Notes: generated by a model not told the origin, from the letters alone. A stretch of DNA of 64,000 bases from Polyangiaceae bacterium (GCA_025937895.1 JAICQL010000010.1:1-64000); one strand, 5' to 3'; shown: positions 1 through 64,000, numbered from the stretch's first letter. Program-made: numbers and translations.

Positions 1-811
1 CCATCTTGCCGCGTGCAGGGGCGTCGTAGGGCTTGGCATGGATGAGCGTGGTGCCCATGCGAGCGCAGGCCAGGCTGAGCGCCTGGCCCCGGTAGGTGGC
101 GCCATTATCCAGGTAGAGCGCGTCGGCGGGGCCGTGCTTGCGGACGGCCCGCACGAGCAGCGTGAGCATCTCGCTCTCGCGCTCGTGATGGAAGGCCTCG
201 ATGGCGATGACGTAGCGGCTGGCATCGTCGAGGATGCCGTGGATGCGGACCGGCAGGCTCCGGGCGTCGATCACGACGGCCGTGCCGTGGCACACGTCGG
301 CGTGCCAGAGGGCGCCAGGTCTCTCCGCTTGCCAGCGCAGGCGGACTTTGCCGCGGGCCTGGTTGCGGACCGCGACGCGATCGAGTCCCTGCTCCTGGTA
401 GAAGCGGCGCACGCTGCTCGCCGAGATGGCGTCCGGCTCGAGGCGTCCCTCCGCCACCAGGGTGCGCAGGATGACGGGCACCGAGGCGGCGGGATGCTCC
501 TCACGAATGTCCAGCAACAGCTGCCGCTGCTCGGCCGTGAGCTCCTGACAACGACCCCGATCACTGCGCGGCGCCGGCTTCAAGGCATCGAGGCCGCCGG
601 ATTTGTAGGCGTAATGCCAGCGCTCGAGTGTCGCGAGCGAGATGGTCTTGCTGAATTTGGCTCCGGGCGGGCGAAACCGCTGCTTGCTGAGCTCGAGCAA
701 GGCATCGGCCAGCTCGCCGCGGTCGAGCTCGCGGCGAGTCAGGGCTCCGACGATTTCGCTGCGAAACAGCGCCACCGCCTCGGCGTGATCTTTCGGGCTG
801 AGATCTTTCAT
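1..811 (-). CDS. DDE/rve integrase-type transposase (IS481/TniA-like), C-terminus beyond window edge
   Basis: Manual minus-strand reading from ATG at 809-811 stays open to position 1: MKDLSPKDHAEAVALFRSEIVGALTRREL...LATLERWHYAYKSGGLDALKPAPRSDRG...GALWHADVCHGTAVVIDARSLPVRIHGILDDASRYVIAIEAF...KHGPADALYLDNGATYRGQALSLACARMGTTLIHAKPYDAPARGKM. HTH plus rve core with D...LDNG motif. Absent from ORF track because it is unclosed. Confidence 0.9.
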   Translation of the reverse strand, partial: MKDLSPKDHAEAVALFRSEIVGALTRRELDRGELADALLELSKQRFRPPGAKFSKTISLATLERWHYAYKSGGLDALKPAPRSDRGRCQELTAEQRQLLLDIREEHPAASVPVILRTLVAEGRLEPDAISASSVRRFYQEQGLDRVAVRNQARGKVRLRWQAERPGALWHADVCHGTAVVIDARSLPVRIHGILDDASRYVIAIEAFHHERESEMLTLLVRAVRKHGPADALYLDNGATYRGQALSLACARMGTTLIHAKPYDAPARGKM

Positions 812-949
812 TGGCAACGTACTCCTCGCGCCGCCCCTCATGAATGTGCGCGGGGCCGCGCGGGGTCCTTGATGCCTTTCGCCGAGCCCTCGCCGAAACG
901 ACACGACTCGGTGGGGGCGGCGCTCGGGCTCGGCTCGGCCGGTACGCCC

Positions 950-1567
950 TCATGCAGCGAGCGCGGCTCCCGCGAACGCTCGCTCGGCAAGCGCGACCAA
1001 CCCCGGCCCGAGCGAGCAGAGGCAGGCGGCGGCCCGCTCGGCGCCGGCTCGAAGCGAAATCTCCTCGGGCCACCGCCGCCACGCGATGATGCGAGGAAGC
1101 AGCCTGCCGTCGCCAATGGCGGCCACCCACTGCCGGAGCGTCGACCATCGATTCAGATCGAAGCCCGACTGCCAGGTGCACACCCGCCTCCGGGTCTCCC
1201 CGATGGAGTGGCCCATCAGCCCAAACACGCAGAGCGCAAGGCCGATCGCCGACGCCGAGTAGTGGCGTCGGGCGCAAAGCCCCCTGGGCAGAACCGTCGT
1301 GACCCCGCCGCAATGCCGACACCGGTACCGCCGCACGGCCACGATGACCACCTCGGGCTCACCGTCGGAGCTCGCCGGGCCCCGCGCCTGCCGCCAGCGC
1401 ACGCCGTGACCCTGCAGCCCCAAGCGGCCGCCCAGCGGCTGGCTCGCCGCTCCGCAACGGCTACAGCATCCTGGTCGCACTCGTCCCGCCGATGGCGGAG
1501 TCTCCGCCCACGTCTTGACAGGGATCGTCGAGTAGACGATGCCCTCTCCGCTCGCTCTCCGTTGCAA
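950..1567 (-). CDS. DUF6431-like zinc-binding accessory protein of the transposable element
   Basis: CSRCG...YRCRHCGGVTTVLPRGLCARRHYSASAIGLAL... motif pattern typical of proteins found next to IS481/TniA-like transposases; immediately upstream of the transposase on the same strand. Confidence 0.7.
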   Translation of the reverse strand: MQRRASGEGIVYSTIPVKTWAETPPSAGRVRPGCCSRCGAASQPLGGRLGLQGHGVRWRQARGPASSDGEPEVVIVAVRRYRCRHCGGVTTVLPRGLCARRHYSASAIGLALCVFGLMGHSIGETRRRVCTWQSGFDLNRWSTLRQWVAAIGDGRLLPRIIAWRRWPEEISLRAGAERAAACLCSLGPGLVALAERAFAGAALAA

Positions 1568-2058
1568 GGGTGCCGAGCACGACGGGAGGCACCGACGACC
1601 AATCTTCGCCTCCCGTCACCTTTTTGTGGCCGACACCGCGTCGATGCTCGCTCCATGGCGCGCGCCTCTACCTCAGCGGCCGTGCGCGGGTCCAGCCACC
1701 CTCCGTGCCGGGAAACGCCTTTCGCACCAGCGCCAGTCCCTCAAATTGCTGGCGCGAGATCCGAGCCGATCACATCAGCAGGAGTGCGCCGCAACACCAA
1801 CGAGGCCGCGCGCCGCGCTGTGAATGGCGTGCTGCGCGCCTCGTGGTCGTCTGCGAGTCCCTGTGCCATCTGGAATCTGCAAGAGCCAGAGATCTTCCAG
1901 CCCTTCCGTGCCTACGATCGCGTCCGGTTTAACAGCGGCCAACCATGGGATGGCGATGGCATGTTGCTGGTTCGGGCCGCATCGGGCATGGCGTGTCCTC
2001 TCATCTCGGTGACCTCAAAGCTCGGGCTCGAGTGCCTGCAGGCGATCGCGCAACGACC

Positions 2059-3108
2059 GTGACGGACGCTACAGTCTCCGCAGTTCGCCGCCAGGTCGAG
2101 GCTCGGCTGGCGGCCTATCGTGAGCAGGTTGCGCCCGTAATCCTACGGGCTATTCCACGGCGCGAGCCACGCAAGCACCTGTACGATCTCGTCGAGGCTC
2201 AACTCACGCAAGAGGGTAAGGGCATCCGTCCTGCTCTGTGCCTGGCCACGTGCCGCGCATTTGGTGGCGAGCTGAATCGGGCGCTACCATCCGCTTCTGC
2301 GGTAGAGCTATTGCACAACGCTTTCCTGGTGCACGACGACATCGAGGATGAAAGCGACTTTCGGCGAGGACGTCCCACCATGCACCGGGAGCACGGCGTA
2401 CCTCTTGCCGTCAACGTCGGTGACGCCATGAATGCAATGAGCGCCAGACTATTGCGCGACAATATAGCTCTATTAGGCGCAGAGCTCAGCGCGCGAATCT
2501 TTGACGAGTTCGATCATCTCTCGATCGAGACGCTCGAGGGACAGGCCATGGAGCTGGGGTGGATACGTGACAATTGCTGCGACACCACTGAGCAGGACTA
2601 CCTGCTCATGGTCTTGAAGAAGACCAGCTGGTACAGCTTCATTCATCCCACTCGTATTGGGGCGATGATCGCGCAGCCCGAGCGCGAAGATCTGGACGCT
2701 TTCAATCGCTTTGGGTTCTTTCTAGGGATTGCATTTCAGATCCAGGATGATGTCCTGAACTTGATAGGTGACCGTAATAGGTATGGAAAAGAAATAGGCG
2801 GCGATCTGCTCGAGGGCAAGCGAACGCTGATTTTGTCGCACCTATTCCAGCAGCTCAATGGTCATGAGAAGGCACGCCTGCGAGCTTTCCTTGGCAAGCC
2901 GCGGCAGCAGCGTATGTCCAGAGAGGTTTCTTGGGTTTATGAGCTGCTGCGCTTGTACGGGAGCATTGAATATGCGCGCACCGCTGCTCGTGCATTTGCG
3001 GATGCCGCTCGAACTGAGCTGCGATCGGCCTACGCCGACGCTCAACCTGGTGAGGACCTGGAGTTCGTGCGGCTCTTGCTCGAGTACATGGTGGAGCGCG
3101 ATGCCTGA
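2059..3108 (+). CDS. Polyprenyl synthetase (geranylgeranyl/farnesyl diphosphate synthase family), copy 1
   Basis: HNAFLVHDDIEDESDFRRGRPT (first Asp-rich motif) and FQIQDDVLNLIGDRNRYGKEIGGDLLEGKRT (second motif). GTG start at 2059 chosen over upstream extension. Confidence 0.92.
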   Translation: MTDATVSAVRRQVEARLAAYREQVAPVILRAIPRREPRKHLYDLVEAQLTQEGKGIRPALCLATCRAFGGELNRALPSASAVELLHNAFLVHDDIEDESDFRRGRPTMHREHGVPLAVNVGDAMNAMSARLLRDNIALLGAELSARIFDEFDHLSIETLEGQAMELGWIRDNCCDTTEQDYLLMVLKKTSWYSFIHPTRIGAMIAQPEREDLDAFNRFGFFLGIAFQIQDDVLNLIGDRNRYGKEIGGDLLEGKRTLILSHLFQQLNGHEKARLRAFLGKPRQQRMSREVSWVYELLRLYGSIEYARTAARAFADAARTELRSAYADAQPGEDLEFVRLLLEYMVERDA

Positions 3109-3114
3109 GCCGAG

Positions 3115-4047
3115 CTAGTGCTGCACAATCTCCGCCTTTGTCTTTGAGATCAGCATCAGGAGGTCCTGCTGATCCGCTGGATGAACACGATACTCTTCTA
3201 GCGCAGAGATCAGCTCACGCGCGCCCAATTCCCAGTCAGCCTCGGAGAGCGACAGATGGCTGTGCGCCTGCTTCATGGTTCGGCCCCTGTACTCGCGCGG
3301 CCCACCTGCGAGCTCGCAGACAAAGGCGCCGAACTTGCGCTTTAGCTCGAGTTCGTCATGATGGCGGAGTCCTGCCAGAATGCGCGGATTTTGGCGGTGT
3401 AGCGCCTCGTTGGTATGTAGGCCATCGACGAAAGCTGCCATGAAGTCGTAGATCTTCTCGGCGCCGCCAAGTCGCTCGTAGAGCGGTCGAGACCCATAGC
3501 GCGACGTGTGACGGGGGCCGACCCGCTGCTCAGATCTCAAGCTCACCACGCCGACGGCCGTTGCCTCGGGCGAAATGGCAAAGAGATCATAATCGACGCG
3601 CGTTTCGCCGGGGCGCAGCTCGCCCACACCCAGGAACAGCATGCGGTTTAGCCAATCATGGCGGGGATCGCCAGTGAGCAGGCGCGGGCACCAGCCGAGC
3701 GCTGAGTTTGGCAGCCGCAGCTCCGCCGCTTTGCGGTAGCCATACTGGCCAAAGTCATATCGGCCCATTGCCTCCAAGTCCGCGACGGCGCCATCGTCCA
3801 GGAGCAGCGGCGCCCGCACGTTGATCGTGCCGACGCCGTCCGAATCGATGAGCAGATAGGCTGCACAACGAGGGACCCTGCCATTGAGCTCGGGCCCGCT
3901 AACAGAGCCTTCGACCCAAAACTCGAAGCGAACGCCGTCCGCCGTTTCTCCGATCGGGAGGGGCGTGTCAAAGCGGAGGGCGACCGCGGCTACAAAACGC
4001 AAGTCCGCCGCGTGTCGCGCTTGGGTAGATGCAAGGCCGATGGGCAT
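3115..4047 (-). CDS. DUF3237 domain fused to C-terminal truncated (group I-like) hemoglobin
   Basis: N-term ...YDFGQYGYRKAAELRLPNSALGWCPRLLTGDPRHDWLNRMLFLGVGELRPGETRVDYDLFAI (DUF3237-like); C-term PLYERLGGAEKIYDFMAAFVDGL...LKRKFGAFVCELAGGPREYRGRTMKQAHSHLSLSEADWELGARELISAL (truncated globin, proximal His). Start MPIGLASTQ at 4047. Confidence 0.8.
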   Translation of the reverse strand: MPIGLASTQARHAADLRFVAAVALRFDTPLPIGETADGVRFEFWVEGSVSGPELNGRVPRCAAYLLIDSDGVGTINVRAPLLLDDGAVADLEAMGRYDFGQYGYRKAAELRLPNSALGWCPRLLTGDPRHDWLNRMLFLGVGELRPGETRVDYDLFAISPEATAVGVVSLRSEQRVGPRHTSRYGSRPLYERLGGAEKIYDFMAAFVDGLHTNEALHRQNPRILAGLRHHDELELKRKFGAFVCELAGGPREYRGRTMKQAHSHLSLSEADWELGARELISALEEYRVHPADQQDLLMLISKTKAEIVQH

Positions 4048-4085
4048 GCAGTGTGCTCTGCGCGTTACAGGTTCTGGGCCAGGGG

Positions 4086-4616
4086 TCAGTCCCGCACTTC
4101 CAGCAACACCACCACCTCGGGGGTGTGGCGAGCCTCCTGCGTGCTGACGAAGCCGATGTAGGTGCAGGGCACGGCTGGCCTGGGGGTGCCGTCGGCGACG
4201 GCGATGCGCAGGCGGTTGCCGTCGAGCACTGGATCGAGGGTGAGCTTGATGTCGGGCTGGCCTGCTCCGCCGGCCATGGGCTTGAGCACTCCGGCTTCGA
4301 GCACGCCGGGGATGGGGCGGATCAGGTCGATGACGTCGGAGGGGGTGCCGATGGTGGCGCTGGTCCAGCGCAGGCGCGCCCACACTGGTCGGTGATCGTC
4401 ACGCTGGGTCAGGCGCACCAGCTCCTGCACGAAGTCATACTGGGCCTGCGCGCTGCGGCTAAGATCCGTCACCCATTCGCCGACACCGTATTGGCCCTGG
4501 CTGAACTTGCCCCATGCCTCGTTCATGCGCTCGCTGAGCTGCTTGAGCCCTGCCGCATAGTGGGCAAACACACGCTGTTGCAGCTCGAATCCAGGGTAAT
4601 TGCTTCGTTCGGTCAT
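4086..4616 (-). CDS. Hypothetical protein: helical N-terminal region plus C-terminal beta domain
   Basis: MTERSNYPGFELQQRVFAHYAAGLKQLSERMNEAWGKFSQ...QYDFVQELVRLTQ then ...IPCTYIGFVSTQEARHTPEVVVLLEV-type ending; 176 aa, good codon bias. Confidence 0.7.
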   Translation of the reverse strand: MTERSNYPGFELQQRVFAHYAAGLKQLSERMNEAWGKFSQGQYGVGEWVTDLSRSAQAQYDFVQELVRLTQRDDHRPVWARLRWTSATIGTPSDVIDLIRPIPGVLEAGVLKPMAGGAGQPDIKLTLDPVLDGNRLRIAVADGTPRPAVPCTYIGFVSTQEARHTPEVVVLLEVRD

Positions 4617-4760
4617 CTCTCACCTCACCATGCTCTCTGCGGCCCGGGCTCTGTCGACCGCGCCCGTCAGCTCGAGTTTCCCACCCCCGTCGCGCACGTG
4701 CCGGCTCGCTCGGCGCCCGTGGGTGCTGAGCGAGCGGATGTCAGCTTAGCCAGCGAATTG

Positions 4761-6179
4761 TCAGCTGAGCGCCTTGCGCGTGCCCTCGAACACCAGCTCT
4801 CGCATCAGGATGCTGGTCAGCGGCGGAGCCATCAGGTTGAGCAAGGTGCCCAGGCCCGGTGGAGCGTCCGCCGGCTGCGTGTAGTGCACGCTCTTGTCTG
4901 CCTCCACCTCCAGCACGCCCAGTGGCGTTCCGTTGGCGTCGTGGTGGGTGCGCGTCCAGACCGCGCGGAACGTGCCTTGATCCACGTCCAGCCCGCCCGG
5001 AACACTGCCCACCGCATATTTGCTGCGAGCTGAGACGAACAGGGAATACTTGTACGAGATTGAGGCCACGGCCTCGGTGACGGCAGGCTCCGTGCGCTTC
5101 GTGCCGGGCACCAGTTGCGCATCATCCTCCGTATAGCCGCGCTTCTCCAGGTCGGAGATGGTGAGCACGGTGGTCGCCTCCACCGTGGACTCCGTGGTGG
5201 GCGACCACTGAAACTCGATGATCTCCTGCATCAAGCCGGGCTTGCCCTTGCACCAGTCGGAGTACTCCTTGGAGCCCTTGGGGAACTGGTGAAACGCGCC
5301 GTTGCGCCACTCCCCCGGCTCGGTGCTCTTGAAGAACTCTCCGTCTCCGCTGTCATCCCAGTTGCGCGGATCTGCACCGCCAAAGAAGCACGCCACGACC
5401 GGACCCGGCACGTCGGTGAAGGCGACTCGCTCTGCTGCCGTGGTGATGGACGTATCCTCGTCGAACTTCATCTCGGAGTCGTGCATCACGGGCCGCCGGT
5501 ATTCGCTGGCGATGCGCTCACCGAACTGCACCCAGTCCGGGCCGCTGAAGCGCTGCTCCTCCGCCAGGAAATCATGGGTGGAACAGCAGGGGCAGGGCCC
5601 CGCCTGGCCGTCGAACACCGCGCGAAAGGCTGCTTCACCCAGCGCCTCTTGCCCCGCCTCTTTTGCCTGGTGCCGCAGTTGCTTGGCCAGCTCCAGCCGC
5701 TCTTTCTGCTTCTTGCCGAGCACATCCGTGCCGGCGCCTTGCTGTAGCCAGCGCGAGAAGCGCTCGCGCATGACCTTGCCGTGGCCGCGCATGAACTGCT
5801 GGCGGTGATCTTCACTCGCCGGGCCCAGCAGTGCCTCGAGCTTGGGCTGCGCGTTGCTGGTGCGCGCGATCTGCGCGGCGGCATCACGCCAGGCGCGCTG
5901 GTGCTTGGGCTCCGCCCTGGTGTTGGGCTCGGCCGTTTGCGAGGGCACAGCCGTGCCCGCTGGCTCGGGCGCGGCTCCGGTGCGGAGGCCGCGGCGCTCA
6001 TTCGGGCGCGGCACCGCGGGCCTTGCAGCGCGCAGCGTGTCCACGGCGCCTTGCAAGGGCAGGGGCTTCAAGAACTCCACCCCCGGTGAGACAGGCACGT
6101 TGGCTCGATGCCGGGCCACGCTGGTGCCCACCTTGGCTGCGAGCGTCGCCTTCAGCCGTTGCGTCTCCTCCATGTGCAT
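4761..6179 (-). CDS. Hypothetical protein, possible SRPBCC/START-like C-terminal domain
   Basis: Likely start MHMEETQRLKATLAAKVGTSVARHRANVPVSPGVEF; C-term ...TFRAVWTRTHHDANGTPLGVLEVEADKSVHYTQPADAPPGLGTLLNLMAPPLTSILMRELVFEGTRKALS. No family confidently recognised. Confidence 0.65.
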   Translation of the reverse strand: MHMEETQRLKATLAAKVGTSVARHRANVPVSPGVEFLKPLPLQGAVDTLRAARPAVPRPNERRGLRTGAAPEPAGTAVPSQTAEPNTRAEPKHQRAWRDAAAQIARTSNAQPKLEALLGPASEDHRQQFMRGHGKVMRERFSRWLQQGAGTDVLGKKQKERLELAKQLRHQAKEAGQEALGEAAFRAVFDGQAGPCPCCSTHDFLAEEQRFSGPDWVQFGERIASEYRRPVMHDSEMKFDEDTSITTAAERVAFTDVPGPVVACFFGGADPRNWDDSGDGEFFKSTEPGEWRNGAFHQFPKGSKEYSDWCKGKPGLMQEIIEFQWSPTTESTVEATTVLTISDLEKRGYTEDDAQLVPGTKRTEPAVTEAVASISYKYSLFVSARSKYAVGSVPGGLDVDQGTFRAVWTRTHHDANGTPLGVLEVEADKSVHYTQPADAPPGLGTLLNLMAPPLTSILMRELVFEGTRKALS

Positions 6180-6678
6180 CCTCCCAAGCAGGTACCCTAT
6201 CGGTGCTCGAGTGCTCTGACAAGCTTTGAGCCGTGAGGGTGATGATGAACCGGTGAAACGGGGTCCGCGTCTCGCTGACCGCCGCGTTGCCTGGCGGCGC
6301 CTTTGACTGCTGCCGCTGCCGTGCCGCCGCTGTGCCACCACTGATTTGCCGCTCCGACGCCACCCGCGCGGTGGCTGTTCGAGCTCGGCTGCTTGAATGA
6401 CGGCCGCGTTGAACACGGACATAATCGAGTGGGGCCATTGCCAGACTACCGAGCTGAAGGGCGCGCGCCTCGGCGTGCCCAGCGTCCACTGCAGAGGTCA
6501 CTGCTCGAGTGCTCTCGCAGCTGGAGGCCGCGTGAGTTGCTACTCCTTTGACGTAGGGGGTTGCGATTGTCTCGTGAAACGTGTTGAGTGAGACGGTCGC
6601 CGCGGCGACACGCATACCCACATCACCGCCGGGGGAGTGGGCGCGGTTCCAGCCTGCCCTCTTCGAGGGCCTGTAGAG

Positions 6679-6708
6679 AGGTCTCTCTGAAACAGGTCTG
6701 TCTGAAAC
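6679..6708. repeat. 15-bp imperfect tandem repeat in divergent intergenic region
   Basis: aggtctctctgaaac / aggtctgtctgaaac, one mismatch, about 110 bp upstream of the 6821 start. Confidence 0.6.
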
Positions 6709-6820
6709 GTAACTGCGGGACTCGGCTGGTGCACCAATCGAGCATCACTGCAACAGCGCGTTGCGCGTGGCCTGGCTGCGGGCAGGCTCGCAGCGGCTCA
6801 TCGGGCACGGAGGAAGGTTG

Positions 6821-7888
6821 ATGGCAGCCCCGGCGCCCGTCCTGATCTATGGTGCGAACGGCTTCACGGGCAGGCTGATTGTGGAGGCGGCTGTCGAGCG
6901 CGGCCTCTCGCCGGTGCTGGCGGGCCGCGATGCCGTGCGCGTGCAGCAGCTCGCTCGCTCTCTGGGGCTCGACCATCGGATCGCCTCGCTGTCCCATCCG
7001 GAAGAGCTCGCCGACGCGCTACGTGGCATGAGCGTGGTGTTGAATGCAGCGGGCCCGTTTGCCTCCACGGCGCGGCCGCTGCTCCAGGCGTGCCTGCAGG
7101 TAAAGGCAAGCTACCTGGACATCTCCGGCGAGCTCGAGGCCCTCGAGCAAGTGGCCGCTCATGATCACGAGGCACGCACCCGCGGGGTGATGCTCCTGCC
7201 CGGGGTTGGGTTTGACATCGTGCCTTCAGACTGCCTCTGCGCGCATGTTGCACGACGAGCCGCGCGGCCTTCGAGCTTGCGCATCGCCGTGAGCGGCCTG
7301 GAGCTGATGTCACCGGGTTCGGGCGCAACTTTGTCCGCCGAGCTGGGGCGCGCCACGCGCGTGCGCCGGGCAGGTCGCCTGCAAGAGCTGCCACCAGGCG
7401 AGCTGACCCGCAGCTTCGACTTCGGCAAGGGGCCGCGGCTGTGCGCGGCGGTCAGCTGGGGGGACCTGGCCTGCGCGCATTTCACCACCGGCATAGAAAA
7501 CGTCGAGACGTACTTCGAGCTCACGCCGGCCGTTGCAGCCATGTTACAGACCAGCCGCTACGGCGCCTGGTTCTTCAACCTGCCGGGCATGAGGGAGGCG
7601 CTGGCCCGCCAGGCCAAGCTGTGGACACCGGAGCCCGCGGCCGTCGAGCGCGAGCGGCGCCGGGCCACCATCGTTGCGGAGGTGGAGGAAGTCTCGGGCC
7701 GGCGGGTGAGGGCGCGCTTGACCACGCCGGAGGCGTACACGCTGACGGCGCGGGTGGCGGCGGAGATCCTGCGACGGGTCGCCGCCGCAGATCTGGAGCC
7801 GGGCTTTCAGACTCCAGCGCGCTTGCTGGGGCCGCAGTTCATCCTGGGATTTGAGGGGGTACAGCGCATGGACATCGAGCTGAATTGA
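6821..7888 (+). CDS. Saccharopine dehydrogenase-like NAD(P)-binding oxidoreductase
   Basis: MAAPAPVLIYGANGFTGRLIVEAAVERGLSPVLAGRD...VVLNAAGPFASTARPLLQACLQVKASYLDISGELEALEQ; ggagga RBS upstream of ATG. Confidence 0.88.
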   Translation: MAAPAPVLIYGANGFTGRLIVEAAVERGLSPVLAGRDAVRVQQLARSLGLDHRIASLSHPEELADALRGMSVVLNAAGPFASTARPLLQACLQVKASYLDISGELEALEQVAAHDHEARTRGVMLLPGVGFDIVPSDCLCAHVARRAARPSSLRIAVSGLELMSPGSGATLSAELGRATRVRRAGRLQELPPGELTRSFDFGKGPRLCAAVSWGDLACAHFTTGIENVETYFELTPAVAAMLQTSRYGAWFFNLPGMREALARQAKLWTPEPAAVERERRRATIVAEVEEVSGRRVRARLTTPEAYTLTARVAAEILRRVAAADLEPGFQTPARLLGPQFILGFEGVQRMDIELN

Positions 7889-7930
7889 AATTGAAGCCTT
7901 GCCCGGTGGAGGGCATGAAGTGAGGGACAA

Positions 7931-10093
7931 GTGAGCGCGGGCAAACCCATCGAGGTTGCAATCATCGGCGGCGGCTGTGCGGGCATGGCGGCGGCGTTCG
8001 AGCTGACTCGGCCGGAGCAGGACGGAAAGTATCGGGTCACCGTCTACCAGCAAGGGTTTCGGCTGGGTGGAAAGGGAGCTTCGGGGCGTGGCCCCGGCGA
8101 CCGCATCGAGGAGCACGGCCTGCATCTGTGGATGGGCTTTTATGAAAACGCCTTCCGCCTGATGCGCCAGTGTTACGCGGAGCTGGGCCGTGACCCGCGC
8201 CAGTGCCCGATCGCGGACTGGAAGCAGGCGTTTGAGCCCGATCACTTCTGCGGGGTCACCGATCACACCCCAGACGGGCGCTGGTCGCCGTGGGTGGTGG
8301 CGTTTCCGGCCACCCCCGGCCTGCCCGGGGACGCCGATGCGCAGCGCTGGTCGGTGCGCGACTATCTGGGCCGCAGCACCACCCTGGTGCTCACTCTGCT
8401 GCGCGCCGTGCGCCCACGCTTTGAAAAGGCTGCGAGCAAGGGCGTAGCGCCCCCCAGCAGCGTTCCTGGCGATGATTCTTCCGGCACTGATCTGGCCGCG
8501 ACCATGATGCGCTGGCTCCGCTACGGCGAGCTGGCGACCCTGGCCGGTCTGCTGCAGGGGCTCGAGCTGCTGGACGCGGTGGTGCGCAACCTGCCCGCGT
8601 ATCCGCGCGAGCTGATCCTGAACTTCCACGAGGCCATCGCCGGTGCGGCGCGCGCGCAGCTGGCCACGCGCACGCAGGGCGACGATGAGCTCCGCCGGCT
8701 GTGGGAGATCATCGATCTGACCCTGGCGGTGGTGCGCGGCATCATTCGCTTCCAGCTGGTCAGCGATCCGCGCGGCTTCTCCGCCATCGATAACTACGAT
8801 TGCCGCGAGTGGCTGAAGCTCAACGGCGCCTCCGAGAGCTCCACCAACGGCGCCTTCGTGCGCGCGCTCTATGATCTGGCGTTCGCGTATGAAGACGGTG
8901 ACGTGAGCCGGCCGCGCATCGCGGCGGGCCAGGCGCTGCGCGGTGCCGTCCGGGCCTTCTTCACTTACCGCGGCGCTTTCTTCTGGAAGATGCAGGCCGG
9001 CATGGGCGACGTGGTGTTCGCCCCTTTTTATGAGGTGCTGGCGCGCAGGGGCGTGCGCTTCGAGTTCTTCCATCGCTTGACTCGGGTGGAGCTGGCGCCC
9101 GCTGCGCCCGGGGTGAGCCCGCACGTGCAAGCGCTGCACTTCGACCAGCAGGCGCGCGTGCCGGGCGATGCGCCCTATCAGCCGCTGGTGGATGTGCGCG
9201 GCTTGCCCTGCTGGCCCGCGGAGCCCGACTGGGCTCAGCTGGTGGATGGGGAGCGGCTGCGCGCCGAGGGCTGGCGCTTCGAGTCGCACTGGGATCGCCG
9301 GCGCGCCGGCACGAAGCGCCTGGAGGTGATGCGGGACTTCGACGTGGTGGTGCTCTCGGTGGGGCTGGGGGCGCTGCCCGAGGTGGCGGCCGAGCTGGCG
9401 CAGCAGAGCCCGCGCTGGCAGCGCATGTTCGAGACCTGCAAGTGCGTTGCCACCCAGGCCTTTCAGCTGTGGATGGACGTGGACATGCCGCAGCTGGGCT
9501 GGACCCAGCCGCAGATCAACATCTCGGGTTTCGTGGAGCCGTTTGACACCTGGGCGGACATGCGCCAGCTGATCCCGCAAGAGAGCATGTCACCGGCGCC
9601 GCGCTCGATCGCATACTTCTGCAGCGTGCTGCCGGATCCGCCCGCAGGCACCGACATCGCCAGCCCGCGTTACCCCGAGCAGCGCTACGAGGAGGTGCGA
9701 GCCAATGCCGTCCACTTCCTCGAGCGCTACGTGGTCAAGCTGTGGCCGCTCGCTCTCGACGAGCGCGGTCAGTTCCGCTGGGACACGCTCAACGTCAGCA
9801 CGCTGCCCGTGAGCGAGGTTCCGCCCGCGGGAGCCGCGCGTTTTGCCAGCCAGTTCTGGACGGCCAACGTGAACCCGAGCGATCGCTACTCGCTCTCGCT
9901 GCCCGGGACCCTGGAGCACCGTGTTTCACCGCTCGATCGCAGCTTCGACAATCTCACGGTGGCAGGCGACTGGAGTGATTGCGGTTTCAACGAAGGTTGT
10001 GTGGAGGCTGCGGTGATGTCGGGCCGACTGGCGGCACACGCCATCTCGCAGCGCCCTCGCCTGGAAGAGATTGTGGGTTATGACCATCCTTGA
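7931..10093 (+). CDS. FAD-dependent amine-oxidase/phytoene-desaturase-like oxidoreductase (720 aa)
   Basis: VAIIGGGCAGMAAAFEL dinucleotide fold, YQQGFRLGGKGASGRG..IEEHGLHLWMGFYENAF, C-term LTVAGDWSDCGFNEGCVEAAVMSGRLAA FAD signature. Confidence 0.88.
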   Translation: MSAGKPIEVAIIGGGCAGMAAAFELTRPEQDGKYRVTVYQQGFRLGGKGASGRGPGDRIEEHGLHLWMGFYENAFRLMRQCYAELGRDPRQCPIADWKQAFEPDHFCGVTDHTPDGRWSPWVVAFPATPGLPGDADAQRWSVRDYLGRSTTLVLTLLRAVRPRFEKAASKGVAPPSSVPGDDSSGTDLAATMMRWLRYGELATLAGLLQGLELLDAVVRNLPAYPRELILNFHEAIAGAARAQLATRTQGDDELRRLWEIIDLTLAVVRGIIRFQLVSDPRGFSAIDNYDCREWLKLNGASESSTNGAFVRALYDLAFAYEDGDVSRPRIAAGQALRGAVRAFFTYRGAFFWKMQAGMGDVVFAPFYEVLARRGVRFEFFHRLTRVELAPAAPGVSPHVQALHFDQQARVPGDAPYQPLVDVRGLPCWPAEPDWAQLVDGERLRAEGWRFESHWDRRRAGTKRLEVMRDFDVVVLSVGLGALPEVAAELAQQSPRWQRMFETCKCVATQAFQLWMDVDMPQLGWTQPQINISGFVEPFDTWADMRQLIPQESMSPAPRSIAYFCSVLPDPPAGTDIASPRYPEQRYEEVRANAVHFLERYVVKLWPLALDERGQFRWDTLNVSTLPVSEVPPAGAARFASQFWTANVNPSDRYSLSLPGTLEHRVSPLDRSFDNLTVAGDWSDCGFNEGCVEAAVMSGRLAAHAISQRPRLEEIVGYDHP

Positions 10094-11219
10094 TCAGACG
10101 GCTCCGAGACCTGAAGGCAGCAACGTGGCGGAGGCGGGCGCGCGCGTGACGCGGCCTGCGCTGGAGCGGGACGCGCCCATTCGCAACTGGGCCACGCTGT
10201 TTGGGCCGGCGTGGGGTGCCACCGGGGGCGGGTCGGCAGGGGCTGGCAGTCCGCTGGCGGGCAGCGCCCTCGGAGGGAATGCACACGCGGGCTCCCCCCT
10301 CGCGGGGAATGCGATGGCCGGCATGGCGAACGCGGCAAATACGATGCTCGGCGCAGCCAGCCAGACGCTGGCGGACGCGGTGGGGCAGGGTTACCGCGTC
10401 ATCAACGAATATTTGGCGCAAGGCCAGCGCCAGGCGGAGGCGCTGCGCTTTCCCGACTGGTCGAGCTTCTTGCCGGGCACCGGCGGCGCTGCAGCCAGCA
10501 GCGCGGGAGCCGCCAGCGCGGCCCAGCAGGAGCTGCAGCAGCAGCTCTTCCGGCGCTTGATGCAATACGGGATGGATTTCGCAGCGCTGTATTTTGAGAT
10601 GTTGAGCCGCGCGGGCTGGCCCGCGCCGCCGGGTGGTGCCAGCGCGGGGGCAGGCACGCCGGCAGCGTGGACCGAGGCCTTCGCACGAGCCTATTCGCCG
10701 GCAGCCTGGGCCGGTGCTGCTGCGCCAAACGGCGCCGCCAGCTCGGGCACTAGCTCCGGCTCCAGCGCAAGCGGCACCTCCGCTGCCCCGCCGCCCGCCT
10801 GGCCCTTCCCGATGCCCTTTCCCTGGGCGCCGCCCGCAGCGGCCCCCGCCGCACCCAGCGCGCCTGAAGCAGCGGCGCCCAGCGCCGGTCCGGCGCCGGG
10901 AGCGCCCGTCTCGAGCGAGAGCCCCGATCGCGTGTTCGTCTCCGTTGCGTCACAGCGACGGGTGGAGTCCGTGCTAGAGCTGCGGCGCGGCTCGTGGAGC
11001 GCGCTGGCCGCGCACGCCTTGCGCCCCGAGGGGCATGAGGCGCCCGCGATCCGAGGTGTGACGATCGAGGCGCGGCCCGAGGAGAGTCTCCTGCGCGTGA
11101 GCGTGGTGGTGCCGGCAGAGCAGGGCCCTGGCGTGTACAACGGCATGATCGTCGATACGGCCTCGAATCTGCCGCGCGGCACGCTGACGGTGCGCGTGCT
11201 GGCGGGAGAGGGGGAATGA
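10080..11219 (+). CDS. Ala/Gly/Pro-rich protein with helical segment and C-terminal beta domain
   Basis: ATG at 10080 overlaps the end of the oxidoreductase gene; GYRVINEYLAQGQRQAEALRFPDW...FRRLMQYGMDFAALYFEMLSRAGW; C-term RGVTIEARPEESLLRVSVVVPAEQGPGVYNGMIVDTASNLPRGTLTVRVL. Confidence 0.75.
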   Translation: MTILDQTAPRPEGSNVAEAGARVTRPALERDAPIRNWATLFGPAWGATGGGSAGAGSPLAGSALGGNAHAGSPLAGNAMAGMANAANTMLGAASQTLADAVGQGYRVINEYLAQGQRQAEALRFPDWSSFLPGTGGAAASSAGAASAAQQELQQQLFRRLMQYGMDFAALYFEMLSRAGWPAPPGGASAGAGTPAAWTEAFARAYSPAAWAGAAAPNGAASSGTSSGSSASGTSAAPPPAWPFPMPFPWAPPAAAPAAPSAPEAAAPSAGPAPGAPVSSESPDRVFVSVASQRRVESVLELRRGSWSALAAHALRPEGHEAPAIRGVTIEARPEESLLRVSVVVPAEQGPGVYNGMIVDTASNLPRGTLTVRVLAGEGE

Positions 11220-11228
11220 GCGCCGGGG

Positions 11229-12338
11229 ATGTACGCGCCTGCTGACGTATCGGAAGAGCGCGCAGCCGTCCTGGCGACCGCGGCTCCCTGGGCTTCGGAC
11301 ACTGCCTCGGCGGCACCGGCGAGCCTGGTGAGCGCCGTGCTGGAGGAGTACGGCGCTATCACGCGCCGCGCGCTGTTACCGCACCTCGAGCACGGTGAGC
11401 CGCGGCGCTATCTGTACGGCCCCGCTGGCGACTACCCGCGCCGTTCCGGGCGCATGTTGCGCTCCAGCCTGCTCATCGCCTCGGCACGCGCCTTTGGCGC
11501 CGATCTGGAGAGCGCACTCAACACTGCCGTGGCGCTGGAGCTGATCCACAACGCCTTTCTCGTGCACGACGACGTGGAGGATGAAGGCCTGGAGCGCCGA
11601 GGCCGCCCCACGCTCAACGTGTTGCACGGCACTCCCATCGCCGTCAACGCAGGCGACGCGCTCGCCATCTTGAGCTTGCGCCCGCTGCTCGACAATCGCA
11701 TCACGCTCGGGCCTCGGGTCGCGCTGCGTTTGCTGGAAGAGGTGGAGCGCACCGTGCGCGAGTCGATCGAAGGGCAGGCGCTGGAGTTGGGCTGGCGCAA
11801 TGACAATGCCATCGGCTTGCGCGACGAAGACTACTTGCGGCTGGTGCTGCGCAAGACGTGCTCCTACACCACCATCTTTCCAGTGCGCGCCGGCGCGCTG
11901 ATCGGCACGCGCGACGGGCTCGATCTCGATGTGCTGACCCGCTTTGGCTTCTTCCTGGGGGCGGCGTTCCAGATCCAGGATGACTTGCTGAATCTGGTGG
12001 GCGATCACGCACGCTATGGCAAGGAGCTGGACGGAGACATCTGGGAGGGCAAGCGGTCCTTGATGATGATCCGGCTATTTCAGTGCGCCACCCCCGCCGA
12101 GCTGGAGCAGCTGGCGGAAGCGTTGCGGCCATCGCGCGCGGGGCGCACGGCCGAGCAGGTAGCGTGGATCCGCGAGCGCATGCTGGCGTACGACTGCTTT
12201 GAATACGCTCGCCAGGTGGCGCACGGTCTGGCCGGCGCCGCGCAACACGAGTTCGAGCGCTGCTTCGCCCAGTTGCCCGACACGCGGGACAAGCGCTTTC
12301 TCGCGGACCTGGCCAGGTGGGTGCTGGCGCGGGATTGA
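11229..12338 (+). CDS. Polyprenyl synthetase, copy 2
   Basis: IHNAFLVHDDVEDEGLERRGRPT and FQIQDDLLNLVGDHARYGKELDGDIWEGKRS; clear paralogue of 2059-3108. Confidence 0.92.
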   Translation: MYAPADVSEERAAVLATAAPWASDTASAAPASLVSAVLEEYGAITRRALLPHLEHGEPRRYLYGPAGDYPRRSGRMLRSSLLIASARAFGADLESALNTAVALELIHNAFLVHDDVEDEGLERRGRPTLNVLHGTPIAVNAGDALAILSLRPLLDNRITLGPRVALRLLEEVERTVRESIEGQALELGWRNDNAIGLRDEDYLRLVLRKTCSYTTIFPVRAGALIGTRDGLDLDVLTRFGFFLGAAFQIQDDLLNLVGDHARYGKELDGDIWEGKRSLMMIRLFQCATPAELEQLAEALRPSRAGRTAEQVAWIRERMLAYDCFEYARQVAHGLAGAAQHEFERCFAQLPDTRDKRFLADLARWVLARD

Positions 12339-12393
12339 GCCCCCGCGAGCTCGCTGCGCGCGGTCGCCGCGCTGAGCGCCCTTCTCACCCCGC

Positions 12394-13377
12394 TCACGCG
12401 CTGGCGGGGCGTGAGCGCAGATCCACGATCGTGTCCAGCAGCGTGCTGGCGAACGGGCGATTCTGATAGCAGAGCTCGCGAGCCGCCTTGCTGCAGTCGC
12501 AGTAGTTGAACAGGTTACCGTACTGGATCACGCTGCTGTTCAGCTCCTCGAACGGGTGCTCCCAGTACAGCGAGGCATATTCGGACCAGAGCGCGGACAG
12601 CTCGGCCATGGGCCACGGCGCCGGCAGCGCGCGCGGCAACTGTGCCAGCTGACCCAGCTGGTCCAAGAGCTCGCGATAGCTGAGGTTCACCCCGGCGAGC
12701 AGGTACGATTCGCCTGACCGCGCTTGCTCCAGCGCTACCACATAGGCCACCGCCACGTCGCGCACGTCGGCGAAGGACAGACCACCGCGCAGGTAGAAGC
12801 GCATGCGGCCCTCCAGATAACCGCGCACCAGTCGCGTACTGGTACCGTACACGTCGCCCGGCCCGAGCACGTTGCCGGGCAGCAGCACGCACACGTCCTG
12901 GCCGCTGCCCGCGTACTCGAGCGCAAGTTGCTCGCTCTGCCGCTTGGACTCCACGTACGGATAGCGCAGATGTACGCGGGCACCGCCATTGCTCGACTCC
13001 GCGAGCGCGATGGGCTCCCGCGTGAGACCGATGGTGCCGATGCTCGAGGTGTGCAGTACCCGTAGCCTGCGTCGCGCCGCTGCTTCCAGCACGTTGCGCG
13101 TGCCGGTCAGGTTAACTCGAGTCAAACTGCCCTCGTCCCGGTTGCGCAGCGAGACCAGCCCGGCGACGTGTATCACCGCGTCCACCTCGGCCGTTGCACG
13201 CTCTAGCGAGTCCGACTGCAACACGTCCCCCTCCACGACATTCAGCGGGAGATCGGCGAGGTGGGCGAGGCGGCGCGGATCCCGTACCAACACCGTCGGA
13301 CGATGCCCGGCGGCCACCAGGGCCCGCGTGATCCAGGTGCCCAGGAACCCAGTCGCGCCGGTGACGAGCGTGCGCAT
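12394..13377 (-). CDS. NAD-dependent epimerase/dehydratase (extended SDR)
   Basis: MRTLVTGATGFLGTWITRALVAAGHRPTVLVRD...VDAVIHVAGLVSL...YPYVESKRQSEQL; ATG at 13377. Confidence 0.9.
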   Translation of the reverse strand: MRTLVTGATGFLGTWITRALVAAGHRPTVLVRDPRRLAHLADLPLNVVEGDVLQSDSLERATAEVDAVIHVAGLVSLRNRDEGSLTRVNLTGTRNVLEAAARRRLRVLHTSSIGTIGLTREPIALAESSNGGARVHLRYPYVESKRQSEQLALEYAGSGQDVCVLLPGNVLGPGDVYGTSTRLVRGYLEGRMRFYLRGGLSFADVRDVAVAYVVALEQARSGESYLLAGVNLSYRELLDQLGQLAQLPRALPAPWPMAELSALWSEYASLYWEHPFEELNSSVIQYGNLFNYCDCSKAARELCYQNRPFASTLLDTIVDLRSRPASA

Positions 13378-13507
13378 GTTGCCGGCATGCCACCGGGGCC
13401 TACTAGTGTCCAGCACCTGCAGAGGCCGAGCTCCACGCCGGGATCGGCCAGATTGCTTGCACGGCACGCTTTCAGTAAGCTGCTAGGGCCAGAAGCGAGC
13501 TGAAACA

Positions 13508-16500
13508 GTGGTCACCTGCGGCAAATGCCAGACGCTCAACGCGGACGACGCGGAGCTGTGCCAGCAATGCGCTCATGAGCTGGGCCGCGTGTGCACTGCT
13601 TGCGCCACGCGCAGCCCGCCGCAGGCCCGCTTCTGCTGCGGCTGCGGCGCGCGGCTAGCACCTGCCGGCGACCGGCAGGCGGCGGCCGCCCACCTGGTGG
13701 CCTGGCCAGCGGCTGAGCTGCGGCAGATCACCATCTTCTTCTGCGACGTGGTGGGCTCGAGCGAGCTCTCCAGCCGCCTCGATCCAGAAGACATCCATGC
13801 CTTGCTGCGCGAGTTTCACGGTGCATGTGCCGACATCGTGAATCGGCATCACGGCCACGTGGCGCAGTACCTGGGCGACGGCCTGCTGGCGTATTTCGGC
13901 TACCCGGTGGCCATGGAGGATGACGCACGCGGCGCGGCGCGGGCGGGCCTCGAGATCGTGCAGCAAGCGTCGCTCATCGTGCTCCCGGCGCTGCGCCGGG
14001 AGGGCATCCAGCTGCAGGTGCGGGTTGGCATCCACACGGGCCGGGTGGTGGTGGGCACCGTGGGCAACGAGGGGCGGCATGAAGCGCTGGCTCTGGGTGA
14101 GACCCCCAACATTGCAGCCCGCGTGCAGGCGCTGGCGCAGCCCTCGACCGTGGTGGTCACAGACACCACCCGGCAGCTGCTCGGGGAGCAGTTTCGATGC
14201 GCGGAGATCGGTAAGCACGAGCTGCGCGGTTTCCGCCAGCCCATGCGCCTGTACCAGGTGGTGGCGGCCGAGGCGGCCAGCAGCGCTGCGGTGGACACGG
14301 CGCCCAGCTCCGGCCCCTTCGTGGGGCGCGGCCGCGAGCTCGCGCAGCTGCAGGAGCGCTGGCACGGCTCCGAGGCGGGCGCCGTGCGGCTGGTGTGCGT
14401 GCTGGGGGAGCCCGGCATGGGCAAGTCGCGCCTGCTGCGCGAGTTTACGCGCTCCCTACGGCCAGAAGGCGTGACAGTGCTCGAGGGGCACTGCTCGCCG
14501 TATCACCAGGGCAGCGCGTTCCATGCCCTGGCGCAGTGTCTGGAGCAGGATCTAGGGGTGGCGCAGGACAGCGGCGCCGAGCACAAGCTGCGTGCCTTGC
14601 AGGAACTGCCGCAGGCTGACCCCGAGCGGCGCGCGCTGCACGTGCGGCTGCTGGCGGGGGTGCTGCGCATGCCCTTGCCGCCAGACTTTCCCGCGGTCGA
14701 GCTGCCGCCCCCCGAGCTGCGGCGCGCCACCTTCGAGGCCTTGCTGGGCTGGTTGGCGGCGCGCCGCAGCCCTACCCTGATGGTGCTGGAGGACCTGCAG
14801 TGGGCAGATCCCTCCACGCTCGAGTTTCTGGCGCACTTCGCGGGCGTACCGACGGGCGAAGCGCGGCTGTGCGTGGTCACCGCGCGCCCGGAGCTGGAGC
14901 TGGCGGTGCTCGCGCTGGAGCGCACGGAGTCGCTGGTGCTGCAGCGGCTGAGCGCCGATGACACGGAGCTCGTGGCGCGGCATCTGGCCGGGGAGCGCCG
15001 GCTGTCCGAGCCCTTGCTGGAGCGCCTGGTCGCCAAGGGGGAGGGCAATCCGCTGTTCGTCGAGGAGATGACGCGAGCGCTGTTCGGCTCGGACGCGCTG
15101 AGCGAAGACGAGCTCAACCTGGCGCCGGCAGTGTCCGCCGACCAGCTCATCCCGACCACCCTGCAGAACACGCTCACCGCGCGCCTGGATCTGCTGGGCA
15201 GGGCCAAGCCCACCGTGCAGCTCGCCGCCGTGCTGGGCCGCGAGTTCCGGCGCGAGGTGCTGGAAGAGGTGTGGAAGTCGGTGTTCTTGCTGTCCGATTT
15301 CGAGCTGGAGCGCGATCTGCGGCAGCTGATCCGCAGCAACCTGCTGTACATGCGGCAGGACGCCAACGGCATCGAATACGGCTTCAAACACGCGCTGCTG
15401 CAGGATGCTGCTTATCAGTCGCTGCTGCGCACGCGGCGCCGCGAGTATCACCGTCGAGTGGCAGATGTGCTGCGCACGCGCTTTTCCACCCAGGCAGAGC
15501 TGAGCCCGGATCTGCTGGCGCAGCACTACTCGGCGGCGGCGCAACCCTGGCTGGCGGTGGAATACTGGGAGAAGGCGGGTCGCCAGGCGGCGGCGGTGGT
15601 GGCGCACCAGGAGGCCATCGGCCACTACCGCGCGGCGCTCGACTCGCTCTCGCTGATCGAGCCTTCGCACCGTCGCTCCGCAAAGGAGACCGATCTGCTG
15701 ATCGCGCTGGGCGTGCTGTACATCCAAACCAAAGGCTTTGCCTCGCCGGAGGTGGAGCAGACCTACCGGCGCGCGGTGGAGCTGTGTGACGAGACCTCGG
15801 AGACGCCGCTGCGCGTGCTGTATGGGTTGTGGGCCGTCAACCTGGTGCGCAGCGAGCTCGAGCCCACCTCGCGCCTGGTTCGGCACCTGGAGCGCTGGCT
15901 GGCCTCCGATGACGTCTCGACCCGACTCGTCTGCCATGCGTGCCTGGGCAACTGGCACTTCTATCGCGGCAACTACCCGGCCGCACGCGAGCACCTGGAG
16001 CGTGCCACGGCGTTGTGTGACTGGGGTAACCCGCGGCGCCAGCACGAGCAGTTACTGCGCGAGCACGGCTTCGAGGGCTTGCTGTATGGCCCGCTGTACC
16101 TGGCGTGGTGTCTCGCCAATCAGGGGGATCCTGGTCGGGCGGAGTCGACCTGGCAGGTTGCGCAGGGCCTGGCCGAGCGCATCGGAGATCCTTACGCGCT
16201 GGTGATGGCACGCGCCTTCGGCGCCACCGTGCATCATGCCCTCGGCAACGTGGACAAGATGCAGGAGCTGGCGGACCAGGTGCTGGAAGAGGCGAGCAAG
16301 AAGGGCTTCTCCTTCTGGCTGGCCACGGCCCAGGTAACCAGCGGCTGGGCGCTAGCCATGCGCGGTGCTGCGGATCGCGGCATCCCCCGCATCGAGGAGG
16401 GCTTGCGCATGTTCCGCACCATCGGCGCGCGCATGCCGTATCCCTATTACCTGTCGTACCTGGCCGAGGCGCATGCCGTGCTCGGCCAGCTGGATGCGGC

Positions 16501-16843
16501 AGACGCTGCGCTCGACGAGGCGCTGTTGATGTCCGCCAGCAACGTGGACTGCAACCACGAGCCCGAGCTGCTGCGACAGAAGGCTGCCCTGTGCACGCGG
16601 CGCGGGCAGAGTGAGCGCGCCATCGAGCTCCTGTCGCGGGCGCGCGAGCTGTCGGCGGCTCAGGGCTGTGTGCTCGTGGAATGGTCCGTCGCGGAGGAGC
16701 TGGCCCTGAGCCTACTGGCCGCAAACCGCGCGGAAGAGGCCAGCAGCGTGCGGCAGCATGGCTCGTGCAGCGACGCCGAGGCGCGCGTGCTGGAGGAGCT
16801 GTACCAGCGTCGCCGGGCGTTGCTGGCAGCGCAGCTGCCCTGA
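13508..16843 (+). CDS. Zinc-ribbon / class III adenylate-guanylate cyclase / AAA ATPase / TPR-like regulator
   Basis: CGKCQTLNADDAELCQQCAHELG..CTACATRSPPQARFCCGCGARL; ITIFFCDVVGSSELSSRLDPEDIHALLREFH; Walker A GEPGMGKSRLLREF; long helical C-terminus. Confidence 0.9.
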   Translation: MVTCGKCQTLNADDAELCQQCAHELGRVCTACATRSPPQARFCCGCGARLAPAGDRQAAAAHLVAWPAAELRQITIFFCDVVGSSELSSRLDPEDIHALLREFHGACADIVNRHHGHVAQYLGDGLLAYFGYPVAMEDDARGAARAGLEIVQQASLIVLPALRREGIQLQVRVGIHTGRVVVGTVGNEGRHEALALGETPNIAARVQALAQPSTVVVTDTTRQLLGEQFRCAEIGKHELRGFRQPMRLYQVVAAEAASSAAVDTAPSSGPFVGRGRELAQLQERWHGSEAGAVRLVCVLGEPGMGKSRLLREFTRSLRPEGVTVLEGHCSPYHQGSAFHALAQCLEQDLGVAQDSGAEHKLRALQELPQADPERRALHVRLLAGVLRMPLPPDFPAVELPPPELRRATFEALLGWLAARRSPTLMVLEDLQWADPSTLEFLAHFAGVPTGEARLCVVTARPELELAVLALERTESLVLQRLSADDTELVARHLAGERRLSEPLLERLVAKGEGNPLFVEEMTRALFGSDALSEDELNLAPAVSADQLIPTTLQNTLTARLDLLGRAKPTVQLAAVLGREFRREVLEEVWKSVFLLSDFELERDLRQLIRSNLLYMRQDANGIEYGFKHALLQDAAYQSLLRTRRREYHRRVADVLRTRFSTQAELSPDLLAQHYSAAAQPWLAVEYWEKAGRQAAAVVAHQEAIGHYRAALDSLSLIEPSHRRSAKETDLLIALGVLYIQTKGFASPEVEQTYRRAVELCDETSETPLRVLYGLWAVNLVRSELEPTSRLVRHLERWLASDDVSTRLVCHACLGNWHFYRGNYPAAREHLERATALCDWGNPRRQHEQLLREHGFEGLLYGPLYLAWCLANQGDPGRAESTWQVAQGLAERIGDPYALVMARAFGATVHHALGNVDKMQELADQVLEEASKKGFSFWLATAQVTSGWALAMRGAADRGIPRIEEGLRMFRTIGARMPYPYYLSYLAEAHAVLGQLDAADAALDEALLMSASNVDCNHEPELLRQKAALCTRRGQSERAIELLSRARELSAAQGCVLVEWSVAEELALSLLAANRAEEASSVRQHGSCSDAEARVLEELYQRRRALLAAQLP

Positions 16844-16853
16844 GCTCGGCGCG

Positions 16854-17228
16854 TCACTGCCACGGCAGCGCGCTGGGCGTGCCGTCGGGCAGCTCGACCT
16901 GAACGGGGGCCATCGAGAACGGGGCGATGAGCCGCAGCGGGCCGCTGCCAGTGTTGATGAGCTGGTGCACGTCGTTGCGCGGCAGCAGCACGGTGTCGCC
17001 CGAGCGGAAGCGGGATTCGGTGCCGTGCATCATCAAGGGTGCCTTCGCCTGCACTACCACGACCTCTTCGCAGTCGTGACGGTGCGGGGGAGTGGCGCCG
17101 CCGGGCTCGATGCTCTGCGACCAGACCTCGAGGCTGTGCATGCCGTGCTGGGGGGCCGGCGAGGGTCTGATGGGCGATGCCGGGCAGCATGCCGGCGACG
17201 GGGTGGAGTGGGAATGGATATGGGTCAT
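16854..17228 (-). CDS. Cupin domain protein
   Basis: SIEPGGATPPHRHDCEEVVVVQAKAPLMMHGTESRFRSGDTVLLPRNDVHQLINTGSGPLRLI. Confidence 0.85.
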   Translation of the reverse strand: MTHIHSHSTPSPACCPASPIRPSPAPQHGMHSLEVWSQSIEPGGATPPHRHDCEEVVVVQAKAPLMMHGTESRFRSGDTVLLPRNDVHQLINTGSGPLRLIAPFSMAPVQVELPDGTPSALPWQ

Positions 17229-17573
17229 GGCGCTCTCCCATGATGTACGTCCCTCACACGAGCCCGTGGTCGAGAGGCCCCTGGGCCCAGGTAACGCTGC
17301 CCATCTTAGCTCGCGCTAAGAGCGAGCTTGCGTAGCTTCGTGGGGCGCTCCCGGCGGGCGGGGTGCAACGGGCCCTCGGGCGTTAAGGAGACCAGCTCTC
17401 CTCAGCGGGGCAACTTGCAAGGCAGGGGGCGTCTGTAGCTGCCGGCGATCCGCCCGCTTTCTACAATTTCCGTTCGCAAGGGGCTGCGTATGCGGGCGCT
17501 GGTACGGGCGCTTCGTGCCGCTTCGCGAGCTGGCGAGCAAGCAGGCTCGATGAGCCTTTCACAGGAGGCAGCA

Positions 17574-18674
17574 ATGACGAGCGCAAGAACGGAGTGGGAA
17601 CCCACGGCATCTCCGCGGGCCAAAAATGCTGGTGGCCGGGCACGGTCCGCCGCCGTTTCATCCAGCTCATCCAGCTCATCCAGAGCAGCAGCGGCACAGG
17701 AGCTGAGCTTCGCTCGCCTGGACGGCTTGCACCTGAAGCTGCGCAAGACAGGAGCTGGACGCTACGCGCTGGGCGTGGACTTCGAGCTCAGCGGCGATGG
17801 GGTAAAGCTCGGAGCCGCAAAGCCGCAGGCGGATGAAGCGCCCGAGCTCGAAGAGAGCTCGCCGGGGCTGATGCAGGCGTCTGCTGGCACGGACGAAGAG
17901 GCGCTCGGCCTGGCCGAGGAGGAGGCCCTGTTGGCCGCCGATGATGGCGAAGAAGGCCTGGCCATCGAAGATGAAGGGGACGAGGAGGGGGAGCTCTTGA
18001 CCTCCGCCGGTGAGACCTTTGCCGGCGACCTCGAGCAGAGCGAGAGCGCGCAGGAGCCGCGCTGGCCCAACAGGCTTCCGGTGCCGGACGGGGTCCTGGA
18101 GATCTCGCAGGCCCCCGCACTCTTTGAAGAGACAGCCGGCGACGAGGAAGAAGACGAGGCGGGCCTGCTGGGCGCCGAGGAGGCCGACCCAGCGCTGCAA
18201 GCGGTGGAGAAGATGCTCGCCGAGGCCAGAAAGAGCATCGGCCTGGGCGAGAGCCCGCCCGGCTCCAACCACAACAAGATCACCGTCTGGTACAACAAGA
18301 ACATCGCCAAGATCGGCAATGGGCCCTGGTGCAACATGGCCGTGACGTATTGGGCCGGGCACAGCACGAATCTGCCTGCCATCCTGGCAGGCAAGAACAT
18401 CGGGTACGCCTACACCGTGGCCCATGCCCAGAAGTTCAAGAAGAAGGGCCTCTGGCACACCGGGGTGGCGGGGATCAAGGCGGGCGACGTCGTGTTCTTC
18501 GACTGGAAGGGCTCGCACTCCATCGCGAACGTCGACCACGTGGGGGTCGTCGAGAAGGTGGAGGGCAAGAAGATCATCACCATCGAGGGCAACACCACCG
18601 GCAACAAGTGCCGCCGCGTGGTGCGCGATGCGAAGTTCATCGCCGGCTACGGCCGCCCTGCCTACGGACAGTAG
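17574..18674 (+). CDS. CHAP-domain (NlpC/P60-like) putative peptidoglycan amidase with acidic leader
   Basis: aggagg RBS and ATG at 17574; C-term GPWCNMAVTYWAGHS...AGDVVFFDWKGSHSIANVDHVGVVEKVEGKKIITIEGNTTGNKCRRVVR; N-term Glu/Asp/Leu-rich. Confidence 0.85.
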   Translation: MTSARTEWEPTASPRAKNAGGRARSAAVSSSSSSSSRAAAAQELSFARLDGLHLKLRKTGAGRYALGVDFELSGDGVKLGAAKPQADEAPELEESSPGLMQASAGTDEEALGLAEEEALLAADDGEEGLAIEDEGDEEGELLTSAGETFAGDLEQSESAQEPRWPNRLPVPDGVLEISQAPALFEETAGDEEEDEAGLLGAEEADPALQAVEKMLAEARKSIGLGESPPGSNHNKITVWYNKNIAKIGNGPWCNMAVTYWAGHSTNLPAILAGKNIGYAYTVAHAQKFKKKGLWHTGVAGIKAGDVVFFDWKGSHSIANVDHVGVVEKVEGKKIITIEGNTTGNKCRRVVRDAKFIAGYGRPAYGQ

Positions 18675-18718
18675 CGGACATCTGGCGCAGCGGCTGCAAA
18701 GGCTCTTTCCAGGCTGCT

Positions 18719-20749
18719 ATGGCGACGATGAATTCAATGAACGGCGGCGCGCTCTGGCCGCGGACCGCGCGCGAGCCCGGCGGGCAGCAGCTGCCTGCCG
18801 GCTTCGAGGAGGCGGAGCTCGAGCTGCGCCAGCAGCCGGCGGGGCACTGGAGCATGGCGCTCGAGCTCGGGCTTGCCCTCGACGAGCCCGCCAGTGACTC
18901 CCTCCAGGAGGGGCTCGCGGAGCCGGCGGCGGATACGCTCCTGCCGCTGGCAGCTGCCGCGCCACGCCCTCCGTGGAAGTTCGAGCGCAAAGCCTTCTAC
19001 CAGGGCTACGCCAGGGTGTTCTCGAAGCTCGATGCCCGGCAGACCGAGGGCTTGAACGAGCTGCTCGGCGCCGCCGAGGCGGACACCGAGCTGACTGACC
19101 TGCGCTGGCTGGCGTACATGCTGGCCACCGTGCAACACGAGTGCGCGGGCACCTGGCGGCCCATCGAGGAATACGGCAAGGGCGCGGGGCGGCCCTACGG
19201 CAAGCCGGTGGTGGTGGTCGACCCGCAGGGAAAGAAATATCGCAACGTCTACTACGGCCGCGGCTACGTGCAGCTCACGTGGAAGAGCAACTACGAGAAG
19301 CTGGGCAAGTTGCTCGGCAACCGCCTGCTCTACGAGCCGAAGCTGGCGCTGCAGCCAGTGATTGCTTACCGCATCATGTCCCTGGGCATGCGGCGCCGCC
19401 TGTTCACGGGCAAGAAGCTCGGCGACTACCTGCGGCAGGGCAAGACGGACTACGTCAACGCGCGCAGGATCATCAACGCGCTCGACCAGGCGCAGAAGCT
19501 GGCGAAAAACGCGGTGCAGCTGGAGAAGCTGCTGCGCAGCAGCCTGGTGTCTGAGGCCAGGCAGCCAGCTGGCGGCCTGCTCGCGAGCACGGCCGTGGCG
19601 GCGGGCAAGGCTTCGGCGCAGTACCAGGATGAGTCGAAGTGGCTCGCGATGTTCGACGGCAGCCCCCGCCTGAGCTGGGACGGGCTGGAGCTCAATCGCA
19701 AGGCAGAGCGCTCACAGACGGCCGATGGCTTCAACATTCCAGTGAAACACGAGCCGCAGCTGTTGCGCTGGAGCAAGGGCGACGCCAGCACCCTGAAGTG
19801 GCGCCCGCAGGGCATCACCGGTTCTCGTGAAGCAGGGAGCCCGGAGCGAGCGCGCTGGCTCGTGATCAGCTGGTACGGCAGGAAAGAGGCCGACAACGCC
19901 CAGCGTGGCGCGCGCATCTCGCTGCTGGACTATGTGCCCGATTCGCCTTCTCACCTGAGGTACCGGCACGTGCTCCTGGTCCAGAACGCTGCCAACCGCG
20001 AGAACCCCGAGCTGTTCCACCTGCCGGATGGCGCACCCGCGTACCAGCAGCACGCCGGCTTTGCGCCGGTCACGGTCCATGCCGGCGGCATCGCGTGGGT
20101 GGGCAACCTGCTGTATGTGGCCGACACCACGCTTGGCTTGCGAGTGTTTGATCTCACTCGCCTGCACCCGGCCGTGGAGGATTCGACCGGCAACCGTTGC
20201 GGCCGCGAGGGCGGCGCGATGTATGCCTTCAACTATCGCTACGTGTTGCCGCAGGTCGGCTACTACCGCATGAAGGGCACCGCGCCGCACTCCTTCGTGT
20301 CCGTCGGCTCCAGCGGGGACGAGCGCTGCTTGTGGACGGGCCAGTATCTACAAAAGGCCACGCAGGGCACGCCGATGCTGTTCGCGTGGCGCTTGCAACC
20401 CGATGGGCACATCGAGACCAGCGGCCCACTGGCAGAGCTCCAGCCCAACGACGGTGGCGGGCGCGCCTACAACATGCAGGGTGCGTATCATGCGGCGGGT
20501 GCCAGCTGGCTCTCCGTCACCGGCCGCTCCGCGTACAAGGGCTCCACGGCGCGCCTGATCACGCAGGCCGAGAAGGCCAAAGGCGTGCGCTGGCGCTGGC
20601 CACATGGCGCCGAAGACCTGTACCTGGAGGCAGACACCAACACGCTCTGGTGTCTCACCGAATATACGGCGGGCGAGAGCCCGGGCGAGCGCTTCGTGTT
20701 TGGGGCCAGCTTGCCCAGCTACGGCGCCAACCTGCACCCCGCGGCGTGA
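18719..20749 (+). CDS. GH19 chitinase/lysozyme-like protein with long C-terminal extension
   Basis: LRWLAYMLATVQHECAGTWRPIEEYGKG...NVYYGRGYVQLTWKSNYEKLGKLLGNRLLYEPKLALQPVIAYRIMSLGM; ATG at 18719 in the frame of ORF 18329-20749. Confidence 0.85.
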   Translation: MATMNSMNGGALWPRTAREPGGQQLPAGFEEAELELRQQPAGHWSMALELGLALDEPASDSLQEGLAEPAADTLLPLAAAAPRPPWKFERKAFYQGYARVFSKLDARQTEGLNELLGAAEADTELTDLRWLAYMLATVQHECAGTWRPIEEYGKGAGRPYGKPVVVVDPQGKKYRNVYYGRGYVQLTWKSNYEKLGKLLGNRLLYEPKLALQPVIAYRIMSLGMRRRLFTGKKLGDYLRQGKTDYVNARRIINALDQAQKLAKNAVQLEKLLRSSLVSEARQPAGGLLASTAVAAGKASAQYQDESKWLAMFDGSPRLSWDGLELNRKAERSQTADGFNIPVKHEPQLLRWSKGDASTLKWRPQGITGSREAGSPERARWLVISWYGRKEADNAQRGARISLLDYVPDSPSHLRYRHVLLVQNAANRENPELFHLPDGAPAYQQHAGFAPVTVHAGGIAWVGNLLYVADTTLGLRVFDLTRLHPAVEDSTGNRCGREGGAMYAFNYRYVLPQVGYYRMKGTAPHSFVSVGSSGDERCLWTGQYLQKATQGTPMLFAWRLQPDGHIETSGPLAELQPNDGGGRAYNMQGAYHAAGASWLSVTGRSAYKGSTARLITQAEKAKGVRWRWPHGAEDLYLEADTNTLWCLTEYTAGESPGERFVFGASLPSYGANLHPAA

Positions 20750-20770
20750 GCGGCTGCGCGGACCGCGGCC

Positions 20771-21139
20771 TCAGGGCTTGTCGGGAACGCGCCCGAGGGT
20801 GAGGACGAAGACACTATCGGCCAGCGCCACCACCTCGTGCCGGACCCGTGCTTGCAGCATGAGCAGGTGCCCCGCCGGCAGCTCCAGCGCGCGTTCCGGC
20901 AGCTCCAGCCGCAGCTTGCCGGAGAGGACCTGGACGGTGGCGGTCTCCAGCGCCACGTGCTCCGCCATGCGGCTGCCCGCGCTCATGACGATCAGCACCA
21001 CCCGCAGATCCGGCAGGCGCACGAGGGTGCGCGCCGTGTGCCCATTCTGAGCCAGCTCGGGCTCCGTGCGCATTTGTTGCTCGAGCGCGAGCAGATCAAA
21101 CTCCACGCCTTGCTCCGACGCCTCGGGCGGATGCCGCAT
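20771..21139 (-). CDS. Cupin domain protein
   Basis: RVVLIVMSAGSRMAEHVALETATVQVLSGKLRLELPERALELPAGHLLMLQARVRHEVVALADSVFVLTL. Confidence 0.83.
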   Translation of the reverse strand: MRHPPEASEQGVEFDLLALEQQMRTEPELAQNGHTARTLVRLPDLRVVLIVMSAGSRMAEHVALETATVQVLSGKLRLELPERALELPAGHLLMLQARVRHEVVALADSVFVLTLGRVPDKP

Positions 21140-21302
21140 GATGACTCCTGTTCCTCTGGGCTCGAGCGCCCAGCTCCAGTTTGTAGCTGGAATGCGCCTG
21201 CGGCGCCATGCGCCGGGCCGTCGCGCCCGGGCCATGGTTCATCTTTGCCTCACTCACCGCTGCAGCTGTGCACCCGCGCGAGTGGTGCACTAGAGCAAGG
21301 AG

Positions 21303-21875
21303 GTGGGCCGCAGGAAGGCTTGGACAGGCGCTCGGCTGTACACGATCGGTCACTCCACGCGCACGCTCGAGGAGCTGGCCAGCCTGTTGCGCGGCTTCGA
21401 GGTGGGCATCCTGGTCGATGTGCGCAGCTTTCCTCGCTCGCGCAGCAATCCGCAGTTCAACACGGATGTTCTGCCCGACGCTCTGCGGCCCTGGGAGCTG
21501 CGCTACGCGCACCTGCCCAAGCTCGGCGGCCGGCGGCGCGCGCGCCCGGATTCGAGCAACACCGGCTGGCGCAACACCAGCTTTCGTGGCTACGCCGACC
21601 ACATGCTGACGGCCGAGTTCGAGGCGGGGCTCTCCGAGCTGCAGCAGCTGCTCGAGCAGGGGACACCGGCCTTGATGTGCGCCGAGGCGGTGCCCTGGCG
21701 CTGCCACCGCTCGCTGATCGCCGATGCGCTCACCGCCCGCGGCGCGCAGGTGATTCACCTGACCGGAAACGCGCGGGCTGCGCCGCACCGCATGACGCCA
21801 TTTGCGCTGGTGGAAGGCGGGCGGGTCACGTATCCGGGCACGCCGCAGCTGCCGCTGGAGCTCGAGCGGTCGTGA
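21303..21875 (+). CDS. DUF488 domain protein
   Basis: YTIGHSTRTLEELASLLRGFEVGILVDVRSFPRSRSNPQFN...ALMCAEAVPWRCHRSLIADALTARGAQVIHL. Confidence 0.9.
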   Translation: MGRRKAWTGARLYTIGHSTRTLEELASLLRGFEVGILVDVRSFPRSRSNPQFNTDVLPDALRPWELRYAHLPKLGGRRRARPDSSNTGWRNTSFRGYADHMLTAEFEAGLSELQQLLEQGTPALMCAEAVPWRCHRSLIADALTARGAQVIHLTGNARAAPHRMTPFALVEGGRVTYPGTPQLPLELERS

Positions 21876-21890
21876 GCGCTCCGCCCTAGA

Positions 21891-23606
21891 CTAGGCAGGC
21901 AGGATGTAGCGGCGATCGATCGCGTCGCGGATGCGGCTGACGCTCTCGGCCATGGTCAGGCCGCGGGTTTGTTCCACGTCAGCAACTTCGCGCGCCAGGT
22001 CGTCGTCCTTGATCGCCTCGCGCAGCCACCTGGAGTAGTCCCCCGCGTGCAGGTGAAAGCGCCAGGTGTCCTCGTCCACGCCAGCGGCGAGGTCGCAGAA
22101 GGAGGCCAGGTTGACCGCCCGCAGCCGCAGCTGCCCGCGCGGCCCGCGAAAGATGAAGCTCTTGTGGCCCAGGTTGCCCTCCGCGTATTTGCGCAGGTGG
22201 CGCAGCCGCTCACCCCGCGCCGGCACGCTCTTGGCCTCGATCAGCTCTCCTGCCGCTGACCGCTGCCAGATCACCACGTCGTCTCGGCCTCGCTGCCGCG
22301 GCCGGCTGGGCAGGGGCGGAGCGGCGAGATCGAGCGCCGTGGCAAACTCCTGGAGCGTGAGCTCCGGCAAGGGGCCCGCCACCACCAGCGTGTCTGCCAG
22401 CTCCAGCACGGAGCGCGCCACCTCCCGGGGCCGGTGAGTGATGAAGATGGCCTCGCCCAGCACTTTCGGCAAGGTGAGCCCGGCCAGACCCCAGCCCGCG
22501 GGAAACAGATGGTGCACCTCGTCGATGACGATCCAGTGAGGGCGGCCCGTGCGGGCGCGCATCGCCAGCAGCCGCGGCACCAGCTGCCCGAAGTAGTCAG
22601 GCCGCTCTCTGAGCGAGATGCCCAGCAGATTCACCACCACGTTCATCGCCGGATCTGCCAGCACGTCGAGCACCTCTTCCAGGAGCGGCGCCCGCGAGCG
22701 CGTGCCCAGGGTCACCAGCTGATCGAGCGTGCCGTAGTCCCCCTCGGGGTCGATGATGCAGAGCTGGAAGTTTCTCTCGATGAAGCGCTCGATCAAGCCT
22801 GTGGCAAAGGTCGACTTGCCAGCGCCGGAGCGCCCGGAAATGAGGATGTTCTGACCATAAGCGCGGAACGTGACCGGGCTGCCGTCCTCCAGCAGGGCCA
22901 GAGTCAGCGCCTCGCCGGTGCCGCCCGGGCTGCGGCTGGCGAGGTCATCCGCGATGAGCTCGTCGATGAGCTCCACGGCGCCCGCCTCGGCGGCGCTCCG
23001 CGTCGTGAAGTCGACGGCGGCCCTGAGCGAGCCCACGGCGCTGGCCACCGCCACCGAACACTCACAAGCTTGCAGGAACGAGTGATCGTTGTCGCCACTG
23101 CCCATGCCCACGACCTCGTGAAAGGAGAGCCCGAGCCTGCCGAGCGCCCACCCGAGCCCGGTGGCCTTGTTGACCCCCGAGGGCAGCACCATCACCGCCT
23201 GGCGATTGAACACAATCTGCAGCTCCAGATTCAGCTCGGAGATACCGCGCAGCACCTGCTCTTCGCGTGGGCGCCAGGTGGCGAGGATGCGCCGCCCCAC
23301 GGTCAGGGGCGTGACTCCCTGCCGCTTCAGATGCTCCGTCAGGGCTGGGGGAACCGGCTGGCACAGCTCGACGAGCTCGCGCGTGGCGGGCCAGTACACC
23401 ACGGCGCCGTTCTCCAGCACCACCGCGCTGAACAGCTCCAGCTCGGGACAGGAGCGCTTCAGATCCTCCAGCGTGCGACCTGTCGCCAGGATGCAACGGC
23501 GCCCCGTGGAGCGCAGCCGCTGCAGGGCTGTGATGACCGCCCCGCTCAGCCGCTCGTTGCTCGCCAGCGTGCCATCGTAGTCACAGGCAAGTGCCAGATA
23601 TCGCAT
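21891..23606 (-). CDS. HAD-superfamily phosphatase fused to DUF87/HerA-like ATPase
   Basis: ACDYDGTLASN and GMGSGDNDHSFLQACECSVAVASAV (Cof-type HAD); then ILISGRSGAGKSTFATGL (Walker A) and PHWIVIDEVHHLFP (Walker B). Confidence 0.88.
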   Translation of the reverse strand: MRYLALACDYDGTLASNERLSGAVITALQRLRSTGRRCILATGRTLEDLKRSCPELELFSAVVLENGAVVYWPATRELVELCQPVPPALTEHLKRQGVTPLTVGRRILATWRPREEQVLRGISELNLELQIVFNRQAVMVLPSGVNKATGLGWALGRLGLSFHEVVGMGSGDNDHSFLQACECSVAVASAVGSLRAAVDFTTRSAAEAGAVELIDELIADDLASRSPGGTGEALTLALLEDGSPVTFRAYGQNILISGRSGAGKSTFATGLIERFIERNFQLCIIDPEGDYGTLDQLVTLGTRSRAPLLEEVLDVLADPAMNVVVNLLGISLRERPDYFGQLVPRLLAMRARTGRPHWIVIDEVHHLFPAGWGLAGLTLPKVLGEAIFITHRPREVARSVLELADTLVVAGPLPELTLQEFATALDLAAPPLPSRPRQRGRDDVVIWQRSAAGELIEAKSVPARGERLRHLRKYAEGNLGHKSFIFRGPRGQLRLRAVNLASFCDLAAGVDEDTWRFHLHAGDYSRWLREAIKDDDLAREVADVEQTRGLTMAESVSRIRDAIDRRYILPA

Positions 23607-23791
23607 GCTACTGCTCCTAACGCTGTCAGGTCCGCGCTCCAGGCGGCTCTGCTTGGCGCATCGTGCCGCCCCACCGGCAGCGCAAGCCCCGGAATGCGCC
23701 CCGCATACCGCTGAGGAGGTACGGATGTTGCTAGCTCACTCCAGCATACCTCGCGGCGCGAGCCCTGGCGCAGCACGATGGGAGTTTCCAG

Positions 23792-24139
23792 ATGTCGGAT
23801 GACGATAAGCTCTACCCGCAGGCTACGCGGGAAACCTCGGAGCTCCGGGAGCGCCTCGCGCCCGGGCCCGCCGAGTCATTTCGCAACTTCAGCAAGAGCG
23901 TCTTTGCGGACGGGGCACTGCCGGCGAAGACGAAGCAGCTCATCGCCGTGGCAGTGGCGCACGTGACGCAATGTCCCTATTGCATCAGGGGCCACACGAA
24001 GGCGGCGCTGCGGCACGGTGCCACCGCGGAGGAGCTGATGGAGGCGATCTGGGTTGCGGCGGAGATGCGCGCCGGTGGTGCCTATGCGCACTCCACGGTG
24101 GCTCTGGACGAGATCGCGCGGCACGGCACGGGTCGCTGA
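23792..24139 (+). CDS. Carboxymuconolactone decarboxylase/AhpD-like protein
   Basis: KQLIAVAVAHVTQCPYCIRGHTKAALRHGATAEELMEAIWVAAEMRAGGAYAHST; CxxC-H motif. Confidence 0.92.
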   Translation: MSDDDKLYPQATRETSELRERLAPGPAESFRNFSKSVFADGALPAKTKQLIAVAVAHVTQCPYCIRGHTKAALRHGATAEELMEAIWVAAEMRAGGAYAHSTVALDEIARHGTGR

Positions 24140-24216
24140 GCGCGCCGAGGCTTCAAAGGGCCCCGAAGTCATGGAGAGTGCCGTGTGGCAGAGGCTCGGC
24201 CCCCCTGAACCCGAGC

Positions 24217-25611
24217 TCAAGGCTTTGCGCTGGCGTCGTCTCGTGGTGGGCGCGAGCCGCTGCTGCGATCCTCATTGTCACGCACGAGGCGCGCCAGCGA
24301 GCGCACGAAGGCAGCTACCCACGGGTTGCGATCGAGCTCGAGGGTGAGCGCCTTGCCGGTGATGAGCTTGAGGGTGACCTCGTCGACCGCCTTCACCGTG
24401 GCGCTGCGGGTGCCACCGGTGAACACCGCCATCTCGCCGAACACCGCGCCCGCCGACAGGCGACGGATCAGCGTCTCCTTGCCGTCGATGAGCTTGTACA
24501 CGTCGCACGAGCCGGACTCGATCAGGTAAGCGGTGTCGCCGCCTTCGCCCTCGGTCACGATGGCCTGCCCGGGCGCGTACACGCGCGTCTCGAACCAGCC
24601 GCCGCCGTCTAGGAACTGCTCCAGCTCGGCGCGCAGCGCAGTCACCGTGGGGTAGCGATCCTCGCGGCGCGGGGCCAGCGCCTTGCCGGCGATGCGGCAC
24701 AGCTCGGGCGGCAGCTGCGGCCAGATCGGGCTGTGCGTGGGGCTCGTCCAGGGGCGGCTGTTGCTCTTGCCCACGAGCAAGCGCTGGTTATTTGGCGGCT
24801 CGCCCACCAGGATCTCGCACAGGATGCCGCCCAGGCCGAACACGTCGGTGCGCTCGTCGATCTCGTCGAGCAGCCCGAACATCTGCTCCGGCGCCATGTA
24901 AGCGGGCGTGCCGCGCGCCTGACCCGACTCCAAGGTGTGGCCCTCCGAGCGCACGAGCGAGTCATGATCGTTGGCGGGCTCGCTGCTGGCGCTCTCCCCC
25001 GAGGGCGGCGGCGCCGTGCTGCGCGAGCCGGAGAGCCCGGCAGCGGGTGGAGCCGAGCTGCGCGCGCGGTCGGTCATGAGCAGCGCCATGCCCCAGTCCA
25101 TCAGGTAGATCTGGCCGTGATCGCCCACCATCACGTTCTCGGGCTTGATGTCGCAGTGGATGACCCCGCGCCGGTGGGCGAAGGAGAGCGCGTCACACAG
25201 GCGCAGCACGATCTGCACCAGGTAGCGCAGGCGATCGAGCGGCTGCGCCGGCTGGCGCTCCCTGCGCAAGAGCTCCGCCAGGGTCTTGCCCGCGATCCAC
25301 TTCATCACCAGGAAAGGGCTGCGCTCGCCATCGCCGAAGTCATAGATGGGGACGATGTTCGGGTGATCGAGCTGCCCGGTGACCCGAGCCTCCTGCGCGA
25401 ACTCGGCCAGCACCCGCTCGTCGCGCTCCAGGTCCGGGCGCAGCACCTTGATCGCCACCTTGCGCCCGATCACCGGATCGCGCGCGCCCAGGATGACCCC
25501 GACGCCGCCGCGATTGATCTCGCTCAGCCAGCGATAGCGCTCCGCGGACTCACCCAGCTGCGCTGCCCCCACCGCGTTGTCTTCTTCGTCCGGCACTGCT
25601 TCTTCCGCCAC
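24217..25611 (-). CDS. Ser/Thr protein kinase with C-terminal cyclic-nucleotide-binding domain
   Basis: INRGGVGVILGARDPVIGRKVAIKVL, VIHCDIKPENVMVGDHGQIYLMDWG; C-term GQAIVTEGEGGDTAYLIESGSCDVYKLIDGKETLIRRLSAGAVFGEMAVFTGGTRSATVKAV. Confidence 0.92.
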   Translation of the reverse strand: MAEEAVPDEEDNAVGAAQLGESAERYRWLSEINRGGVGVILGARDPVIGRKVAIKVLRPDLERDERVLAEFAQEARVTGQLDHPNIVPIYDFGDGERSPFLVMKWIAGKTLAELLRRERQPAQPLDRLRYLVQIVLRLCDALSFAHRRGVIHCDIKPENVMVGDHGQIYLMDWGMALLMTDRARSSAPPAAGLSGSRSTAPPPSGESASSEPANDHDSLVRSEGHTLESGQARGTPAYMAPEQMFGLLDEIDERTDVFGLGGILCEILVGEPPNNQRLLVGKSNSRPWTSPTHSPIWPQLPPELCRIAGKALAPRREDRYPTVTALRAELEQFLDGGGWFETRVYAPGQAIVTEGEGGDTAYLIESGSCDVYKLIDGKETLIRRLSAGAVFGEMAVFTGGTRSATVKAVDEVTLKLITGKALTLELDRNPWVAAFVRSLARLVRDNEDRSSGSRPPRDDASAKP

Positions 25612-25613
25612 TG

Positions 25614-26084
25614 CTACGCCTGAGCTCTAGTCCGACTTGTCGAGTGTTTCGCGATCTTCACTGCTTTGCTCGGGGCGCTGGCTCGAAGCGAGTGCGCGCA
25701 TGGCAGCGCAGCAGCGATGATGCGCGCATGGTAGCCGCTGGCGCTCTCGCGATCGCAGCAAAAAGGCGGCAAGTGACCGGTCCCGTGGCCTGCCTTCGCG
25801 CGCGGCGCGCCAGACGAGCCTTGCGGCGCGATCGGCCGAATGCTGAGCGCGGGGCGCCAGAGCTGCGCCTGCAGCACCGCCAGCATGGCCGGAGCGCGAT
25901 CAGAAAACAGCGAGCGCAAAGGCCGCCGTAGCCGGTGCGGCGCGCCCGGTGCCGACAGCTCCCCCGCGCTCACACGGAACGCCGTGACCGCGCTGGCCTC
26001 GAGCCGCGACACGTGCACGAAGAGCTCACCCACGTCTGCATCCGCGAGCTGCGAGCCGGGAGCCGCTGCCGGAGGCGCACGCAT
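25614..26084 (-). pseudogene. Possible decayed ferritin-like domain gene
   Basis: HVSRLEASAVTAFRVSAGELSAPGAPHRLRRPLRS resembles the EHASVxAF..LA.EL...GAP..L signature of ferritin-like proteins, but downstream metal-ligand positions are not recognisable. Confidence 0.3.
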
Positions 26085-26223
26085 GCGCCCGGGAGGACCG
26101 AGCTCACGAGAGCAGCTGCGGGGAGGGCAGGTAGCTGCGCGGAGGGCAACGGCAGGCCCAGAGGCAGCCGGGGGACGGGTATCCGCCGACCCTCGAGCGT
26201 GCTACGCGAGGCGGACCGGAGCG

Positions 26224-26877
26224 ATGCTGGCGAGACGGATCGAGCAGTTGCGGCAGCGGCGCTGGGCTCCGGCGTGTTTGGCCAACCTGCGGCTCTTGCT
26301 CGGCTTCGCCTTTATCCCCGCGGGGCTGAAGAAGGTGTTGCGCCAGCCGTTCACGGCGCCGGACAGCACGGGCCCGTTTCACGAGTTCCTGCACGCCTTT
26401 CACGCCACGGGCTTCTTCTACCAGTTCGTGGGGCTGCTGCAGTTAGTGGTCGCCCTTTTGCTGCTGTCCCAGCGCTGGGCGTGGCTGGGCGCTGCGCTGG
26501 CCTTGCCGCTGCTCACGGCCATCCTCGTGTTCTGCTGGAGCACGGCCGTGTATCCCACGGCCACGGTGGTGAGCCTGATGTTCCTGGGGCTGCTCGCCTC
26601 GTTGCTCTGGGACTTACCGCGCTGGCAGCGTGTGCTGATGCCAGAAGACAGCGCTGCGGGCAGCGTGCATCCTGCACACGATCCTCGGCCCTGGCAGGCT
26701 TCGGCCGTCGCCATCGCGCTGCTCTATCTCGCGGCTTGTGTACTCGCGGGCGGAGTGTACCGCCCGCGAGGGGCCGATTGGGGGCAACCTGCCTTTTATC
26801 TGCTGGTGGTGATCGGGCTCACGCCGCTCGTCGCCTGGGGGTTCGAGTGGCATGCGTCCCGGCGCGCGGGCGAGTGA
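26224..26877 (+). CDS. DoxX-like integral membrane protein
   Basis: LLLGFAFIPAGLKKVLRQPF...GFFYQFVGLLQLVVALLLLSQRWAWLGAALALPLLTAILVF. Confidence 0.8.
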   Translation: MLARRIEQLRQRRWAPACLANLRLLLGFAFIPAGLKKVLRQPFTAPDSTGPFHEFLHAFHATGFFYQFVGLLQLVVALLLLSQRWAWLGAALALPLLTAILVFCWSTAVYPTATVVSLMFLGLLASLLWDLPRWQRVLMPEDSAAGSVHPAHDPRPWQASAVAIALLYLAACVLAGGVYRPRGADWGQPAFYLLVVIGLTPLVAWGFEWHASRRAGE

Positions 26878-27002
26878 GTGCCCGCGCGCGCCTGTAGTTG
26901 AGTCGGCAGGGTGGCTGGCAAGGCCGCACCGCTGAGCGATGAGCCCTCGGCCACGCGGAACGTGCCGGCGATTCGCTCGACATAGCTCGGGGATGAGCCT
27001 GG

Positions 27003-27452
27003 TCACTGGCGACGAACCAAGGTTGCCTCGAGGTACACGGAATCCACGTCAACTGCGGGGTTGGTTGAGTCAAACTGCCCGTCATCCATGCGGAGATTGG
27101 TGAAATCGCCGCGCAGCTCGTACGAAAAACCACGAGCGTCGGCTGCCGTGATCGTGGCTATCCGCGTAGCACCAGCAAGCGGAGAGATGTAGCTATCGGC
27201 GAATGGGAACGAGCCGATGTCCTCCACCGTCAGCTCTCCAGCCAAGTCCATTCCCAGCGGGCCGCCGTTGTTAGTGATGACCAAGGTAATATCGAGCTCG
27301 GTGTCGTCATCGCTGGCAGTTCCCGCCCAATTCCCCATCACGTTGAACGATGGCTGTAGGCCAAGCGCAGCACCCGTTGGATCGCCATCGCTCCCGCATC
27401 CAGCAAAACACATGGCAGCCGTCATCAACCAGACGGCGCGAGTACCCACCAT
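27003..27452 (-). CDS. Predicted lipoprotein
   Basis: MVGTRAVWLMTAAMCFAGCGSDG lipobox (FAGC) followed by a beta-rich domain. Confidence 0.7.
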   Translation of the reverse strand: MVGTRAVWLMTAAMCFAGCGSDGDPTGAALGLQPSFNVMGNWAGTASDDDTELDITLVITNNGGPLGMDLAGELTVEDIGSFPFADSYISPLAGATRIATITAADARGFSYELRGDFTNLRMDDGQFDSTNPAVDVDSVYLEATLVRRQ

Positions 27453-27835
27453 TTGCTCCTCCCTCGAGGCTCACTGCGAGCCAGGGGGTGAAAACTAGTC
27501 GCCAAGCCGCCCGTTGTCGACCATGACGATGCTGCTGGGCGGGGCGATGGTGAGGCTTTCGCTTCGCTCCGTGGCGGGAGGACGTCAGCTCTCGACTCTG
27601 GGCTGGTGGCCTCGACGTGCTGGAGCGGTCGTTCACCTTACCCCGGCTCACGCCGCGGCCAAGAAGCACTGCCGGTAGGCTCGGTGCCGTCAACTACGGT
27701 GCCTTCGTGACGGCGCTGGCCCGCACCGTCGGCCACTTCCGCGGCGAAGGGGCGTGCACGGTGAGCCGGCTGTAGCGGCAGGCGATCAGCGACGCCCGGT
27801 GCGCCGGGAGTGTCCTGTCAGCTTGGGAGGCCCCG

Positions 27836-28657
27836 TTAACAGGCGATCTGCCGGTGCCGGGCGCTGGCCACCAGGAATGCGCCAAACGCCAGGAAGCCCA
27901 GCGCCACCACGCCGAGCAGCACTTGACCTGCGCCGGAGTGCGCGATGTCGAGCAGGGCCTCGCGCACGCCGCGCGTCTGGCCCGGATCGTGAGCGAGCGC
28001 CGCCCGCACCAGGCTGATGCCGATGATCGGAAAGACCACGCCGCGGGCGCTGTAGCCCACCTGGCCCATGCGAGTCACCAGGCGCTGCTGTCGGGGTGAC
28101 ATGCCTTGCCAGTCAAACTTCTCGAGGAACTTCTTGCTGTACGCCTGGTGGAACTGCGCGAGCCCCGCACAGATGATGGCGGAGCCCACCGCGCCAATCA
28201 GCGCGGCCCCAAACGGCTGCTCCAGGATCTTGCCGATCCAGCTGCGTGCGCCATCCCCGCTCTGTGGCTGGCCCAGTGCCATCTGAAGCACGGCCACGGC
28301 GAGCGCGCCGTTGGCAAGGCCGCCAGCTACCGCCCCGACGCGTTTTGCCAGGCCCTTGCCGTCGCGCCCGTCATGCTCGGCATCTTTGATGCCGGAGATG
28401 ATCCGCCACACGGCGTAGCCAGCCAGCCCGACGGCGAGCAACACGAGCAGGACCTGGCCAAAGGGCTGCCGCTCCACGACGTGCGCAGCCTCGCGCCCAC
28501 CGGCGATTTGCCCGCCCGTGCCCAGCGCAACCTGCAGGGCCAGGGCCCCCATCAAGCCGTACAGCAGGCCCTTGGTGAGGTGCCCGAACCGCGCCCCCTT
28601 CTCGATCCAGCCTTTGGACGTGTCCACTCGACCACCTTTGTCACGAGCACGCCGCAT
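27836..28657 (-). CDS. DUF1206 family membrane protein
   Basis: ARFGHLTKGLLYGLMGALALQVALGTGG...VGYSARGVVFPIIGISLVRAAL repeats typical of DUF1206. Confidence 0.85.
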   Translation of the reverse strand: MRRARDKGGRVDTSKGWIEKGARFGHLTKGLLYGLMGALALQVALGTGGQIAGGREAAHVVERQPFGQVLLVLLAVGLAGYAVWRIISGIKDAEHDGRDGKGLAKRVGAVAGGLANGALAVAVLQMALGQPQSGDGARSWIGKILEQPFGAALIGAVGSAIICAGLAQFHQAYSKKFLEKFDWQGMSPRQQRLVTRMGQVGYSARGVVFPIIGISLVRAALAHDPGQTRGVREALLDIAHSGAGQVLLGVVALGFLAFGAFLVASARHRQIAC

Positions 28658-28886
28658 TGCGCCGGCGCTGCACCGCGCAGGATTGCATCACGCATGCCAG
28701 CCTTACCGGCCCCGCACATCTGCGGCGGCCTCTCCGTTCCGCCGGTGCGCTGCGCAAGCTCGAGCGCGCCACCCGGGGCACCCTCCGCCAGGGCGCCTCG
28801 GTGCTCGTGGCGCCGGCGTGTCAGGATGGTCTCGGCAGCCGTGCTCGGCCCTGCCCGAGCGCAGCCTCGTGCGCTCTGCGCGGCCC

Positions 28887-30230
28887 TCAGTGCGCGGGCT
28901 CGACCGCGGCCGTGTGCCGTGTCTCACCCGAGCGGTCCAGCGCCAGCTTGAACAGCACCGGACCGACCATCTCGTTCAGCGCGACGCAGGCGATGACCAG
29001 CGAGCGGAAGCCCTCGCCGAACTCGGGGAAGGCGCGCACGATGACGACGCTGAGGCCGAGGGTGAGCCCGGCCTGCGAGATCAGGGGCGACCAGCCCCAG
29101 CGGCGCAGCACGGGCTCGTCATTCGCCAGCTTGCTGGCCCAGCGTGACGTGGTCACCACCACCAGCGCACGCGCGCTGCACAGCGCCAGCGCGATGGGCC
29201 AGAGCTGGCGCAGGAGCGGCAGATCGAGGTGCGCGCCTGCCGTGGCGAAGAACACCGTGAACACCACGCCGCTGGTCTGCTCCACCGCGTGCAGCAGCTT
29301 GTCGCCCTGCAAGGTCAGGTTCTGCACCACGAAGCCCGCGGTCAGGAAGGACAGCAGCGGATCGATGTGGATGTAGCGCATGAACTCGGTCAGGCCGAAG
29401 CCGAGGCCCAGCAGGACCAGGAGCAGGTTGCCGCCGACCAGGCGCAAGTAGGCGGCCAGCACCAGGCCCAGGGTGGTGCCCACGGCGATGCTGCCCACGA
29501 TCTCGTGGCCGAGGTCGCGCAGATCGTCCACCGAGACGCCGCCGCCGCTCATCACCGGGCGGACCGCCACGATCACGCAGGCCATCAGCACCACCACCAC
29601 CACGTCGGAGGCCATGACGTGGGCCAGCGAGCAGGTGGCGAGCGGACCCTTGGCGCGCGTCTGCGAGAGCACGCCCAGGCAGGCCGAGGGGCTGCGGCTG
29701 ACCCCCAGGGTGCCCCACAGGAGCGCCACCGAGATCAGCCCGGACAGCGCCAGGCCCTGGGTGAAGGGCACGAAGCGCGAGAGCGCGAGGAAGACGCAGG
29801 TCAAGGTGACCATGCCGATCGCGCTCTGCAGAAAGATTGCGTAGCCGATGCTGCGGCCCACGGCGCGCACGGTCTGCACGCGCAGCTCTGCGCCGCCGCC
29901 CAGCGCGATCAGCGCCAGGGCCAGGGTGTTGACGGGCGAGAGGCGCTCGACGGTGTCGTGATCCACCAGGTGCAACAGGTGGGGGCCGCCGATGATGCCC
30001 GCCAGCAGGTAGCCGGACAGGTGCGGCAGGCCGATGGTCTCCAGCAGCTCGCTGAGCAGGGTGCCGGCCAGCAGCAGGAAGCCGACGGCGGCGACGGTGG
30101 GCAGCGCGCTCGCCGTTGCCGGAGCCACGTGGGTGGCGGCCAGCATCATCAGGAACACCACGCCCAGCGCCAGCGCCTGTGCCAGGCGAGTGGCGAGGCC
30201 GCCCTTGCGGTGTGCGACGGCGCCGCTCAT
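28887..30230 (-). CDS. CPA2-type cation:proton antiporter membrane domain protein
   Basis: LLAGTLLSELLETIGLPHLSGYLLAGIIGGPHLL...NTLALALIALGGGAEL; multiple TM segments. Confidence 0.87.
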   Translation of the reverse strand: MSGAVAHRKGGLATRLAQALALGVVFLMMLAATHVAPATASALPTVAAVGFLLLAGTLLSELLETIGLPHLSGYLLAGIIGGPHLLHLVDHDTVERLSPVNTLALALIALGGGAELRVQTVRAVGRSIGYAIFLQSAIGMVTLTCVFLALSRFVPFTQGLALSGLISVALLWGTLGVSRSPSACLGVLSQTRAKGPLATCSLAHVMASDVVVVVLMACVIVAVRPVMSGGGVSVDDLRDLGHEIVGSIAVGTTLGLVLAAYLRLVGGNLLLVLLGLGFGLTEFMRYIHIDPLLSFLTAGFVVQNLTLQGDKLLHAVEQTSGVVFTVFFATAGAHLDLPLLRQLWPIALALCSARALVVVTTSRWASKLANDEPVLRRWGWSPLISQAGLTLGLSVVIVRAFPEFGEGFRSLVIACVALNEMVGPVLFKLALDRSGETRHTAAVEPAH

Positions 30231-31465
30231 CCCTCCGTGCCCTCCGGCTCCAGGGAGAAGCGGCCCGGCTCGGCCTCGCCGGCCTCCAGCTCGCCCGCGC
30301 GGCCCAGCGCGCGGCGCAGGGCCAGCGGCCCCACCAGCTCACCGGCGAGCACGCCCACCACCGCCACCGCGAACACGCTCTTGATCAGCGGGTCGTGAAA
30401 CGAGAGCACCAGCGAGACGGCGCAGGCCAGCGTGACCTCACCCATCGACATCAGGCCCATCCCCACCAGCGGCCCCGCCGGGCGCGCGGCGCGGAACGCC
30501 AGCCAGAACAGGCTGCCCCGGATCAGCTCCGCCAGCAGGCGCGCGCCCACGCCGAGCGGGATCAGCAGCCAGACCAGAGGTCCGTTCTCCAGGCTGACCA
30601 GCGCCCCCGCCAGCACGGTCAGCGGTAAGTGCACGGCCGACTCGGTGGGGCGCACCATGCGCACGAGCTCGCTGCGGCGGGAAGACAGCAGCCCGAGCGT
30701 GCTGCCGAGCGCGAAGCTGGCCGCCACCCCGGAGAAGCCGAGCTGCGCCGCGACGCCGACCGCCAGCAGAAAGGTGCCGACGATCACGCCCCAGCTCTCG
30801 TCGCGGCTGAGGCCGCGCCCGATCAACAGCACCGCCACCAGCCCGAGCACGATGCCGATGCCCCAGGTGAGCGCGACCCTGCCGCCGAAGCCCAGCTGCA
30901 CCAGCCCTGGCTCTGGTACCTGTGCCAGCAGCAGCGAGAGCCCGAGGATGGGCACCAGCACGCTCACCCGCGCGTAGTCGGCGAGCGCATCGGCGAGCGG
31001 GCCCTTGGCGGCGTAGCGCAGCACCACCCAGCGCACGGCGTGGCGCGTGCTGGCGCAGGAGACGATGGCCACGCCGCCCGCGATCCAGCTGCTCTCGGCG
31101 CCCAGCTCCGGGCGGAAGACGAGCAGCACTACCCAGACCAGCGCCCCGACGATCAGCCCCACCAGCGCGGTCGACGAGATGCCGATCAGCGCGCTCGCGG
31201 CAGTGATGCGCCGCGCGCCGATGCGCGTGTAACCAAGGCCCGCCAGCAAGGCGATCCAGGACGCGCCCACCAGCAGGAGCGGCCGGAACGTGACCAGCAG
31301 CGCCTCCGGGATCAGATCCAGCACGTGCGCGCCCAGCACGAAGCCGAGGCACAGGTACTCGGCGCCGGAGGGCAGCCCAAAGCCCTGGATGGCGCGGCCG
31401 CCACGCAGGATGCCGCCCAGATAGGACAGTGCCAGCAGCCCGAGCAGCAGGGCGATGGCGCTCAT
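30227..31465 (-). CDS. Second cation:proton antiporter-like membrane protein
   Basis: MSAIALLLGLLALSYLGGILRGGRAIQGFGLPSGAEYLCLGFVLGAHVLD...; ATG at 31465 rather than the longer ORF. ATGA overlaps with both neighbours. Confidence 0.8.
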   Translation of the reverse strand: MSAIALLLGLLALSYLGGILRGGRAIQGFGLPSGAEYLCLGFVLGAHVLDLIPEALLVTFRPLLLVGASWIALLAGLGYTRIGARRITAASALIGISSTALVGLIVGALVWVVLLVFRPELGAESSWIAGGVAIVSCASTRHAVRWVVLRYAAKGPLADALADYARVSVLVPILGLSLLLAQVPEPGLVQLGFGGRVALTWGIGIVLGLVAVLLIGRGLSRDESWGVIVGTFLLAVGVAAQLGFSGVAASFALGSTLGLLSSRRSELVRMVRPTESAVHLPLTVLAGALVSLENGPLVWLLIPLGVGARLLAELIRGSLFWLAFRAARPAGPLVGMGLMSMGEVTLACAVSLVLSFHDPLIKSVFAVAVVGVLAGELVGPLALRRALGRAGELEAGEAEPGRFSLEPEGTEG

Positions 31466-33045
31466 TTCAGCGTATCGTTCTCGGCGCGGCCCGGGCCGAG
31501 GCCTGCATCCGTCAGCGCTTCCAGCGCGGCCACCAGCAGCGCGGAGCGCCCCCGCGCCGAGGCGCAAGTGGCGCTGACCCGGTAGCGCGCCGCGCTCGGC
31601 TCCACCGCCAGCAGCTCCACCGCCGCGCCGGTGCCAGCGAGCTCTCCGGCGCGAGCCAGCACGTCGAGCACCCGCACGGGCGAGGCGCTGGCGGCGGCGC
31701 ACACCTCCACGGAGAAGCGCGGCGTGCTGCCCATGCGCTCCAGCGCGCTCGCCAGCAGCAGCAGGTGCGGGATGCGCTGCTCCGTGCCTTCCAGCGTCTC
31801 GAGCCGCAGCTCCAGCAGGGTCACGTCGGTGATGCGGCCCATGCGGCCGCGCACCTGCACGTATTCGCCCACGCTGAGCCTGCGCCCGAACAGGATCACG
31901 GCGCCCAGCAGCGCCGACGCGAACAGCGGGGTGGCGGCCAGGCCCAGCGCCACCAGCAGGATGGCCCCGCTGCGGCCCAGGGAGCCATCGCTGCTGCCGG
32001 TGACGATGGGCGCGCCGAAGACCAGGGCCGCCACCACGATGGCCGCGCGCACGAGCACGCTGGCGGGCGCCGCCAGATCGGCGGGCAGCCACGACAGGTA
32101 CGTCTCCTTGCGCGCCACGCTGGCCAGGAACAGCCCGACGAAGCGCACCAGCATGAACACCGCCAGCGCGGCCACGCCGGCCACCACCAGGAGCGGCAGG
32201 GCGGTGATGCTGCGCCCCATCAGCTGCGACAGCGGCGCCAGCACGAAGCCCGTGAGCCGCTCGGTGTAGCCGCGCGTGGTCTCGAACAGCGAGAGCACCA
32301 CGACCAGCCAGGCGTAGAAGATGCCGAACTGCCCGACGAGCCTGACCAGCCCCAGCAGGATCAGGGCGGTGCTCTTCAGCACCGCGGGGCTCACCAGCTC
32401 GATGTTCTTGACGCTGACGTTGAGCACGCGATCGCCGTGCTCCTCCAGCCACTGGCGCAGCCGGTCCACCACGATCGCCACGCGCTTGATCAGGTAGAAG
32501 GCGATCAGCGCGAAGAAGACGACCAGCGAGAACGAGAACACCGTCTCGGCGATGCGGCTGCGCTTCTGCTCGGAGGCGAGCGCGGCGCGGATGCTGCCGG
32601 CGGTCTTGCTGGCGTAAGACTCCAGGTTGGCCTCGCCCGCGAGCCGCGCATCCTCGGCGCTGAGCTCGACGACGGGCGTCTCGCCCGCGAGCACTCGCGC
32701 ACCATCGGCAGCTAGCTCCACGCGCAGCTCCGGCAGCTCGCCCTGGCGGCGCAGCTGCTCGAGCGCGTGCGTGGCCCGCTTGGCCCGTTCGCTCGCGGAA
32801 CGGCCCTGGTGCGACGCGGAGAGGGTGAGCACCAGCTCGTCTCCCAGCCGCACGGGGCTGGCGGCGGTTGAGGTGGTGGCGCTCTGCGAGGTCGAGTCAG
32901 CCGTGGGCGGTGCTGCCGCGGCGAATGCCGGCGCGAGCGAGCCCAGGCACAGCAGAGCGCACAGCACGAGCCACCAGCTCGCGCGGGAGTGACCTGCCCC
33001 GGTACGCTTCAAATCAGCGCGACTCGACTCGATGCGTCTCAACAC
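31462..33045 (-). CDS. MscS-family mechanosensitive channel-like protein
   Basis: Signal peptide LVLCALLCLGSLAPAFAAA; ALLGAVILFGRRLSVGEYVQVRGRMGRITDVTLLELRLETLEGTEQRIPHLLLLAS (MscS core). GTG start at 33045 proposed. Confidence 0.8.
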   Translation of the reverse strand: MLRRIESSRADLKRTGAGHSRASWWLVLCALLCLGSLAPAFAAAAPPTADSTSQSATTSTAASPVRLGDELVLTLSASHQGRSASERAKRATHALEQLRRQGELPELRVELAADGARVLAGETPVVELSAEDARLAGEANLESYASKTAGSIRAALASEQKRSRIAETVFSFSLVVFFALIAFYLIKRVAIVVDRLRQWLEEHGDRVLNVSVKNIELVSPAVLKSTALILLGLVRLVGQFGIFYAWLVVVLSLFETTRGYTERLTGFVLAPLSQLMGRSITALPLLVVAGVAALAVFMLVRFVGLFLASVARKETYLSWLPADLAAPASVLVRAAIVVAALVFGAPIVTGSSDGSLGRSGAILLVALGLAATPLFASALLGAVILFGRRLSVGEYVQVRGRMGRITDVTLLELRLETLEGTEQRIPHLLLLASALERMGSTPRFSVEVCAAASASPVRVLDVLARAGELAGTGAAVELLAVEPSAARYRVSATCASARGRSALLVAALEALTDAGLGPGRAENDTLK

Positions 33046-33223
33046 TCGCTCAGGACGGCCCAGACAGCGCTCCGATAAAGGTGGCCGTATTGCCCACCCA
33101 CCCAGCGGCCGAGCGGCTCCGGCCAAGCGGGCGGAGGTGGCCCGCTTTCGCCCGGGAGCGCGGGAAAATCGCGGCTTCCAGGCTCGACACGCGCAGCACG
33201 CGCCGGCATGCTCGACCGCCCTC

Positions 33224-34945
33224 ATGAGCTCGCAGAGACCCCCCACTGGCGCCGAGCGCCTCGTGCGCAGCCTGGAAGCGCAAGGCGTCACCCACATCTT
33301 TGGCCTGTCCGGCGGCGCCGCGATCCCCATCTTCGACGCCCTGGTAGACTCGAAGATCAAGCTCGTCCTGGTGCGGCACGAGCAGGGCGCCACGCACATG
33401 GCCGACGGCTACGCCCGCGCCACCGGGCGGCCCGGCGTGGTGCTGGTCACCTCCGGTCCGGGTGCGACCAACACCGTCACCGGGCTGCTGACGGCGATGA
33501 TGGACTCCGTGCCCATCATCGTGCTGACGGGGCAGACGCCGACGTTCAACCTGGGTAATGACGCCTTTCAGGAGGCGGACGTCACCGGCATCACCTACGC
33601 CGTGGTCAAGCACAGCTACCTGGTGACCCGCACGGACGACATCCCGCAGGTGGTCTCCGAGGCCTTTTACCTGGCCACCACCGGGCGCCCGGGGCCAGTG
33701 CTGATCGATCTACCGAAAGACGTCACGTCGGGGCCCTGCACCGCGCCCGAGGCGGACCCCCCGGAGATCCCGGGTTACATGGTGCCGGGCCACCCCGACC
33801 CGGCGACGCTGAGGCGCGCGGCAGAGCTCATCTCGCGCTCGCGCCGGCCGGTGCTGTACGTGGGGCACGGCGCGGTCATCTCTGGCGCGGGCACCGCCAT
33901 CGCCGAGCTCTCGGAGAAGCTGCAGGCACCCGTGGTCAACACCTTGCTCGGCAAGGGGGCCGTGGATGAGACGGCGCCGCTGCACCTGGGCATGCTGGGC
34001 ATGCACGGCACCGCTTACGCCAACAAGGCGGTGCTCAACTGCGACCTGATCATGGCCATCGGCGCGCGCTGGGACGACCGCATCACCGGCAAGGTGAGTG
34101 AGTTCTGCACCGAGGCCACGCGCATTCACATCGACATCGATCCGGCCGAGTTCAACAAGGTGATCCGGGTGGACGCGCAGCTCCTGGGCGACGCGCGGCT
34201 GGTGGTGGAGGATCTGCTGCCGCTCGTCAGCCGGCTGGATACTCATGCCTGGCTGGCGCAGTGCGCAGAGTGGCGCCGGCTGCATCCGCTGCACTATCAG
34301 ACGGACGGCAAGGTGCTGCGCGCGCAGCACGTGCTCGATCGCCTGAATGCCATCATCGGCGGGCGTTCGCTGGTGACCACGGACGTGGGCCAGCACCAGA
34401 TGTGGGCGGCGCAGTTCGTACTCACCCGCGCCAACCGCATGTGGCTCAGCTCCGGCGGCGCGGGCACCATGGGCTTCGGCTTTCCCGCAGCCATCGGCGC
34501 GCAGTTTGCTCGACCCGAGGTGCCCGCCTGGGCCGTGGTGGGCGACGGCGGCTTTCAGATGACGCTCTGTGAGCTGTCCACCGCGCAGATCCACAAGCTC
34601 AAGGTCAAGGTCCTGATCATCAACAACAACTACCTGGGCATGGTCCGCCAGTGGCAGGAGCTGTTCTTCGAGAACCGCCTGTCCGGCGTGGATCTCGAGG
34701 GCAACCCGGACTTCGTCAAGCTGGCGCAGGCGTACGGGGTGAAGGCCTTCCGCATCCGGCACCCGGGAGAGATCGATGACGTGCTGCGAGCGGCGCATGA
34801 ATATGACCTCGGCCCGTGTGTGGTGGAGGCGGTAGTGGAGAAGGAAGACAACGTCTTCCCGATGATTCCGGCGGGCGCCGCGCTGAGCGGCATGTTGATC
34901 GAGCGCCCGCAACAGAAGCTCGACAAACCCGAGGGCAGCACATGA
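33224..34945 (+). CDS. ilvB: Acetolactate synthase large subunit
   Basis: GAERLVRSLEAQGVTHIFGLSGGAAIPIFDAL...HEQGATHMADGYARATGRPGVVLVTSGPGATNTVTG...ThDP-binding GDGGFQMTLCELSTAQIHKLKVKVLIINNNYLGMVRQWQELFF. Confidence 0.96.
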   Translation: MSSQRPPTGAERLVRSLEAQGVTHIFGLSGGAAIPIFDALVDSKIKLVLVRHEQGATHMADGYARATGRPGVVLVTSGPGATNTVTGLLTAMMDSVPIIVLTGQTPTFNLGNDAFQEADVTGITYAVVKHSYLVTRTDDIPQVVSEAFYLATTGRPGPVLIDLPKDVTSGPCTAPEADPPEIPGYMVPGHPDPATLRRAAELISRSRRPVLYVGHGAVISGAGTAIAELSEKLQAPVVNTLLGKGAVDETAPLHLGMLGMHGTAYANKAVLNCDLIMAIGARWDDRITGKVSEFCTEATRIHIDIDPAEFNKVIRVDAQLLGDARLVVEDLLPLVSRLDTHAWLAQCAEWRRLHPLHYQTDGKVLRAQHVLDRLNAIIGGRSLVTTDVGQHQMWAAQFVLTRANRMWLSSGGAGTMGFGFPAAIGAQFARPEVPAWAVVGDGGFQMTLCELSTAQIHKLKVKVLIINNNYLGMVRQWQELFFENRLSGVDLEGNPDFVKLAQAYGVKAFRIRHPGEIDDVLRAAHEYDLGPCVVEAVVEKEDNVFPMIPAGAALSGMLIERPQQKLDKPEGST

Positions 34946-35229
34946 TCTCCGCGCTAGAGAACGGCCGTCACGAGTTCGCGCTCCTGGTGCGCGACAAGCC
35001 GGGCGTGCTGGTGCGCATCGCGCTCGTATTCGCCCGGCGTGGCTTCAACATCGAGCGGCTCGAGGTGAGCCCGAGCGGCCGCACCGGCTTCTCCGAGATG
35101 TCGATCGTGAGCCGCGGCGCGCCGCAGTCCGTCGAGCAGATCGGCAAGCAGCTGGGCAAGCTGATCGATGTCGTGACCGTCCAGGTCAGCGCGCGCACGT
35201 CGGCCGCGCCAGAGTCGGCGCGCGCGTAG
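34942..35229 (+). CDS. ilvN: Acetolactate synthase small (ACT) subunit
   Basis: HEFALLVRDKPGVLVRIALVFARRGFNIERLEVSPSGRTGFSEMSIV; ATGA overlap with ilvB. Confidence 0.93.
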   Translation: MISALENGRHEFALLVRDKPGVLVRIALVFARRGFNIERLEVSPSGRTGFSEMSIVSRGAPQSVEQIGKQLGKLIDVVTVQVSARTSAAPESARA

Positions 35230-35253
35230 GGCGAGAGGCTGGCGAAGGGCGGC

Positions 35254-36186
35254 TCAGAACGTCCGCAGCTGCAGGTTGCACATGGCGCCGCGCCTGCCCG
35301 CGGGGGCAACGCCTACTCGCAGCCCGGGCTCTTCGGGCTTGTCGGGGCCGCCCAGCAGGTACAGCGCTCCCGCCGCCGCCAGCGAGCTGACCCCGAGCCC
35401 CAGCGAGACGTTGGCGGCGATCGAGCGCTGGCGCACGCGGTCAATCTGCTCTTCGCTGCACAGCGGCGAGCAGCTCTGCTCGAGCTCCAGCTCGAGCGCG
35501 CGGCTCGACAGCCCGAAGGCGACGAAGCCGGCGGTGCCGGCGATGCCCACGCCGCCCAGCACCCAGCTCCAGGCGGAGATGCGGGATGGCTCCTCGGGCA
35601 GCGCCGTCAGATTGAGCGCCAGCTGCTCGCGTGCGTGGGGGCGGAGCTGTAGCTGGCGGCGGAGGGGTCTCGCAGCAGGCGCGGAGACGTGCAGCTCGTG
35701 CAGCCCGGGATCGAGCTTCACGGGCTGAGCTGGCGCCTCGGGCCGTAGCTGGCCGTCGATCTCCACGCGCGCATCGTTGCGCGGCTGACCCTCCACGTTG
35801 ACCCGAAACATGACGCTCGGCTGCTCGGCTTCCACCTGCCGCGACCAGAGCTGGCAATCGCGCTGCACCGCGGGGGGGCAGTGAGCGCTGGCGCAACGAG
35901 CAAAGGTCGCGCGGCTCTCCAGCAGCCTGCCCGACTGGCGTAGCTCCTGACCCAGCTCGTGCTGGTCGAAGCAGGCACTGCTCGGGCGTGCCGGCGGCGC
36001 GCTGAGGACGGGGGTGTTCAGCTCCGGGCCGTGCTTGGGCGGTACGCTGGGGACGGGATGTGCCGTGTTGACGCGCGGGCTGGGCTCCGCAGCGGCGGCC
36101 GTGCCGTTTGCGAGCAACAGGCTGCCGAGCAGCCCGGTGCCGGGCACCGTGATGAAGCCGATCAGCGCCCGCATCCGCTCCTGCAT
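35254..36186 (-). CDS. Secreted/membrane-anchored hypothetical protein (PEGA-like)
   Basis: Signal-like N-term; ARVEIDGQLRPEAPAQPVKLDPGLHELHVSAPAARPLRRQLQLRPHAREQL; one TM near C-term. Confidence 0.75.
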   Translation of the reverse strand: MQERMRALIGFITVPGTGLLGSLLLANGTAAAAEPSPRVNTAHPVPSVPPKHGPELNTPVLSAPPARPSSACFDQHELGQELRQSGRLLESRATFARCASAHCPPAVQRDCQLWSRQVEAEQPSVMFRVNVEGQPRNDARVEIDGQLRPEAPAQPVKLDPGLHELHVSAPAARPLRRQLQLRPHAREQLALNLTALPEEPSRISAWSWVLGGVGIAGTAGFVAFGLSSRALELELEQSCSPLCSEEQIDRVRQRSIAANVSLGLGVSSLAAAGALYLLGGPDKPEEPGLRVGVAPAGRRGAMCNLQLRTF

Positions 36187-36247
36187 CGCCTGGTCATGAA
36201 CGACAGCTCGCGCTTTCCATTGAGGCTGGTTTAACTGACTCCGCTTT

Positions 36248-36260
36248 CACACCTGGTGTG
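36248..36260. promoter_or_regulatory. 13-bp perfect palindrome CACACC-T-GGTGTG between divergent genes
   Basis: Seen directly at 36248-36260, between the 36186 start (minus) and probable kinase start (plus, 36319/36334). Confidence 0.4.
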
Positions 36261-36318
36261 CGAGTGCTCCGAAACTGTGCCTGGCGACACGTTGCGGCGG
36301 CCGCGAGCCACTGCCAAG

Positions 36319-38022
36319 GTGAATGAGTCCGCCGTGACACTCTCGGATCACAACGATACAGAGGGCACGCTGCTCGGCCTGCAAGAGCACGGGCGGCCGC
36401 TGGCCGCGCTGGCGGCTCCTGCGCTCAAGTATCAGCCGTTGATGGAGCTGGGCCGCGGCGGCTCGGCGGTGGTGAGCGCGGCGCTGGCGCGCGGCATCGG
36501 CGGCTTCAGCAAGCTGGTCGTGCTCAAGACGATCAAGGAAGAGCTGTGCGCACACCCGGACGCGGTGCGTGCCTCTTTGAACGAGGCGCGGCTGGCCGCA
36601 CGCATGAGCCACCCGAACATCGTGCAGGTGTACGAGGTGTACCAGGAGCGGGGCCTGCCCGTGATCGTGATGGAGTACCTGGATGGCCTCTCGCTCTCGC
36701 GGGTGGCGCGCCAGGGCCAGCACACGCCCGGGCCCCAGCTGCTGCGCGTGATCCTCAGTATCCTGTGCAAGGTGCTGGAGGGCATCCGCTACGCGCACGG
36801 CTTGCGTGACTTTGACGGCAAGCCGCTCGGCATCGTACATCGCGACATCAGCCCGCAGAACGTGATGCTCACCTATGACGGGCAGGTGAAGCTGGTGGAC
36901 TTTGGCACGGCCAAGCTGACCGCGGGCGCCGACAGGCTGTCGCCGCTGTCCGGCATGTTTCGCGGCAAGCTGGGCTACATGCCGCCGGAGCAAGTGTGCG
37001 GTGAGCCCATCGACGGGCGGGTGGATCTGTTCGCGGTGGGGGTGATGCTCTGGGAAGCGGTGGCGGGCAAGCGCCTGTGGGGGGAGCTGCACCAGGCCGG
37101 CATCATCCGCCGGCTGATGGAGCACGACATCCCGCAGCTCTCCGACGAGGTGCCGGGGGTGGATCCGGAGCTCGCGCGCATCTGCTCGCGGGCGCTGGCG
37201 CCGCTGCGCGAGGAGCGCTATCCGGACGCGACTGCGTTCCTGCGCGATCTGGAGCGCTACCTGGACACCGTGGGCGGCAGCGTGTCGGCGCTGGCGCTGG
37301 GGCAGATGGTGCAACACAGCTGCGCCGATCTGAAGCTCGCGCGCGAGGAGGCGCTGCGCGCGGCGCTGGCTCAGCTCGAGCACTGGCAGATGGGCTCGAA
37401 GCCGGATCCCGCCGCAACCTTGCTGCCGCTCGACAGCCCGAGGGACCTGACGTTGCCCGGCTCGAACCGTCCGCGCCGCAGGCGCTGGCTGGGCGGGGCA
37501 GGGGTGCTGGTGGTCTGCTTTCTGACCGGCTTGCTGCTGGCGCGGCCCACGGGGAGGGATGCGGACCCAGTTGCACCAGCGGCGCCCCTGGCCGCCACCG
37601 TCACGTTGGCGGCGCCGGGTGTGACGGCGCGCCCGCCGCTGGTCGTGCCGCACGGCGATGAGCCGAGCGCCGCGGCCGCTGCGCCGTCGAGCGCCGAGCC
37701 TCGGGCCGTGAGCAACGCGGCTGCAAGCAACGCCGCTACGACCGCTGCCGTTGCGAGCGCCGAGCCCGTCGCGCTGGAGCCGGGCGAGCCGGCGCTCGCT
37801 GCGGACGCCCGCGCCGCGCAGCCCCCCCGGCTGGAGAAGAGCAGTCAGCGCCCGCGCCGGGCAGCCACGCGCGCGCCGCGCCGTCCAGCGCCGCGGCGCA
37901 AGGCCAAGCCCGCGTCGTCGGTGGCGGCGCTACCCGCGCGCTGTGATCCGCCGTACGTGATCGACGCGCACGGCATCAAGCGCTTCCGCCGCGACTGCGT
38001 CGGCGCTGGCACGGCAGACTGA
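36319..38022 (+). CDS. Membrane-anchored Ser/Thr protein kinase
   Basis: YQPLMELGRGGSAVVSAALARG..LVVLKTIKEEL, GIVHRDISPQNVMLTYDGQVKLVDFGTAKL; TM WLGGAGVLVVCFLTGLLLA; C-term CDPPYVIDAHGIKRFRRDC. GTG start at 36319 uncertain (ORF opens at 36256). Confidence 0.92.
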   Translation: MNESAVTLSDHNDTEGTLLGLQEHGRPLAALAAPALKYQPLMELGRGGSAVVSAALARGIGGFSKLVVLKTIKEELCAHPDAVRASLNEARLAARMSHPNIVQVYEVYQERGLPVIVMEYLDGLSLSRVARQGQHTPGPQLLRVILSILCKVLEGIRYAHGLRDFDGKPLGIVHRDISPQNVMLTYDGQVKLVDFGTAKLTAGADRLSPLSGMFRGKLGYMPPEQVCGEPIDGRVDLFAVGVMLWEAVAGKRLWGELHQAGIIRRLMEHDIPQLSDEVPGVDPELARICSRALAPLREERYPDATAFLRDLERYLDTVGGSVSALALGQMVQHSCADLKLAREEALRAALAQLEHWQMGSKPDPAATLLPLDSPRDLTLPGSNRPRRRRWLGGAGVLVVCFLTGLLLARPTGRDADPVAPAAPLAATVTLAAPGVTARPPLVVPHGDEPSAAAAAPSSAEPRAVSNAAASNAATTAAVASAEPVALEPGEPALAADARAAQPPRLEKSSQRPRRAATRAPRRPAPRRKAKPASSVAALPARCDPPYVIDAHGIKRFRRDCVGAGTAD

Positions 38023-38025
38023 GGC

Positions 38026-41000
38026 TCAGCTGCGCGCTGCGCCCTCGGCCTTGCGCGCCCGCCACACACCCTCTGCGCTGAAGCGCCGCCAGGCCCACTG
38101 CAGCCAGCCCACCAGGCTCTGGGCGAGCCAGAGCGCCCAGAGCAGCATCACGCCGCGCCAGACCCAGAGCGAGACGGTGAGCACCCAGGCCTCGGGCAGG
38201 GTGCCGGTGGTGCGATCGACGTACCAGCGCAGCATCCGTTCGGAGCTGCCGGCGCCGGACACGGCCATGTCCGGCGTGTTCAGCAAGCTGTCGTACACGG
38301 CCGCGAACAGGCAGACCAGGAAAGCCAGGGTGTAGCCGAGCAGCAGCAGCTGACGTGCGTTGAACCAGAGCGGGCGCTCGGGCCGCTCGAAGTCCTGAAA
38401 GGCCATCACGAAGAACCAGGCCAGCACCAGCCCCGCCACGGGCAGCGGCACCTGGGTGAGGCCCAGCGCGAGCAACGCCCACTGCCACGTGCGCAGCGGG
38501 CTGCGCGGCACGCGCGAGAGGAGCGGGGCCAGCAGCAAGATGAGCACGAGGTGGCCCCAGTACAGGATCGCGGGCCCCCAGCTGGGCCCGCCCGCGGCGA
38601 GCAGCCAGCGCTCGTCGGGCAGGTGCACGCTGACCTCGGCGTTGATCAGCTCCGTGCCGAGCTGCACGCGCGGTGTGCGAAACAGCGCCGTCATGCCGCC
38701 GGGCGCCTGCCAGCCCGCGTGCAAGGTGTGTGGCCCGGGCGCGAGCACCAGCTCCAGCTGCGAGCCGGTCTGCCGGATCGGCTCGCTCCTGCCATCGATA
38801 TTCAGCTGATCGAGCTGGCTGCCTTCCGGTAGCAGCAGGGCGTAGCGGCTCTGAGCGCTGGCGCGCAACGAGACGTGCAGCTCTGCGCGCAGCAAGCGGG
38901 TGCCGGGGTGAAGCTCGAGCCGGGCGCTGTCGATGGTGGCCGTCTGGCCGCTGGCGGCGGCAGGGCGGACCACCTCGACCCGCAGTGTCTCACCGGGCCA
39001 GGGCGCAAACACCGGCTCCCAGCTGCCCTGGCTCGCGTGCTGGATGGGCGCGAGCTCGCGCGGCCCGCAGCGGAAGATGGGGCCGCAGCGCAGCACCCAG
39101 CGCTCGCTATAGCTACCCGACCTCGCCGCGGTCAACGCCAGCTCGGGGCGTGGCTCGAGCACGCTCTCGAAGCGTACGCTCTCGGTGTCACCCGCGAGCC
39201 GCAAGGTGGCCGTGCCGTCTTCGACGGACACCCCGGCGCTGGTGACCCGCTCGCCAGGCAACAGCGGCACCTGCGCCACGATCAGCGAGCCCACGGGGCT
39301 CACGCGCCGCAGCTCCGTGCTGAGGGTCCAGGTCACGCCCAGCTGGAAGGTGCGGGTCAGCTGCGACCAGCTGGGCAGCGCGTTCGATACCTCCTCGCCG
39401 GTGCCGGTGCTCTCGCCCGCAGCCGGCAGCGGCCGTATCAAGCCGAGCGAGCCCTCGATCTGGCCGCTCTCGGACAGGCCGCTCACCTCCCAGCCGGGTG
39501 CGTCGACGCTGACCCAGCGCGCGCGGGTGCCCGGATCGAGCGTCAGCTGGCGGCCCGTGATCGGACCGCGTGCGGACACGCCGTGTACCCCGGGCTCGAG
39601 CCGTAGATACAGGTAGCCGTCCTCGCCGAGCAGCAGCGCGCTGGCGGCTCGACCATCCACCTCCACCGTGGCGGGCAGCCAGCGCGCCACGGGCCCCGGC
39701 AGCTGCAGCGCAGTACGCTGCGCGGCGTGCACCTCGGCACTCATGCGCAGCTCGCGGTCGCTGGCCTGGAGCGTCAGGCGCGGCAGCTCGAGACAGACAC
39801 CTTCACAGGCCGCTGGCGGCCGGATGCGCTCGCCGAGCTGCTCCAGTAGCTCGGCGCTGGGGATGTCGGCGCGCGCCGGGGTGGCCTCGAGCAAGCTCGC
39901 GAACAGCAGGGCCAGCGCCGTTGCGCTCGCCAGCGGCGGGCGGGAATGGTTGGCAGCGGGCGGGCCGCGCCAGCCCCGCCAGATCTGGCGCAGCGCCCAG
40001 AACGCGAGCAGCCCCACGAGCGCGATGCGCAACAGCGAGAGGGCCGCCATCACGCCCGGCGAGAGCAGATACAGGTGCAGCGAGTGCGTGTGCTCCACCG
40101 GCCCGGACCAGCCCAGCCGCCAGCTGCGCCAGTGCCAGTTGGGCACGCCGGGGCCGGTCTGGATCTGTGCGTTGGGGTCTTGCTCGAGCAGCGGGCTGCG
40201 GCTCTTCTCCTCGGCGAGATAACCGTCCGTGTCTGCGGTGCCGAGCGCGCTCTGCAGCACACCCGCGGCGACGCCCTCGCCGCGCCTCGGAGCGTCCGGG
40301 GCGGGCGCACCGGCTGGCGCTGCCACTTCCACTTCCCTCTCTGGTGCACTGCTCTTGGCCAGGTCAGCCACGTCGAAGATCTGCTCCGAGCTGCTCACCT
40401 GCGGGTACAGCGCCGCGCGCACCTGGGTCACCGCAAAGCTGAGCACGATGCCCAGCAGCACCAGGCTGGCCAGCAAGGTCAGCCCGCGCAGCCACTGGCG
40501 GAAGCGCCCCGCGGGCAGCCCTCTGAGCAGGGCGATACACAGCAGCAGCACCATCCAGATGAAGTGCGGCGCGTGTGGCTCGCCATGGCTGAGCAGCAAT
40601 CCGGCGAGCGCCAGTGCGCCCCAGGCCCAGCGCTCCAGCTTGGCCACGGCCACCGCCACGACCAGCACGAAGAACAGCGCGAACAGATCCCAGCGCGAAA
40701 GCCAGCTCTGCCAGACGCTGTCCGCGCCGCTCACCGCCAGGAGCTGCCAGCCCGGTGGCAGATGCAGGCTCGTGCCCAGCTGCTCGACATCCTCCGACCA
40801 GGCCACGGCCGGCAGTGTGCTGCGCGCGTCGTTCAGGCGCCACTCCGCGCTCAGATCCAGCGAGCCCTGGCGCAGCTCCACTCCGCGCGCGGCGCTCGCG
40901 GGGTGCACGGTGATCAGCTGATCCACGCCGTTCACCCGGGCGTGCCCGAGCTCGCCCTGCAGCAAGTCCAGGCGCCACGTGCGATCCATCGAGCCCGTCA

Positions 41001-42159
41001 GGCGATCGCGCACCGTGTAGCCCTGCCCGTCGAGATCGAGCCACAGCTCGCGCTCGAGCGACAGGCGATTGGGCTGTGGTTGCGGCTGCCCGCGGCGCAG
41101 GGTGTGAAACACCAGCTCGCCACCGGCGCCGAGCTGGTAAGCGGCCAGGTTACGCCAGGGGGGCGGCAAGTTGGTGCGCTGCGGATCGATGCTGGGCGCG
41201 CCGCTGAGCTCGAGCTGACGCTGCTCCCCATGCGGCACGAACACCCAGATCTCGTGCTGCGGACCCGGCGGCGGGTGGCGGGGTGCGCTCAGGCGCTCCG
41301 GCGGGGTGGGGTACAGCGCGCGCAGCTGGAGCTCGTGGCGCCCCGGATACACCTGCAGGCGCAGCTCGCCGCTGGGCTCGAGCCGCGCCGGCAGCTGCGA
41401 CACCAGCTCGACGGGCAAGGAGCCCGCGAGCAGCACGCTGGGCAGGCGCAGCTCGCGGCTGCGCCCCGACACCTGCAGCACCAGCAGCGTCTGCACGCTG
41501 AACGGCAGCTCATCCTCCAGCCTGCGGAACACCTCCAGGGTCAGGCTCTCCAGCTCTGACCCGGCCGCTTGCTCGCTCTTCAGCCACACGCGCTCCGCAT
41601 CCCGCCGGGGCTGCGCCACGGCCTTGCCCGTCACGGACAGTTGCAGCAGGGCAATGCGCGCCGGTACCTGCAGCGTCTCTGGCATCTGCCGCCAGGCAAA
41701 GCGCCCCTCGATGCTGTGCTGGCCCGGTGCCAGGGTGACCACGGGCGCCTGTGGCGAGCCCGGCGCGGTCTCCTGCATCACCAGCGCGGGCTTGCCACTG
41801 GCCTTCACGTCCTGCGGCCACTGCCCCTCGCCGCCGGGCAGAGGCACGCGGCCGTGCTGATCGAGCTGCACCTGCAGGCGGAAGCTACCGCCGCTCTCGC
41901 TCAGCTCCAGCTGCAGACGGCCGGGCCACACGCAGGCAGGTTGCTCTGCCAGCTTCGGGCAGAGCCGGTCGCCGCGCTCCTCCAGCACCCATGGTACCCA
42001 GGGTACGAGCGGCGCCGGTACGTCGCCGCGGTCCAGCGCCGCAGCAGGCCCCACCCACAGCAACAGCACGCCCAGCAGCAACGGCACGCCCAGCAGCAAG
42101 GCGGACCACGTGCGCACGGTGCCGCGATGACCCACCTCGAGCGATCTCCGGAGCAGCAT
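38026..42159 (-). CDS. Very large (1377 aa) exported membrane protein of unknown function
   Basis: Signal-like N-term LLLGVPLLLGVLLLWVGPAAALDRG; TM clusters in the middle and at the C-terminus; beta-rich repeats. Confidence 0.82.
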   Translation of the reverse strand: MLLRRSLEVGHRGTVRTWSALLLGVPLLLGVLLLWVGPAAALDRGDVPAPLVPWVPWVLEERGDRLCPKLAEQPACVWPGRLQLELSESGGSFRLQVQLDQHGRVPLPGGEGQWPQDVKASGKPALVMQETAPGSPQAPVVTLAPGQHSIEGRFAWRQMPETLQVPARIALLQLSVTGKAVAQPRRDAERVWLKSEQAAGSELESLTLEVFRRLEDELPFSVQTLLVLQVSGRSRELRLPSVLLAGSLPVELVSQLPARLEPSGELRLQVYPGRHELQLRALYPTPPERLSAPRHPPPGPQHEIWVFVPHGEQRQLELSGAPSIDPQRTNLPPPWRNLAAYQLGAGGELVFHTLRRGQPQPQPNRLSLERELWLDLDGQGYTVRDRLTGSMDRTWRLDLLQGELGHARVNGVDQLITVHPASAARGVELRQGSLDLSAEWRLNDARSTLPAVAWSEDVEQLGTSLHLPPGWQLLAVSGADSVWQSWLSRWDLFALFFVLVVAVAVAKLERWAWGALALAGLLLSHGEPHAPHFIWMVLLLCIALLRGLPAGRFRQWLRGLTLLASLVLLGIVLSFAVTQVRAALYPQVSSSEQIFDVADLAKSSAPEREVEVAAPAGAPAPDAPRRGEGVAAGVLQSALGTADTDGYLAEEKSRSPLLEQDPNAQIQTGPGVPNWHWRSWRLGWSGPVEHTHSLHLYLLSPGVMAALSLLRIALVGLLAFWALRQIWRGWRGPPAANHSRPPLASATALALLFASLLEATPARADIPSAELLEQLGERIRPPAACEGVCLELPRLTLQASDRELRMSAEVHAAQRTALQLPGPVARWLPATVEVDGRAASALLLGEDGYLYLRLEPGVHGVSARGPITGRQLTLDPGTRARWVSVDAPGWEVSGLSESGQIEGSLGLIRPLPAAGESTGTGEEVSNALPSWSQLTRTFQLGVTWTLSTELRRVSPVGSLIVAQVPLLPGERVTSAGVSVEDGTATLRLAGDTESVRFESVLEPRPELALTAARSGSYSERWVLRCGPIFRCGPRELAPIQHASQGSWEPVFAPWPGETLRVEVVRPAAASGQTATIDSARLELHPGTRLLRAELHVSLRASAQSRYALLLPEGSQLDQLNIDGRSEPIRQTGSQLELVLAPGPHTLHAGWQAPGGMTALFRTPRVQLGTELINAEVSVHLPDERWLLAAGGPSWGPAILYWGHLVLILLLAPLLSRVPRSPLRTWQWALLALGLTQVPLPVAGLVLAWFFVMAFQDFERPERPLWFNARQLLLLGYTLAFLVCLFAAVYDSLLNTPDMAVSGAGSSERMLRWYVDRTTGTLPEAWVLTVSLWVWRGVMLLWALWLAQSLVGWLQWAWRRFSAEGVWRARKAEGAARS

Positions 42160-42295
42160 GCTCGTGGCGTATCACGACGCTGGCTGCAAGGAGTGCACGC
42201 GCCGCGGCGCTCGCGCAGAACCGTGGCACACCCTACGACATCGTAACCCGCTGGGCCGCTTCAGCGTGAACGCGACGAGGTGCGCGCCAGCGCGC

Positions 42296-43171
42296 TCAGC
42301 CGTTGCCGTTGCAGGAGGCGTTCTCGCTGGGCTTACCTTTGCTGGCGGCGTGGCCGCTGACGTTGCCGCGACAAGCTGTGCCGTTGCTCTCGGAGCTGCT
42401 GGATGAGCCCGCGTCCGTGGCCGTGCCTGCGCCGGAGAGGGTCACGGCGCGCAGGCTCGCGTCATCCACCAGCAGGTTCTTGAAGGCGGGCGGCCCCTCC
42501 ACGTACAGGGTGAGGCCCTCCAGCGCCGTAGCGCACGGCGGCACGAAGAAGCCGGAGGTGAGCTGCAGCCACTCCGTGCCCACCACGCGCGTGGCCAGAC
42601 GCGCATACGTGCTCTGGCCGCTGCACACGGACTTGAGGGTCAGCATCACCATCTGCGTGTCGAGCTCGTTGCGCACCCAGAGCGAGACGGCATATGCTCG
42701 CTCGGCCTCGATGAGCGCGGTGATGTCGTAGGCGGGGCCGTCCCAGGTCGCTGCGCGGTTGGTGGACAGGATGGCACGGCTGCCTCCGTGCGCATCCACC
42801 ACGTCGAAGATGCGCGAGGGGCCAAGGCCGAACCAGCCCTCGTGGCCCTGCTCGAAGCCGGGGTTGGGCAGCAGCTCGCCACTGAGCTCCGGGATGCCAT
42901 CGCCCGGGTCGCTGTCGCTCGGCACGAGCGCGTGGCTGGGTGGCGCCAGCTGCGTGGCTGTGCCGGCATCGAGCTCGAGCGCATCCGGACGCAGTGGAAC
43001 GTCCAGCGGCGGCTCCGCGCTCGCGTCGGGCTCCTGCCGCACCAGGGCGTTGCCCGCGCCCAGACGATCGAGGCTATCGACGGCGCAGCCCGCGCCCAGC
43101 CCCAGCGCGCACAGCGCAGCCAGGCTGCGTCCGCCGCCGAGCAGGCAGCGCGCCCCGAGCCTCGTTAACAC
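42296..43171 (-). CDS. Lipoprotein with carbohydrate-binding (CBM4_9-like) domain
   Basis: LCALGLGAGCAVDS lipobox; GELLPNPGFEQGHEGWFGLGPSRIF...YDITALIEAERAYAVSLWVRNELDTQMVMLTLKSVC. Confidence 0.78.
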   Translation of the reverse strand: MLTRLGARCLLGGGRSLAALCALGLGAGCAVDSLDRLGAGNALVRQEPDASAEPPLDVPLRPDALELDAGTATQLAPPSHALVPSDSDPGDGIPELSGELLPNPGFEQGHEGWFGLGPSRIFDVVDAHGGSRAILSTNRAATWDGPAYDITALIEAERAYAVSLWVRNELDTQMVMLTLKSVCSGQSTYARLATRVVGTEWLQLTSGFFVPPCATALEGLTLYVEGPPAFKNLLVDDASLRAVTLSGAGTATDAGSSSSSESNGTACRGNVSGHAASKGKPSENASCNGNG

Positions 43172-43455
43172 TCATTTACTATGACGTGCAGAGCTTGCGA
43201 TGCAACGCGCTCTGCAGCCCGCTCCTGGTGAGACAAATCAGGTGCAACAGCGAGAGCAGTGCGAGCAAGCTGAGTGGCTCTGCGGGGGGCACGGTGCGCA
43301 CGGCTCACCTCCGCGCACTGCTGGGCGGCACCGCTCGTGCTGATCCGTACACCCTGGAATGCGCCCTGGCCGGGGAGCCAGGCGGTGTGGAGAAGCGGTT
43401 CTGGGCACTTTTGGCGCTATTGCGGGCCGCGGCCCTTCGAGTAGCCTCCGCGCCG

Positions 43456-44700
43456 ATGAAACCCCAGTCCAGCAACGCCGAGCGTCGCGTCCACGTGCGT
43501 CGGGTCGATGAGTGTGACACCGTCGACGAGCTGATCCGCCACTGCTTTCCGGCGTTTGGCGGCGCGTTCCTGCGGCGCATCTACACCATTCTGGATCGCG
43601 CGATCGGGCTGGGCTGCCCGCTCACCATCGCCGTGTCGGGTCCGGTCACGGTCTCGGGGCAACACCAGGCGTGGCTCATCCCACTGCTGGAGACGGGCTG
43701 GGTGGCGTACGTCTCCACCACCGACGCTGCCTGTTACCATGATGGCCACCGTAGCCTGAATGCACACCGTGACCCGATCTTCGAGGTGCCGATCTGGGGC
43801 GACGACGCGGCGCTGCGGGACGAGCGCACGATCCGCGTCACCGACATGGCCTTCGACGAGGACGTGCTGCTGGATCAGGACAAGTTCATCAGCGCCATGC
43901 TGCAGCGCCCGGAGTTCCAGCGCAGCATGACGGGTACGGAGCTGCGCAACCGCATGGGCGCGTTCTACGCCGAGCAGGAGCGGCACAACGGCGTGAGCCC
44001 CGGCCTGCTCTCCACCTGTCAGCGCCTGGCCATCCCGATCCTGGTGGGCGCGCCCGCCGACGGCAGCGTGTTCCTCAACTCGGTGAAGCTGTGGGCCATG
44101 CAGCGCGCGGGCATCCTGCCCAGCTATCAGTTCTCGCTCGATCTGCACGCAGAGGTGTTCGAGGCCTGCGCCTACCATCGCTGGGGGCTCTTCGATCAGG
44201 AGCCGCATGCCCTGGCCACCCTGATCCTGGGCGGCGGCGTGCCCAAGAACTTCAACCTGCAGCCGGAGCCCGCGCTGGGGCAGATTCTCGGCATCCCCAA
44301 CGTGCGCGGCTACAACTTTGACGTGCAGATCGTCACCGCGCCGGTCACGGACGGCTCGCTCTCATCCTGCCCGCCTGCAGAGGCGGTGACCTGGGGCAAG
44401 GTCGACAAGGATACCTACCAGCAAGCGACCGAGAGCATGCAGGCAGACTACTCCACCTTGATGCCGTTCATCGTCAAGGCGCTGCTCGATCGCCGCAAGC
44501 ACTACCAGAAGCTGGCCGAGCAGGAGGGCCTGGAGGCACTGTGTGCGCGCGAGCCGCAGGCCCGGGGTTATCTGCGGCCGGCGCAGGGCTATCGCCTGTT
44601 CGAGCAGCGCGAGCAGCTGGTGACGCGACTGGTGGAAGACGTGCGCCTCAATCGCGAGTGGCTCGAGGACTCGCTGGCGTACGGCCTGGCGCGCGCCTGA
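43456..44700 (+). CDS. Deoxyhypusine synthase family protein
   Basis: GGAFLRRIYTILDRAIGLGCPLTIAVSGPVTVSGQHQAWLIPLLETGWVAYVSTTDAACYHDGHR...PPAEAVTWGKVDKDT (catalytic-type WGK). Confidence 0.88.
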   Translation: MKPQSSNAERRVHVRRVDECDTVDELIRHCFPAFGGAFLRRIYTILDRAIGLGCPLTIAVSGPVTVSGQHQAWLIPLLETGWVAYVSTTDAACYHDGHRSLNAHRDPIFEVPIWGDDAALRDERTIRVTDMAFDEDVLLDQDKFISAMLQRPEFQRSMTGTELRNRMGAFYAEQERHNGVSPGLLSTCQRLAIPILVGAPADGSVFLNSVKLWAMQRAGILPSYQFSLDLHAEVFEACAYHRWGLFDQEPHALATLILGGGVPKNFNLQPEPALGQILGIPNVRGYNFDVQIVTAPVTDGSLSSCPPAEAVTWGKVDKDTYQQATESMQADYSTLMPFIVKALLDRRKHYQKLAEQEGLEALCAREPQARGYLRPAQGYRLFEQREQLVTRLVEDVRLNREWLEDSLAYGLARA

Positions 44701-44742
44701 GCCCCGCCTCCGCTCGCTCGTGAGCCCCGCCTCAGCTCCTGA

Positions 44743-46113
44743 ATGTCGTCCACTCGCCCCGTGCTCGAGAAGAGCCTCTGGAGCCTGGCCTGGCCGCTGT
44801 TCTGGAGCCTGCTGCTCAGCTTCGCGCTCAACTTCGTCGATGCGTTCTTCCTGAGCCGCGTCTCCGATCGCGCCGCGGCTGCGGTGGGCGCGCTGCTGCC
44901 CGTGCTGAGCCTGACGGTGATGGTCTTTTCACCGGTGTCGCAGGCGGGCGCTAGCGTGGCCAGCCAGTTGCTGGGTGCCGGCCGCAAGGGCGACGTGCCC
45001 GCCACCTATGTGGCGCTGATCGGCCTGGACGCCGCCATGGGTCTGGCGGCTAGCGCGTGCTTCCTGGTGCTCGGCTCCTTCATCCCGCGCTGGCTCGGGC
45101 TGGAGGGCGGCATGGCGGAAGACGCCGCCACCTACCTGCGCATCGTGGGTGGTGGCCAGGTGCGCAAGGCCGTCCAGATCGGCTTCACCAACATCCTCAA
45201 CTCGCGCGGCGACACGCGCTGGGTGATGGCAGAGGCGCTGCTGACCAACGTCTTCCACATCTTCAGCAATTTCGCCTTCCTGCACTTCTTGCCGGAGTGG
45301 GGCGTACGCGGCATCGCCTGCTCCACCTTGCTCTCCCTGCTGGTGGGCATGAGCTTCACCATGCTGGTGGTGCGCTTTCACCTTGGGGTGAGCTTGCCCT
45401 GGGACACGCCGCGGGCGGTGCTGTGGGAGCGGCTGCGGCCCATCCTGCGCATCGGTCTGCCCGGCGCGGCCGAGCCGATGAGCTTTCAGGGGGCGCAGCT
45501 GGTGGTGAACACGTTCCTGATCGGGCTCGGCACGCGGGTGCTGGCTGCGCGCGTGTACGCCATGAATTTCTTCCTCATGACCACGATCTTGTGGAGCGTG
45601 GCGCTGGGCATCGCCACCCAGATCGCCATCGCCCACCGCGTGGGTGCTGCGCTGTACGAGGACGCGCAGCGCATGCTCGTGCGCTCGCTGCAGATCGCGA
45701 TCGCCGGCAACGTGCTGCTCTGCGCACTGCTCGCCCTGGTGCACCCCTGGTTGCTGCGCCTGCTCACGGATGACGCCGCCATCATTGCCGTGGCACACCC
45801 CGTGTTCTGGATCGCCCCGCTGGTGGAGGCGGGCCGCGCCGCGAACATCGTGGCCGGCGGCGCGCTGCGCTCCTGCGGTGACGCACGCTATACCGCCGTG
45901 CGGGGCTCGCTGCTCATGTGGCTGGTGGGGGTGCCCGCCGCGTACGTGCTGAGCACCACGCTAGGCCTCGGGCTGTCGGGCATCTGGCTCGCGATGGGTC
46001 TGGACGAAGGCGTGCGCGGCGTCATGAATTACCTGCGCTGGCGTTCCGGGCACTGGCGCAGTCAGCGCGTGGTCGCGCCCCTGACGGCGCAGGCGGACCC
46101 CGCCGGAGCCTGA
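44743..46113 (+). CDS. MATE-family efflux transporter
   Basis: SLAWPLFWSLLLSFALNFVDAFFLSRVSDRAAAAVGALLPVLSL...; 12-TM pattern. Confidence 0.9.
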   Translation: MSSTRPVLEKSLWSLAWPLFWSLLLSFALNFVDAFFLSRVSDRAAAAVGALLPVLSLTVMVFSPVSQAGASVASQLLGAGRKGDVPATYVALIGLDAAMGLAASACFLVLGSFIPRWLGLEGGMAEDAATYLRIVGGGQVRKAVQIGFTNILNSRGDTRWVMAEALLTNVFHIFSNFAFLHFLPEWGVRGIACSTLLSLLVGMSFTMLVVRFHLGVSLPWDTPRAVLWERLRPILRIGLPGAAEPMSFQGAQLVVNTFLIGLGTRVLAARVYAMNFFLMTTILWSVALGIATQIAIAHRVGAALYEDAQRMLVRSLQIAIAGNVLLCALLALVHPWLLRLLTDDAAIIAVAHPVFWIAPLVEAGRAANIVAGGALRSCGDARYTAVRGSLLMWLVGVPAAYVLSTTLGLGLSGIWLAMGLDEGVRGVMNYLRWRSGHWRSQRVVAPLTAQADPAGA

Positions 46114-46313
46114 CAGCAATAACAGTCCAGAATTACTGCTTCTTTCGCTCATGTGTGGCACGCGACTGGCAGCCGCACGGCGCTGGATGGCCGCCTCATC
46201 GCCGGGGAGGGCAGGGCCCCTGCAGCTGAAGTGTCCCGGCGCGGGCCTGCGTTCCCGCGTCGGACGCGCCAAAGGCGTACCCGCGCGCCCGCGCCTGGAT
46301 TAGCTTCACGCCC

Positions 46314-47591
46314 ATGTCATCGATCACCGCAGAGGCCACAGGGCAGGGCAGGCTGAGCCCAGCCCGCCAGGCCCTGCTCCGCAAGGTGGCGGCCGAGGTC
46401 GGCACGCCCGTCTTTGTGTACGACGCAGAGATCATTCGGCGCCAGCTGCGCCGGCTGAGGGAGCATTTTCCCATCGTGCGCTTCGCGCAGAAGGCCTGCT
46501 CCAACACGCACATCTTGCGCTTGCTGCGCGAGCAGGGTGCGCTGGTGGACTGCGTGTCCGAGGGGGAGCTGGAGCGAGCGCTCGCCGCAGGCTTTCGCGG
46601 CGGCCGCGAGCCGGCAGAGATCGTGTACACCGCGGACGTTCTAACCGAGGCCTCCATCTCGCGGCTGATCTCCGAGCGCATTCCGCTCAACGCCGGCTCG
46701 GAGGACATGCTGCTGCAGCTGGGCCGGCGCAGCCCGCGCCACCCGGTGTGGCTGCGCATCAACCCCGGCTTTGGCCACGGCCACAGCAAGAAGGTCAACA
46801 CCGGGGGCGAGGCGAGCAAACACGGCATCTGGCACGAGCACCTGCCCCGTGCACTGAAGCACATCGACGAGCTGGAGCTCGACCTGGTCGGCCTGCACAT
46901 GCACATCGGCTCGGGCGTGGATTTCAACCACCTGCAGCGCGTGTGCGACGCGATGGTGGAGCAGGTGCTGGCGCTGGGGCGCGACATCCGGGCCATCTCC
47001 ACGGGCGGCGGCCTGCCCATCCCCTATCGCAGCGAGGACACGGAGCTGGACGTCGCCGCCTATGCTCGCTGCTGGCTCGAGGCCCGCCAGCGCATCGAGC
47101 GGCACCTGGGCCACCCCATCGAGCTGGAGGTCGAGCCCGGCCGCTACCTGGTCGGCGCCTCCGGCGTGCTGCTCGGCGAGGTGCGCGCTCTGAAGGACGC
47201 CGGCAAGAACCACTTCGTGCTCGTCGATGCCGGCTTCAACGATCTGATGCGCCCCGCCATGTACGGCGCCCAGCACCCGATCTCGCTGTTGCCCCGCGAT
47301 CCGGCGGACCGGGCCGGCGGGCTGCGTCCCACGATGGTCGCGGGTCCGCTGTGCGAGTCGGGCGACGTGTTCACGCAGGGCTCCGGGGGGGAGGCGTTAC
47401 CCCACCCGCTGCCACGGGCAGCCGTCGGTGACCTGCTGGTGTTGCACGATGCAGGCGCGTATGGCGCCAGCATGTCCAGCAACTACAACTCGCGCCCGCT
47501 CGCCCCCGAGGTCCTGATCGACGGCGACACGGTGCGCACCATCCGTCGCCGCCAGACCATCCAGGATCTGCTCGCGCTCGAACGAGTCTGA
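46314..47591 (+). CDS. lysA: Diaminopimelate decarboxylase
   Basis: PVFVYDAEIIRRQL..FAQKACSNTHIL, INPGFGHGHSKKVNTGGEASKHGIW, HMHIGSG, LEVEPGRYLV. Confidence 0.9.
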   Translation: MSSITAEATGQGRLSPARQALLRKVAAEVGTPVFVYDAEIIRRQLRRLREHFPIVRFAQKACSNTHILRLLREQGALVDCVSEGELERALAAGFRGGREPAEIVYTADVLTEASISRLISERIPLNAGSEDMLLQLGRRSPRHPVWLRINPGFGHGHSKKVNTGGEASKHGIWHEHLPRALKHIDELELDLVGLHMHIGSGVDFNHLQRVCDAMVEQVLALGRDIRAISTGGGLPIPYRSEDTELDVAAYARCWLEARQRIERHLGHPIELEVEPGRYLVGASGVLLGEVRALKDAGKNHFVLVDAGFNDLMRPAMYGAQHPISLLPRDPADRAGGLRPTMVAGPLCESGDVFTQGSGGEALPHPLPRAAVGDLLVLHDAGAYGASMSSNYNSRPLAPEVLIDGDTVRTIRRRQTIQDLLALERV

Positions 47592-47622
47592 CCGTCCACT
47601 GTGCGGGGCCGGTGGCAATGGC

Positions 47623-48546
47623 TCAAGGGGCGAAGCCGCCGGCCAGGATGTCCAGCATGGGCTCCACGAACAGCGGGGAGGTCAGCGTGAGCCAGCCAAT
47701 CGTCCACACGCGCCGCGCGAGCTGCGGCCAGCGCGCCTGGCCGAGCCGCACCTCGAGCAAGAGCAGCGGCAGCTGTGCCACGAAGAATAGCGCCATGCGC
47801 AGCGCGGGCTCGAAGCCGATTGCGGCCCAGGTGAAATACAGGTGCAACAGGGCGCTGGCCGCGAACGCCGCGAGCACGCCGAGCAAGCTGCGGCCGCGCG
47901 CCGCCAGTGGCCGGTAGAAGGTGACGAACAGCCAGCTGCCCACGATGCGGTTCCAGCGGCGTCCCCAGAACTCGCCGATCGAGGTGGAGAGGATGGGCTG
48001 CCGGTGCAGGCTGGGGGGCTGCAGCCCGCCCGAGCGATACACGAACAGGAACAGTCCGAGCGCCGCCTCCACTCCGGCGTAAGCAAAGGCCGCCCCCGCC
48101 GCGCAACGGAGCAAGAAGCCTGGCACCTTCGCGAGCTCCGGCGCCACGAAGAGCGCGAGCCACAGCGCCAGCGCCGCTGCCACGCTCCACGAGAGCGCCA
48201 CCGCCAGAGCGCGCAGCGCCACCTCCGGCCGCGGCCCGCGCTTCAGCGAGCCATCTTGCCGCAGATCGTGCAACACCAGGAGCTGCAGCACCCGGAAGCC
48301 CGCCGAGCGCGGCGTGCGGTCCCGCGCCAGGCCGATCACCTTGACCGAGACCCAGAGCAGCTCCAGCGCGATGGCGGCGCGCAGCACGCTACCCTGCTCC
48401 ACCCAGAAGGGCACCAGCAGCGCCAGGCTGGCCAGCGCGCACGCCGCCCAGCGCCGCCAGCCGGGCCCCGTGCAGAGCAAGCCCAGGAGCGCCGCAAAGC
48501 TGAAGCAGCCGGCGCTCCCGACGATCCAGGACAGTGCGGTGCTCAC
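47623..48546 (-). CDS. MBOAT/wax-synthase-like membrane acyltransferase
   Basis: ILSTSIGEFWGRRWNRIVGSWLFVTFYRPLA...ASALLHLYFTWAAIG (His in TM), multiple TM. Confidence 0.78.
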   Translation of the reverse strand: MSTALSWIVGSAGCFSFAALLGLLCTGPGWRRWAACALASLALLVPFWVEQGSVLRAAIALELLWVSVKVIGLARDRTPRSAGFRVLQLLVLHDLRQDGSLKRGPRPEVALRALAVALSWSVAAALALWLALFVAPELAKVPGFLLRCAAGAAFAYAGVEAALGLFLFVYRSGGLQPPSLHRQPILSTSIGEFWGRRWNRIVGSWLFVTFYRPLAARGRSLLGVLAAFAASALLHLYFTWAAIGFEPALRMALFFVAQLPLLLLEVRLGQARWPQLARRVWTIGWLTLTSPLFVEPMLDILAGGFAP

Positions 48547-48676
48547 CGGGCGGACCTCTCGCTGAGCATCGCTGCGCCCGCTGGACTACGGCCTGCACGC
48601 CCCAACGTCAACCACGCAGCGCGCGGCCAGCACGTTGTTTCGAGCGCTTGCCGGCGCGCCGCTCCGTTCCGGGGCG

Positions 48677-49549
48677 CTACGCGCTCTTGGCCGTGTCCTT
48701 TGCCGCCGTGCGCCCCCAGCCCGCGTCGAAGGCATGTCCGGGTTCGTCCAGATCCAGCACCACGGGCGCGTGATCGGACGGCGTAGGCTTACCCTTGCGC
48801 GCCTCGCGATCGATCTCCGACCAGATCACCCGGGGCGCCAGCGGGGCGCTCACCAGCAGATGATCGATGCGCATGCCCATGTTCTTGTGAAAGCAGCCGG
48901 CGCGATAGTCCCACCAGCTGTAGCGCCCGGGCTCGGGGTGATGCAGGCGGTAGGCGTCGACCAGGCCCCAGCGTTGCAGCGCTGCAAAAGCTCCGCGCTC
49001 CGGGGCAGATACGTGGGTGCCGCCGTGGCAGCGCGCTGCGTCCCACACGTCCGCGTCCGCGGGCGCCACGTTGAAGTCGCCGCCCAGCACCAGCGCCTCG
49101 TCCGTCCGCCGCGCCTCGCGAAACCAGCGCGCCAGCCGCTCGAACCAGCTGAGCTTCAGCTGATAGTGCGGCGACTCCAGCGAGCGGCCGTTGGGGGCGT
49201 AGATGCTGGTCACCCGCACGCCCGCGCACAGCGCCGAGATCATGCGCGCCTCGGCGAACGGCTCATCATCGCCCGAATCGGGGGTGCGCGCCGGTGCCAG
49301 CGGATCGCCAAAGTTGCTGATGATCTCGCTCACGCCCACGCGGCTGGCGATGGCCACGCCGTTCCAGCGCCCCTCGCCGTGGTGCGCCAGCTCGTAGCCC
49401 AGGCGCTGGAAGCTGTCGTGCGGCGCGTCCGCGTCCGAAAGCTTGGTCTCCTGCATCAGCAGCACGTCCGGGCGCGCGCGCTCCAGCCACCACACCACCT
49501 TTTCGAAGCGGGCCTTGAGCGAGTTGACGTTCCAGGTGGCGATACGCAT
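48677..49549 (-). CDS. xth: Exodeoxyribonuclease III
   Basis: MRIATWNVNSLKARFEKVVWWLERARPDVLLMQETKLSD...IYAPNGRS...VLGGDFNVAPADADVWD...RIDHLLVS...PSDHAPVVLDLD. Confidence 0.93.
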   Translation of the reverse strand: MRIATWNVNSLKARFEKVVWWLERARPDVLLMQETKLSDADAPHDSFQRLGYELAHHGEGRWNGVAIASRVGVSEIISNFGDPLAPARTPDSGDDEPFAEARMISALCAGVRVTSIYAPNGRSLESPHYQLKLSWFERLARWFREARRTDEALVLGGDFNVAPADADVWDAARCHGGTHVSAPERGAFAALQRWGLVDAYRLHHPEPGRYSWWDYRAGCFHKNMGMRIDHLLVSAPLAPRVIWSEIDREARKGKPTPSDHAPVVLDLDEPGHAFDAGWGRTAAKDTAKSA

Positions 49550-49837
49550 GCGCCCCTCGTAGCAAGCCCGCGCCGGAACGGGAACGGTGGCCTTCGCTTG
49601 CGGCCTGGACTCGGCCGTTTCGCGGTGAAATGAGCGCCCGCGCAGCGGCTCGGGCGGATGGGCGGCTGTTCGTTCCGCAGCCCCGGGTGAATGCACGCGA
49701 GGGCCTTGCACTGCTCGATCGCATCTGCGCAGCCCGCGCAACGGTGTTGCACAGCTCGTGAAGGCGCGTGTTCGCGATCAGGGCGGCAGGCGCTCCGAGC
49801 TGGAGCAGCAATGCACCCGTGAGAGTCGGCGAGGCGC

Positions 49838-49853
49838 TGGCACGTGGCCTGCA
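49838..49853 (+). promoter_or_regulatory. Candidate sigma-54 (-24/-12) promoter
   Basis: TGGCACG-TGGC-CTGCA, GG-N10-GC spacing preserved, one mismatch to TGGCACG-N4-TTGCW; about 70 bp upstream of the start at 49923. Confidence 0.6.
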
Positions 49854-49922
49854 TTCCGACCTCGTCAGCGTTAAGCGCTCGTAAAGAAACGGGGGCGCGC
49901 TTTCACACTCCAGCATGAGGTT

Positions 49923-51077
49923 TTGAAATTGGGTCTCGCTTTGAACAAGTCGGCTATCGCGCTCTCGATCGGCGGCATCGCCCTGCTCGCTGCTTGCAGC
50001 GGCGAGCCATTGCTCAGCCATCCCGAGGCCAAAGATTACTCCCTCGATCGCGCCGCCGCGGAGGAGGAGGGCGTGGTGCTCGGCACCACCTGGGAAGCGC
50101 TCTCGTACCCGGTCTGCATGTATCCCTGGTCGGATCCGGATCGTGATGGCTGGGGCTGGGAGTTCAATCGCTCCTGCATCGTCAACGCTCCGCAGCAGGC
50201 TCCGACCTTTCCCTATTGCCAGAGCGCCGCATCCGATCCCGATGGCGACGGCTGGGGCTGGGAGAATTACCGCTCGTGTATCGTCAATCGCTCTGGCAGC
50301 ACGAGCGGTGGCTCGAGCGGCTCTGGCTCGAGCGGTGGCTCGACGGGTGGCTGGAGCGGCGGCTCCAGCTCCACCACTTGCCAGAACCCGGAGGGTACGC
50401 ACTCCGTCATGGCGGCCCTGGCAGTGGCTGCCGCCAACGAGCTCGGGCGCTGGCAGCCGGTGCAGGACTTTGCCATCGGCAGGATGGGCCCGCACGAGGC
50501 GCTGGTGCTGAGCTCCACCGGCAAGGCGCGCTGCGGCTCTTGCACCAACATCCAGGCCCTGCTCGACCTGCAGAAGGAAGAGGTGACGAACAAGGTGTAC
50601 CTGCCGGGCAACGTGTTGCTGTCGCCCGCAGCGCTGCGCAGCCGCATGGTGGCCAAGTATCGCGACCAGCAGGGCTGCGAGCGCCAGCCCTCGAACGGCG
50701 GCACCACCAACTGCCCGGCGGAGCAGCACCAGCTCATCTTCCAGCGCTCGGAGGCGGGCGGCTGCGACACCAACTACTACTTCGTGGCGAAGAAGAGCGA
50801 CGGCACCTCGCTGCAGTATCCCCAGCAGCTCAAGAACAAGCTGCTGTGGGTGGATCGCGAGAACCCCTACGTGCAGTTCCAGAGCGTCGGCGAGGTCGTC
50901 TCGATCGATCCCACGTACGGCCTGAACGACGGGGGCTCGACCAGCACGGGCTCGTGCAACACTGCCTGCGTCAAGATGACCACGACCAATGTCAGCAACC
51001 AGTGCTGCTCCTGCAACGGTAAGACAAAGTCTTTCAAGCGCACCACCTGGAACCCCAACACGTATCTCTGCCAGTGA
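49923..51077 (+). CDS. Secreted lipoprotein with two CBM10-like repeats and a Ser/Gly linker
   Basis: ALLAACSGE lipobox; CMYPWSDPDRDGWGWEFNRSCIV and CQSAASDPDGDGWGWENYRSCIV; linker SGSTSGGSSGSGSSGGSTGGWSGGSSS. TTG start. Confidence 0.83.
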   Translation: MKLGLALNKSAIALSIGGIALLAACSGEPLLSHPEAKDYSLDRAAAEEEGVVLGTTWEALSYPVCMYPWSDPDRDGWGWEFNRSCIVNAPQQAPTFPYCQSAASDPDGDGWGWENYRSCIVNRSGSTSGGSSGSGSSGGSTGGWSGGSSSTTCQNPEGTHSVMAALAVAAANELGRWQPVQDFAIGRMGPHEALVLSSTGKARCGSCTNIQALLDLQKEEVTNKVYLPGNVLLSPAALRSRMVAKYRDQQGCERQPSNGGTTNCPAEQHQLIFQRSEAGGCDTNYYFVAKKSDGTSLQYPQQLKNKLLWVDRENPYVQFQSVGEVVSIDPTYGLNDGGSTSTGSCNTACVKMTTTNVSNQCCSCNGKTKSFKRTTWNPNTYLCQ

Positions 51078-51144
51078 GGTAGTGCGCCGCGGGCGGCCGC
51101 ATGAAGCGGCCGCCTGCGCTGTTGCCCTGCTCGGTGTCGTGAGC

Positions 51145-51615
51145 TCAGCCGTTCGGGCGTAGCCGCCCGCGATCGAGCCGCACGCTGCCCGGCACCTGCA
51201 GGGGGCCGCGCGCTCGCTGGCGCAGGGCGATGCCGCCGGCATGCTGCTGCCACCAGGCCGCACACAGCTCTGCCGTCCACTTGCCCGCGTCCTGGCAGGC
51301 GTCCAGCTCGGCGCGTAGCGCGCGGGCGCTCGCGGGGCGCTCCGCTGGCGCCTTCGCCAGGCAGCGCAGCACCAGCGCCTCCAGATCGGCGGGCACTGCT
51401 CGCTCCAGCCGCTGGCTCGGCGGCACGGGTGCCTCGTGCAGCTGGCGCATGCCGATCTCCAGCAGGTTCTTGCCCGGAAAGGGCGGGCTGCCGGCGAGCA
51501 GGAAATAGCCGAGCGCGCCCAGCGAATACAGATCGCTGGAGCTCGTACGCGGGATCGCTCTGAGAGGAGCTGAGGGGCAGGGGGGGCGCCACGGGGGGCG
51601 GAGCCTAGAACGCAA
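51145..51615 (-). pseudogene. Truncated Ser/Thr protein kinase (C-lobe only)
   Basis: Only SSDLYSLGALGYFLLAGSPPFPGKNLLEIGMRQLHEAPVPPSQRLERAVPADLEALVLRCLAKAPAERPASARALRAEL remains; no N-lobe or catalytic HRD/DFG in this or neighbouring frames. Confidence 0.8.
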
Positions 51616-51791
51616 CGTAAAGCTGGGCGATAGCTGGCGAATGACATCGAACGAGTCAGCGCCGGTTGCATAAATGTCGAATACTTGCCGGCGGTTGCCT
51701 GGCAGGTGGAGCGGGCGCGCGGACTCTGGGGTCCTCGAGCTCGAGGGCTATTCAGCCTCGCGCGACCGTCCGTTGCTGCCGGGGGGGAGCA

Positions 51792-52379
51792 ATGGCTATG
51801 GAAAATACGGTCGAAGGCAAGCTCAAGGGCGCTGGTGGGGCCATTGGTGACGGCACGCTGATCGGCGGTGCGGCGCCGCGCTTCGACCCCATGGGGGTGA
51901 GGATCTTTCGCCGCGACTTTGCCTCTTCTTACGGCTGGTGGGGCAACGTCGCGGTGGTGCTCGGCAGGCAGCCGCCGGACGCGGCGCACGTGGCCAACTA
52001 CCGCGAGTGCGTGACCGAGCTGCACAAGCTCTATCCGCGCGGTGTGGGCCTGATCACCGTGGTCCACGACACCTCTGCGCCGAGCCAAGCTGGGCGTGAG
52101 GCCATGATCAAGATGTTCAAGGAGATCTGGCCGCTGATGAGCGCCGCGCTGTTCGTGCCCAATGCCGAGGGCTTCAAGGCGGCCATGTTGCGCAGCGTGA
52201 TGGGCGGGCTGATCCTCGCCACCGGACAGCGCGATCGAGTGCGGGTGGCGCGCTCGCTCAGCGACGGGCTGCCCTGGTTCCTGCACAAGGTCATGGGCCC
52301 CGACGAGGCGCTGCGCCAGCTGCAGCACCTGCAGTGGGGTATCGAGCGATTCTGCGAGACCGAGAGCGAGCGGCAGTAG
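51792..52379 (+). CDS. Hypothetical protein
   Basis: MAMENTVEGKLKGAGGAIGDGTLIGGAAPRFDPMGVRIFRRDFASSYGWWGNVAVVLGRQPP...; ATG at 51792. Confidence 0.75.
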   Translation: MAMENTVEGKLKGAGGAIGDGTLIGGAAPRFDPMGVRIFRRDFASSYGWWGNVAVVLGRQPPDAAHVANYRECVTELHKLYPRGVGLITVVHDTSAPSQAGREAMIKMFKEIWPLMSAALFVPNAEGFKAAMLRSVMGGLILATGQRDRVRVARSLSDGLPWFLHKVMGPDEALRQLQHLQWGIERFCETESERQ

Positions 52380-52418
52380 GGCTCGCCGCGCGGCGGCGGG
52401 CTGCGCCGTGCTGCGGCG

Positions 52419-53387
52419 CTACTTGCTCTGGTGTCGCGCCGGCGGAGGAGGGGTGAGCGCGCTCGACACCTTGTTGCCCAGCCAGGCCGCCGCCGGAAGA
52501 GACAAGAGGTGGCTCACCGCGTTCAGCGCGCGCCGCGAGGGCCCGGAGCGATGATCCAGCCAGCTCGGCCCCTCCGGCGTGGCGCGAACGAGCGCGGCCG
52601 CGGCCAGCTCCGCAGCGGGCGCGTCCACCAGCGCTCCCCGAGCGAGCAGCTGCTGGAGCGCCTGCAGCGTCTCCAGATCTCCGAGCGGGCTCAGCTCCAG
52701 CACCTCGCCCAGGAGCCGCGGCGCCGCGAAGTAGCCCGACAGCGCGCGCTCCGGCTCGCTTGCGGTCGTGGCTTCACTGCTGACCTGCAGCGCGCGCTGC
52801 TCGCCGCCCAGCGCGCCGAGCAGGCGCGCGCACTCGTCTTTGCGCCGTGCCGCCTCGAGCAGCAGCTGCTGGGTGGAGCAGGCAATGACCTGCGGCCGCT
52901 GGCTCTCCTGCAGCTCTGCCAGCAAGGTGCCGCGCTCCCAGCCGAGCAAGCGATACGCCGCCAGCTCGCCCGACAGAGGACCGCACACGGCGTCGATGAC
53001 AGTGCCCGCCGAGCACCACAGCTGCCCGCGCGCGCCCTCGTTCGTCACCATCAGCACTGCGCTCTTGCCTGTCAGCTCGAACAGCTGCAGCAGATCGGCC
53101 ATGGCCAGCTCGCTGAGGCTGCCCGAAAACAATGCACCGCTCAGCGCCTCCGCGGGCGCGCCGCGCACCATTAGGCGCTGGCGCAGCTGCTCGTCAAAGG
53201 CCAGCAGCGCAGTGCGCCTGCAGCTCTGCAGCCACTCACTCAGCGCACTGCGGCTCAGGCCCAGCTGCCGCCGCGCTCCTTCGAGCCGCAGCTTGCCCGC
53301 GAGCACTCGATTGAACAGCACCAGCTTGCGGGCATCCTCGTCCGCGGGGCTGCGCCGCGGCCGGGTCTGCGGGCTGAGGTTTTTCAT
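52419..53387 (-). CDS. DUF4388 domain protein
   Basis: ALFSGSLSELAMADLLQLFELTGKSAVLMVTNEGARGQLWCSAGTVIDAVCGPLSGELAAYRLLGWERGTL; ATG at 53387. Confidence 0.85.
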   Translation of the reverse strand: MKNLSPQTRPRRSPADEDARKLVLFNRVLAGKLRLEGARRQLGLSRSALSEWLQSCRRTALLAFDEQLRQRLMVRGAPAEALSGALFSGSLSELAMADLLQLFELTGKSAVLMVTNEGARGQLWCSAGTVIDAVCGPLSGELAAYRLLGWERGTLLAELQESQRPQVIACSTQQLLLEAARRKDECARLLGALGGEQRALQVSSEATTASEPERALSGYFAAPRLLGEVLELSPLGDLETLQALQQLLARGALVDAPAAELAAAALVRATPEGPSWLDHRSGPSRRALNAVSHLLSLPAAAWLGNKVSSALTPPPPARHQSK

Positions 53388-53433
53388 CACCCGGCACTGA
53401 CGGCTCGGCGCACGTGGCGCTGAAGTGTGGCAT

Positions 53434-55062
53434 TTAGCGCTCGGACTCGATGCCGGGCTCCAGGTCGAAAGGCAGGCTCTCCGCCAGCCCTGGCTCGTCC
53501 GGATCGCTTTGCAAGTGCACGCGAAACTCGAACAGATCGCGCCGCCGATCCAGCCGCGGCCGCACGCTGCCCGAAGAGCGCGACCGGTGCAGATCATCGA
53601 TGTCCAGGTCCGTCACCAGCAACATCTCCACATTGGGATCCGCCTGCGCCTGAATGCCATCGCGTGCGAACTCGAAGTCGCTCGGTGTAAACACCGCCGC
53701 CTGTCCGTAGTGGATGTCCATCGCTGCAACGCTCGGCAGATTGCCGATGATGCCCGCCGTGACCACGTAGATCTGATTTTCGATGGCGCGCGCCTGACAG
53801 CAAAAGCGCACCCGACAGAAGCCCTGCCGATCATCCGTGCAGTACGGCACGAACAAGATCTCGGCGCCGCGGTCACTCAGATAACGCGCCGCTTCCGGGA
53901 ACTCCACGTCGTAGCAGATCAGCACCCCCACCTTGGCCTTGGGCGTGTGCATGATGCCCAGATCACTGCCGCCCTCCAGCCCCCAGTACGCCTTTTCACC
54001 TGGAGTGATGTGCAGCTTCGGCTGCAGCTGCACCCGCCCATCGGGAAAGACGAAGGGGCACACGTTGAACAACGTGCCGCGCAGCTGCATCGGGTGCGTG
54101 CCGGCGATGATGTGGATGCCAAAGCGCTTGGCGAGTGAGCTGACCAGCTCCAGGTACTCGTTGCTCAGCGCCGCCAGCTTCAGCACCCCCTCGCGCGCGC
54201 CCAGCCGCTCCAGCCCTGGCTGAGACAGCAGCTGCACGCTGACGAACTCGGGAAAGACCACGAAATCCGCGCGATAGCCCGCCGCCGCCTCCACGAAGTA
54301 CTCCAGCTGCTCGGCGAACGCGGCAAAATCCTTCGTGCGCCGCACCTGGTGCTGCACCGAGGCCACCCGCACCTTGCGCGCGCCGACCGACGGCTGCGCC
54401 ACGTGATCGGGGTTGAGCCACTCGATCAGGATCGCGTTGTTGCGGCTGCGCGGATCTCGCACGTAGTTGCGCAGCACACCTCGCACCACGAAGCCCTCGC
54501 GCAGCTGAAAGCTCAGCACCATGTCCTTGAGCTCGCCCGTCTCCACCTTGCGCACGTATTGCTCGGGCGTCAGCGTCGGATGATTGATGAAGCCGTGGAT
54601 GCGCCCGCCCGCCACGATGCGCCGCAGATTCAGCTGCTTGCAGATCGAGCGCCGCGCCGCGTACAGCTCGCGCCCGATGCCCTGACCGCGCGCCGCCGGG
54701 TCCACGTACACGTCCACCCCGTACAGCGTGTCCCCCTCCGGGTTGTGATTGTGAAAGTAGCCGCCGTCCGTGATGCCCGAATACGTGTGCGGCCGGTATG
54801 GATCCGAGCCCAGGCTCACGATCAGCGCGTGCGCTGCGCCCACCAGCTGACCATCGCGCTCCACCACCAGCTGCCCGTCGGGAAAGACGCGCAGGTGATT
54901 GCGCAGCTGCGCGCGATTCCAGACCACGCTCTCCTCCAGAGGAGTCGGAAAGCAGCGCTTGTTCAGCTCGATCAGCGCGTCCACGTCCGACAGCTCGGCG
55001 GGGCGCAAGGTGGCCTCGCCCGCTCTGGTGGCGAACTTCCTGGGGTGCATGGGGGTAAACAT
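53434..55062 (-). CDS. GNAT acetyltransferase fused to nitrilase/carbon-nitrogen hydrolase
   Basis: GVDVYVDPAARGQGIGRELYAAR (GNAT); YRADFVVFPEFVSVQLLSQ, LHITPGEKAYW, VGVLICYDVEFPEAARYLSDRGAEILFVPYCTDDRQGFCRVRFCCQARAIEN (E-K-C triad). Confidence 0.93.
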   Translation of the reverse strand: MFTPMHPRKFATRAGEATLRPAELSDVDALIELNKRCFPTPLEESVVWNRAQLRNHLRVFPDGQLVVERDGQLVGAAHALIVSLGSDPYRPHTYSGITDGGYFHNHNPEGDTLYGVDVYVDPAARGQGIGRELYAARRSICKQLNLRRIVAGGRIHGFINHPTLTPEQYVRKVETGELKDMVLSFQLREGFVVRGVLRNYVRDPRSRNNAILIEWLNPDHVAQPSVGARKVRVASVQHQVRRTKDFAAFAEQLEYFVEAAAGYRADFVVFPEFVSVQLLSQPGLERLGAREGVLKLAALSNEYLELVSSLAKRFGIHIIAGTHPMQLRGTLFNVCPFVFPDGRVQLQPKLHITPGEKAYWGLEGGSDLGIMHTPKAKVGVLICYDVEFPEAARYLSDRGAEILFVPYCTDDRQGFCRVRFCCQARAIENQIYVVTAGIIGNLPSVAAMDIHYGQAAVFTPSDFEFARDGIQAQADPNVEMLLVTDLDIDDLHRSRSSGSVRPRLDRRRDLFEFRVHLQSDPDEPGLAESLPFDLEPGIESER

Positions 55063-55694
55063 GCACGCCAGCTCGCGCCCGCGCAAGTCACGGGGCCGCC
55101 ACCCCGCGTTGCCGCGAGCCCCGCTGTGAGCCTGCAGGCGAGCTCCGCTGTGTGCCTGCTGGTGAGCCCTGCTGATGAGCAGAGCGCCGCGCGGACCGTT
55201 CGAGGAAAGGGGCCGGGCCCGCGCTGCGCCCACTCGCCGGCATATCGGGACGCGCAGCGAACACGAGCGCACGGCACCGCGCCCACCTCGGCGGAATTGT
55301 TCCACTGCACGGCGAAAGCGCGCTGCGCGCGCGTGAGCGCACGCGACCCGCGTGCGCTCACGCCACGCGCGGGGTGAGCCGCAGCACCGCGCAGCTCACC
55401 GCCAGCGCTCAGCTCGCCGAGCACCTCGCCACGTCCGCGGGCGCGAACGCCCCTGACGCACACTCCCGAACGTACCCTGGCCCGCAGCGCGCCCCGCGGA
55501 TTCCGGCGCGCCATGGCTCGGCCATCGGCGTGCATACTCACAGCCCGCCAGCTTCGACCTCGATCCGCAGATGCCCCGCCGGTATGAGCACACCCTACCA
55601 CGAAAAAGTTCGAGCGCCTCAGCCCCTCGAGCGCTCACTTCACGGCACAAAGGGCTTGAATCAACTCCACGCGCGCCCGCTCCCACCAGCAGGA

Positions 55695-56171
55695 CTAACC
55701 CGCCAAAGACCGAACGAGTCGAACCTCGTGCGGCGCCAGCTGGCTCGCCGCCATGCCAGCCACGCGCCGAAAGCCAGCACCCTCGTACAGCGACACGGCA
55801 GAATGATTGGAAGCGATCACGTCGAGCACCAGCGCGTTGGCTCCATCGGCTTTCGCCCAGGCCGCGACACTTTCCATCAGCTGCACGCCGATCCCCTGGC
55901 GCCGCACCTTGGGCGAGACCCACATGCTGATCAACTCGCGCAGCTCGCTGCTCCGGTGCTCGGCTCCTCGGGCCACGCCGACGTCCTCCCCGCTGGCGAC
56001 CGCGACGAACGTTGCAAACTCGACGACCTGATCCTCCCAGCGAGCCATGCTCCACTGCGCAGCTTCAGCCAACGTCGTGCCGAAGGCATACGGAGCCTCC
56101 TCGAGCGCCTGCAGGCGAATGCTTCGCCAGCGAGCGCCTTCGCCGGCCTGCAATCTCTGTATCCGCACCAT
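55695..56171 (-). CDS. GNAT family N-acetyltransferase
   Basis: ELISMWVSPKVRRQGIGVQLMESVAAWAKADGANALVLDVIASNHSAVSLYEGAGFRRV. Confidence 0.92.
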   Translation of the reverse strand: MVRIQRLQAGEGARWRSIRLQALEEAPYAFGTTLAEAAQWSMARWEDQVVEFATFVAVASGEDVGVARGAEHRSSELRELISMWVSPKVRRQGIGVQLMESVAAWAKADGANALVLDVIASNHSAVSLYEGAGFRRVAGMAASQLAPHEVRLVRSLAG

Positions 56172-56437
56172 GATAGCGGCGAGCCTAGCAGTTCGTGTTC
56201 TTCTCGCTTCGAGCAATCCGCCGGCATCCCGCACCTCGAGCGCCGCGGCGATCGTGCTTCGCCCGCTGGGTGCCCCGATATGCCGCCCGCGCCGCACGGC
56301 GGAGGCCCGGCCCAACCCACAGGGCTCACGCCGTGCCCGCACGCCCACGTGGGCACGCCCCCCGCGCCCACGTGGGCACGCGCTCCGTGCCGCGCGTCTC
56401 CGTCCCCGACGCCGCGCGTCTCCGCGCGTTCGTCGGG

Positions 56438-62464
<6,027 letters not shown>

Positions 62465-62569
62465 GCCGTCGTCTCTGCCCGAGCAAACGACCGTGCGGGC
62501 TCGCAGCTCTATTCGAGCAGCGGGATTTGCGGCGCATTCTGGCCGCCCTCTGGCCGCGCCCCGTGTCGC

Positions 62570-62977
62570 TCAGGCGCTGCCGAGCGCGTCGCGGATGACC
62601 GCCACCAGCGAGACCAGGTTCGGCGGCTTCACCAGCCAGGCAGTGGCGCCCACCTCGCGGCCCTCGACGAAGCGCGCCCGCGACACGTCCGAGGTGAGCA
62701 CGAACACCGGCACCTTCGAGTACCCGGGCAGCCTGCGCAGCTGGCGGATGAACTCCAGCCCATCCATCGTGGGCATGTGGATGTCGGTCAGGATGGCCTC
62801 GAAGTTCTGCGTGCGCGCGCGCCACAGCCCTTCGCTGCCCTCGGTGGCCTCGCAGGTCTGAAAGCCCGCGCGCGTGAGGGTGGCGCACAGCACTTCGCGA
62901 GAGGCGCTCGAGTCATCCACCACCAGGATGCGCGACGCCCTGGCCGGCGCCGGGGCGGGTTCAGAACTCGTGCTCAT
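62570..62977 (-). CDS. CheY-like response regulator
   Basis: ASRILVVDDSSASREVLCATLTRAGF...AILTDIHMPTMDGLEFIRQLRRL...VFVLTSD...GATAWLVKPPN. Confidence 0.93.
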   Translation of the reverse strand: MSTSSEPAPAPARASRILVVDDSSASREVLCATLTRAGFQTCEATEGSEGLWRARTQNFEAILTDIHMPTMDGLEFIRQLRRLPGYSKVPVFVLTSDVSRARFVEGREVGATAWLVKPPNLVSLVAVIRDALGSA

Positions 62978-63151
62978 CGTGTCTGCTTCTAGGTGACCCT
63001 GCGTCACCTCAAAAAGAACGACAGCTTCCCGTGGCTCTTGAGAGTGGGGGCAGCATTTGCGCCGGGCAGCCGTGCAGGTGCGCACAGCGCGTGACCGAGC
63101 CCACACCGGGCGTCACGAGCGGCTCCGCCGTGCGCTGTGGCGAGGGCGGCT

Positions 63152-63523
63152 TTATGCCTCGCCGATGGCGTTGCGCACGGCCTGCAGCAGCGCCGGGCCG
63201 GTGATGGGCTTGGCCAGCACGGCGTGCGCGCCCAGCCCCGTCATCACCTCGCGGTCGCGCGGGCCGGCCTCGGCCGTCAGCATCACCACCGGGATGTGGC
63301 ACGTGCGCTCATTGCTCTTGAGGATGCTCAGCGCCTTGTTGCCGTCCATCACCGGCATCTGCACGTCCAGCAGCACCAGGTCCGGCACCTCCACGCTGGC
63401 CAGGCGCACCGCCTGCGCGCCGTCCTCGGCGTGGATGAGCACGTAACCGTGCTGATGCAGAACGTTCTGTTCCAGCTGACGGAACATCCGCGAATCGTCG
63501 GCAACGAGGATCACTTTGGGCAT
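63152..63523 (-). CDS. CheY-like response regulator
   Basis: MPKVILVADDSRMFRQLEQNVLHQHGYVLIHAEDGAQAVRLASVEVPDLVLLDVQMPVMDGNKAL...VVMLTAEAG...AVLAKPITG. Confidence 0.93.
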   Translation of the reverse strand: MPKVILVADDSRMFRQLEQNVLHQHGYVLIHAEDGAQAVRLASVEVPDLVLLDVQMPVMDGNKALSILKSNERTCHIPVVMLTAEAGPRDREVMTGLGAHAVLAKPITGPALLQAVRNAIGEA

Positions 63524-63686
63524 CCCGTCTCTGTATGACGGCGTTTGGAGGCTCCCCCTAGAGGGGCTGGGGACGGAAAGGACACGCGCCCGCTGCCCAG
63601 CGACCTGGAAGGCACAGTTCGTGTTTCATCCTGGAACTTCAGCTGGCTATTGAAAGCGACTCTCAGTTGCAGTAATCGCCCTGGCG

Positions 63687-64000
63687 ATGTCTTGCCGAAA
63701 GAATCACCTCCCCCGTCTCGCGCTGGCTGCGGCTGCAGCGCTCGCGGCTTGCGACGATAGCTCCACGTTCATCCCTGCCGGCGGCACCCCGCCGCAGGCC
63801 GGTGGCGCCCTGCAGCCAGAGGCCGAGGGCCCCGCTTACATCGTCTCCACGCGCGTGTTCGACCCCGAGGTGGACGCCCGCACGTCGTACTTCTACGTGG
63901 TCGACTCGCTCGACGCCGGTACGGAGATCGACGAGACGAAGGGTCTCGAGCTGCCCGGCTCCGCGCGCCTGTTCGCCGACGAAGAAACGGGCTGGATCGC
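63687..64000 (+). CDS. Predicted lipoprotein, 5' part only (continues past window end)
   Basis: Manual reading from ATG 63687: MSCRKNHLPRLALAAAAALAACDDSSTFIPAGGTPPQAGGALQPEAEGPAYIVSTRVFDPEVDARTSYFYVVDSLDAGTEIDETKGLELPGSARLFADEETGWI; lipobox LAAC. Not in ORF track because it is unclosed. Confidence 0.8.
   Translation, partial: MSCRKNHLPRLALAAAAALAACDDSSTFIPAGGTPPQAGGALQPEAEGPAYIVSTRVFDPEVDARTSYFYVVDSLDAGTEIDETKGLELPGSARLFADEETGWI

Follow-up and report, generated by a model that had tools for sequence, protein, structure and literature searches.

A widespread gene block of a flavoenzyme, an orphan protein and a polyprenyl diphosphate synthase, probably an uncharacterised isoprenoid-lipid cluster

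The described systems closest to this locus are the carotenoid clusters (crtE/crtB/crtI/crtY), the hopanoid genes (hpnCDE, hpnA) and the loci of family-2 encapsulins with polyprenyl-transferase cargo. We analysed a 64,000-nt window, meaning the whole stretch of DNA, from the draft genome of a Polyangiaceae bacterium (8.57 Mb, 425 contigs, 92% complete). As in carotenoid clusters, a prenyl diphosphate synthase gene adjoins a flavoenzyme gene of the CrtI/HpnE superfamily. However, phytoene synthase and lycopene cyclase are missing, the flavoenzyme (FADox) belongs to another subfamily with a large helical insertion, and the locus has an exclusive orphan, o382. With the hopanoid genes it shares an HpnE-like FAD protein and an HpnA-like SDR, but these score far below the cut-offs, and the cluster is without HpnC/HpnD and a squalene-hopene cyclase. 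Its polyprenyl synthases are related to those of the encapsulin cargo loci, with NF041169 among their best models.

Our literature search, which covered mostly freely accessible text, found no paper describing this gene combination, nor did a search via COG3349; an earlier description is possible. A paper on conserved myxobacterial clusters (PMC12766979) is silent on polyprenyl, saccharopine and acetoacetate genes. The polyprenyl synthase (PPS) near a PKSIII in Enhygromyxa (PMC6226438) is a different one.

Architecture of the locus

The original prediction placed two polyprenyl synthetases about 8 kb apart around an FAD oxidoreductase, a reductase, a globin fusion and three orphans, followed by an SDR. 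Pfam searches confirmed these coordinates and this order, and codon-usage gene calling recovered the same gene set:

2059..3108, + strand: PPS1, polyprenyl diphosphate synthase, divergent accessory copy (PF00348, 2.3e-63)
3115..4047, - strand: DUF3237 + truncated-globin fusion, window-specific (PF11578, 8e-15; PF01152 Bac_globin, 1e-8)
4086..4616, - strand: phas176, 176-aa orphan with helical N-terminus and beta C-terminus, partner of o553
4761..6179, - strand: o553, orphan with disordered/helical N-terminus and predicted START/Bet v 1-like helix-grip C-terminal domain (AlphaFold, Foldseek)
6821..7888, + strand: SDHred, saccharopine-dehydrogenase-like NADP reductase (PF03435 Sacchrp_dh_NADP, 1e-10)
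7931..10093, + strand: FADox, CrtI/HpnE-like FAD oxidoreductase (amine-oxidase/CrtI type), core (PF13450/PF01593)
10079-10090, + strand: C-terminal YDHP tail of FADox (alignment)
10125..11219, + strand: o382, core orphan with two helices, linker and Ig-like beta domain (profile, model)
11229..12338, + strand: PPS2, cluster polyprenyl diphosphate synthase, core (PF00348, 4.5e-51; DDVED/DDLLN; tree)
12394..13377, - strand: SDR/epimerase-like reductase, variable member (PF01370, 1.4e-35)
13508..16843, + strand: adenylate/guanylate cyclase + AAA/STAND + TPR regulator (PF00211, PF13191, TPR)

As predicted, the gene block holds no recognisable terpene cyclase, phytoene synthase or prenyltransferase. 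Neither Pfam nor NCBIfam assigned a family above cut-off to the orphans at 4086-4616, 4761-6179 and 10125-11219. The one described earlier as a 553-codon frame is present and free of family matches, and its start is probably at 6179 rather than 6422.

Conservation of the FADox-o382-PPS2 block

Among 184 genomes of the source's order, its own included, a close FADox was found in 14, with about 44-64% identity to the window FADox in the other 13. All 14 carry a PPS in the FADox locus. The o382 profile detected one copy each in exactly these genomes, every time in the FADox locus, and gave no hit in the remaining 170 (14/14 against 0/170; Fisher p about 3e-21, uncorrected for shared ancestry or horizontal block transfer). 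Within the 184 genomes of the order, o382 is exclusive to the cluster. The closest genome, from the same genus, has neither FADox nor o382, and therefore the cluster is accessory.

The FADox alignment was also scanned against one genome per species (84,980 species), and the best 80 loci were kept. Gene clustering of these loci and the window gave counts of 61 for PPS, 49 for acetoacetate-decarboxylase-like (ADC-like) proteins, 45 for o382-like proteins, 43 for adenylate-cyclase/STAND proteins, 30 for SDHred and 19 for the SDR. FADox, o382 and PPS share a strand in about 40 loci, mostly with -4 to +57 bp between o382 and PPS. The gene co-occurrence on which the original prediction depended was thus found by the synteny search, in 13 further genomes of the order and in most of the 80 loci. 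The conserved unit extends beyond PPS2 to the adenylate-cyclase/STAND gene, which ends at 16843, while PPS1 and the DUF3237-globin fusion lie outside the conserved core; the fusion had no match among the 80 related loci.

A YDHP-tailed FADox occurs in 61 database loci. A PPS is present in 59 of them, and the remaining two are short or cut contigs. Since the whole 8.57-Mb genome has five polyprenyl synthetases, this adjacency is not due to chance. The [YF]DHP C-terminus of FADox in the PPS-linked loci suggests a docking tag, which could also reflect simple descent. Loci with the tail come from Myxococcota, Alpha-, Beta- and Gammaproteobacteria, Acidobacteriota, Cyanobacteriota, Gemmatimonadota, Binatota and one Planctomycetota MAG. 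Several of the cross-phylum loci come from MAGs and may have been binned wrongly; Myxococcota, Pseudomonadota and Cyanobacteriota are represented by named isolates. The isolates are Archangium violaceum, Polyangium, Enhygromyxa salina, Rhodopila globiformis, Sulfitobacter mediterraneus, Novosphingobium sediminis, Methylotetracoccus oryzae and Synechococcus sp. BO 8801.

FADox, o382 and PPS2 form a block conserved over about seven phyla, with a related set in Actinomycetota. The Mycobacterium/Acidimicrobiales loci contain PPS, cyclase/STAND and FADox genes, some also SDHred. At matching positions they encode proteins like o382, o553 and phas176 by motif, and we infer their equivalence because the o553 profile gave non-significant E-values there (0.08-3).

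The two synthases and the orphan proteins

PPS1 ends 8.1 kb before PPS2 starts. The two are 43% identical, and the Asp-rich motifs (DDxxD, DDxxN) are intact in both (DDVED/DDLLN in PPS2, DDIED/DDVLN in PPS1). A tree of 54 synthases put PPS2 among the enzymes of the myxobacterial clusters and PPS1 among the PPS of the actinobacterial ones (support 98/90). A clade joining PPS1 and PPS2 was rejected (AU p=0.012), which rules out a recent tandem duplication. The tree is unrooted and the PPS1 branch fairly long, so the exact placement of PPS1 among its relatives is uncertain. Another PPS of the genome lies on a separate contig with phytoene synthase, a CrtI-type enzyme and lycopene cyclase, and yet another adjoins a GHMP kinase. 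Because the carotenoid and other needs have their own cluster or PPS elsewhere, PPS1 and PPS2 appear surplus to them. PPS2 is the cluster enzyme and PPS1 an added divergent enzyme, not a cluster wall. The idea that two paralogous synthetases bound and organise the cluster was not borne out, as PPS2 alone belongs to the block, the two are not sisters and the block continues past PPS2.

In the o382 model, the N-terminus is disordered and bears a recurrent R..PIR motif. Two long helices come next (63-106 and 130-162), and a linker of low complexity joins them to an Ig-like beta domain (269-362) that is predicted with confidence (pLDDT about 95). Foldseek searches of the model against PDB and BFVD gave nothing significant, with weak Ig-like domains only. 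Neither o382 nor o553 had a significant match among PDB sequence profiles. The predicted architecture makes o382 a plausible scaffold.

The structure search proposed for o553 was informative. For its C-terminal part, residue 230 or so onwards, the AlphaFold model predicts the order beta-beta-alpha-alpha-beta(6)-alpha, the START/Bet v 1 helix-grip arrangement; the N-terminal half of the model has low confidence. Foldseek matched 84 PDB structures at E<=1e-3 (the best at 1.3e-5, probability 1.00), mainly PYL receptors, the CERT START domain and Bet v 1 proteins, and including the ZhuI aromatase/cyclase. TM-scores of the C-terminal domain to the targets were 0.35-0.66, therefore the assignment is one of fold class only. 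The predicted fold is shared with these proteins, but identity is about 10%, with no relationship at the sequence level. We regard o553 as a predicted START/Bet v 1-like binder of hydrophobic ligands. The earlier suggestion that an orphan supplies a scaffold or the missing cyclase holds in part: o382 is a plausible scaffold, and the fold predicted for o553 is common to lipid carriers and some cyclases, both roles being predictions.

The phas176 gene recurs next to o553-like genes in further loci (L070, L071, L072, L073, L078, L104, L135), and its product is weakly related to the o382 beta domain by profile comparison. Within the order, o553 is confined to cluster-carrying genomes. In one of these (G131) the o553-phas pair lies about 6.7 Mb away from the cluster, which supports a functional pair. 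Most related loci carry instead an ADC-like protein, whose first domain often keeps REVYGWPK. A weak match to solved ADCs (E 0.27) places its Lys opposite theirs. In many Myxococcota loci the o553 and phas176-like pair takes its place, and Pfam found no PF06314-like gene (acetoacetate-decarboxylase superfamily) among the window's cluster proteins. Among 56 long PPS loci none had both o553 and an ADC-like protein, 7 had o553 only and 42 the ADC-like protein only (p 1.5e-5, uncorrected for phylogeny).

A possible pathway and its alternatives

We consider it probable that the locus is a widespread, uncharacterised isoprenoid-lipid biosynthetic cluster with FADox, o382 and PPS as its core and o382 as a dedicated accessory protein. 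What stood of the original proposal is a real, conserved cluster that has no canonical cyclase or SQS/PSY. The isoprenoid product is what we infer, since no enzyme consuming a prenyl diphosphate was recognised. PPS2 would make a short all-trans prenyl diphosphate, and FADox, as a member of the CrtI/HpnE flavoenzyme superfamily, would dehydrogenate, isomerise or dehydroxylate the chain derived from it. SDHred may perform a reductive or C-C step, which in other versions could fall to the SDR and/or the Lys enzyme of the ADC-like type. The START-like o553 may carry or cyclise a hydrophobic intermediate. The o382 scaffold would link PPS to FADox, perhaps on a membrane or lipid surface and with the YDHP tail as a possible attachment point, and the neighbouring cyclase/STAND protein might regulate the cluster through cAMP.

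A lipid-modifying redox unit is rather unlikely. In such a unit FADox and the ADC-like protein or o553 would act on a fatty acid or another hydrophobic substrate, and PPS would attach a prenyl group or serve to make a separate cofactor. In its favour, more distant FADox relatives occur next to ADC-like proteins at loci that have no PPS (Shewanella, Catenovulum and Azospirillum; the Azospirillum pair lies near an outer-membrane transport protein), so the substrate of FADox is not necessarily a prenyl chain. SDHred, too, fits here as a member of the saccharopine-dehydrogenase-like reductase family. These pairs have the same FADox superfamily (35-41% identity) and the same type of partner and are, as far as found, also uncharacterised. 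However, they are without PPS, o382 and the YDHP tail, and the YDHP subfamily has a PPS wherever the contig is long enough.

We find it improbable that the cluster is a variant carotenoid or hopanoid pathway, with PPS supplying FPP/GGPP and FADox serving as a desaturase or hydroxysqualene dehydroxylase together with an SQS/PSY encoded elsewhere. The best NCBIfam matches of FADox are indeed HpnE and zeta-carotene/phytoene desaturases, and an SQS/PSY is encoded somewhere in 44 of the 49 carrier genomes. But the score against HpnE (TIGR03467) is 64.8 bits, below the curated cut-off of 283.05, and 5 of the 49, all drafts, show no SQS/PSY. A tblastn search with a positive control found SQS/PSY (PF00494) homologues neither in the window nor in any of the 80 loci, and the only PF00494 gene of the genome lies on another contig, inside a separate, complete carotenoid cluster.

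It is very improbable that the genes form a family-2 encapsulin cargo locus or coat granules as phasins, for which the match of both synthases to NF041169 (family-2 encapsulin cargo polyprenyl transferase) and the small helical o382 and phas176 could be cited. The NF041169 scores (199.5 and 165.3 bits) are below the 450-bit cut-off, and a search of the bacterium's own draft genome (92% complete) for a family-2B shell gave only partial matches at the level of the cNMP domain, none above cut-off, so we rejected a cargo locus. A phasin identity of o382 or phas176 was also rejected: neither has a Pfam phasin match, and PF09361 is absent from the own genome and 20 relatives. By the membership tests run, the cluster falls outside the carotenoid, hopanoid and encapsulin-cargo types.

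Chance neighbours or a recent local PPS duplication without functional link would fit the closest genome and the window-specific globin fusion, but cross-phylum synteny, exclusive co-occurrence and the separate placement of PPS1 and PPS2 make this scarcely credible overall, refuted for the core and possible for PPS1, the DUF3237-globin fusion and the SDR.

For the isoprenoid-lipid cluster, a broader and more speculative reading, which we hold to be doubtful, is a multi-phylum pathway class. Here an o382/phas176 scaffold family would dock the prenyl synthase to the flavoenzyme via the YDHP tag, and the START-fold or ADC-like protein would be an interchangeable non-canonical terpene cyclase or carrier.

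Such a cluster would escape searches that require a known terpene cyclase. With o382 as an exclusive marker it is easy to mine, and it is testable since named isolates carry it. Nearly the same gene order in several phyla, and no product yet named, point to an isoprenoid lipid or cofactor that has gone unrecognised.

ADC-like proteins, a fusion with the FAD oxidoreductase, and the mycobacterial cluster

Large proteins with acetoacetate-decarboxylase-like (ADC-like) domains were found in three related loci.

L036, 570-4061: large protein with ADC-like domains
L039, 13227-16082: large protein with ADC-like domains
L055, 9011-12208: large protein with ADC-like domains fused to the FAD oxidoreductase itself

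These large proteins speak for the CrtI/HpnE-like FAD oxidoreductase and ADC-like domains being directly linked in function.

The Mycolicibacterium neoaurum version of the cluster (L143, 3101-13290) consecutively encodes a polyprenyl synthase, putative counterparts of the orphans o382, o553 and phas176 (these small proteins being assigned from motif and position only), the cyclase/STAND regulator, the FAD oxidoreductase and the saccharopine-dehydrogenase-like reductase.

A possible segment edge and other genes of the window

950-1567 (-): DUF6431-matching ORF, a short way upstream of the divergent polyprenyl synthase PPS1
17775-20749 (+): tandem CHAP-domain and GH19 chitinase-like proteins
43294-47588 (+): consecutive deoxyhypusine-synthase-like protein, MatE transporter and Orn/Arg decarboxylase
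56438-62464 (-): open frame some 2000 codons in length, with a strong coding signal

We read the DUF6431 ORF as a zinc-ribbon, transposase-like protein, and it may mark the boundary of a mobile or rearranged segment. The row at 43294-47588 is possibly a polyamine operon.

A kinase with a cNMP-binding domain

24217-25611 (-): Ser/Thr kinase with a cNMP-binding domain

Similar kinase-cNMP proteins are present in three related cluster loci (L071, L072 and L073). Such a kinase is a possible cAMP effector of the nearby cyclase/STAND protein.
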